A DNA stretch of 64,000 nucleotides. Origin: Gracilariopsis chorda. Taxonomy: Eukaryota > Rhodophyta > Florideophyceae > Gracilariales > Gracilariaceae. The stretch's first letter is position 1. Each line of letters opens with the position of its first letter. The notes under the pieces were generated by a model. The model did not search any database and was not told the DNA's origin. It saw only the letters and a program-made list of their open reading frames with translations. This document shows positions 1 through 64,000 of the stretch, piece after piece. A program made the position numbers and the translations under genes. The stretch lies in assembly GCA_003194525.1 (NCBI GenBank), contig NBIV01000149.1:1-64000 (forward strand). The letters are read 5' to 3'.

Positions 1-252
1 TTCTCCCCTTAAGCCCTGCCATGACGGGTCAGGAGCCGGCTACGTACGACCAGGAGTTTGTCGTTGACCACATCGTGGATCATGTTCTGGACTCCAAAGG
101 AGTGTGGTTTTACCAAGTCCGATGGTACGGATACTCCCCGGAAGAGGACACATGGGAGCCCATTCAGCACCTCCTCGTTCCAAGGTGATAACCTACCACC
201 GCCGGACGCGGTTCCCACTCCCATCCACTTTGGGCATGGCCCAGGTTGGGTA
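1..252 (+). CDS. C3 pol C-terminus with chromodomain
   Basis: Partial. The plus-strand translation shows a chromodomain (residues EFVVDHIVDH, then WYGYSPEEDTWEPIQHLP) and ends with AQVG before the stop. The chromodomains of C1 and C2 pol end with the same AQVG. In chromoviruses a chromodomain at the integrase C-terminus directs integration to particular chromatin; that is family knowledge. The upstream pol domains are outside the window. Confidence 0.88.
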
Positions 253-590
253 GGACGATACACTGCACTATGCAGAAGATTCCGAAGACGGAAGAGAAGT
301 CTCCGAAGAGAAGAGGACACAGGAAGAGATCTGGCTACAGAAGGTTACACGAAGTAATGGACTGGATAGGGAAACCAATGGTCATTGGACGTCACACCGC
401 CTAGCGGTCCGACCGAAGTAACGGTTTAATGAAGAATACCGCCTAGCGGTCCAGCATGAAGATGCTATGAAGAAGAAAAAGAACAGTCCGGACATACGGA
501 TATAGAAGAAGGAAGTCGTTTACCACAAGCTATGGAGCGTTAAGCGCTAACCTATATCAGGTGTGTGTGCCACGGTCCAGGAATCCTGAC

Positions 591-2450
591 TTAGGATGAG
601 CCGCTCGTTGCGGTTGGTAGTTCGCAGACGCGAAAAGCCAATAACTCGCTCACGCTGGTGAGGTTGGAAGGCGCAACCACTCCAATGGACTGGAGGTGAG
701 CCCTGAGGCCAACGGCCTGAGGGTCCACGGGGACCGGAGATGCGGTAGACGGAGAAGCAGCCGCACTGGCGGCCATATTCCAGCCATCTGGAGCAGCCAC
801 ATGCTGGCCGGATCCGTCGAGATCGTCGACCATCGCCGTTACCGGGGCTACGGCCTCCTCCACCTCATCGGGGTCGTCATCCACCATTGGATCATCCTCG
901 TAGGAACCGTGCCAGTCATCGGAAAACATGAACCCAACCGGTGGCCTCGCGGAACGGAGCGTGGTACATCGCGTAACGCTAGCGCGTGAGCCCGTGAAGT
1001 CACGGATACCTCCCAAGGGTCATAGAAGACGAAGTTGCCAGCGTTTGGATTTCTCCGGCCTGGAGAGCGATCATGCCTGGAAGGCTCACCGTCAGGGACG
1101 TTGGAGACTGGGACTGTATCCCAGTTAACCATATCGATGGTGTTCAGAAGGCACTGAAGCTCATCCACATTGGCTTCGGATCCCAGAGGGATATAGAGAT
1201 CCAATCGGCGGATAACCTGGCGTAGGTGAGGAGGAATGTACCACAGACGGTTCTTGTCGTACACCTCCCAGAGGAGAAATGCGGCAACGCGAGCAGCCCA
1301 TTCGGCGAGGAAGAGAGTCCAGTAACCGGAATCCGGATTGTTGATTAATCGTGAACCGATGTAGCTGAGGCACGGAGGCATCTCCGCAAAGCATCCCCTC
1401 GGGACTTCGAACCTGCTCCACCAATGGGGAAGAGGTGCATACCGGCCGCGCATCGCGGATGGACGGAGCCTCTCGACCTCGAGATTTTGGTATGGTACCA
1501 GGAACCCGAAGCGGGAGCGCGCCTTTCGCTCAAACCGGAGTCGGTCGAAGAAGGATCCGCGATGATTCGGACGACGAAGATATCGGAACTCTGCACGCAG
1601 AATTGGGCGCCTCCAGAGGAGCATCCCGGCTTCTATTGGAGTGGACCGGAACGGTGTAGATGGCTGGTAGGCAGCAAGGTTCTCGCAGTATGAGACTTCA
1701 CCGTAGGTACGGTACCGCGAGAGGTCAAAGCTGTATTCCGTTGGTACCAGCTCATCCGGATAACTCGCGCGGGCGAGACGGTCGTAGGCGACCTTGGCCA
1801 TCCCGGCACGGGCATCATTCAGCGTCTCGAAACCATATCTGGTGCGCTTCCGTGCGAGGAACTGTGGCTCTACCGCGATACGCGTCCTCCAGTCGAAGGA
1901 GTCGACCATATCCCGGCCCTAGTCCCCCTGGGAGCTCGCCCTCCTCCACATAGGAGTCGATGAGGTCCGAGTCGGAAACCCATGTGGGGTGGAACCAGGG
2001 CGCACGCGAAAAGAGGAGAGCGTCTTCCCGGGGATTGCGGGCCCAAAGTGTCGATGGTGACACCCAGCCGGCGGCGGTCGCAGTGATCGGTATCGCTTGA
2101 GCGGAATTCCAGGCGGCGATACTCGCGGCATCCGAGGCATCCAAGGTTGGAACATGAGACGATCCTCCAGGCAGAGGCAAGGAGAGGAACCCAGAGGATG
2201 GGTGACGAACCCACGACCCCGGCGTCGCGAAGGAAGGTTGTCCGCTCGCGGAAGTCCCCTGCGGGCGCCCGCAGGCGGGTTGTTCGAAAACGGAGTGTTG
2301 GTCATAGTAGAGAGGGGCGCAGAGTCTGTTGAAGAAGGTACTGAGGGTTGATCAGTTGTAACCGTGTTGGTACGGGGGACCGGTATCTCGGCGATTCCCT
2401 TGTCGGGACTATTTATACCCTCGCGCCTCATCTCCTCACGTTTATACTCA
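591..2450 (-). pseudogene. C3 antisense ORF region, homolog of the C1/C2 antisense ORF
   Basis: Minus-strand coding remains, tail to tail with pol. Recognisable blocks shared with the C1 and C2 antisense ORFs include RPILRAEFRYL, RFGFLVPYQNLEVER, RLINNPDSGYWT and FYDPWEV, matching RPIIRAEFRYL, RFGYFIPYQNVEIER, LLMQDPRSGLWS and YFEPWEF. The region is broken in several places and is treated as a fossil. Its value is that it shows the antisense ORF is an old, inherited part of this family and not an accident of one copy. No known domain is recognised; the protein is rich in Arg, Trp and Tyr. Confidence 0.75.
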
Positions 2451-2481
2451 CGTTCGTTTTCGGCCCTTAAGGAGGGGGATG

Positions 2482-3396
2482 TGTAGTGCAATACATTCCC
2501 GCGTACGGGCGATGGTGAAACTCATATCTGAGGTGTACTCGGTGCGAGCGATGAAGCGGGATGCATGAATTTTAGCCCCCATTTACCGGGCTAATTGGCG
2601 GTCGGGTTACCCAGGGTGGTTATGGGAACATTCATATTTTGTGGTACTTGCCTGGCAAGGGTGGTGGACACGTGGCTACAGCCCCGGCCAGGAGGCCCAA
2701 AACGGCTACTTATTTTAGTATAGTTTAGGGGTTAATTTTACTTAGGCTAGTGCACTACCTACTGTACTGCACTGAGCTAGTACTTGAGCGTCGGCCGCAC
2801 GGCGGCGAGCTCACCAAGAAAAGTAACAAGAGTTCGGCTCTGACTCTATTCGCCATGCGAAGTGTCTAACTCCTCGCGGAGGTACACCGCTTGCCCGATA
2901 GTTTCACCCGACTCGCACCACCGAGGAGACCGTGCTCGTCGTACCCAGTGGGTTGTGACCACTCGTGGTATTCGTTGTTGTCGTGTGACCGCCCGTACAG
3001 GCCCTATCTCCGCCCCAGTTTTGGGTATTGATATTACCGACGTGTGTCGTGAACCGTGAGACCGTCCCTTCCCCTCATATCCCCCTAACCGCCGCGCGGT
3101 GCGTGTTCGTGTGTGTGTATCGGCACCCCCCCCTCCGGGTCTGTTCCCGCTTTCCGCACGCCCCCGTCGGGTGGTCCCTTTCCCTCTTTTGTTCCACTGT
3201 TCGCAGGCTACTTCCGGACCAGCCGTGGTTCCGACCCGTTCTAACCCCTAAACCTCCGAGGTACATCCAGGCTCCCGACGGAGTTACACCCGTCATACGG
3301 GACACGGAGGGCTTCTACCCAGCTGGGCCTACCTCTCCAAGAGAGCAAGGCTTCGAGCTGCCTTGGGTGCCTTTCCCACACCGGGATTGCACCACA
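2482..3396 (+). repeat. C3 3' LTR (915 bp)
   Basis: Begins TGTAGTGCAATACATTCCC after a purine tract and ends GGGATTGCACCACA. The C1 LTR, read in element orientation, begins TGAAGTGCAACGCCC and ends GGGCATTGCACCACA, so the terminal inverted repeats are shared while the interior has diverged. A shared inner motif AGTACTT followed by a GC-rich palindromic stretch lies near 2790. The right boundary is where E0 pol resumes. Confidence 0.75.
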
Positions 3397-5177
3397 CTTT
3401 ACAGTGCTACCTCGGGGAATAAGAAGCTGCGTTGGACCAGAGAGATGCTAGAAGCTTTCCACGGTCTGAAGAAAAAGATGACTGAGCCTCCGGTACTTTC
3501 ATTTCCAAACTTCGAGCAGCCTTTCATTGTGGAAACGGACGCCTGTAGTGTTTCACTCGGCGCAGTTCTCTCTCAGAAAAAGGAAGATGGGAAGATACAT
3601 CCTCTGCAGTTTGCCAGTCGTACTATGACCGCTGCGGAAAAGAACTACTCGGCATGTGAAAGAGAAGCATTGGCAGTTATCTTTGCTCTCAAGAAGTTCA
3701 GATTGTATCTACTCTCGTCTGTTCCATTCAAGGTAATCACGGACCATATGGCTTACGATATGCATTTCAGAAGCGCGATATACATGGACGCTTAGCTCGC
3801 TGGCTAGAATTTCTGGCCAAGTATGACTTTGAAATAGTGTATCGCGCAGGCAAGGAGAATGGCGCAGCAGATTATCTGTCAAGGATAGTTCACGGAGACG
3901 AGGTCGAGCCGTTAGAAGATGAAGGCGACCTTGCTTGTATGGCTGTTGAGCCTGACGACATCTCCGGTCTTGAACCATACTACGCAAACATTGCGCGCTT
4001 CTTGTGTGGTCTGCCTACAGATGAGACTGATGCACGCCTCCGCCAAGCAATCCGACGAAATGCGAAGAAATTCCTGGTCTGGGAAGGAAAATTGTTCGGA
4101 AGGATGCCAAACGCACTGCGAGTTGTTCCTGTTATTGGTCGGCGACAGATCATTATCAAGTCATTTCATGATGAGATTGGACACTGGGATTTGAAGACTA
4201 CAAGGAAGTTCATCACTGAGAGATACTGGTGGCCCACTATGCATGAAGATATCGGCAACTACGTCAAGAGTTGTGACGAATGCCAGAGACTCGCACCACT
4301 ACCAAGGTATTACAGCAACCTTCGGACTCCCATTTCCTCTATCTTTGACGTCTTCTCGATTGATTTTGCAGGTCCTCTTCCGACTACCGAATCCGGAAAC
4401 CGTTTCATTCTGGTTTGTGTTGAGCATTTTACTGGTTGGCCACTTGCCGTAGCGACAAAATGGTCTACGTCACAGGAGGTCATAGACTTCGTGAGAAAAG
4501 AGATCATTGCCGTGTTTGGTTTCCCTCGTATCGTGGTGTCGGACAATGCTACATGCTTCACTTCTAAGTCACTCGTCTCATTCATGGAGGACCATGGTAT
4601 CAAATGGAAAACGGTCTTGGCGTACGCCCCCATGTCCAATGGCCGAGCTGAAAGGATGGTTGGTACTCTGAAAAGAGCAATAGGAAAGAAAGCTCTGGAT
4701 AATCGTTCAAGTTGGGACGAACACCTGCCTTCAGTTCTGTACGGATACCGGCGCAGACATCTTGCCAGTGGGATCTCTCCGTTCGAGTTGCTTTACGGCG
4801 TGAAACCACGTATGACCTCCGATGAAGGTGGTGTCGTGGCACGAGTTGGGGACTCCTCCGACCGGCTCCGCTCAGTGGAGCTGCTCGCATCAAGGAATCA
4901 TAGAGCTAAACGTTCTGCTCAGAGGCCTTTGAAGGAAGTCGATGCAGTCTCCCTTACGAAGTTTGAAGTCGGTGATCTGGTCCTTGTGGCTCGTGGAAAG
5001 GCCCTGAACACTACCGTGAAATGGCCTGCTTTTTCCTCTAAGTACTTTGGCCCATGTCGTGTGGTGAGGGCTCACCATCCAAAGTACACGTTGGTTTCTC
5101 CACACAACCGGTACAATCGCCATGGAATACACGCCCGTCGTTTGAAGAAGTATATTGCGCGCCCGATGGAAGGTTAA
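3397..5177 (+). CDS. E0 pol remnant: RNase H and integrase
   Basis: RNase H block with FIVETDACSVSLGAVLSQ, NYSACEREALAVIFALKKFR and an ITDH motif, then integrase: an HHCC zinc finger (H-G-H-W ... CDECQRL), a catalytic core with SIDFAGPLP and VVSDNATCF and a Glu in NGRAERMVGTLKRAI (the D,D,E triad), and a C-terminal region ending IHARRLKKYIARP. It carries out cDNA integration and RNA-strand removal in an active element; here it is a fossil fragment. RT is absent because C3 lies upstream. Confidence 0.85.
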
Positions 5178-5221
5178 GTTTTCAGGTTGCCGCGGCGTGG
5201 CAACCCTTGAGGTAGGGTTTG

Positions 5222-6056
5222 TGTCGGTCGCTAATGTTGCGGAATGTGCCAGACATTGCTGGAACACACGTGTAGAATGTTCCAGTAGTGTCTAGCACAT
5301 TGCACGCTTTGTTGGCCCAGCAAAGACTACAGTATTTTAGTGATGCTGGCGCAAATTGTCACTTTATTATTGGTTAGTGTGCAGCTCCAGAGGTCTCTAG
5401 AAGCCAATGGAGTAACCTAGACGCACACATGAGTAACTAGCAAGTAGAAATGCGTATTTAGCTCGTTTGTAGTGCCTCTAAACACTATAAAAAGAGGTTC
5501 TGAGCTTCGGACTTCGGTCTGAACTCACCTGAACAATCGACCAACATCTAAGCCCCACCCCCTATCAACCTTCAGCCACTTCAACTATCATCAACAACCA
5601 GTGAGGCGTTCGCCACTGGATAAAGGACTTCTAGTGAGGCGTATGCCGCTAGTTGTCCAATAGGGTGGAGAAGTACCGTCGCTAAGACCGGTTGAAGCGC
5701 CTTAGGCTTGGACGGGAGACGAGTAGTGTGTACCAAAGGTGTTTCTGTCGTCTGTGAGCCCCACCGGAGCTTTGCTCGGATAACGGTGTCGGTCGAAAGA
5801 CCTGGTGATTTCCGGACGGAAGTACTTGACGGGAAGCTATCCGCAGGCGACGTGCCGTGCAACCTTTCCTGCAAAGGGCCAGCTTGGATATAGAGTGAAA
5901 GCATATCCCGCTGTTAGTAGCTCTCCTCGGGAAGCCCTGTAAGCACTGTATGCGCCTGCTTCTGGTTAGTGCAGAGGTAGGTAGGCTGCAGAATCCACTT
6001 CACATCCGGAGTGTCTGACCAGAAGCCGAGGGTCTGACCCTTAGTGATCCTTGACA
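5222..6056 (+). repeat. E0 LTR (835 bp)
   Basis: Begins TGTCGGTCGCTAATG and ends CCTTGACA (terminal TGTC/GACA inverted repeat). The start is fixed by the inverted copy at 50216-51026, whose similarity stops at the same base. A TATAAAAAG box at 5486-5494 is a likely promoter. The first 80 bases hold a large imperfect hairpin (5245-5299). A purine-containing stretch precedes it, as expected for a 3' LTR. Confidence 0.8.
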
Positions 6057-6549
6057 TAATTCTTGGGTTGCAGGCCGTTTCAACAAAGAAGTTAAGAAGT
6101 TTTATTTGGGGATTGAGCCTCTTGCTCTCCCTAGTGTTGTTTTATTTCATCGAGTGGGTTTAAGCCTTTTGATCCCACTGTTTTCAACTTGTTTTGGGGC
6201 TTTTAGCTACGAAGAGCACCCTTTTGGCTTTTATTATTACAACGTTTTGGCCCCCTGCGTCACCGTCTCGTGATGGCGCCTACATTATCCACAAGACAAC
6301 AAGCAGAAGCTCGTAAGCAAAAGCGACAAATCCTTTTCGATGAACTGTGTGTGCCCACTTTTGGGTGGACAACATTGTGTTGCCGTTCACGTGGGGTGTA
6401 GTAACAAACAGGCTGTCTTGTTGCCAAGTGTATTGTTGACGCTCGGTGGCTCCGTACGGCCCCTTTATCATTCCTCTCGTCGAGCCAAAGCCGGAAGAGC
6501 ATGTCTATTCTGCGGCAGCAGGCGTGTCTGTTAGGTTACCAGAGGCTTA
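6057..6549 (+). other. Sequence after the E0 LTR, possibly leader and gag start
   Basis: Directly after the LTR comes TAATTCTTGGGTTGCAGGCC, which could be a primer-binding site starting at TGG, then a T-rich leader. At 6273 a short ORF starts MAPTLSTRQQAEARKQKRQI, a basic and Gln-rich start that would suit a Gag protein. If so, the LTR here joins two element bodies (a tandem or recombined arrangement). The alternative is ordinary host flank. I cannot decide between them. Confidence 0.3.
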
Positions 6550-6949
6550 AAACGCATCTGCACCAGTTGGAGCTACCGAAGAGTAAACTCTTAAATCAGT
6601 CTCAGGCCTCGGGGTCACGTGCCTTCGTGCGTGCGAAAATGCTAGCATGCGTCGTTAAGCTTGATCAATAAACATCTAACAGGAACTAAACGAATGGCGA
6701 GAGTTACGCAATGTCACCTCTGGTTTCGGCCCCACAAACACGTTCAGCATTGTTTCCGACAAAGATGAGTCCTGCCTTCAACAAGGGTTGGGCGCTGTTC
6801 AGAAGTTCGAGCTCTTCGAAGTGACCTACAGCCACTGATTTGTTCGTGTACTGTAATTCGTGGGCGGCGAGCGATTTCTCGTCGCTGCTTCTTTCCCCCA
6901 AATTCATCTCCCGCTACCCTGGGCACTGGAAAAGTCGCTCGCGCATCGG

Positions 6950-7910
6950 ATGGAGCTGGTCAGGCTTAACGTGGAGGACAACATGAGCATGTGTGAGTTG
7001 GTGCCGTTCACGCTACTGCCTCTGCGTCGCTACAACGACAGCATCGCCCTTCTCGGGGCGCTGGCTTCGCTGGATGAAGACATAAACCTCGGAGGGTGTT
7101 TTATTCTGAATAAAGGATATCGGCCGGTAGAGATCGGGACAGTAGGAATTGAGCAGCCTCCGTCCTAAACGAAAAGACATTTGATAAAGAACACTGGTGA
7201 AGGGAGCGAGGCAGGGAGGGTGGGCAGAGAAATAGACATACCCGGCTTGTTGGGTGGCGAGCGGCAGCGCCGGACACTACGTAGGACGGCGCCGCCGTCT
7301 GCACGGTCGAGTGGCTTACAGAACGTACAGCCAGCGACCTACTTCTCGGATGTCTTCACAGTGTGTGAAGTTCACCCATACATGCACCGGTGTACCTAAA
7401 ACGAACAATCTCATCGACGCTTTCCCGCAGCACGGGGCGTGGAAGTTTGGGCGACTGGCTGTACGGCGAAGGAGACCGCTTCGACGATGTGTTCACACAG
7501 ATGGGCACGGAGCCTGCCATCGCGCCCGTAACATTTCTGCTGGCACTGAGCATCGTGAAATTGTGCATCATCGCGCGGGGCGCGGATGATGTTAGTCCGC
7601 AACTTGTGCCTGAGCAGGAGCTCATTGTGGATCGATACTTTGACGCCATTCACCGGCGTACACCTTCGGCGCTGCCTGCGCTGATCAAACGCGCCCCGCT
7701 ACACAGCGTCCCACTCCGGTGCTCAAGAGGTTTTGCGGTGCGTCGGAGGCGTACTTCGTGCTGCCGAGCTGCCGTGGGCTGTTAGAGAGCGTGCTTGGCA
7801 CCGTCAAGCGGTCGATTCGACGCTTTGGTCCGAGTCCGGAGTATGACGGGGACATGCACATGTGTGCGGGCGTCAAAGTTGTCGTAGCCCATGTGGAACT
7901 ACGATGCTAA
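6950..7910 (+). pseudogene. Possible degraded host gene, family not recognised
   Basis: Three nearby open stretches look protein-like but do not form one frame. 6950-7168 starts MELVRLNVEDN and includes LLGALASLDEDINLGG. The frame through about 7420-7700 includes GDWLYGEGDRFDDVFTQMG and LVPEQELIVDRYFDAIHRR. 7719-7910 starts MLKRFCGASEAYFVLPSCR. The last two are in adjacent frames close to about 7700, where the change could be a frameshift or a short intron. GC content is high, like the host genes at 52-57 kb and unlike the surrounding AT-rich flank. There is no signal peptide or known motif. It could be one eroded gene, two genes, or chance. Function unknown. Confidence 0.3.
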
Positions 7911-9549
7911 ATCGCTTTGCGCTGGATGCCTGCTGTACTGAGGGATAAGTGCAAGGTACTGGCAAGTCCCGCTAAGGGCACACGCAGTTCCGCCCGTCGA
8001 GGTGTGCCGACCTTCCGAAAAGGCCACAAAAAGAATATGGAGTTACGCCGGATGAGGAAGCCAAATGGATATGCGACTGGGTCTATTAGGGGAATTTAGC
8101 CGTCGCATAGATGATTAGCATTCTATTTGTTCTAGAAAGTTAATAAAGGGTTACCGCTGCCTCGGAATCAGAGGCACGTGCCCGTAAACAAACAAACACA
8201 CACACATGCACATGTGGTAGGAACAGTTCAAGTCTCACGTTGATGGTGGAGCAGGCTGTTCGAGTGCTCCTATTTTGAGTGGTGCTGTAAGCGTTCAAAC
8301 CAGAATGTACACGAATATTTTGTGAGCTCCGCACATACCATAGGTACACTAAAGTTAGAACAGAGAAAGCACAATGGATTGCCACACGTGCGTTTTCAGG
8401 CTTTGCATGGACTAGCCAACAGCACTATCTAAGAGTGCTGACGAATTGTTTGGAATCGCACAAACTACGACAGCACTAGAGATACGGAATTGGCATCGGT
8501 TGCGACATGGACAGGGTTGGGATAGGAGATGGTTCGGTTGCGCTTGGTAGATAGGGCGGATGCTCTTGCAGCTGTAAATCGATTGCCGTGCGATGCCCGA
8601 CAACGCACTGAAGCAGACACCAGCTTGAAAGGAGAAAGAACTTCGCAAAATGAAACAGAAGTGTAGTTTTCTGGGAATTGAACAACTCAACTCGCAAAAC
8701 AGGATGGAGGATGGGCCATGAACCGCAGAAAACCATTTGTCTCCACCTCGAAACAAGGGTCTGTTTGTGGCCTCCATTGCTTGTCCTACGGCGTTCAAGT
8801 TGTTCATGATGGCGCAACTGGCTGCGCGACAAGGGAACCGTGCCGTTGTGAGACCGCTGTCACCTTTCATCAGTACGTGTACACACCGGACATGTGCCGT
8901 GGTCGCTTTTGTCGTCACAGACCGTCAGAAAATGGTTCAGAGAAAGCAAGGACAGCCAGCAGTTGGCGCTAACCTTGCGCTACGGGTACCGTGTACACGT
9001 GTATTGTTTGGCATTCTGTACCCTCTTTGCTGTCTGGGCCCTTTTCCAGAACAAATGGACCCTATATCTATTTTTGTATTAGGTAGTATAAGTTTTTGTA
9101 CTATTTCATACATGTTAAATAAATATTTCCCTGTGGCTTCTACGAATTCAAACATGAGAGAAGAATCTGTCATAGGCCTATTTACCATTGACATTGTCAC
9201 TGACAAATTGACAACGTCGGTGCACTGGTCCGCTGTCACGGGTGCGGTTTTTGCCAACCTTATCGAAGAGCTGCATCTGAAGATGATTGGTTCTTTGGCA
9301 ACAGAACCGCATCAAGACCTCTGAACGGGTGTTGGGTAAGGCCCCTATCCTCAAACGAGCTCAATATCTTTCCTCGTCTGTGCCGAAACGCCATCCGTTT
9401 TTTGACGTGGCGTACGGGTGAAGCCTTCAGATTGATTGATTTACCTTCTTATATGAAGGTAAAATCTCGTCGAGTTCTTCATCCCATGACGTGCTGACAC
9501 CTCGTTATACTCCGCGCGGTCGATCAACCGAAACAGGACCATCCTTAAC
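7911..9549. other. Intergenic region with no convincing gene
   Basis: Open stretches occur on both strands (for example 8737-9324 plus and 8412-8832 minus). The plus one begins with a non-ATG codon, and neither shows a recognisable domain, signal peptide or coding bias. An AT-rich segment lies at 9060-9130. If the GH16 gene has an upstream exon carrying a signal peptide, it would be in the last part of this region; I could not identify one. Confidence 0.4.
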
Positions 9550-10524
9550 ATGAATTTCAAAGGGGGCTGGATTGCCCAGCCGTTCCCGCCTGTGTCATTG
9601 CAAAACGGGGAGCCATGGGTGGAAGACGTTGGAAATGAATCCAATGAAATGCAGTTAGGTCCACTCCCGAACTACAACTCGGAAGACCCGAACGCTGAGA
9701 ACTACCTACCGCCGCAAATCGTTCGTGACCAGCTTGCTAGTGGATATGAATTCGAACGAAACGATAGCTTGTCCATTGAGCTAAACGTATCGAATGACCA
9801 AACGGTGGACTCGAATCAATTGCGCAACTGGACAACCGAAAACGCGTGGACCGGTAGATTTCCGGCCATTTTCTTTGCAAAGAACTCCATCGTGAGCAAT
9901 AACTGCCTAGTGCAGGTCGTGAATATAGCGGACAGTAGCGACAGAGAGACTATTCGGCAAGAATGCTCCGACGACGAGGATGCACAGAAATGGATTGAAG
10001 ATGGTAAAGATGTGTATGATACTACTTTCTTTCGCAGTGAGCAACAGATGATGTACGGATATGTGGAAATTGCGTGCAAGCTAGGCGACAGTTCATTGTC
10101 CAGCGCGTTCTGGCTGAAGGAACACCGGGGTCTGGAACGCGAAATTGATGTATTTGAGTTCTCAACCTCAAAGAAAGACTCGGGTTACTCGGCGCCATTT
10201 TCAAACATGTACAACATGAATATACACAAGTTCACCACAGACGGCGACTTTTCGGCTCAGAGGTCAATCAACATGTGTACCAACTTGAGCCAGCAGGAGC
10301 TTATCAAGATTGGCTTTCTATGGACGACGACCCATTTGCACTGGTATATCAATGATGTGGAAATTCGTAAAGTGCAACATAATGGAGAGTTCTGCGATTT
10401 GGGAATGAACATCCAGCTGGATCGGGAGTATCTCTCCTGGTTTGGACTACCAAATGATGAACAAGGTGGCACCGATACGTTTGGGGACTTTGTTGTGCAC
10501 TACGTAAGGACGTGGAATATGTGA
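9550..10524 (+). CDS. Family 16 glycoside hydrolase (agarase/carrageenase/laminarinase-type)
   Basis: 324 residues, intronless from the first ATG; an in-frame stop lies about 60 bp upstream, so the start is fixed unless there is an upstream exon. The catalytic motif EIDVFEF gives Glu198 (nucleophile), Asp200 and Glu203 (acid/base), the ExDxxE beta-bulge form of GH16. Before it, YGYVEIACKLGDSSLSSAFWL is the usual beta-strand leading to the active site, and the C-terminal FGDFVVHYVRTW is the usual closing strand. The enzyme should cleave beta-linked galactans or glucans of the red-algal wall, either for remodelling or turnover; the exact substrate cannot be read from sequence. No signal peptide is visible in the first 30 residues, which is unusual for a secreted wall enzyme and may mean a missing 5' exon. 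Confidence 0.88.
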   Translation: MNFKGGWIAQPFPPVSLQNGEPWVEDVGNESNEMQLGPLPNYNSEDPNAENYLPPQIVRDQLASGYEFERNDSLSIELNVSNDQTVDSNQLRNWTTENAWTGRFPAIFFAKNSIVSNNCLVQVVNIADSSDRETIRQECSDDEDAQKWIEDGKDVYDTTFFRSEQQMMYGYVEIACKLGDSSLSSAFWLKEHRGLEREIDVFEFSTSKKDSGYSAPFSNMYNMNIHKFTTDGDFSAQRSINMCTNLSQQELIKIGFLWTTTHLHWYINDVEIRKVQHNGEFCDLGMNIQLDREYLSWFGLPNDEQGGTDTFGDFVVHYVRTWNM

Positions 10525-11060
10525 GTTATTTCTTCTTTTGACCTATTGTTAGTTAGCCTCCAAACACAGTGCTCTAACCGTTCATGTGTAACTTCTGAAG
10601 TGTGGCATCACACGTTGGCGAAGAAACAAGCCAGCAGGACTAGGGAAATGCTCCTATTGGGATACCTCGGTTGCTGAGAGTTACCTGGCGGATCAGACAG
10701 TGTCAAACTGGCCCATCGTTGTGACTGTTGGTTTTTTGAGAGCTCTCTGTAGTAACTAATCATTACATGTTTGCCGCCAGTGAATCATATGAGTCGTGTT
10801 CCAGCGACATATGTAACTTGACAGTTACATATCACCCTTCTGAAAGAATGCACGCAATAGAACAAGTCGCAAGTCGCTTCTTTGGTACGCTACATTTTCT
10901 GAGCAGATTCACTAACGGCTTGAAGAAACGCGTTGCGTGCAGCATTGCTTGAGATTTAGAATGAAAGCATAGTTTATTTGGTGTGTGCAATGCACAGGTA
11001 CTAGAAGAGTGCTCCAAGAACCTCAAAGGTTTCAAGAAAAATTGCAGTGTACTCTAACGA
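10525..11060. other. Intergenic region
   Basis: It lies between the 3' end of the GH16 gene and the 3' end of the minus-strand secreted gene, so it holds two convergent 3' flanks. No gene, repeat or RNA is seen. Confidence 0.5.
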
Positions 11061-11846
11061 TCACGCAGCGGCAATGGTGCCATTTGAAGAGGAAACAAAT
11101 TCGTTTTGATACGTTTCCTGCTGGGCACCTGCCCCAGAGAGGTTTTCAAGTGTGCCACGGCCAGTCCCAAGATCTTCTCCAAGGGAAGAGAATACGTTTA
11201 GAACCGAACTGTCTAGTAGCGTGACGCGGGCAAATTTGATGGACACATAACCGCGAGAAGGGATTTGCGAATAACTTCGAATCCGAACTGTACCCTTGAT
11301 GCGCACCGTGGCATTTTGGAAACTGGATAATATACTCCTTGCCGCGTTAGCCAGCTCATCGTAATTTTCAATATGCTCTCGAGCGTTGTCCACATTCTGT
11401 TTGGTATACCGGGCGCCAAGATTGAAACCCAACACTCTCATAAATGGAATTCTAAGACCACCTCCGTAGTTTCTCTTACTGTTGGCATAAATCTCTTTTT
11501 GCGAAGAGGTCAGAGCAGACTGGAACTTACGATCAGTTTTTTCGAGGAATGAAGAAGCGGCTCCGTTCAGAACCATGTTGAAATGCAATGTAGTTTCACA
11601 AAGTCCCTGGCAATAGGAATCTGCCCTTGAAACCACACCGTTACTGAGCGAGAATCGTTTTGCGACATACGTAGATTCCTCCTTGTCGGGGACTCCAACA
11701 ATTTCAGAGCGGGAAGAGATTGGAACTTGATGGTCGAAGTACTCAACATCCTTGACGACACCCACAGATTTCAAGTCTTCGAGTGGAAGAGCAGAAGCCA
11801 ATGTCAGAATAAATATAAAGCCAAACAGTTGACGAAGGCAATTCAT
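11061..11846 (-). CDS. Secreted protein, paralog of the gene at 12699; family unknown
   Basis: 261 residues, intronless, starting at ATG 11846. The N-terminus is a clear signal peptide (hydrophobic LFGFIFILTLASA, cleavage likely before LP). The mature part aligns with the neighbouring gene on the opposite strand: FLEKTDRKFQSALTSSQKEI against YLAASDHIFTSTMNSRERIL, NYGGGLRIPFMRVLG against GYNGGLDIPFLRQLG, and SIKFARVTLLDSSVLNVFSS against FVKFSRVTLVDNTVLHVVSS. The protein is predicted to be soluble and extracellular or cell-wall associated. Two Cys lie in a short CQGLCE segment that the paralog lacks. I do not recognise the family. The two genes are head to head with about 850 bp between the start codons, so shared regulation is possible. 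Confidence 0.82.
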   Translation of the reverse strand: MNCLRQLFGFIFILTLASALPLEDLKSVGVVKDVEYFDHQVPISSRSEIVGVPDKEESTYVAKRFSLSNGVVSRADSYCQGLCETTLHFNMVLNGAASSFLEKTDRKFQSALTSSQKEIYANSKRNYGGGLRIPFMRVLGFNLGARYTKQNVDNAREHIENYDELANAARSILSSFQNATVRIKGTVRIRSYSQIPSRGYVSIKFARVTLLDSSVLNVFSSLGEDLGTGRGTLENLSGAGAQQETYQNEFVSSSNGTIAAA

Positions 11847-12698
11847 GTTGAATGTCTCTTTGTACGAATAGACGAGGCTGCGAAAGAATGTAGATTAGGT
11901 TTGGATACAGATATTAGACCTTGTGTGAGATGATGGGATTGGATACCGAGGTCAGTGCCTGAAGATGCTTCTTAAATGAAGAAAGCTTTTGGAGCATGGA
12001 ACGATCGATACTGGCATTGAAGCCATCAATTGATTCCACATTGCACATGGCGAGCTTCAACTTGCTTTATTCTGGTTCGATTCACAATGAGTTTTGTCTT
12101 GTTGTTCATCTGCCGTGTGATGCCGATGCCATGGTACAGTCATTCTGTTGAATGTGCGCTAAACTTGATGTATGGTGAAACCAATGTAGCACTTTCAAAA
12201 CGTTGGCATATGGTTGTAAGTATCGTTGTATCATAGCTCGAAGAAGTACTTCAGTAGACCTGGGAGAGGGAGGAACATATTCCAGTAATCTAAGATCAAT
12301 ACACGTGTAATCGCGTCCCCTGGCTTTGTCCCGTTAGATGCATATCCGAAGACTGGATTCTTCTGCACATGCAGGGTCCACAAAAGCATTTGGAAACACG
12401 TGTTTCGTTTCCTGTCTTTTTATTCCTGCCTGTGAGCTGATTTTGGCTTCGTGAATTGCTAATGCGTCATTGGAAAAAAAGGTTGGATTTGATGGTGAGC
12501 CATTCTTTCATACTTAGACTTTTCAAGTGGTAACAGGGTTAGAGGGGGTGGTACAGTAAACTTACGAGGTACACTACTGCGACCGGAGTCTCCTCCTTGT
12601 TGTCGATTGATAGCTATCTGAATAAAGACTGAAGTCCGCGTCTCTTTGCTCATATACACTTTCTCTAGCATGATTTCGCCCAATCCGTGTGATTCGCA
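11847..12698. promoter_or_regulatory. Shared upstream region of the divergent secreted paralogs
   Basis: About 850 bp separates the two start codons and would contain both promoters. It is AT-rich. I found no convincing pair of TATA boxes and no long repeat between the two halves. There is no open frame of note. Confidence 0.4.
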
Positions 12699-13469
12699 AT
12701 GCTAGGTTCTTGCATTCTTCTCGCTTGCATTCTGTGTTTCAAAGTGGCTTCAACTTCACCACATGGCGATTCTAATCTGCAAAATCTGGCCTTAGTGAAA
12801 ACGGTTGAACACATTCATCACGAACTTCGTGAAGTGGTAAAGTATGAAAGGGAAACGCAGGTGTTGAGTGATCACGCGCTTCTTTTCGGACCTATTGGAC
12901 AAGCAACGCTAAATGTACGTCTAGGTTTGAGAGCATCCTTTAGCTTCAACTACAGAATTGATGGTGTTACATCTGCATATCTCGCAGCCAGCGACCACAT
13001 ATTCACATCTACAATGAACAGCCGCGAAAGAATACTTTATGAAGAGGCAAAACGAGGATATAATGGAGGCTTGGACATTCCGTTCCTGCGTCAACTGGGC
13101 ATACATTTGAATGAATCGCATTCTCTAGATGCGAACTTGGTGTCCCGAGATGACTACTACGCACTGAAGGCAATTGCTGCCAGGCAGATTATGCAAAGCT
13201 TCAGGGGCGGAAAGCTGCGTATAAATGGAACGATATCGGTCATCGGTGTCAGTGAACAGCCCTCAACAGCAAGAGTATTTGTTAAATTTTCACGTGTGAC
13301 CTTAGTGGACAACACCGTACTGCACGTAGTGTCAAGCAATAATGATGATGTCGTTGCTGGAGATGATTCTCACAACATGCTTCCTATTGAGACACTCGAG
13401 TCTAATGTCGCCCAAGAGGAGTTCGGCAATCCGTTCATCCCAGGAAATAGTGAAGAAGAGGCAGTTTAA
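12699..13469 (+). CDS. Secreted protein, paralog of the gene at 11061-11846; family unknown
   Basis: 256 residues, intronless, ATG at 12699. The signal peptide is MLGSCILLACILCFKVASTS with cleavage near Ser-Thr-Ser. The conserved core is a central segment YEEAKRGYNGGLDIPFLRQL followed by a strand-rich part (LRINGTISVIGVSEQPSTAR, VFVKFSRVTLVDNTVLHVVS). The tail is acidic (NSEEEAV). It shares this layout with the minus-strand neighbour at low but even identity, so the pair comes from an old duplication with inversion. Role unknown; an extracellular or wall protein is the simplest reading. A polyadenylation signal AATAAA lies at 13644-13649, and a 9-bp-stem hairpin at 13589-13611 is in the presumed 3' UTR. 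Confidence 0.82.
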   Translation: MLGSCILLACILCFKVASTSPHGDSNLQNLALVKTVEHIHHELREVVKYERETQVLSDHALLFGPIGQATLNVRLGLRASFSFNYRIDGVTSAYLAASDHIFTSTMNSRERILYEEAKRGYNGGLDIPFLRQLGIHLNESHSLDANLVSRDDYYALKAIAARQIMQSFRGGKLRINGTISVIGVSEQPSTARVFVKFSRVTLVDNTVLHVVSSNNDDVVAGDDSHNMLPIETLESNVAQEEFGNPFIPGNSEEEAV

Positions 13470-13588
13470 GAAAGATCGAAGGAAGCATTGCCTGACTCTG
13501 ATCATTTTTAACCGAGACGGAGCGAAATGAGACCGCAGACGGATCTCCAACGGAGGTCAAGGACAGGTCCTTGGCCTCCCTGAAGGGA

Positions 13589-13611
13589 GAAAGCTTTTAC
13601 TGAAAGCTTTC
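13589..13611 (+). terminator. 3' UTR hairpin ahead of AATAAA
   Basis: GAAAGCTTT, five-base loop, AAAGCTTTC: a perfect 9-bp stem about 120 bp after the stop codon and 33 bp before AATAAA (13644-13649). A short GAA repeat follows (about 13650-13666). It may be an mRNA 3'-end element; no function is shown. Confidence 0.4.
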
Positions 13612-13669
13612 CTTCAGATTAGTAATAGAAAGCTGTATACATCAATAAAGAGAAGAAGAAGAAGAAGCA

Positions 13670-14605
13670 TTCTCTAGAACTTGATCCATACTTGATGAGA
13701 AATCATGTCACCTCTACCCATGTGTTCACTTGTTTGTATTCACAGTGGTCTTTTGAATGGTAATTCAAAATTACAAATGACTGATGTCTTCCAAAGATCC
13801 AAGGAATTCATGTAGGTGCAAAAACTAACATAATCGATGGATTTAACCTCGGAAGGCAAAACCATGAATCAAACAATTTATTCTGTTGCTTTCTGAATAT
13901 GTTCCCATATAGATAGTGAACTGGGAGAAGAGGTCGTGGCAGGACTCGATCTCGGCTTCACGGTCTTATGAAAAAACTGCTCAAGGTGGTTACCAGCTGA
14001 GCTGTGGCCGATCATGTGCTTGCCCAGGGCAAATGGCTGGCGGTGTTGAAGTACTAGTGTCTTCGATATGCAGCTCGCTGAAACTACATCCCATCTGAAT
14101 GTTCGTAGTTATAGAAGCTAATCCAGTACAGATATCACTAGAGATGATCAATGCTGATGTGATAGGAAGTGCGTAAATTTAAAGCACAATGTCTGAGACT
14201 CTGCGGTTATGCATTCTTGTTCTGTTGATGCATTCTGCAACGAAGACAAACCTGTGAAGCCATGAAGACAGTCTACATGCTTAGCCGCAATCTTGTGTCT
14301 CGGATTGGATAGAATGAACACCTTTTAGGTTTGCCGATCGTAGCAATAGAATACTGTATAGAAGATGAAGCCAGGCGTTCTCTCCAAAGAACGAGCCAAA
14401 ATTTTGATCGTATTCCTTCATCAGCATTAGTTTTACACATTCAGCGAGAGTATATACTTATGATGGTGCAGAAGACAAGATGCAATTGATACATATACGG
14501 ATCAATGGTGAAATGAGAACACTCTACGAATCATCATTACTTCAGCAAGTTGAAATACGTGAGAAGAATTGTAATCGACGAAGCATAACGTAAGGAGCAG
14601 CCGTG
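13670..14605. other. AT-rich intergenic region
   Basis: No open frame above 60 codons that looks coding, no tandem repeat and no element end. It runs up to the target-site duplication CTACA (14606-14610) of element H. Confidence 0.5.
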
Positions 14606-14610
14606 CTACA

Positions 14611-14858
14611 TGTCATACGTGTCATACACGTGTAAGACAGCAATGACATAAGTTAGCAATGTCATTGCTATTCCGTATCTTATTGGGTAGCATGGCAAGT
14701 AACCCTCCAGCTACTTGCCACGTGTAAGATTTCTGTTACAACCGAGAAGCATATAAGTAGGTTTGATTCACTGCCTTCGGTTGCAGAATGAACTCGAAGA
14801 AGGGAGACAGACAGACAATAATAAATATTGTCGGCGCCGCTCTTGTGCAGCGCTAACA
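14611..14858 (+). repeat. H 5' LTR (248 bp)
   Basis: TGTCATACG ... GCGCTAACA, ending directly before TGGTACTCTCGAGG, the likely tRNA primer-binding site (14859-14872). It contains a TATAAGTAG box at 14752-14760 and two inverted repeats: 10-bp arms GCAATGACAT/ATGTCATTGC (14640-14668) and 9-bp arms TGGCAAGTA/TACTTGCCA (14693-14720). Confidence 0.9.
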
Positions 14859-17691
14859 TGGTACTCTCGAGGAGGGCTGACGCCTCTAGTGCGGGCTCTC
14901 GCATATGTATCTTCGACGGCAGTTCACAAGATGATGTCGTCAAATTCTTTTTCTACTATGAGAATGTCATTATGAACGGAAAATCATCGGAAGAGAGAGC
15001 GTCAGAAATCATCGGATATCTTGATGGTGAAGCATTTGACTTCTATTATGATACGTATGCAATTGATAGCGCTTTGTCTGAAGAGGCTTTAGACTACTGT
15101 GAAGTGAAACGTTCGTTACTCGAAAGGTTTGCAGTTGTTGAAGAGCCGCAAGAGCTTATTAGGAAAGCAATAGCATGTAAGCTTCGACCGCTGGAACTGG
15201 TTGATTCTTTGAAGGAAATGGATCAGTGTTTCGAGAAGGCTTGTTTCAACAAATAAGCCAAGTATGGACTTCTTCGGAACGCTTTGGTGGAACATATGGA
15301 TCTTGCTCAGTTCTTCCTGGTCAGAGGAGCAGATGGCTATGAGTCTTTGAAGAAAACAGTTAAAGACTATGTGAATTGTGTGAAGTTTTTCCAGTCTTCA
15401 TATTCATTTGCTCACGGTTCATCATCTCGTCGAGATGAACCAAGGAAGATCATGCGTCGTCCAGAACGGGCCGTAAAGTCCTTGGAAAATAAGGTGGAAG
15501 ATCTGACTGAGCAGATTTCACAACTCTCTCTGTTAGTAAAGAAAACACAGAGTGAGCCAACACAAGAGAGCGTGATTAGCACCTGTTCGTATTGCACGAA
15601 ACCCGGTCATGGAGCCTCAAGGTGCCCCGACAACTCACACAAAAACACTCGTTGCCAAAGATGTGACAAACTGGAGCATTCTGAAGCTACATATTGGGCA
15701 ATAATTCCAGCTCTGGAGCCGAAGAAAGTACGGATTGCCGAGGCTGATATTGAATCGAAACCCGAGAGGAACCTGAAATCCTCCTCTGATTCTCATGCAG
15801 ACCCATCTGGAAATAATCAGGTAACGGTGGTCACTGAATGTCAAGAAGTAGAAATTGTGAATACTACCAAACGTGGTCCTGAAGGCCAGGCCCTGCCGAA
15901 GCAACATAAGGCATCAGAAGCTGATTTTCCGCCCTTGAGGAATCCAATAGAGCGCGTTCCTATAAACATCAGGGAGAAAGAGCCTATGCGACTCCCCTCC
16001 ATTCGGAAGAGAACTTCCACTCGAAGAACAGGGAAAAAGAAGAAAGCTTCAACTAAACGCAAGACATCCATACCGGATCATGTTGGGAAGTACAACGTGT
16101 TGATTGAACTTGCCAATGCTTCATGTGGCCTCACGTTTGGACAACTTTTGCGTGGAGACGCTGAAGAAGTCAAAAAGCAAATCAAGAAGTTATTCGTGAA
16201 GAATGTTGCATCTCGAGCAATGACTGCTACGCATACAGATTCACCCACCAGAAGACTAAAATTTGTCTCAGTGAAGGTATATGGAACGTCTGTTGCAGCG
16301 TTACTGGACTCGGAAGCAGTACCGAACCTTATGTCCCTGTCATTTGCAGAAGGACTTGGCTTATCTCCAGAATCTACTACTAGAAAGATAACGGTGGCTG
16401 ATGGAACCTCATCTGTTGTGAAGGGGATATTACGGAATATACCAGTGACCTTTGGAAGTTCGAGAACACATTTGAACTTCCTAGTTGTTGAGGAACCCCC
16501 GTTCGATGTCATCATAGGATTACCGACATTGGAGAAATTACAGACCTGTCTAGACCTTGGTAATCAGAATGTGACGGTTACCATCGATGGAAAGACTTCT
16601 GTCCTACACTTGGATTATGATTACAAAATACCGAGCCTACTCGACTCTGGTACTGACAGTGAAGACTTCACAAGTGATTCTGATATTGTTCCTTTCTCAA
16701 GCTCCTCCGAGAGCGAGAGTGAGGAAGATCTTGTGCTTTCAATAAGGGATGAGATCCCTTTCGAACCAGACATATTTCATGCTGAAGAAGAGGAAAGGAT
16801 TCCTGATTTGCTAGAAGAAGATGCCGACGAAGAAGATCATAATGAAGATGATGAAAACAACGCATCGGAGACTGTTTGTGAAGAAGAAGATGAAAGGTCT
16901 GCTCATTTAGCGACGAAGTTGAAACATTTACCACTACATGCACAGCAAGTGTTAAGCTCGACAATGAGGAACAAAAACATCATTGCCTGGTCTTTGGGAG
17001 ACCTGCGCCCATCTGATGTTCCAGTGAAACACTCGTTCGAGCTGAATGATCCAACACCAATATACAGTAGGGTGCGAAGACTGCCTCCGAAATATAATGA
17101 TGTTGTACGAAAAGAGATCAATGACATGCTGCGCATTGGTATAATTACGGCGTCGGCTTCTGAATGGTCTTTTCCTGTCGTCATTGCACTGAAGAAGGAT
17201 GGCAGACTTCACTTCTGTGTTGACTATCGAGCCCTGAATGCAGTGATGAAAGCCGATCGCTGGCCTTTACCGAAGATTGAAGAGATATTTGATGACCTGA
17301 GAGAATCAACCATTTTTACAACTTTAGATCTATTCTCTGGATACTGGCAAGTAAGAATGGCTGACTATTGCAAAGAGAAGACCACTTTCGTTTGCAGATA
17401 TGGTACCTACCAATTTGAAGTCATGCCATTTGGACTTAGGAATGCCCCTGCTACTTTTCAGAGAATGATGGACATTGTCTTGAAAGGACTAGAATTCGCC
17501 ATGGTATATGTCGCTGATGTTGTGATATTCTCGAAGAATATCGAAGAAAATATCGATCATTGCTTACAAGTTTTTAACCGAATTGAATCTTATGGATTGA
17601 AGATTAAGGTTACGAAATGCAGCTTCGCTCAATCGAAAGTGAGACTCCTCGGCCACATTGTTGATGGTAATGGAATCCAAGTAGATCCAGA
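14858..17691 (+). CDS. H gag-pol region: gag, zinc knuckles, protease, reverse transcriptase
   Basis: The gag frame begins at the ATG formed across the LTR/primer-site junction (MVLSRRADA). Next come a Gag-like helical part, a CCHC knuckle CSYCTKPGHGASRC with a second Cys/His cluster CQRCDKLEH, a basic and an acidic linker, an aspartic-protease-like segment (VAALLDSEAVPNLMS ... FDVIIGLPTLEK), and RT with DYRALNAVMKADRWPLPKIE, FTTLDLFSGYWQV and MPFGLRNAPATFQRMM. RT is interrupted by C1. It is broken and not expected to give a working polyprotein. Compared with C1 the sequence is AT-rich. Confidence 0.82.
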
Positions 17692-18516
17692 TGTGGTGCA
17701 CTGCCCCAAAGGGGAAAAACACCGAAAGACGTTCGGGATCTTCCTATCACGAGGTGAACCCAGTTGGGTAGAGCCCTCCCAGAGGTGTCACGGCGAAGCC
17801 GGTTTGTAAGACCAGGGACACCTGTCGCGACTCGCGCAGGGAGGTGAAGGCGAAGAATCCGTATCCGCGTGAGCGGGGTGTGATCCTCAGTAGAGGTATG
17901 TTTCCACGTAAGTGGGGGTGTGTGAGCGGATGCGCACACGAGGGCCGCGGATAGCGGGAGGTGCTACCCTAAAAAGGGGGAAAGGGAAGGGCGAAGAGGA
18001 GGAAGAGAGGACGATGTGAGTCGCGAGAGCGACGAACGGATACGGTGATGCCGGTAACAATATCCCTATACAGGGCGAAACACCAATGCAATTGGAACAA
18101 TTATACTCCCAGTGATGGGTCCCTTTAGATGAGCAAGGGGGTTAGATGTCCCGTGGTTTACGGCGTTTCCCTCCAAGGAGGAGTAGAGCACGCGCGCAAG
18201 CGGCAACAACTAGAGCCAATTCCCCAGGTTCGGGTCCCTTGTTGGGGAAGGTTTACTGCTGCGACGGCAGTGCGCCGTCGCACTAAGTACTAGCTTCCCA
18301 GAAATGGGTGTGAAAATAATAAATAATATTAACTAAAATACTCCACATTTCGTGGCAACATCCACTACTGTGGCCAACCGCCAATTGACCCAAAACTGTG
18401 TCCCACGTGTCCATATCCACCATTGTGGGGCGTAGTTTATATACACAGTACACAACCGATAATATCGGGAAAACGATCAAGTACTAAGAATCCCTCCCTG
18501 AGGGCGTTGCGCTTCA
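17692..18516 (-). repeat. C1 LTR (3' LTR in element orientation)
   Basis: On the plus strand TGTGGTGCACTGCCCC ... GGCGTTGCGCTTCA; terminal inverted repeat TGNNGTGCAAYGCCC. The interior is an array of about 30 short hairpins, e.g. CCCC-AAA-GGGG (17704-17714), CCGAA-AGACG-TTCGG (17722-17736), ACCCA-GT-TGGGT (17758-17769), CCTC-CCA-GAGG (17775-17785), and a 9-bp-arm palindrome at 18260-18282. A TATATAC box near 18436 points towards the antisense ORF. Confidence 0.92.
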
Positions 18517-18572
18517 TATCCCCTCCCTAAGACGGGAAAACGACCGCGGACGCAGAGGGTTCCCAGACGAAA

Positions 18573-20359
18573 ATGGGTGATAAAAACGCGTGCTCTGTCT
18601 CCGGTTCTCCGGTAAATCCCTCTGCATCAGAGTCATCAAGCGCACAAACGACAACAACAGCCACCCTCCACAAGGGAGAAATGAACGACGACAACAACAT
18701 GAACAACCACAGCCAACCTCCGAGGCTTCTCGGGCGATACACCACCGGTTTCCGGTCAGTTTTCCTGCCTCAGGGTGGTTGACATCCGGTACAACCGGGG
18801 AATATGGCTGCTGCACCCGACCATCCCTTCGCACTCCCACCTTCGGTGGTGTCCTCCGGAACCACTCCGGTGTCCAACTGGCCAACGTACAACACCCTGC
18901 TGGAGCTCAACCCGATGAATCGGAATCACGCGTCGCGCCTGCGCCTTGCCCCGTGGTTCCGCCCAGTCGCTGTCCTCAATGAGGGATTGGTCACCGCTTA
19001 TGCGGATGGCTCAGACACCCTTCCGGGGGATCTGCCCAGAGCAGTCACCACATCGTGGGATTGGCGTCACCGGATTGCGATTCCGCGTCACCACCTCCGA
19101 AGGAATTCGGGCGAGACCGTCGCTGCGGCGCAGACCGCGTTGACGCGCATGGCGTACCAACGGCAGAGCCGGGCTCCATTCGATGTACCGGTCTCACTGG
19201 ACTTTGGCTTCGACGTTAGCTACTTCCGCACTCGCGGGGAGATTGGGTACGGCGAGAACCTGTTCCGCCTCGAGACCGTCGCTTGGAGGAATTTCCCCGC
19301 AGCGCGGCAAGAAGCTCTTTGTTGGGAGCGACCGATTATTCGGGCGGAGTTCAGGTACCTTCCCCGGCAATACCGGTCCAACTTTCTCCAAAACTTCATC
19401 CGCTACGAGCGGCGTTGGCGATCCCGATTCGGGTATTTCATCCCGTATCAGAACGTGGAGATAGAGCGGATTGCGCCGCCTCACCGACTAGGTCGGTATG
19501 TAGCACTCCCCGAGTGGTGGCGCTTCCACGAAGCCTGCCGGGGGTGCTACATAGAAGTCCCGCCGGTACTTACGTACCTCGGTTCGCTGCTCATGCAGGA
19601 TCCCCGGTCAGGGTTGTGGTCCGTAGTGGTTACGGAGTGGGCGGCCCGCACTGCGGCTTATATCCTCAACAAGGCGTACGACCAGTATCGTCTCTGGTTC
19701 CTTCAACCGCGTGTGCGGGCAGCGATCCGAAACCTGGATCTTCGCATCCCCCTTGGGGCCAGGCCAACAATGAAGAGGTCCTCCAATTACTTGGGTACAT
19801 CGACAGCGTTAGCTGGAGTGAGGTCCCGCTGGAGCAAAGCGGTCGTCTGGATGGCGGCAGCGGTAACACCGGTGGTCCGGGACTCGGTAGAAACACCGCC
19901 CTTGCGGGGGATTTTATCTACTTCGAACCCTGGGAGTTCCGGAAAATTTCCTCCGAGGAGGCGCGCGAGCTTCGCGATACGCCCCGGCATGTGCCGGAAG
20001 ACCACCCTGTTGGGTACGTCGATTCTGACGACTACTACCGCGCATACGGCGGGGATGATCCAAGGGTCGATAACGAACCGGAAGAACCCGGGGAGATGGA
20101 CGTAGAGGAAACCGGCGCTAGCGCGGAAGCTTTCCCAGAGGGGGTATCTCCGGCCGAGCTGGCCGCTGACCCTTCGGCGGCAAGTGCCGGACCTTCTATC
20201 CCCAGCGGGGTGACGGCGAATGAAAACGAGATCATCGCACGTTTTCTCCGGGGTGCCGGTCTTAGTGCTGCCGAGGTATGGGTGGATGTCACCACCATGG
20301 CGGACGCGTTGGCCTACCGCCTTGCTGTTGGTTACGCCCCGGACGATGGGGGTGAGTGA
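18573..20359 (+). CDS. C1 antisense ORF, unknown protein
   Basis: It runs on the plus strand, opposite and convergent to pol, starting 57 bp inside the 3' LTR and ending about 190 bp from the pol stop. The predicted product is about 600 residues: a Ser/Pro/Asn-rich start (MGDKNACSVSGSPVN), a central Arg/Trp/Tyr-rich part (RPIIRAEFRYLPRQYRSNFL, RFGYFIPYQNVEIERIAPP, LPEWWRFHEACRGCY), then an acidic tail with DDYYRAYGGDDP and NEPEEPGEMDVEE and a C-terminal Ala-rich helix. No known domain is recognised; it is not an obvious envelope protein because I see no signal peptide or membrane anchor. The near-identical C2 copy and the diverged C3 copy argue for a conserved element gene. One break. Confidence 0.78.
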
Positions 20360-20550
20360 AACCTCTAGTCCAGTTTCCTGGTTCTTCTTTTCCTCGCTAT
20401 GCCAGTTAGTGTAGTGTAGTATTTTGGGGAGCTAGCTGCTCCCTTGAATAAACTTTCCCGTTTAGAACGGTGCTTCTCGGTTGAGTTCCCCGTCTTCGAC
20501 GGACCTTGCCTTGTTATCCTTTCCTATCGCTCTACGCTCGCGCGGCAACG

Positions 20551-23500
20551 TTACCCAACTTGGGCATTAACCAGCGTGGCTGGGGCTGCAGTTCCCGTTT
20601 GACGGTGGTATCGCAGGACCTGCGACCGTGGGAGGTGTTCAATTGGCTCCCACGTATCCCCAATGGGGTCATACCCGTACCAGCGGACGCGGTATTGTAG
20701 AATACCATCCTGGTCCCAGGTGTGTCCGACAAGTCGGTCTACTACGAACTCTCGTTCGTAGACCTGCCGGCCGTGCCGGGTGGTGGTTGTATTTCCTTGC
20801 GGGGGCTGCCCGCTGTGCGGTATAATGTCCCTTAGCAGGGTGTTCGGCGATAAATCCGGCGTTACCGTGCGCTGTGATAGCGGCCGCTGCTCATGCGAGA
20901 AGATATCCCTCAATAGGGTGTGTGGTGCCACGGTTTTCACCGGCAAGTCATTCCCCATTGGGGCAGGTTCATTTCCGCTTTCGCGGTATTGCGGGCGAAC
21001 CGCCAGTCGGCGGGGGACTTGGGTTCCGCCTTCGCGGTTGAGCTCACGAACCGCGAGTTTGCGGGAAGATGATCGCTCCTGCGGGATCGGCATTTCCACA
21101 ATCCCCTGGGGGGTCCCGTGCGATACGGTGATTGGGTGGCAAACCGCCTCCCTGCCAGGCGCACGAGCGCTCTGCACCATACGTTCCGGCGATGCCGTGG
21201 TGTCCCCGGCTACTGACGGGTTGCCTGGGGCTAACTCCGGTACACCGGTATTTTGGTCAAAATTCCCCTTTGGGGGGTGCCGTGCAGGTGCCAATGACAC
21301 CCTTTTCAGGGGAATTGCCGCTAAGCGCGGTGCACAATCTCCATGAGGAGGAGCAGCGTACGGTACGACCGGTTTCGAGCGTGCGATGGCGCGCGTTATT
21401 CCCGAGTTCCTCGGTTCTTCGCCGCAGCGTTGCGGGGGTTCGCGCAATTTATTCCCCGGAGCGGGGGCTTCGATTCCGTCAACGACGGGAGGCGTTTCCG
21501 GTGCTTGCGAGCCAGGGCTTAAAGCTTCGACTGCGGCTTGGCTGCCTTTTTCCCCAAGAGGGGTGTGGGTATTTCCCTGTGAGGCCGGCGTATCTGGGCG
21601 CCCCTTCTCCGCAAGGCACGGGTCTGATCGACCTGATTGAACCGCTTCCGCGGGGACTTCCGCCAACGGCGGCTTCGAGACATCGCCCTGCTGAGGGGAT
21701 TGAGGGCAATCGTCACCATACTCCCTTATCGGGGATCCTTCCCTGACAGGGTTGTGCAATAGTTGCGCTTCAACTTCCCGTGTAGCACGGTATATTTCCC
21801 GCGTTTGTGGCGATGCCTCCGGGGATGGATCGGGCGATTGCATTTCCGCTGCTGCGGTATTGGAGGGAGGCTTCTCGTTTTCCCGTGACAAACGGTGTAT
21901 TTGCCACTTTTGCGGGGCCTGCGCGTCTGGTTCCTGTTGCAAAGCACTGCCCGGCAACGGGGGATTAGTGTCGCGTGACATACTCCGTGCTCCACGGTCA
22001 GTGTTCCGTATGTTACGGTGTGTTTCCCGTTGCGACGGCGATATCGTTCCTCGAAAACGAGTGTTCTCCTCCCCCTCCTTAGACGGAGCGGCGGGATAAG
22101 GGATAACATTCCCCGCCTGGCGGGTATAGATGCGCGCCAGTGGGGCAGACGTGACAGGGGCGGGCGCTGAGGGGCCCGAATTACCCGGCTGAGCCGGTGA
22201 GTCCGACAGAGTCGGTAGGTCTGAGAGTCCCCGGCTGGGGTGTGGTAGTACCGTAGGTCTAGTACTCCCGGATTGTTCCGGTGTAGCGGAGTTCGTAGAA
22301 ACGGGGTTGCCTGGATCCAGGACTACCTCTGACGAGGGAGGAGGGGCAAGGACAACACGATCACGGGAAATCCGTTCGTGCGTGTCCCCCATCTCTACCA
22401 CGACAGTGTCGGTGTTAACAGAGATGACCTTGAAGGGTCCATCCGCCACAGGCGAGAGTTTGTGACGCTTCTCCCGTTCCGGGTTGTAGTATTCCTTCCT
22501 GATGAAGACGTAGTTATTTGCCCGAATCGGGGACGGTTTTCCTCGCACGCGAGCGTCAAAATCCCGCTTGTAAGCGGCTTGGGCCCGTGCCATAGACTTC
22601 CGCGCAGCGGGGACCAGCTTGGAAAGCCATTGCTTCCATTTCTGCCGGTAGATACCCACAGATGGGAAATTGTCCAAGGTAGCTTGGGGTTCCAGCGCCA
22701 CAGGCGGGGGTGTTCTACATAGAACCAACTCGAATGGCGAAACTCCGGTAGTCCGGTGTACCTGCGTATTGTACGCGTAGGTTACCGCATCAGCGTACAT
22801 GTCCCAGTTCTTTGGGTGGTCTGCGACGTAGGAACGTAACGCCGCGAGTAACGTCCGGTTAAACCGTTCAACTTGCCCATTACACTGGGGGTGGTAGGTA
22901 GTCGTGAACAAGTTCTTGACATCCAGGATGCGACAGACATCCTGGAAGAACTTGCTCACGAACTGTTTCCCGTTATCGGAGAGCACCTGTACAGGGGGAC
23001 CGTAGACAAAAATTCAGTGCGTCACCAGAGCCTGGGCCACCGTGAGAGCGGTTATCCTCCGAAGAGGGACAGTCCGTACCAGCTTAGAAAAGCGGTCGGT
23101 AATGACAAGTAGAAACTTGTTTCTACGTTTCGTGGTGAGTAGTGGTCCGAGAATATCGATCGCGATAAACTCGAGCGGCGCCCTTGTGGGGAATAGTTTC
23201 ATCTTCTTCGCATTTTTGCGGAGCTTGACGCGATTCTTCGCGCATTCGCTACAGAACCGCACAGTTGCGTAGCAATCCACCGCCACGGCGGGCCAATAGA
23301 AATCCCTTCGCAGGGTTAGGTAGAGTTTCCTCCCACCTGGGTGACCTCCAATGGGGGCGTAGTGTGAGAGATGTAACACCTGCGATCGCAGGAAATGTGG
23401 TACCACAATCTGTGGGCGGGCTTCGACCTTCCTTACGAGGTAGCCTTTGTCGTTTACCCCGAAAGGGAGATCTTCACCACCGTTGATACGGGCACGAATT

Positions 23501-26259
23501 CTCGTACAGAATGGGTCGCCGAATTGTTCTCGGATCATTTCTTCCGGTGATACCGGTACAAAGTTTCCCGGTAAGGGGTTCTCAGATTTATCTCGCGATG
23601 CGAGTAGTTCGTCAAAATCAGCATCCCCGTCCCAGTTTTCTGGCCGAGCCTTGACGGCGCATTCCGGATCATCCGGGTCTATGGCCATGAAACATGGGTC
23701 TTCATCATCCTCCGTTGGGAGTGCTTCCCCACTTGTGGGTAACCGCGACAAAGCGTCGGCCTGGGTGTTCTGCGCGCCCTTTTTATAAATGACTTGTAAG
23801 TCATATTCCGCGAGGCGGAGTCTCCAGCGCATGAGGCGTCCCGACGGGTCGGAGATATTCATCAACCACCTCAATGAGGAATGATCCGTGTACACGGTGA
23901 AGTGAATTCCCATAAGGTAGGGGCGCAGAGTGGTCATCGCCCATACGACGGCGAGGCACTCTTTTTCCGATACGGAGTAGTTCCGCTCATGAACATTGAG
24001 CGAGCGCGACCAATAACCAATTGGATGTCGTTCCCCCTCGGGGGTGGTTTGAAAAAGAGCACACCCGACTTGGTAGTCGCTCGAGTCCGTATCTACGGAG
24101 TATGGCAACCCAAGTTTTGGGAGATGTAGGATTGGTGCTGATGTGACAGCCTCCTTTAAGGAGTTGAAGGCTTCCGATTGCTCGGGCGTAAATGTTCCCA
24201 GTTTTGGGGGGTTCCCCTTTCGCAACAACGCGTTCAGGGGCGCTGCAGTATCCGAAAAGTTCGGGATAAACCGTCGATAGACGTTGACCAGCCGCAGAAA
24301 GGAGCGCAGTTCCGTTAGAGTACGGGGCTCTTTCGCCTCAACGAGGGATTTGACTCGAGCTTTCTCGATCGCTAACCGTCCAGGACGGATAATGTCACCC
24401 AGATACTTCACAGTATCTGTGAAAAACTCGCATTTCCTCAACTTGAGGGTAATTCCCGCATCGCGGAGTACGGTCAGCACGTCTCGGACGTGAGTGAGAT
24501 GGTCGTCCAACGAGTTGGGGAAGATGATAATATCATCAAGGTAGACCAGACAGCTCCGCCACTTAAAGCGGTTGAGTAGAATATTTACTGCACGCTGAAA
24601 GGTGGCGGGGGCGTTGGTTAACCCAAATGGCATCCGCTTGAAGCGGTACGTTCCTGCGTGGCAGGTCAATGCGGTTTTGTCGCGATCCTCCTGTCTGACA
24701 GGTACTTGCCAATATCCCCAATTGGCATCAAGGGCCGTAAACACGGTGGCGTCTCCAAGGGAGTCAATGCACTCGTCCATACGAGGGATAGGGTACGTGT
24801 CCCTAACGGTCACGGCATTGAGCCGGCGGTAGTCGACACAGAACCTCCAGGTTCCGTCGGCATTTAAAGCCAGTACAACTGGGGATGCCCAGGGTGATTG
24901 AGCGGGCTCAATCACACCTGCGCGGAGCATCTTGTCCACTTGGGACTGCTCCTCTTCCCGAGCTTTCGGACCTGCCCTGTAAGGGGGTTGTGCAACCGGT
25001 CGCGCACCGGGGATTAAATCGATCCGGTGTTCTGTTGCATTAATCTCGCCAAGCGAGCCATCCCACATTGTGGTGAATTCCCGTAACATTGTACGGAGTT
25101 TGTCGCGGTGCGACTCTGGCACGTGGCTGAAGTCCAGCGCTTCAAGTACCTTTTCCGGGTCAATCCGGTCATTGCTCGATGGAACATTGTCCTGTGGAAC
25201 AGGTGTGGTTCGCAATTCCGAGTTACTCGGTGTGTTCGACGCTGAAGTAGCGGTTTCCTCCCTCTCCTTAGACTTGACGTCTTTGGACGGCGGGGCGAAC
25301 TCCTCAGAAGAGGTGGTAACTTCGAGTACATCGGCTGCTGTCATCTTCGTTGACAGCATTACCATAGGATGGGGGGTTACAATCCCAATTACTTGGTGTT
25401 TTACCAGATACTGGGGGTGTTTGCCAAGGTTGGCAGCCAATATCCGGAAAGGAACATCCCGGGAAATGGAGACAATTCCATTAGCCAGCGCCAGCTGGGA
25501 TTTCTCGTACAACGAGGCGAGGGGTTGTATAACCCAAAAACCGTGTTGACGGGAATTTACCTGCACCCAAACTTGGGACTCAGCCGGTATAGAAACCGAG
25601 GCAGCGACGTGGAGCTTGGAGGACTCGTGGGACGCGGGCGGTGGTTCCTGCGCAGCAGGGAGCGGAACTTGTTTCCAAGAGGACCGCTTTAGCGGGCGGC
25701 GAACAATCGGAATTGACGATACGTCGTCAAGTTCTACACGCCTGAGGCGGGGCCTGATTGCGTCGACAAAGCTGTCGCAGTAATCACATCCCAGTCTGAC
25801 TGGTGCTGCCAATGAACGGCAAACGATGAAGTCCAACTTCACCACGGAGGTACCAAGTCTCACGACGAAGTCCACTGTGCCCACCGTTTGTAACAGATTG
25901 TTGTTCGCATCCGAAATGTCGGGGACCGCGTCAGAGCGGATACGCGACCGCACAAGCGGGGGTAACAATGATTCCACAACAAAGTTGGGGCCTGCACCTG
26001 TATCCAGGACGGTGAGAAACCTCACCATAAACTGGGGATCAAGGCCAAGGTCGGCATAGACCTTATAATTGCGTTTGGCCAAGACCAAGACTCTACCGGG
26101 AATCCGGGGATTTTTACTCCGTATCCACGGGCGACGCAACACACCGAGGTGCGCAGAGTCCGCGTCAGCGGTGTCTTTCCTCGAGAGGACTTTCACCGGG
26201 GAGCGAGGCGAGGACGCCTCGGGCGCCAACAGCCTCGTTGTTGAGGACGCCTCTCCCAA
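20551..26259 (-). CDS. C1 pol region: protease, RT, RNase H, integrase, long linker, chromodomain
   Basis: Minus strand. Protease with VLDTGAG; RT with DYRRLNAVTVRDTYPIPRMD, MPFGLTNAPATFQRA and the YLDD catalytic box; RNase H with DTDSSDYQVGCALF and YTDHSSLRWL; integrase zinc finger (HLSHY ... GGHPGG ... CSECAKN) and core with FIAIDILGPL, LSDNGKQF and CNGQVERFNRTL (D,D,E); a Pro/Ser/Arg-rich linker of some 450 residues; and a C-terminal chromodomain (EFVVDRLVGH ... WYGYDPIGDTWEPIEHLP) ending AQVG. Pol follows gag in another frame, as in many Ty3/gypsy elements where frameshifting is used. The region carries one break. The linker is where the hairpins are densest. Confidence 0.92.
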
Positions 26260-26276
26260 AGGGGAGACTCCCTCAG

Positions 26277-28451
26277 TTAGTTTTCCGCCTTCGGCGGTGG
26301 GTTGGTTTCCTCGACAACGAGTGCTTCATCCCGTTGACGGGGGTTTCTATCCGCATAAGCGGGGTTTGCAACGGATGGTTGCGTGATCTCCCGAATCGGG
26401 GTGTATGAAGCTTGCCGCGCACGCGGGGCCTGTGGTAGGGCATGGGAAAAGTCCGTTTTAGCACGGAGGTAGGAAGCCGTCTGGACGGAACGTGTCTCCT
26501 CTGGAGTGAGGGCCTCATAATTTGCCACCACCTTGGCCATATCCTTCAGTGAACAAATACACTGAGGTGAGGTATGGCCATGGGCATAGCACAGGTGGCA
26601 AATGAGAGCCAATACCGCGACACGCGGATTATTATTCCGAGTATTGGAGAAGTGAACCGCAGGGCGGGTGTCAGTCCATCCAGGCCGTTGATAATGGGAT
26701 TGAACGTTTGAAAACGGGAGTCGTTGGGGTTGAACCCGACTGTTACTACCGTACAAAACAGGGTCTTCCGTTCCCGTATCACGGGTCATCTCCGTCGTTG
26801 ACGGTAAATCACTGGTGGGTATCGACACACCATCCTCCTCCACTAAATGCACGGTATCAAATCCCTGTCCAGGATTCCCATCCGCGGTGAGCGGGAGAAA
26901 GGAAGCTTCGCTTTCCAGCAACAACGCCTTGGCAGATTTAGACCGATTGTTCGGAGTTCTTGCACGAAGTGCATCCCCTTCCGCTCGGGCGTGTTGAACC
27001 AGCTCGAGATAGGTGATCCTCCGCTTTTCCTCGCGACAACGGGTAACTAAACTCCGGATTGCCGGGTCAAGACCATCGATGAACATGGTACTGCGCTCCT
27101 CAGTGGGGTATACGTTACCACATCTGTGGAAAGCCTTGTTAAGGCGCACTGAGTAACCGGTCTCGGTCTCTCTAGCACGCTGGCGTGTATCTCGCAAAGC
27201 GAGGATAGCCTGCTGAATAGCGGTGTTTGTGGCGTAGGAGCGCAGTAAGTACTGCACAGCCTCCGGCCAGAAAGTAACTCCTCCCTCGGAGGCACCAGAA
27301 GATCCTCTGACAGAGTTGTATTGGTCCTCCGCCACTGCCCGTAAGAAATACGGTAAAGCCAAATAGGCTTGTCCCTCATTCATACCGAGGATATCGGCCT
27401 CCGCTACAAAGCGGGATAGGAAATCCAGTACTAGGACTGGGTCCTCTTCAGTAAAATACTGGTTGCGGAGCGAGAGCTGCATTCGCTTAATGCATTCTCG
27501 CACCTTTCCCGTACCACGGGGCGTACGTCCAAGTGACGAGTCTTCGAGCCGGTAGTAACGGTATGATAAAAGCTTCCGGTAATCCGGGTTTGTCGGTTTC
27601 CATTCCCGTAGACCGGGGTGTCTTCTCCCCTTCTGGCGGGTTCGAACCACACCTTCAGTGGCCGATGACCGCTTCGAGCGGGAGGAGTAGCCTCGCTTCT
27701 CGTCCTCCGAGTCGGAGTCCGAGGAGCTCGAGCTAACCGAATGGTTTCGAGATGAGTCCGACGATGTCGAAGAATCGAAGTCCGAATATTTTCGGTGGTG
27801 TTTCCGTCGATGACGGCGTTTCTTCTTCCCAGCAAGCTGGTCGTTGTGCGATGCCTCGTTTACCGGATCATCCGGGGATGGTTTGTCCATGAGGACGAAC
27901 TGCTCCAGCGTCTCCAGGCGGGCACCAATCCGATCAAATCGGGCTTCAACTCCTTCGATGAAGGTGGCGGGTTGTCCCAAACTCTCCAACACGGAGTTGA
28001 CGTCAGACCGTAAAATACGGAGTTCCTCGGCGACCTCCTTTACGGGGGTTGCCAAGACCACCTCTTGGAGAGATTTTAGTTCCCCTACAAAGGTGTCATG
28101 GGCGGTCCACAGAGCGTGGACCTGGGATTCCAAGGAAGTCCCCTGGAGGGTGTTATCGCCCGTTCCACGGGGGCTTGAAGCCGCGACAGCGGGAGCAGGC
28201 CGGGGAGCTTGGGGCACTGCGGCAACAGCCAGAGTCGATGCTGCATTCCCCTGCGGGGGTGATAACGAGGGCAAAAGGAGGTTCCGGGGTTCCCGGTCGG
28301 GGGTATCATTCGGCGATGAGGCGGCGCCAGCACGGCTGGAACTTGTCCGTAAAGGGATACGGGGTACGAACCGAACTTCGGATGTGTCCGCGTTGTCGCG
28401 GGAGCGACTACGTGTAACCACTGGCTCCGCGTCGGAGGGATTTCTCGACAT
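26277..28451 (-). CDS. C1 gag
   Basis: 724-residue open frame on the minus strand. N-terminal Pro/Ala/Ser-rich region, a helical segment with likely coiled coil (ELRILRSDVNSVLESLGQ), a basic stretch KKKRRHRRKHHRK followed by a Ser/Asp/Glu-rich tract, a capsid-like domain (YRKLLSYRYYRLEDSSLG to LELVQHARAEGDALRART) and one CCHC zinc knuckle CHLCYAHGHTSPQC. The structural protein of the particle; the knuckle binds element RNA. Looks open throughout. Confidence 0.88.
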   Translation of the reverse strand: MSRNPSDAEPVVTRSRSRDNADTSEVRFVPRIPLRTSSSRAGAASSPNDTPDREPRNLLLPSLSPPQGNAASTLAVAAVPQAPRPAPAVAASSPRGTGDNTLQGTSLESQVHALWTAHDTFVGELKSLQEVVLATPVKEVAEELRILRSDVNSVLESLGQPATFIEGVEARFDRIGARLETLEQFVLMDKPSPDDPVNEASHNDQLAGKKKRRHRRKHHRKYSDFDSSTSSDSSRNHSVSSSSSDSDSEDEKRGYSSRSKRSSATEGVVRTRQKGRRHPGLREWKPTNPDYRKLLSYRYYRLEDSSLGRTPRGTGKVRECIKRMQLSLRNQYFTEEDPVLVLDFLSRFVAEADILGMNEGQAYLALPYFLRAVAEDQYNSVRGSSGASEGGVTFWPEAVQYLLRSYATNTAIQQAILALRDTRQRARETETGYSVRLNKAFHRCGNVYPTEERSTMFIDGLDPAIRSLVTRCREEKRRITYLELVQHARAEGDALRARTPNNRSKSAKALLLESEASFLPLTADGNPGQGFDTVHLVEEDGVSIPTSDLPSTTEMTRDTGTEDPVLYGSNSRVQPQRLPFSNVQSHYQRPGWTDTRPAVHFSNTRNNNPRVAVLALICHLCYAHGHTSPQCICSLKDMAKVVANYEALTPEETRSVQTASYLRAKTDFSHALPQAPRARQASYTPIREITQPSVANPAYADRNPRQRDEALVVEETNPPPKAEN

Positions 28452-28555
28452 GAGAAAATACCGTTACGACGGGAAACGATCACGGAACTTCCGGCAAATA
28501 AAAACAAACCTCTTAAGAGGGAAAAAAAAAACGATTCTAAGTCAAGAGACCACTT

Positions 28556-29380
28556 TTTGGTGCAATGTCCCAAAGGGGAAAAACACCGAAAGACGTTCGG
28601 GATCTTCCTCTCACGAGGTGAACCCAGTTGGGTAGAGCCCTCCCAGAGGTGTCACGGCAAAGCCGGTTTGTAAGACCAGGGATACCTGTCGCGACTCGCG
28701 CAGGGAGGTGAAGGCGAAGAATTGGTATCCGCGTGAGCGGGGTGTGATCCTCAGTAGAGGTATGTTTCCACGTAAGTGGGAGTGTGTGAGCGGATGCGCA
28801 CACGAGAGCCGCGGATAGCGGGAGGTGCTACCCTAAAAAGGGGGAAAGGGAAGGGCGAAGAGGAGGAAGAGAGGACGATGTGAGTCGCGAGAGCGACGGG
28901 GGCGAACGGCGGTGCCTGTAACAATATCCCTATACAGGGTGAAACACCAATGCAATTGGAATAATATGACTCCCAGTGATCGGTCCCTTTAGATGTGCAA
29001 GGGGGTTAGATGTCCCGTGGTTTACGGCGTTTCCCTCCAAGGCGGAGTAGAGCACGCGCGCAAGCGGCAACAACTAGAGCCAATTCCCCAGGTTCGGGTC
29101 CCTTGTTGGGGAAGGTTTACTGGTGCCACGGCAGTGCGCCGTCGCACTAAGTACTAGCTTCCCAGAAATGGGTGTGAAAATAATAAATAATATTAACTAA
29201 AATACTCCACATTTCGTGGCAACATCCACTACTGTGGCCAACCGCCAATTGACCCAAAACCGTGTCCCACGTGTCCATATCCACCATTGTGGGGCGTAGT
29301 TCATACACGCACTACACAACCGATAATATCTGGAAAACGATCAAGTACCTGGAATCTCTCCCTGAGGGCGTTGCACTTCA
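28556..29380 (-). repeat. C1 LTR (5' LTR in element orientation)
   Basis: 825 bp, same length as its partner and ending GGCGTTGCACTTCA. It differs from the partner in patches, notably near 28898-28920 and 28960-28982, rather than evenly. This is followed by the CCAGA target duplication and the resumption of H pol. Confidence 0.9.
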
Positions 29381-29885
29381 CCAGAGAAGATTATAGTAAT
29401 ACAGAAGGCATCTGAGCTATACATTGCATCTGAGTTAAGATGTTTTCTGGGACTAGCCGGTTATTATCGTATTTTCATATCACATTTTGCAGAAACATAG
29501 GCAGTCCTACATGAAGCTACATCACAAAAGAAAGAATGGATTTGGGCAACGATAACGCCCAGAACGACGAATTGGAAGATTGCTTGGTTGCATTCGAACA
29601 ACATGTGAGGTACGCTCTTTTGGGCGATTCCAACTTTGCATTGTAGTCAGAGGAACGCACAGAATAAACAGTGAACCTAGGTTCATTGGACCGCCCGCGG
29701 CTGCAACTCTGATTCTGCGCAAAGGAATCCGCGAACGTTGACTTTCGACCGCTTCTCAGAAGTTGAAAAACAGTCGGAGGGCGATTCTATATCACACAAG
29801 CTGCGAGAGACAACTTGAAGATGTTGAGTACAATTTATATAGAGTTCAAGCGCCGGGCCCGTGGCAGGCGCTGGAGAGGGGATCG
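29381..29885 (+). pseudogene. H pol remainder right of C1
   Basis: After the CCAGA duplication the H pol sequence resumes, with LRCFLGLAGYYRIF, the RT-to-RNase H connection typical of gypsy, then decays into sequence without a long frame before the 3' LTR at 29886. No integrase core is visible, so much of the 3' half of the original element is absent. Confidence 0.7.
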
Positions 29886-30133
29886 TGTCATACGTGTAAG
29901 ACACGTGTAAGACAGCAATGACATAAGTTAGCAATGTCATTGCTATTCCGTATCTTATTGGGTAGCATGGCAAGTAACCCTCCAGCTACTTGCCACGTGT
30001 AAGATTTCTGTTACAACCGAGAAGCATATAAGTAGGTTTGCTTCACTGCCTTCGGTTGCAGAATGAACTCGAAGAAGGGAGACAGACAGACAATAATAAA
30101 TATTCTCGGCGCCGCTCTTGTGCAGCGCTAACA
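29886..30133 (+). repeat. H 3' LTR (248 bp)
   Basis: TGTCATACG ... GCGCTAACA with TATAAGTAG at 30027-30035, followed by the target duplication CTACA (30134-30138). Almost identical to 14611-14858. Confidence 0.9.
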
Positions 30134-30138
30134 CTACA

Positions 30139-31440
30139 CTTAGGCAATAGAGGAACAAGTTGTTGCCTCAAATTTTTAAACAATCAACTTTTTCAGCATG
30201 TGGGTTACACATTTACCATTATGAGCAGTTGTGAATTCACACGCTGAATACAGCTATCTACCCTTGTATGCCACTTGAGCATACCAACCTTTGTCTTGTT
30301 GCATTTGCCTTGCTCCGTGTAAAACGACTGGGCTACAAAAGTGTCCGGCCAGACATTGATGCGGGCTTGTCCAGCGACACTTGCAGTGAGCTCCCACACT
30401 GCGTTTTCACGTTCTTTGAATTTGACTATTCGGCTAAATTCGGTGGTGTACAGTAACAGATGACGGGTGTCCTCTGAAAAAAGTTGCCAAATAGCAACGT
30501 CGACGATACCGCGCATTCTGCGTCGTTCTCAGTCTGGACATATCCATTAGCCCCACTGTCGGCGGAGATGGAGGTGCAAGCAAGCTCTCAGAACCGATAC
30601 TGCAGGAACACAATCTTGGTACTTTGATATCACAGGAAATCGCCCTTTCTGAAATCTGTGTGAGGACAAGCTAATGGATAGAAACGCTTTTAGGTAACTT
30701 AATCCAAAAAGACCGTAGTCTTTTCCTTGACCAATTCGTCTTTTCCCTTGACTAGTTCTCTATTTTGCTTCTTAGATGAATCTTCTTTGTGGAATAAGAG
30801 AAAAAGAAAGTGGATATGAACTGAGAGTTAAAAGAAAGTTGCAAAAACTAATGCAGAGCCATTGGCAGCAAAAGACGGAGTATCACGAAGACAAATAAGT
30901 CCTAAACATGCAACCAATAACAAGGATGAAATATTTCAAAATGAAATGATCGTAGCCCTGAGAACGCCATTCTACTGCACTACGTTTCACTTGCGTAAAC
31001 TTTAGCAGCGTCACATGCTTGAGCATCGAAACAGCAAAACCTCCATAATTATGTTTCTACGGTCCTGTTCTACTCTTTTCAAACAGTATTCCAGCTTTCA
31101 AAAATCAACTTTAACCCTGCTCTTCTCCCTTTTCTGCTTACCATGCAAGGGCATCAGTAAGAACCTACGGAGTTTTGTACTCTGCTTTCGTTGCTTGTTG
31201 CCGCACCCCAATAAAAATGATACGATTTTACGAGGTGTCTCCAACAAAATGCAACCGTGGCAAGCTGCGAAAAGGATGGCTTAGATGCATCAATTCACTT
31301 CAGGAGAGCTTCTAGGCAATGCTATTTCAGTCCATGGTCTGTTTCAAAACGCAATATAAGAGAATGCTTTTGTACTATAGAAGAGAGCCGTCAACGCTGT
31401 GCTACACCAGCTTCCACAATCCTGGTTCCCCTTATCAACA
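30139..31440. other. Host intergenic region
   Basis: Right flank of H. A minus-strand open stretch 30205-30516 (103 codons, starting MRGIVDVAIWQLF) has no recognisable motif and I do not call it a gene. The rest, to the start of the secreted-protein gene, is AT-rich and should contain its promoter. No TATA box stands out. Confidence 0.45.
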
Positions 31441-32928
31441 ATGCTTTCTCGAAGCAGATGCTTATGGATATCGCTGATATTTCTGGTTGCCTATGCTGAA
31501 GCCCTTACTCACCTTCACAAAGGGCCTCAACATGATGGCGAAGAGTTCGTTCTTCGCGGCTTCACTCACGGTTCTGCATCATCGTCAACACAGCAATACG
31601 ATGGACACATTGAAACGCAGTCTAATCGCACAGTTAGCTTTTCTGTTGATCTAAAGATGGATGCTGTTTTGTGGGAAGAATTGGAAGATGACAACATCGA
31701 GATGTCAACTTGTATACGTCATGGGAACACTCATGACGTCAGGATTGAGCTCATTGGGGAGAGACTAGATCCAGAGGACTATGTTCCTGGTTCTGCTTTT
31801 GTGATTGACGCGGAACATTGGGAAAAATTGTGCGGTTCTGTTCCTTTTCTTCGTGGCATTGATGGTCAGGATCCAGTTTTATTTTTCAGGATGACTAACG
31901 TGACTGAACTGGATTCCGCTCCAAAGCTTCGCCTGGACATGACAGCTGTGCCCGGATCATTTGTAGCTCCGTCCGTTCAATTCGATGTTCTCGAAAGGCC
32001 GCTAAAGCAGCATACACAGAAGAGGTACATGTTTCACGATAGTCCGCTGTATAGTGCTGCTTCTAGAATGTTGGAAGCTCCCATTGGCTCATTACCTGGC
32101 GATATTTCTCACAGTGGATCAGAAGTGTTCTCAGAGTTTGCCATATTTCCAGGCGCAAATATCTCACTTTCCGGTGTCGTAGAAGGTAATATCAGAAATG
32201 TCAGAATTACCCGCCTATTCCAGTTGGAGGTGAGCTGGGAGCAAAACGTCAAAGCTGACATTTCATCGAGGTTTATTGCATCACGAATGTACTCCGCATC
32301 GAACGAAAGGGAAGTCCACCGAAAGCCTATTCAAGGCGCCACATCTTCGGGGCGAATAGCATTTTTCGGTCGATACAGCGTAACCGCGTCTACCGTCGTG
32401 AATATTGTTCAAGAAGTCCAGGCTGACTCCGGAGTGAATGCGTTCCTCCGTGCATCACATGAAAACATTGAGGCAGTTACCGCAAGCTTCGCTTCAAATG
32501 AAATGGAGGCAGAGAGCTTGGTTCCGCCAGATTTTGGGAGCTACGGTACCTTCGACATAAACTTTGACAACGTGATTAATCAACATATCGGAATTAATGG
32601 CTTCTATGGAGCAAGAACAGGTATTGTTGTCGATGCTCGATTAGCCGGTATTAGCCTTGTTGGGACGTACACGGCTACCCTTGGATTGGACGCGTCAATG
32701 CAAATGAGATACCCGCCATTCTCACCTGTACCACATAGCGGCGGTAGGGTATTAGGCACCTGTCAGGAATGTCATAGACTTCAGGGCAGAGCTTCCGTGA
32801 AGGGAAAAGATTTGCAGTACTATATACATGAAAACGGTGTGCTTCAGAAGCACAAAGTGCTGGATCAAAGCCTGTTTGAGAAGGAGTTTACAACAGTTTG
32901 CGCTTTTGCCCAGGTTTGTCCGGTGTAA
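31441..32928 (+). CDS. Large secreted protein, family unknown
   Basis: 495 residues, intronless. I chose the ATG at 31441 because it starts a textbook signal peptide (MLSRSRCLWISLIFLVAYAEA) and the open frame upstream has no ATG. The mature protein is rich in beta-prone, Val/Phe/Ser-alternating segments (GANISLSGVVEGNIRNVRIT, TVVNIVQEVQADSGVNAFLR, GINGFYGARTGIVVDARLAG) and looks like a repeated beta-sandwich or barrel. Four Cys cluster near the C-terminus, including CQEC, and are probably disulfide bonded. Two sequons (NVT, NRT) could be glycosylated. There is no membrane anchor, so it is probably extracellular or in the wall. No catalytic motif is recognised. Confidence is high that it is a gene and nil on its function. 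Confidence 0.8.
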   Translation: MLSRSRCLWISLIFLVAYAEALTHLHKGPQHDGEEFVLRGFTHGSASSSTQQYDGHIETQSNRTVSFSVDLKMDAVLWEELEDDNIEMSTCIRHGNTHDVRIELIGERLDPEDYVPGSAFVIDAEHWEKLCGSVPFLRGIDGQDPVLFFRMTNVTELDSAPKLRLDMTAVPGSFVAPSVQFDVLERPLKQHTQKRYMFHDSPLYSAASRMLEAPIGSLPGDISHSGSEVFSEFAIFPGANISLSGVVEGNIRNVRITRLFQLEVSWEQNVKADISSRFIASRMYSASNEREVHRKPIQGATSSGRIAFFGRYSVTASTVVNIVQEVQADSGVNAFLRASHENIEAVTASFASNEMEAESLVPPDFGSYGTFDINFDNVINQHIGINGFYGARTGIVVDARLAGISLVGTYTATLGLDASMQMRYPPFSPVPHSGGRVLGTCQECHRLQGRASVKGKDLQYYIHENGVLQKHKVLDQSLFEKEFTTVCAFAQVCPV

Positions 32929-34224
32929 AGCGACAATAAGAATAACCTTACCTCCCCGAAGCAATAGCCCATCCGCTATCTTCTCAGAGGATTGACAATA
33001 ATCCTAAGCTTTAACGTCATCCCAGTGCAACACATCCCCCTGTTTGGCAAAGCACACCAATTAAATATCAAGAGTTCTACTTTTTGGTTCCTAATCGCAC
33101 AGGAAGGATATGAAAAACCTAACATGCTACTCCTTGGTGTGCATTCAATGAGTACGAAGTGTTGTAGATGCGATAAATTATTCGAGAAAAGGCTTGCCAG
33201 AAACTAAACCTCATTCTATCGGTGAAAGAAGTTTCATTGGAAGAAAGAGAGAGACGTATTTGCAAAACAAAGCCAGATATCCCCTTAAATATTGATCCTT
33301 GTCCACGGAATCTAGCTTTCTCGTTCCTAGAATTCCGAACAGGTTACTTTCGGGTGCATCGGGGTCTACCTTTGTCCTAGTTCTTGGAAACCGGCTGATA
33401 TTCTATCGCGCTTCCTTTCTTCCAAGAGGCGAGGAATACATTCGCGCTTTTCCAAGGCAGCCTCTTGCGCTGCAGTTTGGAGCAATCTCATCCAGACTGT
33501 GCAGTTCTCTAAAACATTACAAACCAGCAATTTGGCTCGCAAAAAATCACATTCTTCTGTGTATAATGGTCTTCCCCGGCAGCGAAAGATCATGTCGAAT
33601 CCCTGACCGAGCCAAAGTGAATTCGAAGGAGGTGACGACAAGGACTACACCAACTTGCGCTGTGTGCCTCACCGCGGTTTCTGCACAGAAGCTTCGTTAC
33701 CTTTATTTTGCGGTATTGACGTTTGCGTTGCACCGTTTGCGTTGCAAGTGCCATACGCGCCAAACGCGGCCATCAGTCGGTTCAAATACCTTCTACGCTG
33801 TTGAAGTCTACGAAAGGAGTTCTCATCATATTGCTGCAATCCCGGGAGAGATTTTCTCCTCATCTTGAAGTGCTTCATCTCCTGCGCCATGCACACGAAT
33901 TATCGGCTAGAATCACAGGCCTGTATGAGCAAAAGGGATGAAATGTAACCGCATATGAAGCACGGACAATTGAAACAGCGAAACAAGTTTTGCATTCTGA
34001 AACAGCTCGTGTTTCGCAATGAGACGACTTCCTGCGCCTAAGTGTCAGCTTCTACTTTTAGTCCTAGTTCTCGTCCGCATCATGCTACCACTACATGTCC
34101 AATTCCGCATATAAACCTTATCGATTGTGGGGCACAGATTATTTATGTATTGAGCTTTCCTTTTGGTTCTTGAGAGTTGGAAAAATGAGATTGCCCCCGC
34201 GATTGAAAGAAAAGCGTACATTGG
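32929..34224. other. Intergenic region without a supported gene
   Basis: The plus-strand open stretch 33299-33868 lacks a good start and any motif and overlaps a minus-strand open frame of similar length, so I treat both as chance. AT-rich overall. Confidence 0.4.
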
Positions 34225-34860
34225 TTATATCTTTGTTGTTTGTTTATGTTTGTTTATGTTTTTTTATTATGGGCCCTCTATGCCTAATTGCTACATTGTG
34301 GGTAGAAGTATCGTCTATAGATAATTCTCTTTCCGCAGGAAACCAAGGAGCTTGTTTGGCCACTGCCTAATTATATCTTTGATCGACTTTCCCCTTCTCT
34401 CACGCGGACTGGGAAGATGATCTCTTCTAGTCTGGTCGATCAACTGGCATCGCAAAACGTAATGGTCTACGGTCTTCTTCGTTCTTCTCGAACATTCACA
34501 CCTTACTCTGCGCTTTGTAAGAAATGAAGCAACAGGATGAAAAGTTGAAATATGACCTGTATAAAACTGAGCCAATAACACCTCCGCTTTCCTGGCCTCG
34601 ATGTCTGTCTTCAAAAAGTCAGGTTTCTCTATGAGCAAGCTTGGGCGTTGAGATGCCTTCAGTAACCGTGCTTTGACGTTATGCATATCAATCGGGACGT
34701 CGATTTGTGATCTCGAAGGTAGTTCCAGACCTGTTCTGGCTAGCTTATCAGCGCATTCATTCCTCTTAATCCCAGTATGTGCCGGAACGCACGCAGAGTG
34801 CACTGCGTGCCGTTTTGAAACCTCGCTTAGTAGCAAAGATAGCTTCGTAGTTTATTGTTC
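34225..34860 (-). mobile_element. 3' end of a LINE (non-LTR retrotransposon) with RNase H
   Basis: The minus-strand frame (34315 to about 34850) contains CVPAHTGIKRNECADKLART, the C-terminal block of an RNase H1 domain as found in I-like LINEs, followed by a zinc-knuckle-like CECSRRTKKTVDHYVLRC that usually closes LINE ORF2. The frame ends KLLGFLRKENYL. Past the stop is a short 3' UTR and an A-rich tail with the repeated unit CATAAACAAA (near 34235-34265 on the minus strand). This is a strongly 5'-truncated copy: endonuclease and RT are absent. The 5' limit is uncertain because the frame closes near 34855. Confidence 0.75.
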
Positions 34861-35289
34861 ACTTGCTCGAACGTGCTACAAGTGATCTCTTACTTTGGGT
34901 TAAAATAGCGATGTAGGGCCAAAAACTAGGGTTGGAGCAGCAGGAATGTCCAACTTGAAGAACAGTTTTTAGGAATGTTACGAATCATATATATACACAA
35001 TGTGATGCTTCAACATGGCCAGTTGTTCTAGCATCGTTGGATTGCTACCGATACGATATGGCAATCGATGCCTACCGTGATCCTCTCGCAAAAAGAGATA
35101 TCTGCATACAGCGGCGCCTTCTTGAGCGTTTCGCAGAGTGCAAAACTATGCTGCGCATTGGCGTAGTGACGCAAACAATTTCATTCTCTCATTTATGTAT
35201 ATCCGGCTCACTCCAAGTGTCCGATTTGCATTCTCCCAGAGTAGTGACAGCACATATCCAAGTACAATTCGCGTTGCCGGGCTGTGGCC
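34861..35289. other. Intergenic region downstream of the aminopeptidase gene
   Basis: 3' flank of the minus-strand aminopeptidase gene and 5' side of the LINE remnant. No feature seen. Confidence 0.45.
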
Positions 35290-37681
35290 TCAACGTGTTT
35301 TGCGACTACCGTCAAGGCCTAGGTCTCTCTCTATCATTTTCACAGCAATGGAGTGATACGAGTTCTTATTCGCAGCAAACAGATCTGTTGCATTGCTTCC
35401 TTTCGGGTATATGTCGTTCATGTCAGCGTACAACGGTCGGATGTATTTCATGCGGCCCTGCATGGAAACAAATTCGTTCACGTTGTCCAACACATTTTCG
35501 TAGCATCCAGAAAGAGCAAGACGACACCACATGAATCTCACTTCCGAGTTCTTGATAGCGTTGAAGCCGTGAATATCTTCTAGATATCCAGGACACTTGC
35601 CATTCCATACTATTTGTCCAGGAGATTCGTTGGCGGCAATTTTACCTCGTAGATCTGTCAGGAATCCATGCTTCGTCTTGGCATCCCACGTCTCAAAATC
35701 GTCGATGTCTGTGCCAAGTTGCTTACGACATGCTTCCACCGCGTCATCATATGGAAGGGAATCTACTTCCCTGAAAAGATCAAGCCATTTATCAGTAAAT
35801 TCAGCAGCTTGATGAACAAGAGTTAAATCCAAGTCACCATACTCTACACAATTTCCCTCACCATAGAGCCAAGTATCCCACTCGAACTTCTCGTAAAGGT
35901 TAGGAAATGCCTCTTTAAACAAACGGAGAAAATCATCGGTGTTGATAGACTGATACTCATTCGCCTTAAAGTATTCACGCATCCAATCTGTAAACGAGAA
36001 GAAAAGTCAGCGGTTAGATATCTGCTGTTTTACTTAAACGGCCATCATGGTTTTTGCAATCGTTGTGCACTTACCATGCAAATTTCCGCCTTCCTTTTCC
36101 ACTTTTTGTTCCAGAAGCAAGAGCACGTTGTATCCTTTCTCATATGGAATGATATTGAAGTAATCATCAGGATCTTCATCAACCTGCAGTTGAGAAACCA
36201 ACGTGGAGTATTTGAGATTGTCACCAAATGAAAGGATCAAGTCATCAAGGTCACGGCGACCCGCGATGCCGTCTAAGCCCTCCCTGGCTTTGCTACGCAT
36301 TTCCCTAATAATGCGTCTCTCAAGTTTGACTGTAAATCCCTCATTCAGCCAAAAGTGTCGAGTATCTTGGCACGAAACCAAATTTCCAGACCACGCGTGT
36401 GCGATTTCGTGAACAATCACGTTACTCATGGAACGGTCACCCTATTCATTCATCAAAGAGGAACCAAGTTTTTGTCAGTGGAACAATGTTAAATCATGAT
36501 AACAGCTGCATTGTTAATGTTAAAGAAGTATCACTTACGGCAAGCAAAGTCGGCGTTACAAACGTTAGAAAAGGGTTCTCCATTCTGATTCACGAGATAC
36601 AAATGTGATGAGAAGCATACAAGGACTGGGTAGTAAGAAATATATTTGGAATCAGGGCCTGAATCTGAAACGGATTTGCAACGTACCCTCCGTAGGGAAA
36701 ACTGCTTGGTAAAACGAGCAGGTCATATCTTCCCCACACATAAGGTCCCGCAATTTTCTCTGCTGTCACCAGCATGTCTTCCACTTCTGCGAACTCATGC
36801 GCTGAAGCATTGACGACAGAGGGCTCTGCCCAAACCACACATCGGTTAGAAAGCTCTCTCTGCTCCAACAAACCGCACGCGAAGGCAATTAGATAACTTG
36901 GTACAGGAACGCCACATTCAAATCTGGTACCAGTCTCACCGGGTCTCAAGGGCACGTTCTGGGCTGACATCACCACAGTGAGGTGTTGGTACGGAGGTGC
37001 GACTTTGGCCAGAGCAGAATACGTCGCTTTGACAGCAGACGTGTCCTGGCAAGGAACGATGGAGCGGGCATGAATTGATTGACACTGAGTGAATGCAAAC
37101 GGTTCACCGGAGGACGTTTGCTCGGATTTGAGCCAGTCGAGTGCACCGCCGGCTTGATGGCCTGCGCCATTTCCAGGCGTGGAGTAGCCGATAGTACGAA
37201 AGATATTCTGCTGGTCACCGACTGCAAGGTAGTCTGGGAGACGAATTCGAAGCGCGTTGCCAATAGGAGAGCTTAGGTTGTCAATGCTGTAATCAAGTAT
37301 CTTGTCTTCTATCTTGATGTACTTAATTGTTAGTCCGCAGATGTCGAGGACAAGCTCAGTAGCACTGGGGTTTTTGACAAGGAAAGTGTATCTTGCTTCC
37401 CCATGAAGTAACCTAGGGTTAAAGTCGATTGTAAAGTCGATGTGCATGTTTCGAGTGAAATGAATGCCAGGAAACGAAAAAGAGGAAGGGTCCTGATACT
37501 CTGCTGGAGGCGGATTAACATGCCCCGGGATAGCAGGTGGTATGTACTCTGGATACTTGGTCATTTTGCTGGGCTGGTTTGATGGCTTTTCTCTGTGGAA
37601 GTTGATGATCGAGAGGCTTCGCACGTTTAGACTGCGGGCCCAAAGTCTGCGGTTCAAGTGAACACGGCGTTTTATAAGCAT
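35290..37681 (-). CDS. Leukotriene A4 hydrolase-type M1 aminopeptidase, four exons
   Basis: Exons on the minus strand: 36687-37681, 36539-36584, 36075-36441 and 35290-35987; all three introns are GT-AG and the joined frame is 2106 nt (701 residues). This zinc peptidase family removes N-terminal residues and, in animals, hydrolyses leukotriene A4. Visible motifs: FTQCQSIHARSIVPCQDT, the substrate-anchoring GMEN (332-335, across the exon 1/2 junction), HEIAH (His358, Glu359, His362) with the third zinc ligand in NEGFT (Glu381) 18 residues on, and PYEKG with the transition-state Tyr. Exon 2 is only 46 nt and encodes just the GMEN segment. The first ATG gives about 39 Arg-rich, acid-poor residues before MTKYPEYIPP (37564), which look like an organelle presequence; starting at 37564 would give a 662-residue cytosolic form near the usual family length. 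Confidence 0.93.
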
Positions 37682-38645
37682 TCGAGAGGCAAAAGGGCTG
37701 GTATGCGAGCATGTGAGGATACAATGGTATATTGATGTCTAATCTGTACTCTGTCAGGTAGTGCCAAAGATTGTAAATATGTCAGTTACATCGTGCCATA
37801 CAATACGTATGCCACTGAGCAGATTCCGCGTGACAGTTTTGCGTTACAACCGTCACCTACTGTAGACTCCACGTCAGTTCCTTAGAGCAAGTCTAACAGA
37901 GAGCTATATCCCCAAAAAATCTTAAAGTATCGCGCGCTAGGCGATTTTGGGATCCATACCAGCGTTCTTATTGCCATTTCTCATTGCCATATCCGCCTTG
38001 TGATTTCTTTTTTCATTTCAGTACGAGGAAAATATAGAAATGAAGGTAGAGACCGTGATTTGAAATTTTAATGTATTTTGAGCACTTTATTGACCTATCA
38101 GAGCACACGTTCTGTATCAAACAGATTTCTGGCCGGTAATATTAGCGTAAAACAAATCTTCGCGCCAACGAAAAGCATTTTCTGCTAAAACCTCCATCTG
38201 TCCACAACTTGAAATCTTGTAATTTCAGTGGCGGGAGCGATCGAGCAGAGGCGACGCAATCTAATCGCGTCGTTCAAACATCTTGGCTATCATTCTTTAT
38301 AACTCATACAGGGCGTTTGCTTCAGTGCTTACCCCTCCTCTAGCGCTTATTGTATTGCAAATGGCTCGTACTCGTAGTCAAGCATATGGCACTCAACTGG
38401 TAGACTTGCAACTTATTTGGAATGCTAAATTGAATGTTATTTTGAAAACAAGTGTGTATACCATAGAGCACTGGTAGAATCGCTCTTAGGTTACTATATC
38501 ACATAATCCCAGTACTTTTTCAAGCTCTCTGTAAAACAAGACGTGTACAGAACGAACACATGTACACGTTAACGTACATTCAATTACTTTCTTTCCAAAA
38601 CCTCGCATAAAAGAGGGTTCAAATAAGGGTTCTTTTCCCGATATC
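37682..38645. other. Promoter side of the aminopeptidase gene and left flank of C2
   Basis: AT-rich, no convincing ORF. The start of the minus-strand aminopeptidase transcript should lie in the first few hundred bases. The last bases, CCCGATATC, border C2 and do not match the bases on its other side. Confidence 0.45.
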
Positions 38646-39453
38646 TGTGGTGCAATGCCCCAAAGGGGAAAAACACCGAAAGACGTCCGGGATCTTCCTC
38701 TCACGAGGTGAACCCAGTTGGGTAGGGCCCTCCCAGAGGTGTCACGGCGAAGCCGGTTTGTAAGACCAGGGACACCTGTTGCGACTCGCGCAGAGAGGTG
38801 AAGGCGAAGAATCGGTATCCGCGTGAGCGGGGTGTGATCCTCAGTAGAGGTATGTTTCCACGTAAGTGGGGGTGTGTGAGCGGATGCGCACACGAGGGCC
38901 GCGGATAGCGGGAGGTGCTACCCTAAAAAGGGGAAAAAGGAAGGACGAAGTGGGTCGCGAGAGCGACGAGCAGATACGGCAATGCCGGTGGACAGGACTC
39001 CCTCTACAGGGCGAAACACCAATATGATTGGAACAATTAGTACTCCCAATGATCGGTCTCCTTTAGATGTGCAAGGGGGGTGAACTTCCGTACACTACGG
39101 TGCTTCCCTCCAAGGAGGAGTTGAGAACACGCGGAGGCGGTAAAGCTCAGAGCCAATTCCCCAGGTTGGGGTCCCTTGTTGGGGAAGGTTTACTGATGCG
39201 ACGGCAGTGCGCCGTCGCACTAAGTACTAGCTTCCCAGAAATGGGTGTGAAAATAATAAATAAAATTAACTAAAATACTCCACATTCCGTGGCAACATCC
39301 ACTACTGTGGCCAACCGCCAATTGATCCAAAACCGTGTCCCACGTGTCCATATCCACCATAGTGGGGCGTAGTTCATATACACACTACACAACCGATAAT
39401 ATCGGGAAAACGATCAAGTACCAAGAATCCCTCCCTGAGGGCGTTGCACTTCA
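38646..39453 (-). repeat. C2 LTR (3' LTR in element orientation)
   Basis: TGTGGTGCAATGCCCC ... GCGTTGCACTTCA, 808 bp, with the same hairpin array as C1 but some different stems, e.g. CCGTA-CAC-TACGG where C1 has CCGT-GGTTT-ACGG. Followed on the plus strand by the complement of the polypurine tract (TATCCCCCCCCT). Confidence 0.92.
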
Positions 39454-39509
39454 TATCCCCCCCCTAAGACGGGAAAGCGACCGCGGACGCGGAGGATTCC
39501 CAGACGAAA

Positions 39510-41357
39510 ATGGGTGATAAAAGCGCCTTCGCTGTCTCCGGTTCTCCGGTAAATCCCTCTGCACCAGAGTCAATACCTCCTGCTACTGCAGCTGTCATTT
39601 CCTCGCCTCGCCTTCGCGCTTCCTCGTCACCGAGCGTACTCCGACAAACAACATCAACCACCCTCGAAGAGGGAGAAATGAACAACGACAACAACATCAA
39701 CAACCACAGCCAACCTCCGAGGTCTCTCGGGCGATATACCACCGGTTTCCGGTCAGTTCCCCTGCCTCAGGGCGATCAACCTCCGGTACAACCGGGAAAT
39801 ACGGCTGTTGAAGCCGACCCTCCCTTCGCATTACCACCTTCGGTGGGATCCTCCGGAACCGCTCCGGTGTCCAACTGGCCAACCTACAACACCCTGGTGG
39901 GGCTCAACCCGATGAATCGGAATCACGCGTCACGCCTGCCCCTTGCCCCGTGGTTTCACCCGGTCGCTGTCCTCAATGAGGGATTGGTCACCGCTTATGC
40001 GGATGGCTCAGACACCCTTCCGGGGGATCTGCCCAGGGCAGTCACCACATCGTAGGATTGGCGTCACCGGATTGCGATTCCGCGTCACCACCTCCGAAGA
40101 AATTCGGGCGAGACCGTCGCTGCGGCGCAGGCCGCGTTGACGCGCATGGCGTACCAACGGCAGAGCCGGGCTCCATTCGATGTACATGTCCCACCGGAGT
40201 TTGGCTTCGACGTTAGCCACTTCTGCACTCGCGGGGAGATTGGGTATGGCGAGAACCTGTTCTGCTTCGAGACCCTCGCTTGGAGGAATTTCCCCGCAGC
40301 GCGGCAAGAAGCTCTCTGTTGGGAGCGACCGATTATTCGGGCGGAGTTCCGGTATCTTTCCCGGCAATACCGGTCAAACTTCCTCCAGAACTTCATCCGC
40401 TATGAGCGGCGTTGGCGATACCGATTCGGGTATTTCATCCCGTATCAGAACGTGGAGATAGAGCGGATTGCGCCGCCTCACCGACTAGGTCGGTATGTAG
40501 CACTCCCCGAGTGGTGGCGCTTCCATGAAGCCTGCCGGGGGTGCTACATAGAACTCCCGCCGGTACTTACGTACATCGGTTCGCTGCTCATGCAGGATCC
40601 CCGGTCGGGGTTGTGGTCCATAGTGGTTACGGAGTGGGCGGCCCGCAGTGCGGCTTATATCCTCAACGAGGCGTACGACCAGTATCGTCTCTGGTTCCTT
40701 CAACCGCGTGCGCGGGCAGCGATCCGAAACCTGGATCTTCGCATCCTCCTTGGGGGCCAGGCCAACAATGAAGAGGTCCTCCAATTACTTGGGTACATCG
40801 ACAGCGTTAGCTGGAGTGAGTTCCCGCTGGAGCAAAGCGGTCGTCTGGATGGCGGTAGCGGTAACACCGGTGGTCCGGGACTCGGTAGAAACACCGCCCT
40901 TGCGGGGGATTTTATCTACTTCGAACCCTGGGAGTTGCGGGAAATTTCCTCCGAGGAGGCGCGCGAGCTTCGCGATACGCCCCGGCATGTGCCGGAAGAC
41001 CACCCGGTGGGGTACGTCGATTCCGACGACTACTACCGCGCATACGGCGGGGATGACCCAATGGTCGATAACGAACCGGAAGAACCCGGGGAGATGGACG
41101 TAGAGGAAACCGGCGCTAGCGCGGAAGCTTTCCCAGAGGGGGCATCTCCGGCCGAGCCGGCTGCTGACCCTTCAACGGCAAGTGCCGGACCTTCTATCCC
41201 CAGCGGGGTGACGGCGAATGAAAACGAAATCATCGCACGTTTCCTCCGGGGTGCCGGTATTAGCGCTGCCGAGGTATCGGGGGATGTCACCACCATGGCG
41301 GACGCGTTGGCCTACCGCCTTGCTGGGGGTTACGCCCCGGACGATGGGGGTGAGTGA
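39510..41357 (+). CDS. C2 antisense ORF, unknown protein
   Basis: Same position and orientation as in C1: ATG 57 bp inside the 3' LTR, end about 190 bp from the pol stop, opposite strand. Product about 615 residues, starting MGDKSAFAVSGSPVNPSAPE, with the same central RPIIRAEFRYL and RFGYFIPYQNVEIER blocks and the same acidic tail (DDYYRAYGGDDP, EEPGEMDVEE). The N-terminal Ser-rich part differs in length from C1, while the centre is almost unchanged. One break. Function unknown; see C1. Confidence 0.78.
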
Positions 41358-41548
41358 AACCTCTGGTCCAGTTTCCTGGTTCTTCTTTCCATGGCTATGC
41401 CAGTTAGTGTAGTGTAGTATTGTGGGGAGCTAGCTGCACCCCTGAATAAACTTTCCCGTTTAGAACGGTGCTTCTCGGTTGAGTTCCCCGTCTTCGACGG
41501 ACTTTGCCTTGTTATCCTTTCCTATCGCTCCCCGCTCGCGCGGCAACG

Positions 41549-44500
41549 TTACCCAACTTGGGCATTAACCAGCATGGCTGGGGCTGCAGTTCCCGTTTGA
41601 CGGTGGTATCGCAGGACCTGCGACCGTGGGAGGTGTTCGATTGGCTCCCACGTATCCCCACTGGGGTCATACCCGTACCAGCGGACGCGGTATTGTAGAA
41701 TACCATCCTGGTCCCAGGTGTGTCCGACAAGTCGGTCTACTACGAACTCTCGTTCGTAGACCTGCCGGCCGTGCCAGGTGGTGGTTGTACTTCCCTGCGG
41801 GGGCTGCCCGCTGTGCGGTATAATGTCCCTTAGCAGGGTGTTCGGCGATAACTCCGACGTTGCCGTGCGCTGTCCTAGTGGCCGCTGCTCATGCGGGAAA
41901 ATATCCCTCAAGAGGGTGTGTGGTGTCACGGTTTTCACCGGCAAGTCGTTCCTCAGAGGGGTGTCGTTGTTCCCGTCTTCACGGTAGGCCGGGTGAACCG
42001 CCAGTCGGCGGGGGACTTGGGCTCCGCCTTCGCAGTTGAGCTCACGAACCGCGAGTTTGCGGGAAGATGACCGCTCTTGCGGGATCGGCATTTCCACAAT
42101 CCCCTGGGGGGTCCCGTGCGACACAGTGATTGGGTGGCAAACCGCCTCCCTGGCAGGCGCACGAGCGCTTTGCACCATACGTTCCGGCGATGCCGTGGTG
42201 TCCCCGGCTACTGACGGGTTGCCTGAGGCTAACTCCGGTACACCGGTATTTTGGTCAAAATTCCCCTCTGGGGGGTGCTGGGCAGGTGCCGATGAGACCC
42301 TTTTCAGGAGAATTGCCGCTGAGCGCAGTGCACCATCTCCGTGAGGAGGAGTAGCGTCCGGTACGACCGGTTTCGAGCGTGCGATGGCGCGCGTTATTCC
42401 CGAGTTCCTCGGTTCTTCGCCGCAGCGATGCGGGGGTTGGCGCAAATTATTCCCCGTAGCGGGGGCTTTGATTCCGTCAACGACGGGAGGCGTTTCCGGT
42501 GCTTGCGAGCCAGGGCTTAAAGCTTCGACTGCAGCTTGGCCGCCTTTTTCCCCAAGAGGGGTGTGGGTATTCCCCTGTGAGGCCGGCGTATCTGGGCGCC
42601 CCTTCTCCGCAGGGCGCGGGTCTGATCGACCTGATTGAACCGCTTCCGCGGGGACTTCCGCCAACGGCGGCCTCGAGGCATCGGGCGATTGCCTTTCCGC
42701 TGCTGCGGTATTGGAGTGAGGCTTCTCGTTTTCCCGTGACAAACGGTGTATTTGCCGCTTTTGCGGGGCCTGCGCGTCTGGTTCCTGTTGCACAGCACTG
42801 CCCGGGAATGGGGGATTAGTGTCGCGTGACATACTCCGTGCTCCACGGTCAGTGTTCCGTATGTTACGGTGTGTTTCCCGTTGCGACGGCGATATTGTTC
42901 CTCGAAAACGAGTGTTCTCCTCCCCCTCCTTAGACGGAGCGGCGGGGTAAGGGATAAAATTCCCCGCCTGGCGGGTATAGATGCGCGCCAGTGGGGCAAA
43001 CGTGGTAGGGGCGGGCGCTGAGGGGCCCGAATTACCCGGCTGAGCCGGTGAGTCCGACAGAGTCGGTAGGTCTGAGAGTCCCCGGCTGGGGTGTGGTAGT
43101 ACCGTAGGTCTAGTACTCCCGGATTGTTCCGGTGTAGCGGAGTTCGTAGAAACGGGGTTGCCTGGATCCAGGACTACCTCTGACGAGGGAGGAGGGGCAA
43201 GGACAACACGATCACGGGAAATCCGTTCGTGCGTGTCCCCCATCTCTACCACGACAGTGTCGGTGTTAACAGAGATGACCTTGAAGGGTCCATCCGCCAC
43301 AGGCGAGAGTTTGTGACGCTTCTCCCGTTCCGGGTTGTAGTATTCCTTCCTGATGAAGACGTAGTTATTTGCCCGAATCGGGGACGGTTTTCCTCGCACG
43401 CGAGCGTCAAAATCCCGCTTGTAAGCGGCTTGGGCCCGTGCCATAGACTTCCGCGCAGCGGGGACCAGCTTGGAAAGCCATTGCTTCCATTTCTGCCGGT
43501 AGATACCCACAGATGGGAAATTGTCCAAGGTAGCTTGGGGTTCCAGCGCCACAGGCGGGGGTGTTCTACATAGAACCAACTCGAATGGCGAAACTCCGGT
43601 AGTCCGGTGTACCTGCGTATTGTACGCGTAGGTTACCGCATCAGCGTACATGTCCCAGTTCTTTGGGTGGTCTGCGACGTAGGAACGTAACGCCGCGAGT
43701 AACGTCCGGTTAAACCGTTCAACTTGCCCATTACACTGGGGGTGGTAGGTAGTCGTGAACAAGTTCTTGACATCCAGGATGCGACAAACATCCTGGAAGA
43801 ACTTGCTCACGAACTGCTTCCCGTTGTCAGAGAGCACCTCTGCAGGGGGACCGTAGACAAAAATCCAGTGCGTCACCAGAGCCTGGGCCACCGTGAGAGC
43901 GGTTATCCTCCGAAGAGGGACAGTCCGTACCAGCTTAGAAAAGCGGTCGGTAATGACAAGTAGAAACTTGTTTCCACGTTTCGTGGTGAGTAATGGTCCG
44001 AGAATATCGATCGCGATAAACTCGAGCGGCGCCCTTGCGGGGAATAGTTTCATCTTCTTCGCATTTTTGCGGAGTTTGACGCGATTCTTCGCGCATTCGC
44101 TACAAAACCGCACAGTTGCGTAGCACTCCACCGCCATTGCGGGCCAATAGAAATCCCTTCGCAGGGTTAGGTAGAGTTTCCTCCCACCTGGGTGACCTCC
44201 AATGGGGGCGTAGTGTGATAGATGTAACGCCCGCGATTGCAGGGAATGTGGTACCACAATCTGTGGGCGGGCTTCGACCTTTCTTACGAGGTAGCCTTTG
44301 TCGTTTACCCCGAAAGGGAGATCTTCACCACCGTTGATACGGGCACGAATTCTCGTACAGAATGGGTCGCCGAATTGTTCTCGGATCATTTCTTCCGGTG
44401 ATACCGGTACAAAGTTTCCCGGTAAGGGGTTCTCAGATTTATCTCGCGATGCGAGTAGTTCGTCAAAATCAGCATCCCCGTCCCAGTTTTCTGGCCGAGC

Positions 44501-47110
44501 CTTGACGGCGCATTCCGGATCATCCGGGTCTATGGCCATGAAACATGGGTCTTCATCATCCACCGTTGGGAGTGCTTCCCCACTTGTGGGTAACCGCGAC
44601 AAAGCGTCGGCCTGGGTGTTCTGCGCGCCCTTTTTATAAATGACTTGTAAGTCATATTCCGCGAGGCGGAGTCTCCAGCGCATGAGGCGTCCCGACGGGT
44701 CGGAGATATTCATCAACCACCTCAATGAGGAATGATCCGTGTACACGGTGAAGTGAATTCCCATAAGGTAGGGGCGCAGAGTGGTCATCGCCCATACGAC
44801 GGCGAGCCACTCTTTCTCCGATACGGAGTAGTTCCGCTCATGAACATTGAGCGAACGTGACCAATAACCAATGGGATGTCGTTCCCCCTCGGGGGTGGTT
44901 TGAAAAAGAGCACACCCGACTTGGTAGTCGCTCGAGTCCGTATCTACGGAGTATGGCAACCCAAGTTTTGGGAGATGTAGGATTGGTGCTGATGTGACAG
45001 CCTCCTTTAAGGAGTTGAAGGCTTCCGATTGCTCGGGCGTAAATGTTCCCAGTTTTGGGGGGTTCCCCTTTCGCAACAACGCGTTCAGGGGCGCTGCAGT
45101 ATCCGAAAAGTTCGGGATAAACCGTCGATAGACGTTGACCAGCCCCAGAAAGGAGCGCAGTTCCGTTTGAGTACGGGGCTCTTTCGCCTCAACGAGGGAT
45201 TTGACTCGAGCTTTCTCGATCGCTAACCGTCCAGGACGGATAATGTGACCCAGATACTTCACAGTATCTGTGAAAAACTCGCATTTTCTCAACTTGAGGG
45301 TAATTCCCGCATCGCGGAGTACGGTCAGCACGTCTCGGACGTGAGTGAGATGGTCGTCCAACGAGTTGGAGAAGATGATGATATCATCAAGGTAGACCAG
45401 ACAACTCCGCCACTTAAAGCGGTTGAGTAGAATATCTACTGCACGCTGAAAGGTGGCGGGGGCGTTGGTTAACCTAAATGGCATCCGCTTGAAGCGGTAC
45501 GTTCCTGCATGGCAGGTGAATGCGGTTTTGTCGCGATCCTCCTGTCTGACAGGTACTTGCCAATATCCCCAATTGGCATCAAGGGCCGTGAACACGGTGG
45601 CGTCTCCAAGGGAGTCAATGCACTCGTCCATACGAGGGATGGGGTACGTGTCCCTAACGGTTACGGCATTGAGCCGGCGGTAGTCGACACAGAACCTCCA
45701 GGTTCCGTCGGCCTTTAAAGCCAGTGCAACTGGGGATGCCCAGGGTGATTGAGCGGGCTCAATCACACCTGCGCGGAGCATCTTGTCCACCTGGGACTGC
45801 TCCTCTTCCCGAGCTTTCGGACCTGCCCTGTAAGGGGGTTGTGCAACCGGTCGCGCACCGGGGATTAAATCGATCCGGTGTTCCGTTGCATCAATCTCGC
45901 CAAGCGAGCCATCCCACATTGTGGTGAATTCCCGTAACATAGTGCGGAGTTTGTCGCGGTGCGACTCTGGCACGTGGCTGAAGTCCAGCGCTTCAAGTGC
46001 TTTTTCCGGATCAATCCGGTCATTGCTCGATGGAGCATTGTCCTGTGGAACAGGTGTGGTTCGCAATTCCGAGTTACTCGGTATGTTCGGCGCTGAAGTA
46101 GCGGTTTCCTCCCCCTCCTTAGACTTGACGTCTTCGGACGGCGGGGCGAACTCCTCAGAAGAGGTGGTAACTCCGAGTACATCGGCGGCTGTCATCTTTG
46201 TTGGCAGCATTCTCATAGGATGGGGGGTTACACTCCCAATTACTTGGTGTTTGACCAGATACTGGGGGTGTTTGCCAAGGTTGGCAACCAATATCCGGAA
46301 AGGGACATCCGGGGAAATGGAGACAATTCCATTAGCCGGCGCCAGCTGGGATTTCTCGTACAACGAGGCGAGGGGTTGTATAACCCGAAGACCGTGTTGA
46401 CGGGAATTTACCTGCACCCAGACTTGGGACTCAGCCGGTATAGAAACCGAGGCAGCGACGCGGAGCTTGGTGGACTCGCGGGACGCGGGCGGTGGTTCCT
46501 GCGCAGCAGGGAGCGGAACTTGTTTCCGAGAGGACCGCTTTAGCGGGCGGCGAACAATCGGAACCGACGATCCGTCGTCAAGTTCTACACGCCTGAGGCG
46601 GGGCCTGATTGCGTCAACAAAGCTGTCGCAGTAATCACATCCCAGTCTGACTGGTGCTGCCAATGAACGGCGAACGATGAAGTCCAACTTCACCACAGAG
46701 GTACCAAGTCTCACGACGAGGTCCACCGTGCCCACCGTTTGTAACGGATTGTTGTTCGCATCCGAAATGTCGTGGACCGCGTCAGAGCGGATACGCGACC
46801 GCACAAGCGAGGGTAACAATGATTCCACAACAAATTTGGGGCCTGCACCTGTATCCAGGACGGTTAGAAACCTCACCATAAACTGGGGGTCAAGGCCAAG
46901 GTCGGCATAGACCTTATAATTGCGCTTGGCCAAGACCAAGACTCTACCGGGAATCCGGGGATTTTTACTCCGTATCCACGGGCGACGCAACACACCGAGG
47001 TGCGCAGAGTCCGCGTCAGCGGTGTCTTTCCTCGAGAGGACTTTCACCGGGGAGCGAGGCGAGGACGCCTCGGGCGCCAACAGCCTCGTTGTTGAGGACG
47101 CCTCTCCCAA
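41549..47110 (-). CDS. C2 pol, single open frame
   Basis: About 1850 residues: protease (VLDTGAG), RT (YLDD box, TNAPATFQRA), RNase H (DTDSSDYQVGCALF, YTDHSSLRWL), integrase (GGHPGG ... CSECAKN zinc finger; IDILGP, LSDNGKQF, NGQVERFNRTL core), a long Pro/Ser/Arg-rich linker and a C-terminal chromodomain ending AQVG. The linker is shorter than in C1 but otherwise very alike. It looks whole. Gag and pol are in different frames, as is usual for the family. Confidence 0.93.
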   Translation of the reverse strand: MGEASSTTRLLAPEASSPRSPVKVLSRKDTADADSAHLGVLRRPWIRSKNPRIPGRVLVLAKRNYKVYADLGLDPQFMVRFLTVLDTGAGPKFVVESLLPSLVRSRIRSDAVHDISDANNNPLQTVGTVDLVVRLGTSVVKLDFIVRRSLAAPVRLGCDYCDSFVDAIRPRLRRVELDDGSSVPIVRRPLKRSSRKQVPLPAAQEPPPASRESTKLRVAASVSIPAESQVWVQVNSRQHGLRVIQPLASLYEKSQLAPANGIVSISPDVPFRILVANLGKHPQYLVKHQVIGSVTPHPMRMLPTKMTAADVLGVTTSSEEFAPPSEDVKSKEGEETATSAPNIPSNSELRTTPVPQDNAPSSNDRIDPEKALEALDFSHVPESHRDKLRTMLREFTTMWDGSLGEIDATEHRIDLIPGARPVAQPPYRAGPKAREEEQSQVDKMLRAGVIEPAQSPWASPVALALKADGTWRFCVDYRRLNAVTVRDTYPIPRMDECIDSLGDATVFTALDANWGYWQVPVRQEDRDKTAFTCHAGTYRFKRMPFRLTNAPATFQRAVDILLNRFKWRSCLVYLDDIIIFSNSLDDHLTHVRDVLTVLRDAGITLKLRKCEFFTDTVKYLGHIIRPGRLAIEKARVKSLVEAKEPRTQTELRSFLGLVNVYRRFIPNFSDTAAPLNALLRKGNPPKLGTFTPEQSEAFNSLKEAVTSAPILHLPKLGLPYSVDTDSSDYQVGCALFQTTPEGERHPIGYWSRSLNVHERNYSVSEKEWLAVVWAMTTLRPYLMGIHFTVYTDHSSLRWLMNISDPSGRLMRWRLRLAEYDLQVIYKKGAQNTQADALSRLPTSGEALPTVDDEDPCFMAIDPDDPECAVKARPENWDGDADFDELLASRDKSENPLPGNFVPVSPEEMIREQFGDPFCTRIRARINGGEDLPFGVNDKGYLVRKVEARPQIVVPHSLQSRALHLSHYAPIGGHPGGRKLYLTLRRDFYWPAMAVECYATVRFCSECAKNRVKLRKNAKKMKLFPARAPLEFIAIDILGPLLTTKRGNKFLLVITDRFSKLVRTVPLRRITALTVAQALVTHWIFVYGPPAEVLSDNGKQFVSKFFQDVCRILDVKNLFTTTYHPQCNGQVERFNRTLLAALRSYVADHPKNWDMYADAVTYAYNTQVHRTTGVSPFELVLCRTPPPVALEPQATLDNFPSVGIYRQKWKQWLSKLVPAARKSMARAQAAYKRDFDARVRGKPSPIRANNYVFIRKEYYNPEREKRHKLSPVADGPFKVISVNTDTVVVEMGDTHERISRDRVVLAPPPSSEVVLDPGNPVSTNSATPEQSGSTRPTVLPHPSRGLSDLPTLSDSPAQPGNSGPSAPAPTTFAPLARIYTRQAGNFIPYPAAPSKEGEENTRFRGTISPSQRETHRNIRNTDRGARSMSRDTNPPFPGSAVQQEPDAQAPQKRQIHRLSRENEKPHSNTAAAERQSPDASRPPLAEVPAEAVQSGRSDPRPAEKGRPDTPASQGNTHTPLGEKGGQAAVEALSPGSQAPETPPVVDGIKAPATGNNLRQPPHRCGEEPRNSGITRAIARSKPVVPDATPPHGDGALRSAAILLKRVSSAPAQHPPEGNFDQNTGVPELASGNPSVAGDTTASPERMVQSARAPAREAVCHPITVSHGTPQGIVEMPIPQERSSSRKLAVRELNCEGGAQVPRRLAVHPAYREDGNNDTPLRNDLPVKTVTPHTLLRDIFPHEQRPLGQRTATSELSPNTLLRDIIPHSGQPPQGSTTTTWHGRQVYEREFVVDRLVGHTWDQDGILQYRVRWYGYDPSGDTWEPIEHLPRSQVLRYHRQTGTAAPAMLVNAQVG

Positions 47111-47127
47111 AGGGGAGACTCCCTCAG

Positions 47128-49301
47128 TTAGTTTTCCGCCTTCGGCGGTGGGTTGGTTTCCTCGACAACGAGTGCTTCATCCCGTTGACGGGGGTTTCTA
47201 TCCGCATAAGCGGGGGTTGCAACGGATGGTTGCGTGATATCCCGAATCGGGGTGTATGAAGCTTGCCGCGCACGCGGGGTCTGTGGTAGGGCGTGGGAAA
47301 AGTCCGTTTTAGCACGGAGGTAGGAAGCCGTCGGGACGGAACGTTTCTCCTCTGGAGTGAGGGCCTCATAATTTGCCACCACCTTGGCCATATCCTTCAG
47401 TGAACAAATACACTGAGGAGAGGTATGGCCATGGGCATAGCACAGGTGGCAAATGAGAGCCAGTACCGCGACACGCGGATTATTATTCCGAGTATCGGAG
47501 AAGCGAACCGCAGGGCGGGTGTCAGTCCATCCAGGCCGTTGATAACGGGATTGACCGTTTGAAAACGGGAGTCGTTGGGGTTGAACCCGACTGTTATCAC
47601 CGTATAGAACGGGATCTTCTGTTCCCGTATCATGGGTCATCTCCGTCGTTGACGGTAACTCACTGGTGGGTATCGACACACCATCCCCCTGCGCTAAATG
47701 CACGGTATCAAATCCCTGTCCAGGGTTCCCATCCGCGGTGAGCGGGAGAGAGGAAGCTTCGCTTTCCAGCAACAACGCCTTGGCGGATTTAGACCGATTG
47801 TTCGGAGTTCTTGCACGAAGTGCATCCCCTTCCGCTCGAGCGTGTTGGACCAGCTCGAGGTAGGTGATCCTTCGCTTGTCCTCCCGATAACGGGTAACTA
47901 AACTCCGGATTGCCGGGTCAAGACCATCAATGAACATGGTACTGCGCTCCCCAGCGGGGTATACGTTACCACATCTGTGGAAAGCCTTGTTAAGGCGCAC
48001 CGAGTAATCGGTCTCGGTCTCTCCAGCACGCTGGCGTGTATCTCGCAAAGCGAAGATAGCCTGCTGAATAGCGGTGTTGGTGGCGTAGGAGCGCAGAAGA
48101 TACTGCACAGCCTCCGGCCAGCAAGTAACTCCTCCCTCGGAGGCGCGAGAAGATCCTCGGACAGAGGTGTATTGGTCCTCGGCCACTCCCCGTAAGAAAT
48201 ACGGTAAAGCCAAATAGGCTTGTCCCTCATTCATACCGAGGATATCGGCCTCCGCTACAAAGCGGGATAGGAAATCCAGTACTAGGGCTGGGTCCTCTCC
48301 AGTAAAATACTGGTTGCGGAGCGAGAGCTGCATTCGCTTAATGCATTCTCGCACCTTTCCCGTACCACGGGGCGTACGTCCAAGTGACGAATCTTCAAGC
48401 CGGTAGTACCGGTATGATAAAAGCTTCCGGTAATCCGGGTTTGTCGGTTTCAATTCCCGGAGACCGGGGTGTCTTCTCCCCTTCTGGCGGGTTCGGACCA
48501 CACCTTCAGTGGCCGATGACCGCTTCGAGCGGGAGGAGTAGCCTCGCCTCTCGTCCTCCGAGTCGGAGTCCGAGGAGCTCGAGCTAACCGAATGGTTTCG
48601 GGATGAGTCCGACGATGTCGAAGAATCGGAGTCCGAATATTTTCGGTGGTGTTTCCGTCGATGACGGCGTTTCTTCTTCCCAGCAAGCTGGTCGTTGTGC
48701 GATGCCTCGTTTACCGGATCACCCGGGGATGGTTTGTCCATGAGGACGAACTGCTCCAGTGTCTCCAGGCGGGCACCAATCCGATCAAATCGGGCTTCAA
48801 CTCCTTCGATGAAGGCGGCGGGTTGTCCCAAACTCTCCAACACGGAGTTGACGTCAGACCGTAAAATACGGAGTTCCTTGGCGACCTCCTTTACGGGGGT
48901 TGCCGAGACCACCTCTTGGAGGGATTTTAGTTCCCCTACAAGGGTGTCATGGGCGGTTCACAGAGCGCGGACCTGGGATTCCAGGGAAGTCCCCCAGGGG
49001 TGTTATCGCCCGTTCCACGGGGGCTTGAAGCCGCGACAGCGGGAGCAGGCCGGGGTGCCTGGGGCACTGCGGCAACAGCCGGGGTCGGTGCTGCATTCCC
49101 CTGCGGGGGTGATAACGAGGGCAAAAGGAGGTTCCGGGGTTCCCGGTCGGGGGTATCATTCCGCGATGAAGCGGCGCCAGCACGGCTGGAACTTGTCCGT
49201 ATAGGGATACGGGGTACGAACCGAACTTCGGATGTGTCCGCGTTGTCGCGGGAGCGACTACGCGTAACCACTGGCTCCGCGTCGGAGGGATTTCTCGACA
49301 T
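47128..49301 (-). CDS. C2 gag region
   Basis: Closely similar to C1 gag along its length: Pro/Ala/Ser-rich start (MSRNPSDAEPVVTRSRSRDN), coiled-coil segment, KKKRRHRRKHHRK basic stretch, Ser/Asp tract, capsid-like domain and the CHLCYAHGHTSPQC zinc knuckle. Carries one break. Confidence 0.88.
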
Positions 49302-49406
49302 GAGAAAATACCGTTACGACGGGAAACGATCACGAAACTTCCGGTGAATGAAAACAAACCTCGTAAGAGGGAAAACAAAAACCGATTCTAGGTCGGAAGA
49401 CCACTT

Positions 49407-50215
49407 TGTGGTGCAATGCCCCAAAGGGGAAAAACACCGAAAGACGTCCGGGATCTTCCTCTCACGATGTGAACCCAGTTGGGTAGAGCCCTCCCAGAGG
49501 TGTCACGGCGAAGCCGGTTTGTAAGACCAGGGACACCTGTCGCGACTCGCGCAGGGAGGTGAAGGCGAAGAATCGGTATCCGCGTGAGCGGGGTGTGATC
49601 CTCAGTAGAGGTATGTTTCCACGTAAGTGGGGGGGTGTGAGCGGATGCGCACACGAGGGCCGCGGATAGCGGGAGGTGCTACCCTAAAAAGGGGAAGAAG
49701 GAAGGACGAAGTGGGTCGCGAGAGCGACGAGCAGATACGGCAATGCCGGTGGACAGGACTCCCTATACAGGGCGAAACACCAATATGATTGGAACAATTA
49801 GTACTCCCAATGATCGGTCTCCTTTAGATGTGCAAGGGGGGTGAACTTCCGTACACTACGGTGCTTCCCTCCAAGGAGGAGTTGAGAACACGCGGAGGCG
49901 GTAAAGCTCAGAGCCAATTCCCCAGGTTGGGGTCCCTTGTTTGGGGAAGGTTTACTGGTGCGACGGCAGTGCGCCGTCGCACTAAGTACTAGCTTCCCAG
50001 AAATGGGTGTGAAAATAATAAATAAAATTAACTAAAATACTCCACATTCCGTGGCAACATCCACTACTGTGGCCAACCGCCAATTGACCCAAAACCGTGT
50101 CCCACGTGTCCATATCCACCATAGTGGGGCGTAGTTCATATACACACTACACAACCGATAATATCGGGAAAACGATCAAGTACCAAGAATCCCTCCCTGA
50201 GGGCGTTGCACTTCA
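49407..50215 (-). repeat. C2 LTR (5' LTR in element orientation)
   Basis: 809 bp, about 99 % identical to 38646-39453 by eye, ending GCGTTGCACTTCA directly against the truncated E0-family LTR. Confidence 0.92.
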
Positions 50216-51026
50216 CCCTCGGCTTCCGGTCAGACACTCCGGATTTGAAGTGGATTCTGCAGCCTACCTACCTCTGCACTAACCAGAAGCAGGCGCATAC
50301 AATCCTTACAGGGCTTCCAGAGGAGAGCTACTAAGAGCGGGATATGCTTTCACTCTATATCCAAGCTGGCCCTTTGCAGGAAAGGTTGCACGGCACGTCG
50401 CCTGCGGATAGCTTCCCGTCAAGTACTTCCGTCCGAAAATCACCAGGTCTTTCGACCGACACCGTTATACGAGCAAAGCTCCGGTGGGACTCACAGACGA
50501 CAGAAACACCTTTGGTACACACTACTCGTCTCCCGTCCACGCCTAAGGCGCTTCAACCGGTCTTAGCGACGGTACTTCTCCACCCTATTGGACAACTAGC
50601 GGCATACGCCTCACTAGAAGCCCTTTATCCAGTGGCGAACGCCTCACTGGTTGTTGATGATAGTTGAAGTGGCTGAAGGTTGATAGGGGGTGGGGCTTAG
50701 ATGTTGGTCGATTGTTCAGGTGAGTTCAGACCGAAGTCCGAAGCTCAGAACCTCTTTTTATAGTGTTTAGAGGCACTACAAACGAGCTAAATACGCATTT
50801 CTACTTGCTAGTTACTCATGTGTGCGTCTAGGTTACTCCATTGGCTTCTAGAGACCTCTGGAGCTGCACACTAACCAATAATAAAGTGACAATTTGCGCC
50901 AGCATCACTAAAATACTGTAGTCTTTGCTGGGCCAACAAAGCGTGCAATGTGCTAGACACTACTGGAACATTCTACACGTGTGTTCCAGCAATGTCTGGC
51001 ACATTCCGCAACATTAGCGACCGACA
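50216..51026 (-). repeat. Truncated LTR of the E0 family, inverted
   Basis: The reverse complement matches the E0 LTR (5222-6056) closely from its first base TGTCGG (at 51026) to 24 bases before its end, where C2 begins. No internal element sequence adjoins it, so it is a solo LTR or what is left of one. It holds the same TATAAAAAG box and 55-base hairpin as E0. Confidence 0.87.
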
Positions 51027-52067
51027 GATAACATTATAAGTGACGACTATCAACGACATTGGAGGCAATGTTGCTCATAGCCACTCACTTGACAAATTGT
51101 ATTTCGCTTACGCGCACCAAAGTGCACTTGCCGCAACATCAAAACGCTCACACTTTCTTATTCGACTTGTATGTATACGTCGCCAAACGAAGAGAAACTC
51201 ATCAACGGCATGAGTCTGCCTCTCGCAATGGATTCTCTCTCACCCCTACAAAAGGGCAGCTGCCAACACTTGAGAGACTGTCGGTCTACGATAAGAGCAT
51301 TATATCACAATGTCCTTGATGAGTACACCGAAGCTATAAAGAGGGTGAGGTGTTTTCTAGCCAGCGCCTACATCTATCTTTAGCTATTATGCAAAACGAG
51401 AATGCTAGCCCTCTTTGGAAGAGAAAGCCAAATGTTCACTACCTGTCCCTCCAACCATCCCATCTGACTCACTGACTTGGTGGCGGAATTGTGGTTAAGG
51501 GTTGCCAGTGACAAGCATCTGCCAAAAGCCTCAGTAACAAATACGGCCCTGCTTGTGAAGCGGTCTCTCTTGCAGAGACAAACGATTAACATTTGTTGGT
51601 TCACAAAAAACAAAAGACATGGAAGAGCAAGGCTTGCGCCCTTGCCGTTCGGTGCTCTTACCCGCAGGTTCTTGCCCTTGTAACTTCTGTACGGTGTTCT
51701 TACGATGGTGCAGCGATGCTTGTCATGCGGCGGCACTCAAGCCATATAGCAAATTAGATGAAGCGCCTCACAGGATAAGATGTCCGTGAGTAGCCATCTA
51801 TTCAATGAATAATACACCGCTGCATGATGATGTGTATCCCTCCTGCACTACGCGGAAGAGAATGATGAATGGCAGAGTTGTGGACATTGCAAGGATACAG
51901 GTTCTCACAACATGCGCCTGTAGTGTCTTGTGATGGCAGCATACATGTCGTCATACGCCTTCCAAGAGGGAAATTCTCGCGCAAAGTTACGGGAAACAAA
52001 TTCACACCGACACGTGAGATCTTGATCAAAGGAACATCCCATTCGCCATGTCTCGACGTGAGAACCC
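51027..52067. other. Intergenic region upstream of the haloperoxidase gene
   Basis: No supported gene. A tRNA-like string TGGCGGAATTGTGGTTAAGG near 51480 resembles an internal A box, but no matching B box or acceptor stem follows. Confidence 0.4.
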
Positions 52068-52076
52068 TATAAGTAG
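52068..52076 (+). promoter_or_regulatory. TATA box candidate for the haloperoxidase gene
   Basis: TATAAGTAG lies 115 bp before the start codon. The same nine bases occur in both LTRs of H (14752-14760 and 30027-30035), where they sit at a plausible promoter position. Confidence 0.45.
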
Positions 52077-52182
52077 AGCTAAGTCGCTGTTCGTCGAACC
52101 ACGCTAACCTGGAAACGATATCAACCACAAGATAACCTAACAAAGTTGCCCCTGTCCGTATCCAAGGCAGTCATACTTGTCT

Positions 52183-53892
52183 ATGCTTTCCTTCGTAACT
52201 ATGAAGATCCCAAGGGCCTTCCTGGTCATATCCGTACTGTTCATCGCTCGACAGGTGTCTGCAGATCTGAATTCAGTAACACGCCAGAGTACAAGTTGTA
52301 GCACTGACGGAGATTGTATCGATGGGTTCTTCTTCCCCGTTCTGAGATGCGTCAACGGTTTGTGTATAGATCCAACTGCGGCCGCCCCTGCAGCACCGCT
52401 CCTGGCTATGGCTATACCCGCACCAGGTGTTCCGGCAGGCGGTCTGGGAGCTCCTTGTACTTCGATCCGAAGCTGTGCGAGCGGCCTTATCTGTGTTTCT
52501 CAAAACCCGGGTGGAAGATGTGCCAAAGCAGATGGAGCACTCGGTCTGGCTCATTTCATGGTCAACCTTATCCAAGAAGATTACACGCCTTCGACTGGAA
52601 CGGAACCACTCCCGGATCAAGGAGGTGCCACACGGACTTCGCGTGCTTTGGCCATCATCTTCCTGGCCGCGCATGACGCGTTCGGGATCATTTCTGGAGC
52701 GTTTGCGCCAAAGATCACTTCGCGATCTGTACAAACGGAGTCGCGTCGTACACTGGCCAGCTCGAGCTCTCCAAACATGAACCGGGAGAGACAGGCGGAA
52801 GCGGCAATGCAAGCAGCCGCTTTTACAGCTGCGAAATTATTGTATCCTTCTCTCGAGCAAATCGTTGATCCCGTGCTGAAGAACGTGACCGACGGAGCGA
52901 TTGAAGCTTTCGTGAGGTTTGGTGAAGTGGTAGGGCGCACTTGGTTCCGTATTCGATTGGGGGATGGCTCTCAAAGAGATCAGTTGGACGACATATTCGC
53001 TATTGGAGAGTTTTTGCGACATCAACCCGACCCTAACTTCCCACTGGTAACGAACATTGAAGAGGGGGTTCAAAGGAACTTTGGGAGATTCTGGGGTAGA
53101 GTTCGGCCTTTTCAACTATCCAACGTTCGTAGGGAGGCGTTTTTAGGGCCGTTCCCGAAGTTCGAGTCGGACGAGTATCGAGCGAATCTTGAAGAAGTTA
53201 CAATCAAGGGGCAATGCAACGACCTTACTCTTCCGAACGGTGTGAGGCTGGAAGACATTGGTATCTTCTGGGGGTATGATGGGGCATTGGGAATTGGGGT
53301 TCCCCCTCGACTGTACTTACAGGTGGTGTTGGCATTGCGAGAGTTGCAGGGGCTGTCGTTACGTGAGCAGATCCGTGCGTTGACGGCTGTGAACGTGGCA
53401 ATGGCAGATGCCGGTATCGCGGCATGGTTTTGGAAATTCTTCTACGACCTGTGGCGCCCCACTATCGGAGTTCGAAACGATACGATAAGCGCGATGCCGG
53501 AGTGGAACCCGCGCGGGGTGCCGTTGAGTAACATTGTTACGACGCCGAAACCGCCGTTTTGTGTAGGGCTGAACCCGAACTTCCCGGCGTACCCGTCCGG
53601 ACACGCGTCTTTCGGCACGGCGGCGTTTGCCACGATTGCCAAAATGCTGTCCAAGCGGCCGCGCGACCTTGCGGTGGCGATCACGTCGGACGAATTTAAC
53701 GGGCGGACGATTGAGGGCACCACCGGGCTGGTGCGTAGAGAGTTCACACAGCGGATCAGCCTGCAGGAGGCGATTGAACAGAACAAGGACAGTCGGGTGT
53801 TCCTGGGCGTTCACTGGCGGTTTGACTCGGAGGGCGGAGACGTTGTGGGGCAGCAGGTGGCGGATATAGTGGCGCGTGCGTTTTCAGTGTGA
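52183..53892 (+). CDS. Vanadium-dependent haloperoxidase (bromoperoxidase type), secreted
   Basis: 569 residues, intronless, ATG at 52183 (a second Met follows 6 codons on). Oxidises bromide, iodide or chloride with hydrogen peroxide to hypohalous acid, giving halogenated metabolites and removing peroxide. The vanadate site is complete: KFFYDLWRP (Lys418, Arg425), PSGH (Ser472, Gly473, His474) and SRVFLGVHW (Arg538, His544, the His bound to vanadium). This is the acid-phosphatase-like helical fold of red-algal enzymes, and the length fits the roughly 600 residues of Corallina-type enzymes. A signal peptide (KIPRAFLVISVLFIARQVSA) sends it to the apoplast. Residues about 30-115 hold two Cys-rich segments (CSTDGDCIDG ... 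CVNGLC and CTSIRSCASGLIC ... RC) before the catalytic part; their role is unclear. It has no close functional neighbours. Confidence 0.95.
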   Translation: MLSFVTMKIPRAFLVISVLFIARQVSADLNSVTRQSTSCSTDGDCIDGFFFPVLRCVNGLCIDPTAAAPAAPLLAMAIPAPGVPAGGLGAPCTSIRSCASGLICVSQNPGGRCAKADGALGLAHFMVNLIQEDYTPSTGTEPLPDQGGATRTSRALAIIFLAAHDAFGIISGAFAPKITSRSVQTESRRTLASSSSPNMNRERQAEAAMQAAAFTAAKLLYPSLEQIVDPVLKNVTDGAIEAFVRFGEVVGRTWFRIRLGDGSQRDQLDDIFAIGEFLRHQPDPNFPLVTNIEEGVQRNFGRFWGRVRPFQLSNVRREAFLGPFPKFESDEYRANLEEVTIKGQCNDLTLPNGVRLEDIGIFWGYDGALGIGVPPRLYLQVVLALRELQGLSLREQIRALTAVNVAMADAGIAAWFWKFFYDLWRPTIGVRNDTISAMPEWNPRGVPLSNIVTTPKPPFCVGLNPNFPAYPSGHASFGTAAFATIAKMLSKRPRDLAVAITSDEFNGRTIEGTTGLVRREFTQRISLQEAIEQNKDSRVFLGVHWRFDSEGGDVVGQQVADIVARAFSV

Positions 53893-54547
53893 TAGCGTGG
53901 AAGCAAGCGCAAGCGGTGACGCCGCACAGCGCTGCGCGCGACCGTTATCGAACAGAGATGCGCATTGTTGGTGTTAATATGTACCTTTGGTACTGTAGCC
54001 GTGTGTACCGAAGGTAGGATTGCTAACCACTTAACCAGTGGCGCCTTCTGCTAAAGCAATGCTCAATGGCAGGCACCACAGGACGTAACTCGTGGTAAAG
54101 GGTTGCCGCTACCCACGGTATCTTAGGTTACGTTGTGCGTTTCTAAACGGCCGTCGCTTGCAAAGGTGAGCCTCTTTTGACTTCTTACAGCTATTTTTCT
54201 TACGCAGTCCTCGTATGTGCCCGTTTTGTGCGCCGTTCATTTGTCTCCTGCTCGTGCGCCGTGGCGCGTCCCTGAATAAGGCGTCCCTCGTCCACTGTCT
54301 CGCCGCCAATGCAAGCATCCCCCGTCGTGAACGTGCCACTGTTGCCCTGCCTTGTCTTTCATTCGCTGCTCTCTGGGGCACCGCCAACCACCCCCCCCCC
54401 CCCCCCCCCCTTCACCCTTCACGTATAGATACGGAAGGGTACCACCCTACCCCGTGCCCCTTCTCTATTCCCTGACTAGCCCCTCTTCCACCCACCCCCG
54501 ACCGCTGTACCGGCACTCCTGCTTCCCCCTCCCCTTTCCTCGTCGCC
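53893..54547. promoter_or_regulatory. Haloperoxidase 3' flank and glycosyltransferase promoter
   Basis: It contains a run of 20 C (54391-54410) about 140 bp before the glycosyltransferase start codon and a pyrimidine-rich leader up to the ATG (GTCGCCATGA, a good initiation context). Near 54030 the minus strand reads TGGTTAAGTGGTTAGC, tRNA A-box-like, without the rest of a tRNA. Confidence 0.45.
54391..54410 (+). repeat. Homopolymer of 20 cytosines
   Basis: An uninterrupted C run upstream of the glycosyltransferase gene, in a pyrimidine-rich stretch. The complementary G run could form a quadruplex; the C strand could form an i-motif. Length is probably variable and hard to assemble. Confidence 0.85.
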
Positions 54548-56767
54548 ATGAAGTCCACCCCAAAGCCTCCCGTGTGCCAGTTTCTACCCGCCCCCGCTCC
54601 ACCCCGCCGCAAAAAGCGCCGCTCCTCCTCAACCCCGCTCCCCCTCAAGCACATTCCCCCATCCCCCTCCCCATCCTCCAACTTTTCCCTCGCCTCTCTC
54701 ACCTCTCTCACCTCGTTCGCAACCCTAAAATCCCCCACCGCCATCAAGCTCTTCTCACATTCTTCACTCTTCCTCTCCCGCTCCCTCCGCAATCTCGCTC
54801 GCAAGACGCCAGTCGTCTTCGTCCTCGTCCTTCCCGTGCTGCTTCTTTTCGTGTTGGAACTGCCCTGGAGACTGTTTCCCTCCCAACCGTACGAACCCCT
54901 TCGCCACTTTCACAGACAATTGGCGCCTTCCAACTCCACCTTCCTCACCCCCGACCACATCCGCCCCGGCATTTCCATCGTCGCTTGTTGCATGAATCGC
55001 CATGGCACTCTGCAACACGTGCTTTCAGATTGGCGTCAAGTTGATAACGTTTCTGAAATTGTCATTGTTGATTGGTCTTCTGATCCTCCCTTACGCCCTT
55101 CTATTGCCGATGCCCTTCGATCCGATTCGCGCATCCGCCTTCTGCGCGTCGATTCAGAAGCGGCCTGGGTTCTTTCCCGCGCCTACAACCTCGCAATGCG
55201 TTCCGCATCCTTCGACACCATCATTCGTACCGACTGCGACTACTCGCTGCACAAGCATTTTGTGTCTGCGCATCCTATGCGACAACGCACCTTCTACGCG
55301 GGCAACTATAACGCCGCGCGCAACGAGAACGAAGTGCATCTAAACGGCGCCGTGTTCATCCGTCGCGCCGATGTACTTGACATTGGCGGCTACGACGAAC
55401 GCATCCAGACGTATGGGTGGGACGACGAGGACTTGTACACGCGCCTGGCACAATCGGGCCTACAAAAACAAAACATCAGCTACGACCACATTTCTCACGT
55501 GCCGCACCCGGACAAGGAACGTGCGCAGAAGGATGTGAGCTTTGTCCAAGTGGAGATTGATCTCAACTCGCTGTTACTCAAGCAGTTACCCAAGTGGAAT
55601 TCATCCGTCATGACGCATCTCACCCGACAATGGGCCGTCACCGAACAGCTCGACGAGCAGTACACGGTTCTGCACGCGGTGTCTCGGCCGCGCGCTCTCA
55701 AGGACCTGGTGTCTGAACAACGGCGCGACGAGGCGTGGAACACGGCGCTTGGACAACGTCTAGCGAATGATTACGCCATTCCTTGGGACATCATGGTGAC
55801 GATGAGCGCGGAGCAAAAACGAGTGCTGCTGTCGCGGCTGAATGGCAGAATGTCGCACCGGTCCGATTCGCGACCGACACGAGTGCTGTTCGCGCATGTG
55901 ATGCATGGACTGGGCAACCGACTGCGCGCGCTGGCAAGTGCAATGGCGTTTGCGAACGCAACTGATCGTGAGTTGGTGCTGATTTGGGAGAAGGACGCGC
56001 ACATTGCTGCCGATTTTGACGAGCTGTTCGAGGACGACATGGTGGTGATGAAACAGTTCAAACCGAAGTGGCCGTTCAAAGGGTACGACCGATACGACAA
56101 GTCATGGCTGAGTTTCGAGATGTACAACTACATGGAAATGGAGGGACAGGGCGCTGTAAAAGGGCAGTTGATTGCGGACGAAGCGGACAAGCACATGTAC
56201 TTCAAGAGCGCATATGTGATGGAAGCGGACGCGCGACTGACGGATTGGGAGTCTTCCAACAGGATGCTGCGGTCGCTGAGGGCTGTGAAGGAGGTGCGCG
56301 AGGCGGTTGAAGGATTTGAAAAGCAGGGGCTGTCGTCGATGGTAGGGGTGCACATTCGGGACCGCACGCTGGATAGGGACATCAGCAACGTGAAGTTTGA
56401 CGCGGAGTACGGCAGCGCGGCGTCGCGGGAAATGGAGTTTTGGCGGCGGAAGAGCGGGTACAGGCGGTTTGTGAAGGAGATGCAACGAGTTGTGGCGAGC
56501 GATTCGACGGCGCGGTTCTTCGTGGCAACGGACACGGTGGAGGTGCTGCAACGGCTGCAGGAGCAGTTTGGACGCAAGGTGGTGTGGATGAGGCGCGACT
56601 GCGACGGGCGTGATGGACGGTGCGTGAGGTTTGCGTTGGTGGATATGATGTGTCTGGCTCGCAGTCGGGAGCTTTGGGGGTCGAACTGGAGCTCGTTTAC
56701 GGAAGCGGCTTCTCGACTTGGGGGCAAGAAAGCGCGGTTGGCTGGCGTGGACTTTGCAAAGGAGTAG
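54548..56767 (+). CDS. Golgi-type bifunctional glycosyltransferase (GT2/galactosyltransferase-like plus fucosyltransferase-like)
   Basis: 739 residues, intronless. Type II membrane layout: a Pro/Ser/Lys-rich cytosolic tail (1-85), one membrane span (about 88-106, PVVFVLVLPVLLLFVLELPW) and a lumenal part. Domain 1 (about 140-330) is a GT-A fold: ISIVACCMNRHGTLQHVL, VIVDWSSDP, a DXD-like DCD at 229-231, NGAVFIRRADVLDIGGYDER and GWDDEDLYTRL, the last being the galactosyltransferase C-terminal signature. Domain 2 (about 445-735) begins LFAHVMHGLGNRLRALASA, has GVHIRDRT (600-607) and FFVATDT, and resembles the GT-B fold of alpha-1,6/O-fucosyltransferase relatives. It probably makes or decorates wall polysaccharide or glycoprotein glycans with sugar nucleotides in the Golgi; donor and acceptor are not readable. 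Two transferase domains in one chain suggest paired steps. Confidence 0.85.
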   Translation: MKSTPKPPVCQFLPAPAPPRRKKRRSSSTPLPLKHIPPSPSPSSNFSLASLTSLTSFATLKSPTAIKLFSHSSLFLSRSLRNLARKTPVVFVLVLPVLLLFVLELPWRLFPSQPYEPLRHFHRQLAPSNSTFLTPDHIRPGISIVACCMNRHGTLQHVLSDWRQVDNVSEIVIVDWSSDPPLRPSIADALRSDSRIRLLRVDSEAAWVLSRAYNLAMRSASFDTIIRTDCDYSLHKHFVSAHPMRQRTFYAGNYNAARNENEVHLNGAVFIRRADVLDIGGYDERIQTYGWDDEDLYTRLAQSGLQKQNISYDHISHVPHPDKERAQKDVSFVQVEIDLNSLLLKQLPKWNSSVMTHLTRQWAVTEQLDEQYTVLHAVSRPRALKDLVSEQRRDEAWNTALGQRLANDYAIPWDIMVTMSAEQKRVLLSRLNGRMSHRSDSRPTRVLFAHVMHGLGNRLRALASAMAFANATDRELVLIWEKDAHIAADFDELFEDDMVVMKQFKPKWPFKGYDRYDKSWLSFEMYNYMEMEGQGAVKGQLIADEADKHMYFKSAYVMEADARLTDWESSNRMLRSLRAVKEVREAVEGFEKQGLSSMVGVHIRDRTLDRDISNVKFDAEYGSAASREMEFWRRKSGYRRFVKEMQRVVASDSTARFFVATDTVEVLQRLQEQFGRKVVWMRRDCDGRDGRCVRFALVDMMCLARSRELWGSNWSSFTEAASRLGGKKARLAGVDFAKE

Positions 56768-57540
56768 CGGGTTATTATTATTTTTGGTTTAGACGGGTTG
56801 TTGTTGTTGTTGTTGTTATTGTAGGTGGGGGGGGTGTAGGGTGTGGGGGTGTGTAGCGTGTGCAGCGGTAGCGCATTGTTGTGCATGTTTTTTTCTTTTT
56901 TGTTTTCCTTGTTTTTCGTGTAGCAGCTAGTAGATAGCTGTCGGGTGTGCACGCTTTGTAAACGAGATAGCAAAGGTATGTGGTTGTGCTCGTTGTATGT
57001 ATGCACAGGGGGGGTTTTGGGTGCAAGAGATGTGTGTGTCTATGAGGTTTGCATGTGGTTGGCAGCGCAGAGTGGAGTGCGGATGCGGGTACGGGTGCGG
57101 ACTCGGGTTGCGGGCGGCACCGACGAGTCGGGGAATGAATGACGAAAGGCGAAATGAATGGTGACAAGGAGCGGCGCTGTATTTATGAACGCGTATGGCG
57201 AACGAATTCACAATTTGCATGGCACCAATTGGCAGTTGGTGTGTGGTGTGTGGTGTGTGGTGTGCGGTGTGCGCCGCGGCTGCTGCCTGGTTGCCGTGGC
57301 GGCAGTGTACGCACAGCAGCGCGCTGCTGACAGCGGCCTTATTTTGGCCACCTCTCCAGATGCACACGCGCCGCCTGTGTTGCGCACGTGGCCACTGGCG
57401 CGCGCTACATGCGTGGACAACGGGTACACGCGCCACGACGCGCTGCATGGCGCGCGCTTGATGAGTGCTGGTGCATGGCTGCGCGGTGAATGACGATTTC
57501 TCCGATGACGGGCCCTTTGCGCTGGCACGGCGGTAGGCGC
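56768..57540. repeat. Intergenic region with simple repeats
   Basis: 3' flank of the glycosyltransferase gene. A GTT repeat is at 56797-56817, a T/G-rich stretch at 56820-57010 and a GTGTG/TGTGG repeat at 57237-57272. The open stretches on both strands are low-complexity by-products. Confidence 0.6.
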
Positions 57541-58315
57541 ACTCCTGTAGGTTTAGACTACAATCGGTATGCGGTAACCTGTAGGTCGAAGTAGCTACGA
57601 TAGATCGATGCGGTAGAGTAGGATCGACTTAGAAGCCCAGAGCTGACAACAGCCTCTGTACGCAGCCGGATACGGACAACCGTATGGTCCTTTACTGCTA
57701 ATCTTATACTTGTCTGTCTTCTTCCTCAAGGGTGGAGACCGAGACGGTGTAGTAGCTAGACTAAATAAAATTACTCTAGCTGGTACTGCAGCTTCCACCC
57801 ATGTGGGAGCTCCCGTGAAAGTACAGCTTACAGCCACACATTCACACTCCCTCCACTTTCATGGGAGCTCCAAATGGTGATGTATTCATGAACAAGACAA
57901 AGAAAGGAAGCAAACCAATGCGGTAGAACGGTTTATCATCCTCCTGAGGTGGCAGGTATCAAGACTCGAACCCGCGTCCCAGCCAAATCACCTGACACGT
58001 GGCTTGTCGCGTATAAATACCATGTGGTGCACCCCTGTTGGCAGTGGGAACTAACCTGCGTCGACAGACGTGAGGGCGCGGACGTGCTTAGCTGTGGTGC
58101 CCATACACGGCTATAGCAGAATTGAGGAGTCCGGCTACGCTGGATAAGAGGGGCTTTCCAGATACAGTGCCGTACGTCTCCGTTCTTGGTGATTCATTTT
58201 CCCCCGTGCGGTCGTAGTCCATTTCCTTTTGCAAGAACTGAAGGTAAGATCAGAACTTGGTAGAACAAATCCCAACCTTGAAGGTGTGAGTCCAAATCTG
58301 TGCGAAAAGCAGCTC
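57541..58315 (-). other. Probable copia 3' LTR region, ends not resolved
   Basis: The stretch follows the RNase H end of the copia element. On the minus strand a purine tract GGGGGAAAATGAA ends near 58195 and may be the polypurine tract, placing the LTR between about 57540 and 58195. A TATA-like TATAAATA is at 58012. A GGTTCGAGTC string (minus strand, near 57970) looks like a tRNA B box, but its flanks do not fold. The other LTR is outside the window, so I cannot fix the boundary. Confidence 0.35.
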
Positions 58316-59092
58316 CTAATCCGAACGGAGTATGAACTGCACTGGCTTCACATGCCAGTAACCTTTACGGGGAACAGTCCGAAGTGGTGTCCTGTCCGTC
58401 CTTTTGGTGAGGTGGTCCGCCAAGTTTTGGCCACTGCGAATAAAACCGATGTCGGAGATCTTTCCCGAGCGATATCCTTCACGTGCGATAGCTTTGTCTA
58501 TCATCAATCGCTTCTCTGCGGTGCGTGACCCCTTGTGGATAATGTCGAAGAGCGACTTCGAATCCATCAGGAGAGAAACCGGTAGCGGTGAGCAACTGAG
58601 TAGAAGTCCGAGTTCGGTCGACAGAGTGTAGGCGATGTCGAATATGTCTGCAAAGGCGATGAGTTCTGCTGCAAACGCCGAACGGGTGACTCTGCGCGCC
58701 TTGTAGGACTTGAAACCAATTGATAACACAGCTCCAGAGCGGTCAGAAAGGAACAAGAGGTAGCCCAAATGAGAACTTAAGTCCGCATTGGTGGCGAACG
58801 ATGCATCTGATACACCAAGAACCTGTAAGGAGTCGATGTCCAATTTAGGAAAGTACAGCGATACTGGGTACTTCTTCAATACCTGTATGGTTTCGTCCAC
58901 TTCCTTTAGGATCCTTTTGCGGTCTGCTTCAAAGCGATCGCGTGTGACTTGCGTGAGCTGTGAGACTTCGTATAGAATGTCTATACGCGAATGAGCGAGC
59001 CAAGCAAGCTGCATGCGGATTGAAGTGAAGTCCTCAGAAGTGCAATTGACCGATAACGGTTTCAGCTTCTCGACATACTTCTGCTGCGATAT
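58316..59092 (-). CDS. Copia RNase H region
   Basis: YVEKLKPLSVNCTSEDFTSI, LGVSDASFATNADLSSHLGY, RSAFAAELIAFADIFDIAYT, SLLMDSKSLFDII and IRSGQNLADHLTKR are the standard copia RT-connection and RNase H blocks. It ends shortly after LADHLTK, as is usual. Bounded on the right by the solo LTR at 59093. Confidence 0.85.
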   Translation of the reverse strand: MSQQKYVEKLKPLSVNCTSEDFTSIRMQLAWLAHSRIDILYEVSQLTQVTRDRFEADRKRILKEVDETIQVLKKYPVSLYFPKLDIDSLQVLGVSDASFATNADLSSHLGYLLFLSDRSGAVLSIGFKSYKARRVTRSAFAAELIAFADIFDIAYTLSTELGLLLSCSPLPVSLLMDSKSLFDIIHKGSRTAEKRLMIDKAIAREGYRSGKISDIGFIRSGQNLADHLTKRTDRTPLRTVPRKGYWHVKPVQFILRSD

Positions 59093-59920
59093 TGTGGTGC
59101 AATGCCCCAAAGGGGAAAAACACCGAAAGACGTTCGGGATCTTCCTCTCACGAGGTGAACCCAGTTGGGTAGAGCCCTCCCAGAGGTGTCACGGCGAAGC
59201 CGGTTTGTAAGACCAGGGACACCTGTCGCGACTCGCGCAGGGAGGTGAAGGCGAAGAATCGGTATCCGCGTGAGCGGGGTGTGATCCTCAGTAGAGGTAT
59301 GTTTCCAAGTAAGTGGGGATGTGTGAGCGGATGCGCACACGAGGGCCGCGGAAAGCGGGAGGTGCTACCCTAAAAAGGGGGAAAAAAGAAGGGCGAAGAG
59401 AAGGAAGAGAGGACGAAGTGAGTCGCGAGAGCGACGAACGGATACGGCAATGCCGGTGGACAGGACTCCCTATACAGGGCAAAACACCAATATGATTGGA
59501 ACAATTATACCCCCAAGGATGGGCTTCTTTAGATGTGCAAGGGGGTTAGATGTCCCGTGGTTTACGGCGTTTCCCTCCAAGGAGGAGTAGAGCACGCGCG
59601 CAAGCGGCAACAACTAGAGCCAATTCCCCAGGTTGGGGTTCCTTGTTGAGGAAGGTTTACTGGTGCGACGGCAGTGCGCCGTTGCACTAAGTACTAGCTT
59701 CCCAGAAATGGGTGTGAAAATAATAAATAATATTAACTAAAACACTCCACATTTCGTGGCAACATCCACTACTGTGGCCAACCGCCAATTGGCCCAAAAC
59801 CGTGTCCTACCTGTCCATACCCACCAATGTGGGGCGTAGTTCATATACACACTACACAACCGATAATATTGGGAAAGCATTCAAGTACCAAGAATCCCTC
59901 CCCGAGGGCGTTGCACTACC
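59093..59920 (-). repeat. Solo LTR of the C family in copia RT/RNase H (828 bp)
   Basis: TGTGGTGCAATGCCCC at the start, GGGCGTTGCAC near the end; flanked by GATAT on both sides (59088-59092 and 59921-59925). It has the same orientation as C1 and C2 and the same hairpin array. With no internal sequence, it is what remains after LTR-LTR recombination. Confidence 0.9.
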
Positions 59921-61928
59921 GATATGCATGCATTACCGGAACGGTCTTGTTCAATTTGAAATCCTGTAAAGGTGCATGGTAGTTCTGAGTCAGGCTTTGC
60001 CTCGAACTTCTTGCTGGTCAACTTGCATATCCTGCGGAAGTCTTTCGTCCCAGAGCGGAGTAGGTCATCGACGTATGACCCTGATACACCTATAAGGATG
60101 CCGTTGCGGATCAAATAGTAGAGCGCGGGGTCAGAGCGTAGCGCTTTCATCTCCAAGTCCGAACGGTGATGTTTGTCCATAGTGGCAAACCAAAGGTCAC
60201 CTGATTCACAAAGACCATAGAGGGGCTTCAGGAGCTGCAAACACTGATTTGGCTCGAGTTCGAATTCCTCAACGGGGTTGGCGATATAGAGATCGCGTGA
60301 AAGTGGTTCCATTGACTGCAAGTACGCTTGCGTAATTTCATTAGTCCAGACATCGTAACCTAAGAGGGCTGAGAGTGCAAGTATAATCCGAACGGTTTGC
60401 GGCTGAGGTGTCTGGTTGTAGTGCGCCATGAGGTGTTTCATCCGATGGCGGTGTCCTCCGATAAAATATCGGGCCTTGAACTTTTCTTCACCATCTTCGG
60501 TAGACTTGATTGCCAAAACAAATCTTCCAGGTAAAACATTACCGTCTGGTGGAATGTCCTGCTTAAGAATGACCTTAAAGGTGCCTCGTTCTAAAAGTCC
60601 ACGGATTTCGGCCTTCTTTGCCTCCGTCATCCGGGGATCTTTCGAGCGGGGGTCGGCAGCACTGATAATCTCAGTCATGTAGACATCATCAGAGCCTGAA
60701 CGGTATTTCAAGAAACCATTAAGGAGCTCACACATGTGAGTGTGCGTTACCTCTGAGGCGGATACATATGATTTAGCCTGTGCAAAGCTGAAGGAGCTTA
60801 AGTCCGAGTCGGGCGATAAGCGTAAGTAAACCAATTTGGAGTTGTTATCCACGCTATTCACCTCAAAGGGTCCGATCCATTCCCCGATACGGTTTGCAAC
60901 TAGCTTCTCCCTCCAGACGAGGACTTTGTCACCAGCTTGGTATGTGACATGAGCCAAAGGCGGAACATTATGACGCAATGCGCGTTGAACGCGGAGCTTC
61001 GCCATATGTTGCTCCATCTCCCTCCGTGCGGTGCTTGCCAGTTTGGCCCTTTCGTCCAGAGTGGCTCTAGACTGCAAGTCTTCGCCGATCGTGCGGAGTG
61101 AGGGAAATTCCCCAAATACCAATACGGACGGCACTAATCCTTCTGGTCCTAAGGTGTTGTTCATCGCATAAACTGAGAATGCGAGAAGCATGCCGGAGTC
61201 CATTTTGGGTGAAGCAAGCTTCAGTTTCCTGAAGGTCTTTCGCAGTGGGTCGTGGTAGCGTTCACCAATACCCATAGACGAGTAGGCTTCTATTCCCATG
61301 CGGACAACATCAATGTTGGAGGCCTTGGCGAGGGAAATGAAATTGTTCCCGAATGCGGAGCCTTGATCCACCTTTATACGGTTCGGTATGCCAGTGTATA
61401 TCAGTATCCAACACTGAACGACACACTTCCAGATGGACTTTGTTGATACATCTGACAAAAACCGAGCGGCGGAGAAGTGTGTCTGCGCATCCACCATATG
61501 GAGAACTGGTTTACCATCGAGGTACATGATGTCAATGATGACTTCTTCATTGAACCGAATGTTCTCGGTACCAATGGAAACTTTAAACCGAGTTGGTTCA
61601 GCCTGAATCCTTTGGTAGGTATCACAAGAACAACTGATGTCTTCGAGTTGCTTTTGTGTCTCCGTGGTGGTGTGTTCCGGTCGTGCTTTTCTTAAGAGGT
61701 TGTACAGTTTCTCCGAAGATGGATGGAAGAACTGTCGGTGCAGCTTCGTTAACTGCTGAGTACTGAACATCGTTAAAACCGGAACGGAGTATTGGGCATA
61801 GAGATGTCCATCAAACCTCGTTAGGGGCATGTGCCAATCGTCCATGGAGAAGGAGTTGTCTCCATCATCCACTATAGTCCGCTTGATTAGCTTATTGGTG
61901 ACTGTGCAGGGAGTCAACTTGTGTTGAT
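59921..61928 (-). CDS. Copia integrase and reverse transcriptase region
   Basis: Integrase: LHRQFFHPSSEKLYNLLRKA with following Cys residues (zinc finger), IDIMYLDGKPVLHMVDAQTH, KVDQGSAFG and MGIGERYHDPLRKTF (D,D,E core). RT: GTFKVILKQDIPPDG, YDVWTNEITQAYLQS, LLKPLYGLCESGDLWF and the SYVDDLL catalytic box. The integrase-to-RT order and these motifs place it in Ty1/copia. Bounded by solo LTRs on both sides. Confidence 0.88.
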
Positions 61929-62756
61929 TGAAGTGCAACGCCCTCAGGGAGGGATTCTTGGTACTTGATCGTTTTCCCGAGATTATCGGTTGTGTAGTGT
62001 GTATATGAACTACGCCCCACAATGGTGGGTATGGACACGTAGGACACGGTTTTGGGCCAATTGGCGGTTGGCCACAGTAGTGGATGTTGCCACGAAATGT
62101 GGAGTGTTTTAGTTAATATTATTTATTATTTTCACACCCATTTCTGGGAAGCTAGTACTTAGTGCAACGGCGCACTGCCGTCGCACCAGTAAACCTTCCC
62201 CAACAAGGGACCCCAACTTGGGGAATTGGCTCTAGTTGTTGCCGCTTGCGCGCGTGCTCTACTCCTCCTTGGAGGGAAACTCCGTAAACCACGGGACATC
62301 TAACCCCCTTGCTCATCTAAAGAAGCCCATCCTTGGGAGTATAATTGTTCCAATCATATTGGTGTTTCGCCCTGTATAGGGAGTCCTGTCCACCGGCATT
62401 GCTGTATCTGTTCGTCGCTCTCGCCACTCACTTTGTCCTTCCTTCCTCCTCTTCGCCCTTCCTTTTTTCCCCTTTTTAGGGTAGCACCTCCCGCTATCCG
62501 CGGCCCTCGTGTGCGCATCCGCTCACACATCCCCACTTACGTGGAAATATACCTCTACTGAGGACCACACCCCGCTCACGCGGATACCGATTCTTCGCCT
62601 TCACCTCCCTGCGCGAGTCGCGACAGGTGTCCCTGGTCTTACAAACCGGCTTCGCCGTGACACCTCTGGGAGGGCTCTACCCAACTGGGTTCACCTCGTG
62701 AGAGGAAGATCCCGAACGTCTTTCGGTGTTTTTCCCCTTTGGGGCATTGCACCACA
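61929..62756 (+). repeat. Solo LTR of the C family between copia protease and integrase (828 bp)
   Basis: On the plus strand TGAAGTGCAACGCCC ... GGGGCATTGCACCACA, i.e. opposite to the other solo LTR. Perfect 5-bp target duplication TTGAT at 61924-61928 and 62757-62761. Confidence 0.92.
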
Positions 62757-62761
62757 TTGAT

Positions 62762-64000
62762 CGAGCACATCCATTCCCATTAAGGCAGGAACGTCGGCTG
62801 ATATCACATCAAACAAAACCGGTATGGTGGGTATCCCCGGTGGTGTGTCCAAAGGGATCATCACTCTTCCTAAGGAGTCATATACTGAGTCCGCTAATCT
62901 GAACTTGCGATTGGATCGCAGTAGTCGTAACCTTTTCCCAATGCGGTGATATATCCTACGGGCTTCCATGATACCGATAACGGAGCGCGGTGCGCCTATG
63001 TCAACGCAAAAGCCAGGACGGAATCCCTTTTCAGTCCGTTTTGTGGACGAAGAACTGTAGACAGGAGTGAGGTCTACGAATTCCTTCCTGTGCCGGTTAC
63101 GTTCGACGCGTTTGCGCCTGGGGACGGTGCTGCGGTGGGCAGACACTTTAATTGGATGTCTAGGAGCAAGCGCACCTTCTAGGCATCCTGACGAAAATCC
63201 GAACGGTTCTTGAAGCGAACCTGCTTCCTTGGCACGATGTTAACCATAGGAGGTGAAGAAGTTGTGGAAGACAGATGCGTCTGGAATTCCCTTTCGTCCA
63301 TATGGTTGGTCAGATTAATTTCCTCTGAGGTATTCGGTTCATCCAAGTGGTCAGTAGATGTCATCGCGTAGAACGTTTCCGAATCTGTTGTCTCTTGTGG
63401 TTCCGGATCGGATTCAGATGAAGTTTCATCTTCCCTTAAGGCATTAACGACCTCTGAAAGGACGTGGATAGCTGGTGTTCCCTGTTTGAGGGATTGAGCT
63501 ACATTATTCCGAAGGCGGTTGAACCTCGAACCAGTTGGATGGTCCTTGGCGAAGTGTTCTTCGCTTCCACATGTATGGCACTGCATACGCTTGCCATCTT
63601 TCCCGATGGGGTTGCGGCGTTTGTTAGGCGTCCAAAAACGGCCCTTGTAACGGTTGGGAGGTATACCATATTGCTGGTAGAATGTACCGGTAGAGGAGTA
63701 TGAGGCACCACCAGAGACAGTCTTCTTATCTTCCTCTAATTGGATTTGTTCCCTAAGAGCGGTAACAAACCTATTAAAGGTGAACCTAGCGGTAGTCATC
63801 TGCGATATAGGAGTCTCTGCCCAAGATTGGGTAAGAACGGCCTTACGCAGGAACCGTTTCTTGTGCTCATCCGAACCGAATTGTGGGGGAGCCTGAGGAG
63901 TAAGGGCATTGATCTTGTCAACCAATTTGGTCAAACCTGAATCAGAGTCGGTCAGTTCTTTGTCCTTCATCACCTGATCGATGGTGATGCGTTCCAACTC
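62762..64000 (-). CDS. Copia gag and protease region
   Basis: Gag: the left part of the protein is outside the window; visible are FTFNRFVTALREQIQLEEDK and a zinc-knuckle-like CHTCGSEEHFAKDHP, followed by an acidic stretch with many Ser, Glu and Thr. Protease: GFCVDIGAPRSVIGI (active-site Asp in DIGA) and VPALMGMDVLDQ. Bounded on the left by the solo LTR and its TTGAT duplication. Confidence 0.82.

Follow-up and report, generated by a model that had tools for sequence, protein, structure and literature searches.

What maintains the dense succession of short perfect inverted repeats in the long terminal repeat (LTR) at 17692-18516 of the 64,000-nt window (the whole stretch of DNA analysed here), and does it belong to the LTR at all? 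A preliminary description of this locus treated the repeats as a design of the LTR, with about thirty micro-hairpins, and guessed at packaging, resistance to silencing or a role in replication.

The hairpins are carried by a Ty3/gypsy chromovirus

The LTR is part of element C1, which occupies 17692-29380 on the minus strand, and a second element, C2, occupies 38646-50215; both belong to family C (Table 1). C1 has the 5-bp target duplication CCAGA at both sides and the polypurine tract GGGAGGGGATA before its 3' LTR, while the left end of its other LTR has decayed to TT. The C2 pol matches the Pfam families RVT_1 (1.2e-33), RT_RNaseH (7.9e-35), Integrase_H2C2 (3.2e-11), rve (5.6e-11) and Chromo (6.5e-10). 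With RT, RNase H, integrase and chromodomain within one pol, the carrier is an ordinary Ty3/gypsy chromovirus. The named pol relatives, among the 120 listed, come from the red algae Agarophyton chilense and Chondrus crispus and from one bacterial bin, which points to a florideophyte red alga as the probable host; the source genome of the window, eukaryotic in its genes and elements, measures 91.3 Mb.

Table 1 Position and hairpin content of the features in the window
Feature	Position	Strand	Remarks
Family B element, 3' part	1..3400 (end approximate)	+	stem base mostly A, C or T, then C; convergent gene on minus strand, 848-2521
C1 3' LTR	17692..18516	-	TG..CA, 825 bp, 26 micro-hairpins
C1 convergent gene copy, between pol and 3' LTR	18783..20359	+	two different frames open; hairpins all along
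C1 pol: RT, RNase H, H2C2 and rve integrase, chromodomain	20551..26325	-	one interrupting stop; hairpins all along
C1 gag frame	26277..28463	-	hairpins all along
C1 5' LTR	28556..29380	-	25 micro-hairpins
C2 3' LTR	38646..39453	-	27 hairpins
C2 convergent (antisense) gene	40056..41357	+	kept in family B (43% amino acid identity); 38 hairpins vs 20 in synonymous shuffles
C2 pol	41549..47176	-	1875 open codons; 174 hairpins vs 77 in synonymous shuffles
C2 gag	47128..48957	-	one CX2CX4HX4C knuckle (by eye); 65 hairpins vs 26 in synonymous shuffles
C2 5' LTR	49407..50215	-	26 hairpins
Solo family C LTR	59093..59920	-	28 hairpins
Solo family C LTR, opposite orientation	61929..62756	+	CC..GG-based hairpins; stretch 61600-63200: CC 20 vs 1.8 expected

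Between the integrase core and the chromodomain of the C2 pol lie ~660 residues that are Pro/Ser-rich by eye; to our knowledge, the corresponding spacers of chromoviruses are far shorter. C1 itself is inserted into the RT of another gypsy element (15257-17691), which has no hairpin excess. Elsewhere, an ORF at 52141-53892 matches PAP2 and the vanadium chloroperoxidase N-terminal domain, as expected in a red alga, and the region 54001-57000 shows very strong opposed GC skews (-0.41, then +0.39) around a glycosyltransferase-like ORF. An Rfam scan at gathering thresholds gave 0 matches, and a tRNA search gave no tRNA. For the primer binding site, no tRNA was assigned to the sequence that follows the 5' LTR.

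The array extends over the whole element, coding regions included

We called hairpins as non-overlapping perfect stems of at least 4 bp with loops of 2-5 nt and compared their number with that in 100 dinucleotide shuffles. The LTR at 17692-18516 contains 26 hairpins against 9.3 (sd 2.7) in the shuffles, and 0 of 100 shuffles reached 26. This agrees with the initial claim of a density far above chance, while the count of about thirty was slightly high; given 26 observed against 9.3 shuffled, about one third of the hairpins in a single LTR are expected by chance. Stems of at least 5 bp are also in excess (9 vs 2.5), and stems of at least 6 bp are at the chance level (1 vs 0.7), with no excess in single LTRs. 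The proposed recurrence of the array in C2 and in the solo LTRs was confirmed by the hairpin counts of the four other LTRs and by the CC excess around the oppositely oriented solo LTR (Table 1).

In 800-bp bins along the window (dinucleotide shuffles), the excess amounts to z 5.0-7.9 from 17601 to 28800 and z 3.3 in the bin at 28801 for C1, and to z 3.9-7.6 over 38401-50400 for C2, and it drops off at the ends of both elements. Bins without elements of the clade range from z -1.4 to 3.0, with the top values of 2.4, 2.7 and 3.0 at 10401, 12001 and 16001. Most other bins lie within ~2 sd of the shuffles; higher values occur at 1-3200 (the tail of the family B element), at the solo LTRs and, in the range 2.1-3.0, in a few further bins. 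The outcome that had been named beforehand as speaking against the array, an equal density in shuffled sequence or in other DNA of the window, was thus not observed. Hairpin density alone picked out every known copy of the clade within the window.

The array is not a design of the LTR. C2 carries 369 hairpins (31.9 per kb) across its ~11.6 kb including gag and pol, and pieces of three related families, 7.6 kb of B, 5.6 kb of D and 6.0 kb of E, contain 25.9-28.0 hairpins per kb. We therefore rejected an LTR-only feature, because gag, pol, the 3' region and the other families of the clade, including the family B element at the start of the window, are similarly dense.

Within the coding regions, synonymous codons were shuffled within each gene as the null. 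Under this null, the excess reaches z 13.4 in C2 pol, 10.8 in C2 gag and 4.5 in the C2 convergent gene, and z 4.5, 5.9 and 6.8 in the RT-IN region of families B, D and E, respectively. Among the controls, the gypsy integrase (z 0.2) and the host PAP2 ORF (-0.3) are low, and a copia element at 59930-61930, a host M1 peptidase (z 2.5 each) and the gypsy gag-RT (1.8) are mildly raised. Amino acid identity between families is slightly lower within hairpins (0.72-0.73 vs 0.76-0.77), suggesting that some hairpins may come at the expense of the protein sequence. In the RT-IN codon alignment, which shows 59 C2 hairpins, few stretches have an inter-family gap except at the truncated ends; the hairpins there therefore arose via substitution, and on this ground we rejected the insertion of hairpin mini-elements.

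The array marks one chromovirus clade

From 150 scored RVT_1 matches in the source genome, 14 RT loci were chosen. The array is present in all ten sampled loci that are 64-83% identical to C2 at the amino acid level (z 4.4-9.5), and it is absent from all four sampled Ty3/gypsy loci with 29-34% identity (z -1.2 to 0.7). Two other gypsy pieces of the window (26-43% identity in the matched parts) have no array either. No relatives were found in viral and genome contig collections, so the array is known from this one genome. Within the sampled loci of this genome, the hairpin array is a feature of one chromovirus clade.

The unit is a strictly Watson-Crick hairpin with a family-specific base

The unit spans 11-14 nt, centred on 12-13, and mostly consists of a 4-5-bp stem with a loop of 3-5 nt. 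In C1, units with a CC..GG base and two more pairs occur 90 times against 5.3 expected at span 12 and 69 times against 5.9 at span 13, and are around or below chance at spans 17 to 25. Over the whole of C1, 6-bp inverted repeats with loops of 1-5 nt are enriched as well (35 vs about 10). Among C1 stems whose three inner pairs are Watson-Crick, 361 have C-G outermost against 48 expected and 57 have G-C against 44; a G-C stem base is about as stable as a C-G one. The favoured outermost pairs are C-G, T-A and A-T in B, mainly C-G in D, and C-G, T-A and weakly A-T in E. The families thus show dialects at the stem base, with CC..GG in C and mostly in D, and C-G, T-A or A-T followed by C in B, and G-C is hardly or not favoured at the outer position. 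The CC..GG base and the T preceding it had been correctly recognised from the start; the T before the stem on the plus strand corresponds to an A after the stem on the sense strand.

At the third pair of C1, all four Watson-Crick combinations are enriched (observed/expected: GC 96/5.7, CG 51/6.7, AT 31/2.8, TA 27/2.7), and wobble is at chance (GT 4/3.9, TG 5/4.2). Over the four families, hairpins with an internal wobble number 332 against 356 expected on the sense strand and 400 against 393 on the antisense strand, compared with 1176 against 391 for perfect Watson-Crick stems. The stems are strictly Watson-Crick, with internal G.U at chance on both strands. When all antisense wobble hairpins are counted, an excess is seen (17 vs 7.2, 62 vs 37.1, 135 vs 94.5 and 200 vs 156.4 in bins of decreasing stability), which lies in the outermost and loop-closing pairs (for example, T-G at pair 4: 139 vs 95.8). 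We dropped it as a feature, not fully explained, because this excess mirrors the flank and loop composition and the internal pairs are at chance. A C.A combination (sense) at the fourth pair is above chance in both elements (20 vs 4.3 in C1, 19 vs 4.6 in C2).

The flanks of the stems are polar. On the sense strand, A at +1 outnumbers T at -1 by 200:77 over the four families and by 98:48 when C is left out (C 102:29, B 32:14, D 31:17, E 35:17; singly, only C is below p=0.01), and in C2 outside gag and pol the ratio is 30:11 (p=0.004). Since A at +1 exceeds what strand symmetry would give, one strand counts more, and the sense strand tends towards an unpaired A after the stem. No common loop motif was seen.

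Neighbouring hairpins in family C are preferentially separated by linkers of 5-10 nt (119 vs 80 under random placement), and linkers of 0-4 nt are rare (39 vs 79); D and E show a weaker preference of this kind, and B shows none. A long-range lattice of ~20 bp was rejected, since the spacing peak is a neighbour preference in C: the periodogram power of 7.1 in C (mean 4.9) was reached by 12% of gap shuffles, and the power in B, D and E by 51-78%. Long hairpin-free gaps are no rarer than under random placement.

Selection keeps the hairpins while their positions turn over

To follow changes within family C, we compared 31 copies of 5 kb of pol, namely the best 30 of 66 scored matches (C2 included) and C1. 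Private synonymous changes fall in stems about as often as elsewhere (ratio 0.91, p=0.58). Changes carried by exactly two copies show a slight, non-significant deficit in stems (ratios 0.80 and 0.73), and changes in at least 3 of the 31 copies clearly avoid them, both synonymous (0.27-fold, 6 vs 44, p=0.0008) and non-synonymous (0.32-fold, 4 vs 28, p=0.03). The same was seen in 13 LTR copies (seven of eight genome matches, one being C1 itself, and six window copies, including two LTR pairs of single elements), where changes in at least two copies occupy 7 of 262 stem positions and 67 of 563 positions elsewhere (p=5e-6), with a ratio of 0.92 for private changes. These data show that purifying selection keeps the hairpins in family C. 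The copies of family B are very alike, with 34 singletons and 4 changes shared by at least three copies; their stems are not depleted, which neither supports nor contradicts selection.

Between families, the individual hairpins are partly conserved at most. The families share about 65-72% nucleotide identity with one another, and most hairpin centres differ, with 6-16 of 44-57 centres shared against 2.3-3.7 in the null. Where both partners of a pair changed between families, 141 of 314 pairs are still Watson-Crick (0.45), compared with 0.14-0.25 under codon-phase shifts of the partner and 0.21-0.31 when it is moved by 1-2 columns; these counts are ordered comparisons among four sequences and hence not independent. 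At alignment column 914, for instance, two serine codons covary as TCC-TCG / TCG-TCC / TCT-TCA / TCC-TCG. The array is thus mostly not position-specific, and its density is what is kept.

Gag and the convergent gene

PF03732 was found in 12 of 46 Gag relatives, and no Pfam match at E<=0.001 was found in the two Gag frames scanned; the knuckle of the C2 Gag (Table 1) was spotted by eye in the translation. The gene between pol and the 3' LTR, convergent to pol, is represented by a frame of 609 codons in 70 of the 97 copies scored, in some of them by reading through stops. Its protein has no Pfam match, three database relatives (55, 35 and 32%) and a predicted structure with a mean pLDDT of 38.5. 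A family C copy at C222:33404-41581, 9.0 kb from LTR to LTR, lacks only the region of this gene (39604-41370 of C2) and retains the array, and LTRs that lie 9.0-9.1 kb apart on contigs C1 and C288 suggest more such copies. The gene may therefore be dispensable or supplied in trans. As the ~9-kb copy keeps its hairpins, the convergent gene is unlikely to be their reader.

What could read the array

Our best explanation, which we put forward tentatively, is that the hairpins may be dispersed recognition sites for an element-encoded nucleic-acid-binding protein that acts in packaging or reverse transcription. In this clade the chromovirus genome as a whole, and not the LTR alone, carries several hundred short hairpins, which in family C purifying selection maintains through replication. 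Their putative reader would be a co-evolving protein encoded by the element, with the nucleocapsid part of Gag and its one CCHC knuckle as the most likely candidate; it would act on genomic RNA, on single-stranded cDNA or on both, during packaging, compaction or reverse transcription. If sites were counted additively, their density would be kept even though most positions are not, and the 5-10-nt linkers in C would be accounted for. The whole-element density with its sharp ends, the clade specificity, the synonymous null, selection, covariation, the stem base, the flank polarity and the linkers all support this explanation. It is at odds with the intolerance of internal G.U, which is unusual for an RNA-binding signal unless an exact geometry is read or both strands matter, with the lack of a shared loop motif and with a Gag knuckle seen by eye in a protein without a Pfam match. 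The predicted RNA folding is also modest, with in-context mean pair probabilities of 0.32-0.44 on the sense strand, and the native flanks outperform shuffled ones in C only (0.44 vs 0.40; reversed in B, D and E; one shuffle each and no significance test).

The strict Watson-Crick rule and the family-specific base constrain the early guesses of packaging, silencing resistance and replication. It is conceivable, and we regard it as speculative, that the hairpins form an element-wide barcode, written mostly through synonymous codons, whose family-specific base is read by the family's own protein such that each family recognises its own genome.

Defence evasion, in which the transcript and small RNAs of either strand would be self-structured and so blunt RNA silencing, appears doubtful to us. 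A need for structure on both strands would explain the strict Watson-Crick pairing, the convergent gene could yield double-stranded RNA, and a span of 11-14 nt fits within a 21-24-nt small RNA. It also fits the predicted RNA stabilities: the enrichment of Watson-Crick hairpins is ~4-fold from -2 to -5 kcal/mol, 2.0-fold in the bin of highest stability and absent above +1. However, other Ty3/gypsy loci of the same genome do without the array, the ~9-kb copy lacking the convergent gene has it all the same, and neither the C-G base nor the family dialects nor the flank polarity is predicted. Hairpin-free gaps are no rarer than random, indicating that coverage is not optimised.

A function in single-stranded DNA seems similarly unlikely to us. 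Here the minus-strand cDNA or displaced strands would fold, and nucleocapsid, RT or a host factor would use the hairpins in reverse transcription or integration. Wobble is poorly tolerated in DNA, and the folding probability on the sense strand is higher with DNA parameters (0.46-0.61) than with RNA parameters. In single-shuffle comparisons with DNA parameters, again with no significance test, native flanks give higher values than shuffled ones in three families, 0.61 against 0.505 for C, 0.49 against 0.44 for B and 0.52 against 0.48 for D, but E shows no insulation (0.463 native vs 0.488 shuffled). Moreover, at an equal predicted DNA stability of -1 to -2 kcal/mol, G.T hairpins (59 vs 45 and 58 vs 53) are much less enriched than Watson-Crick hairpins (516 vs 144 and 495 vs 147).

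Plain selection for stable RNA secondary structure, of the genome-scale ordered kind, is improbable. One LTR folds better than its shuffles (z -4.1 with RNA and -2.8 with DNA parameters, 20 shuffles each), which such selection would produce, as it would the 6-bp inverted repeats of C1. Stability by itself does not account for the array, however, in that sense-strand wobble hairpins of equal predicted RNA stability are hardly enriched and G-C is not accepted instead of C-G at the base. From -2 to -4 kcal/mol, wobble hairpins are enriched 1.0-1.3-fold and Watson-Crick ones ~4-fold; from -4 to -5, 11 wobble hairpins stand against 6.7 expected.

A mutational origin, in which an error-prone RT of the clade makes templated palindromes by intra-strand template switching, is very improbable. 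Strict Watson-Crick pairing, narrow span, clade specificity and turnover of positions would then come free, but the polymorphism does not follow: the 511 private changes gained 51 hairpins against 64 (sd 8.5) at random, a lack of bias that argues against template-switch mutation. The 82 changes in at least three copies caused fewer losses than random ones (15 vs 28.3; gains 11 vs 10.0), and shared changes avoid stems in pol. A double change at a stem pair was found once in the 31 pol copies, where it was non-Watson-Crick, and never in the 13 LTRs or in 12 family B tails; no copying between arms was therefore seen. Chance or composition, which supplies the chance third of the hairpins in a single LTR, is refuted as the source of the array by the dinucleotide and synonymous nulls, the control regions, polymorphism and covariation.

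Comparison with known systems

The carrier resembles Ty3/gypsy chromoviruses (Tcn1-like and plant groups) in Gag, in the order of RT, RNase H, integrase and chromodomain, in its LTRs and in the 5-bp target duplication of C1, and it differs from them in the hairpin array, the long spacer before the chromodomain and the convergent extra gene before the 3' LTR. The judgement that the array is unusual was upheld: a search of the open-access literature returned no description of a comparable array in any retroelement. Small DNA hairpins read by proteins are known from the single-stranded hairpin promoters of phage N4 and from the REP/IS200 hairpins, but those systems have a few sites each, whereas here the array is element-wide. 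GORS is structure along a whole genome, and the array is like it in extent; unlike GORS, it consists of short hairpins of narrow span with a sequence-specific base and no wobble, so pairing does not follow RNA stability with wobble included. Nor do new mutations make inverted repeats or copy arms, as in templated palindromes.

The array amounts to a second, structural code that extends across genes and LTRs for more than 10 kb, is selected and differs between sister families. If the hairpins counter silencing, this would be a new way of doing so.

The array also resembles dispersed packaging signals. In the packaging-signal-mediated assembly of single-stranded RNA viruses such as MS2, many small stem-loops throughout the genome share a recognition feature, which in MS2 lies in the loop and a bulge (PMC6281560). 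The array is like these signals in its many small stem-loops throughout the genome, coding parts included, and in having a shared putative recognition feature, which lies under selection in family C. As compared with MS2 as described there, the shared feature here is a C-G base with its flank, the stems are strictly Watson-Crick and follow one another about every 30 nt, and they are carried by an LTR retrotransposon. The hairpin positions are at most partly conserved between relatives, short of what is expected of packaging signals. If the reader is a protein, the array would count as a distant variant of dispersed packaging signals, offering several hundred sites per genome at which to measure how a capsid protein recognises or compacts its genome.
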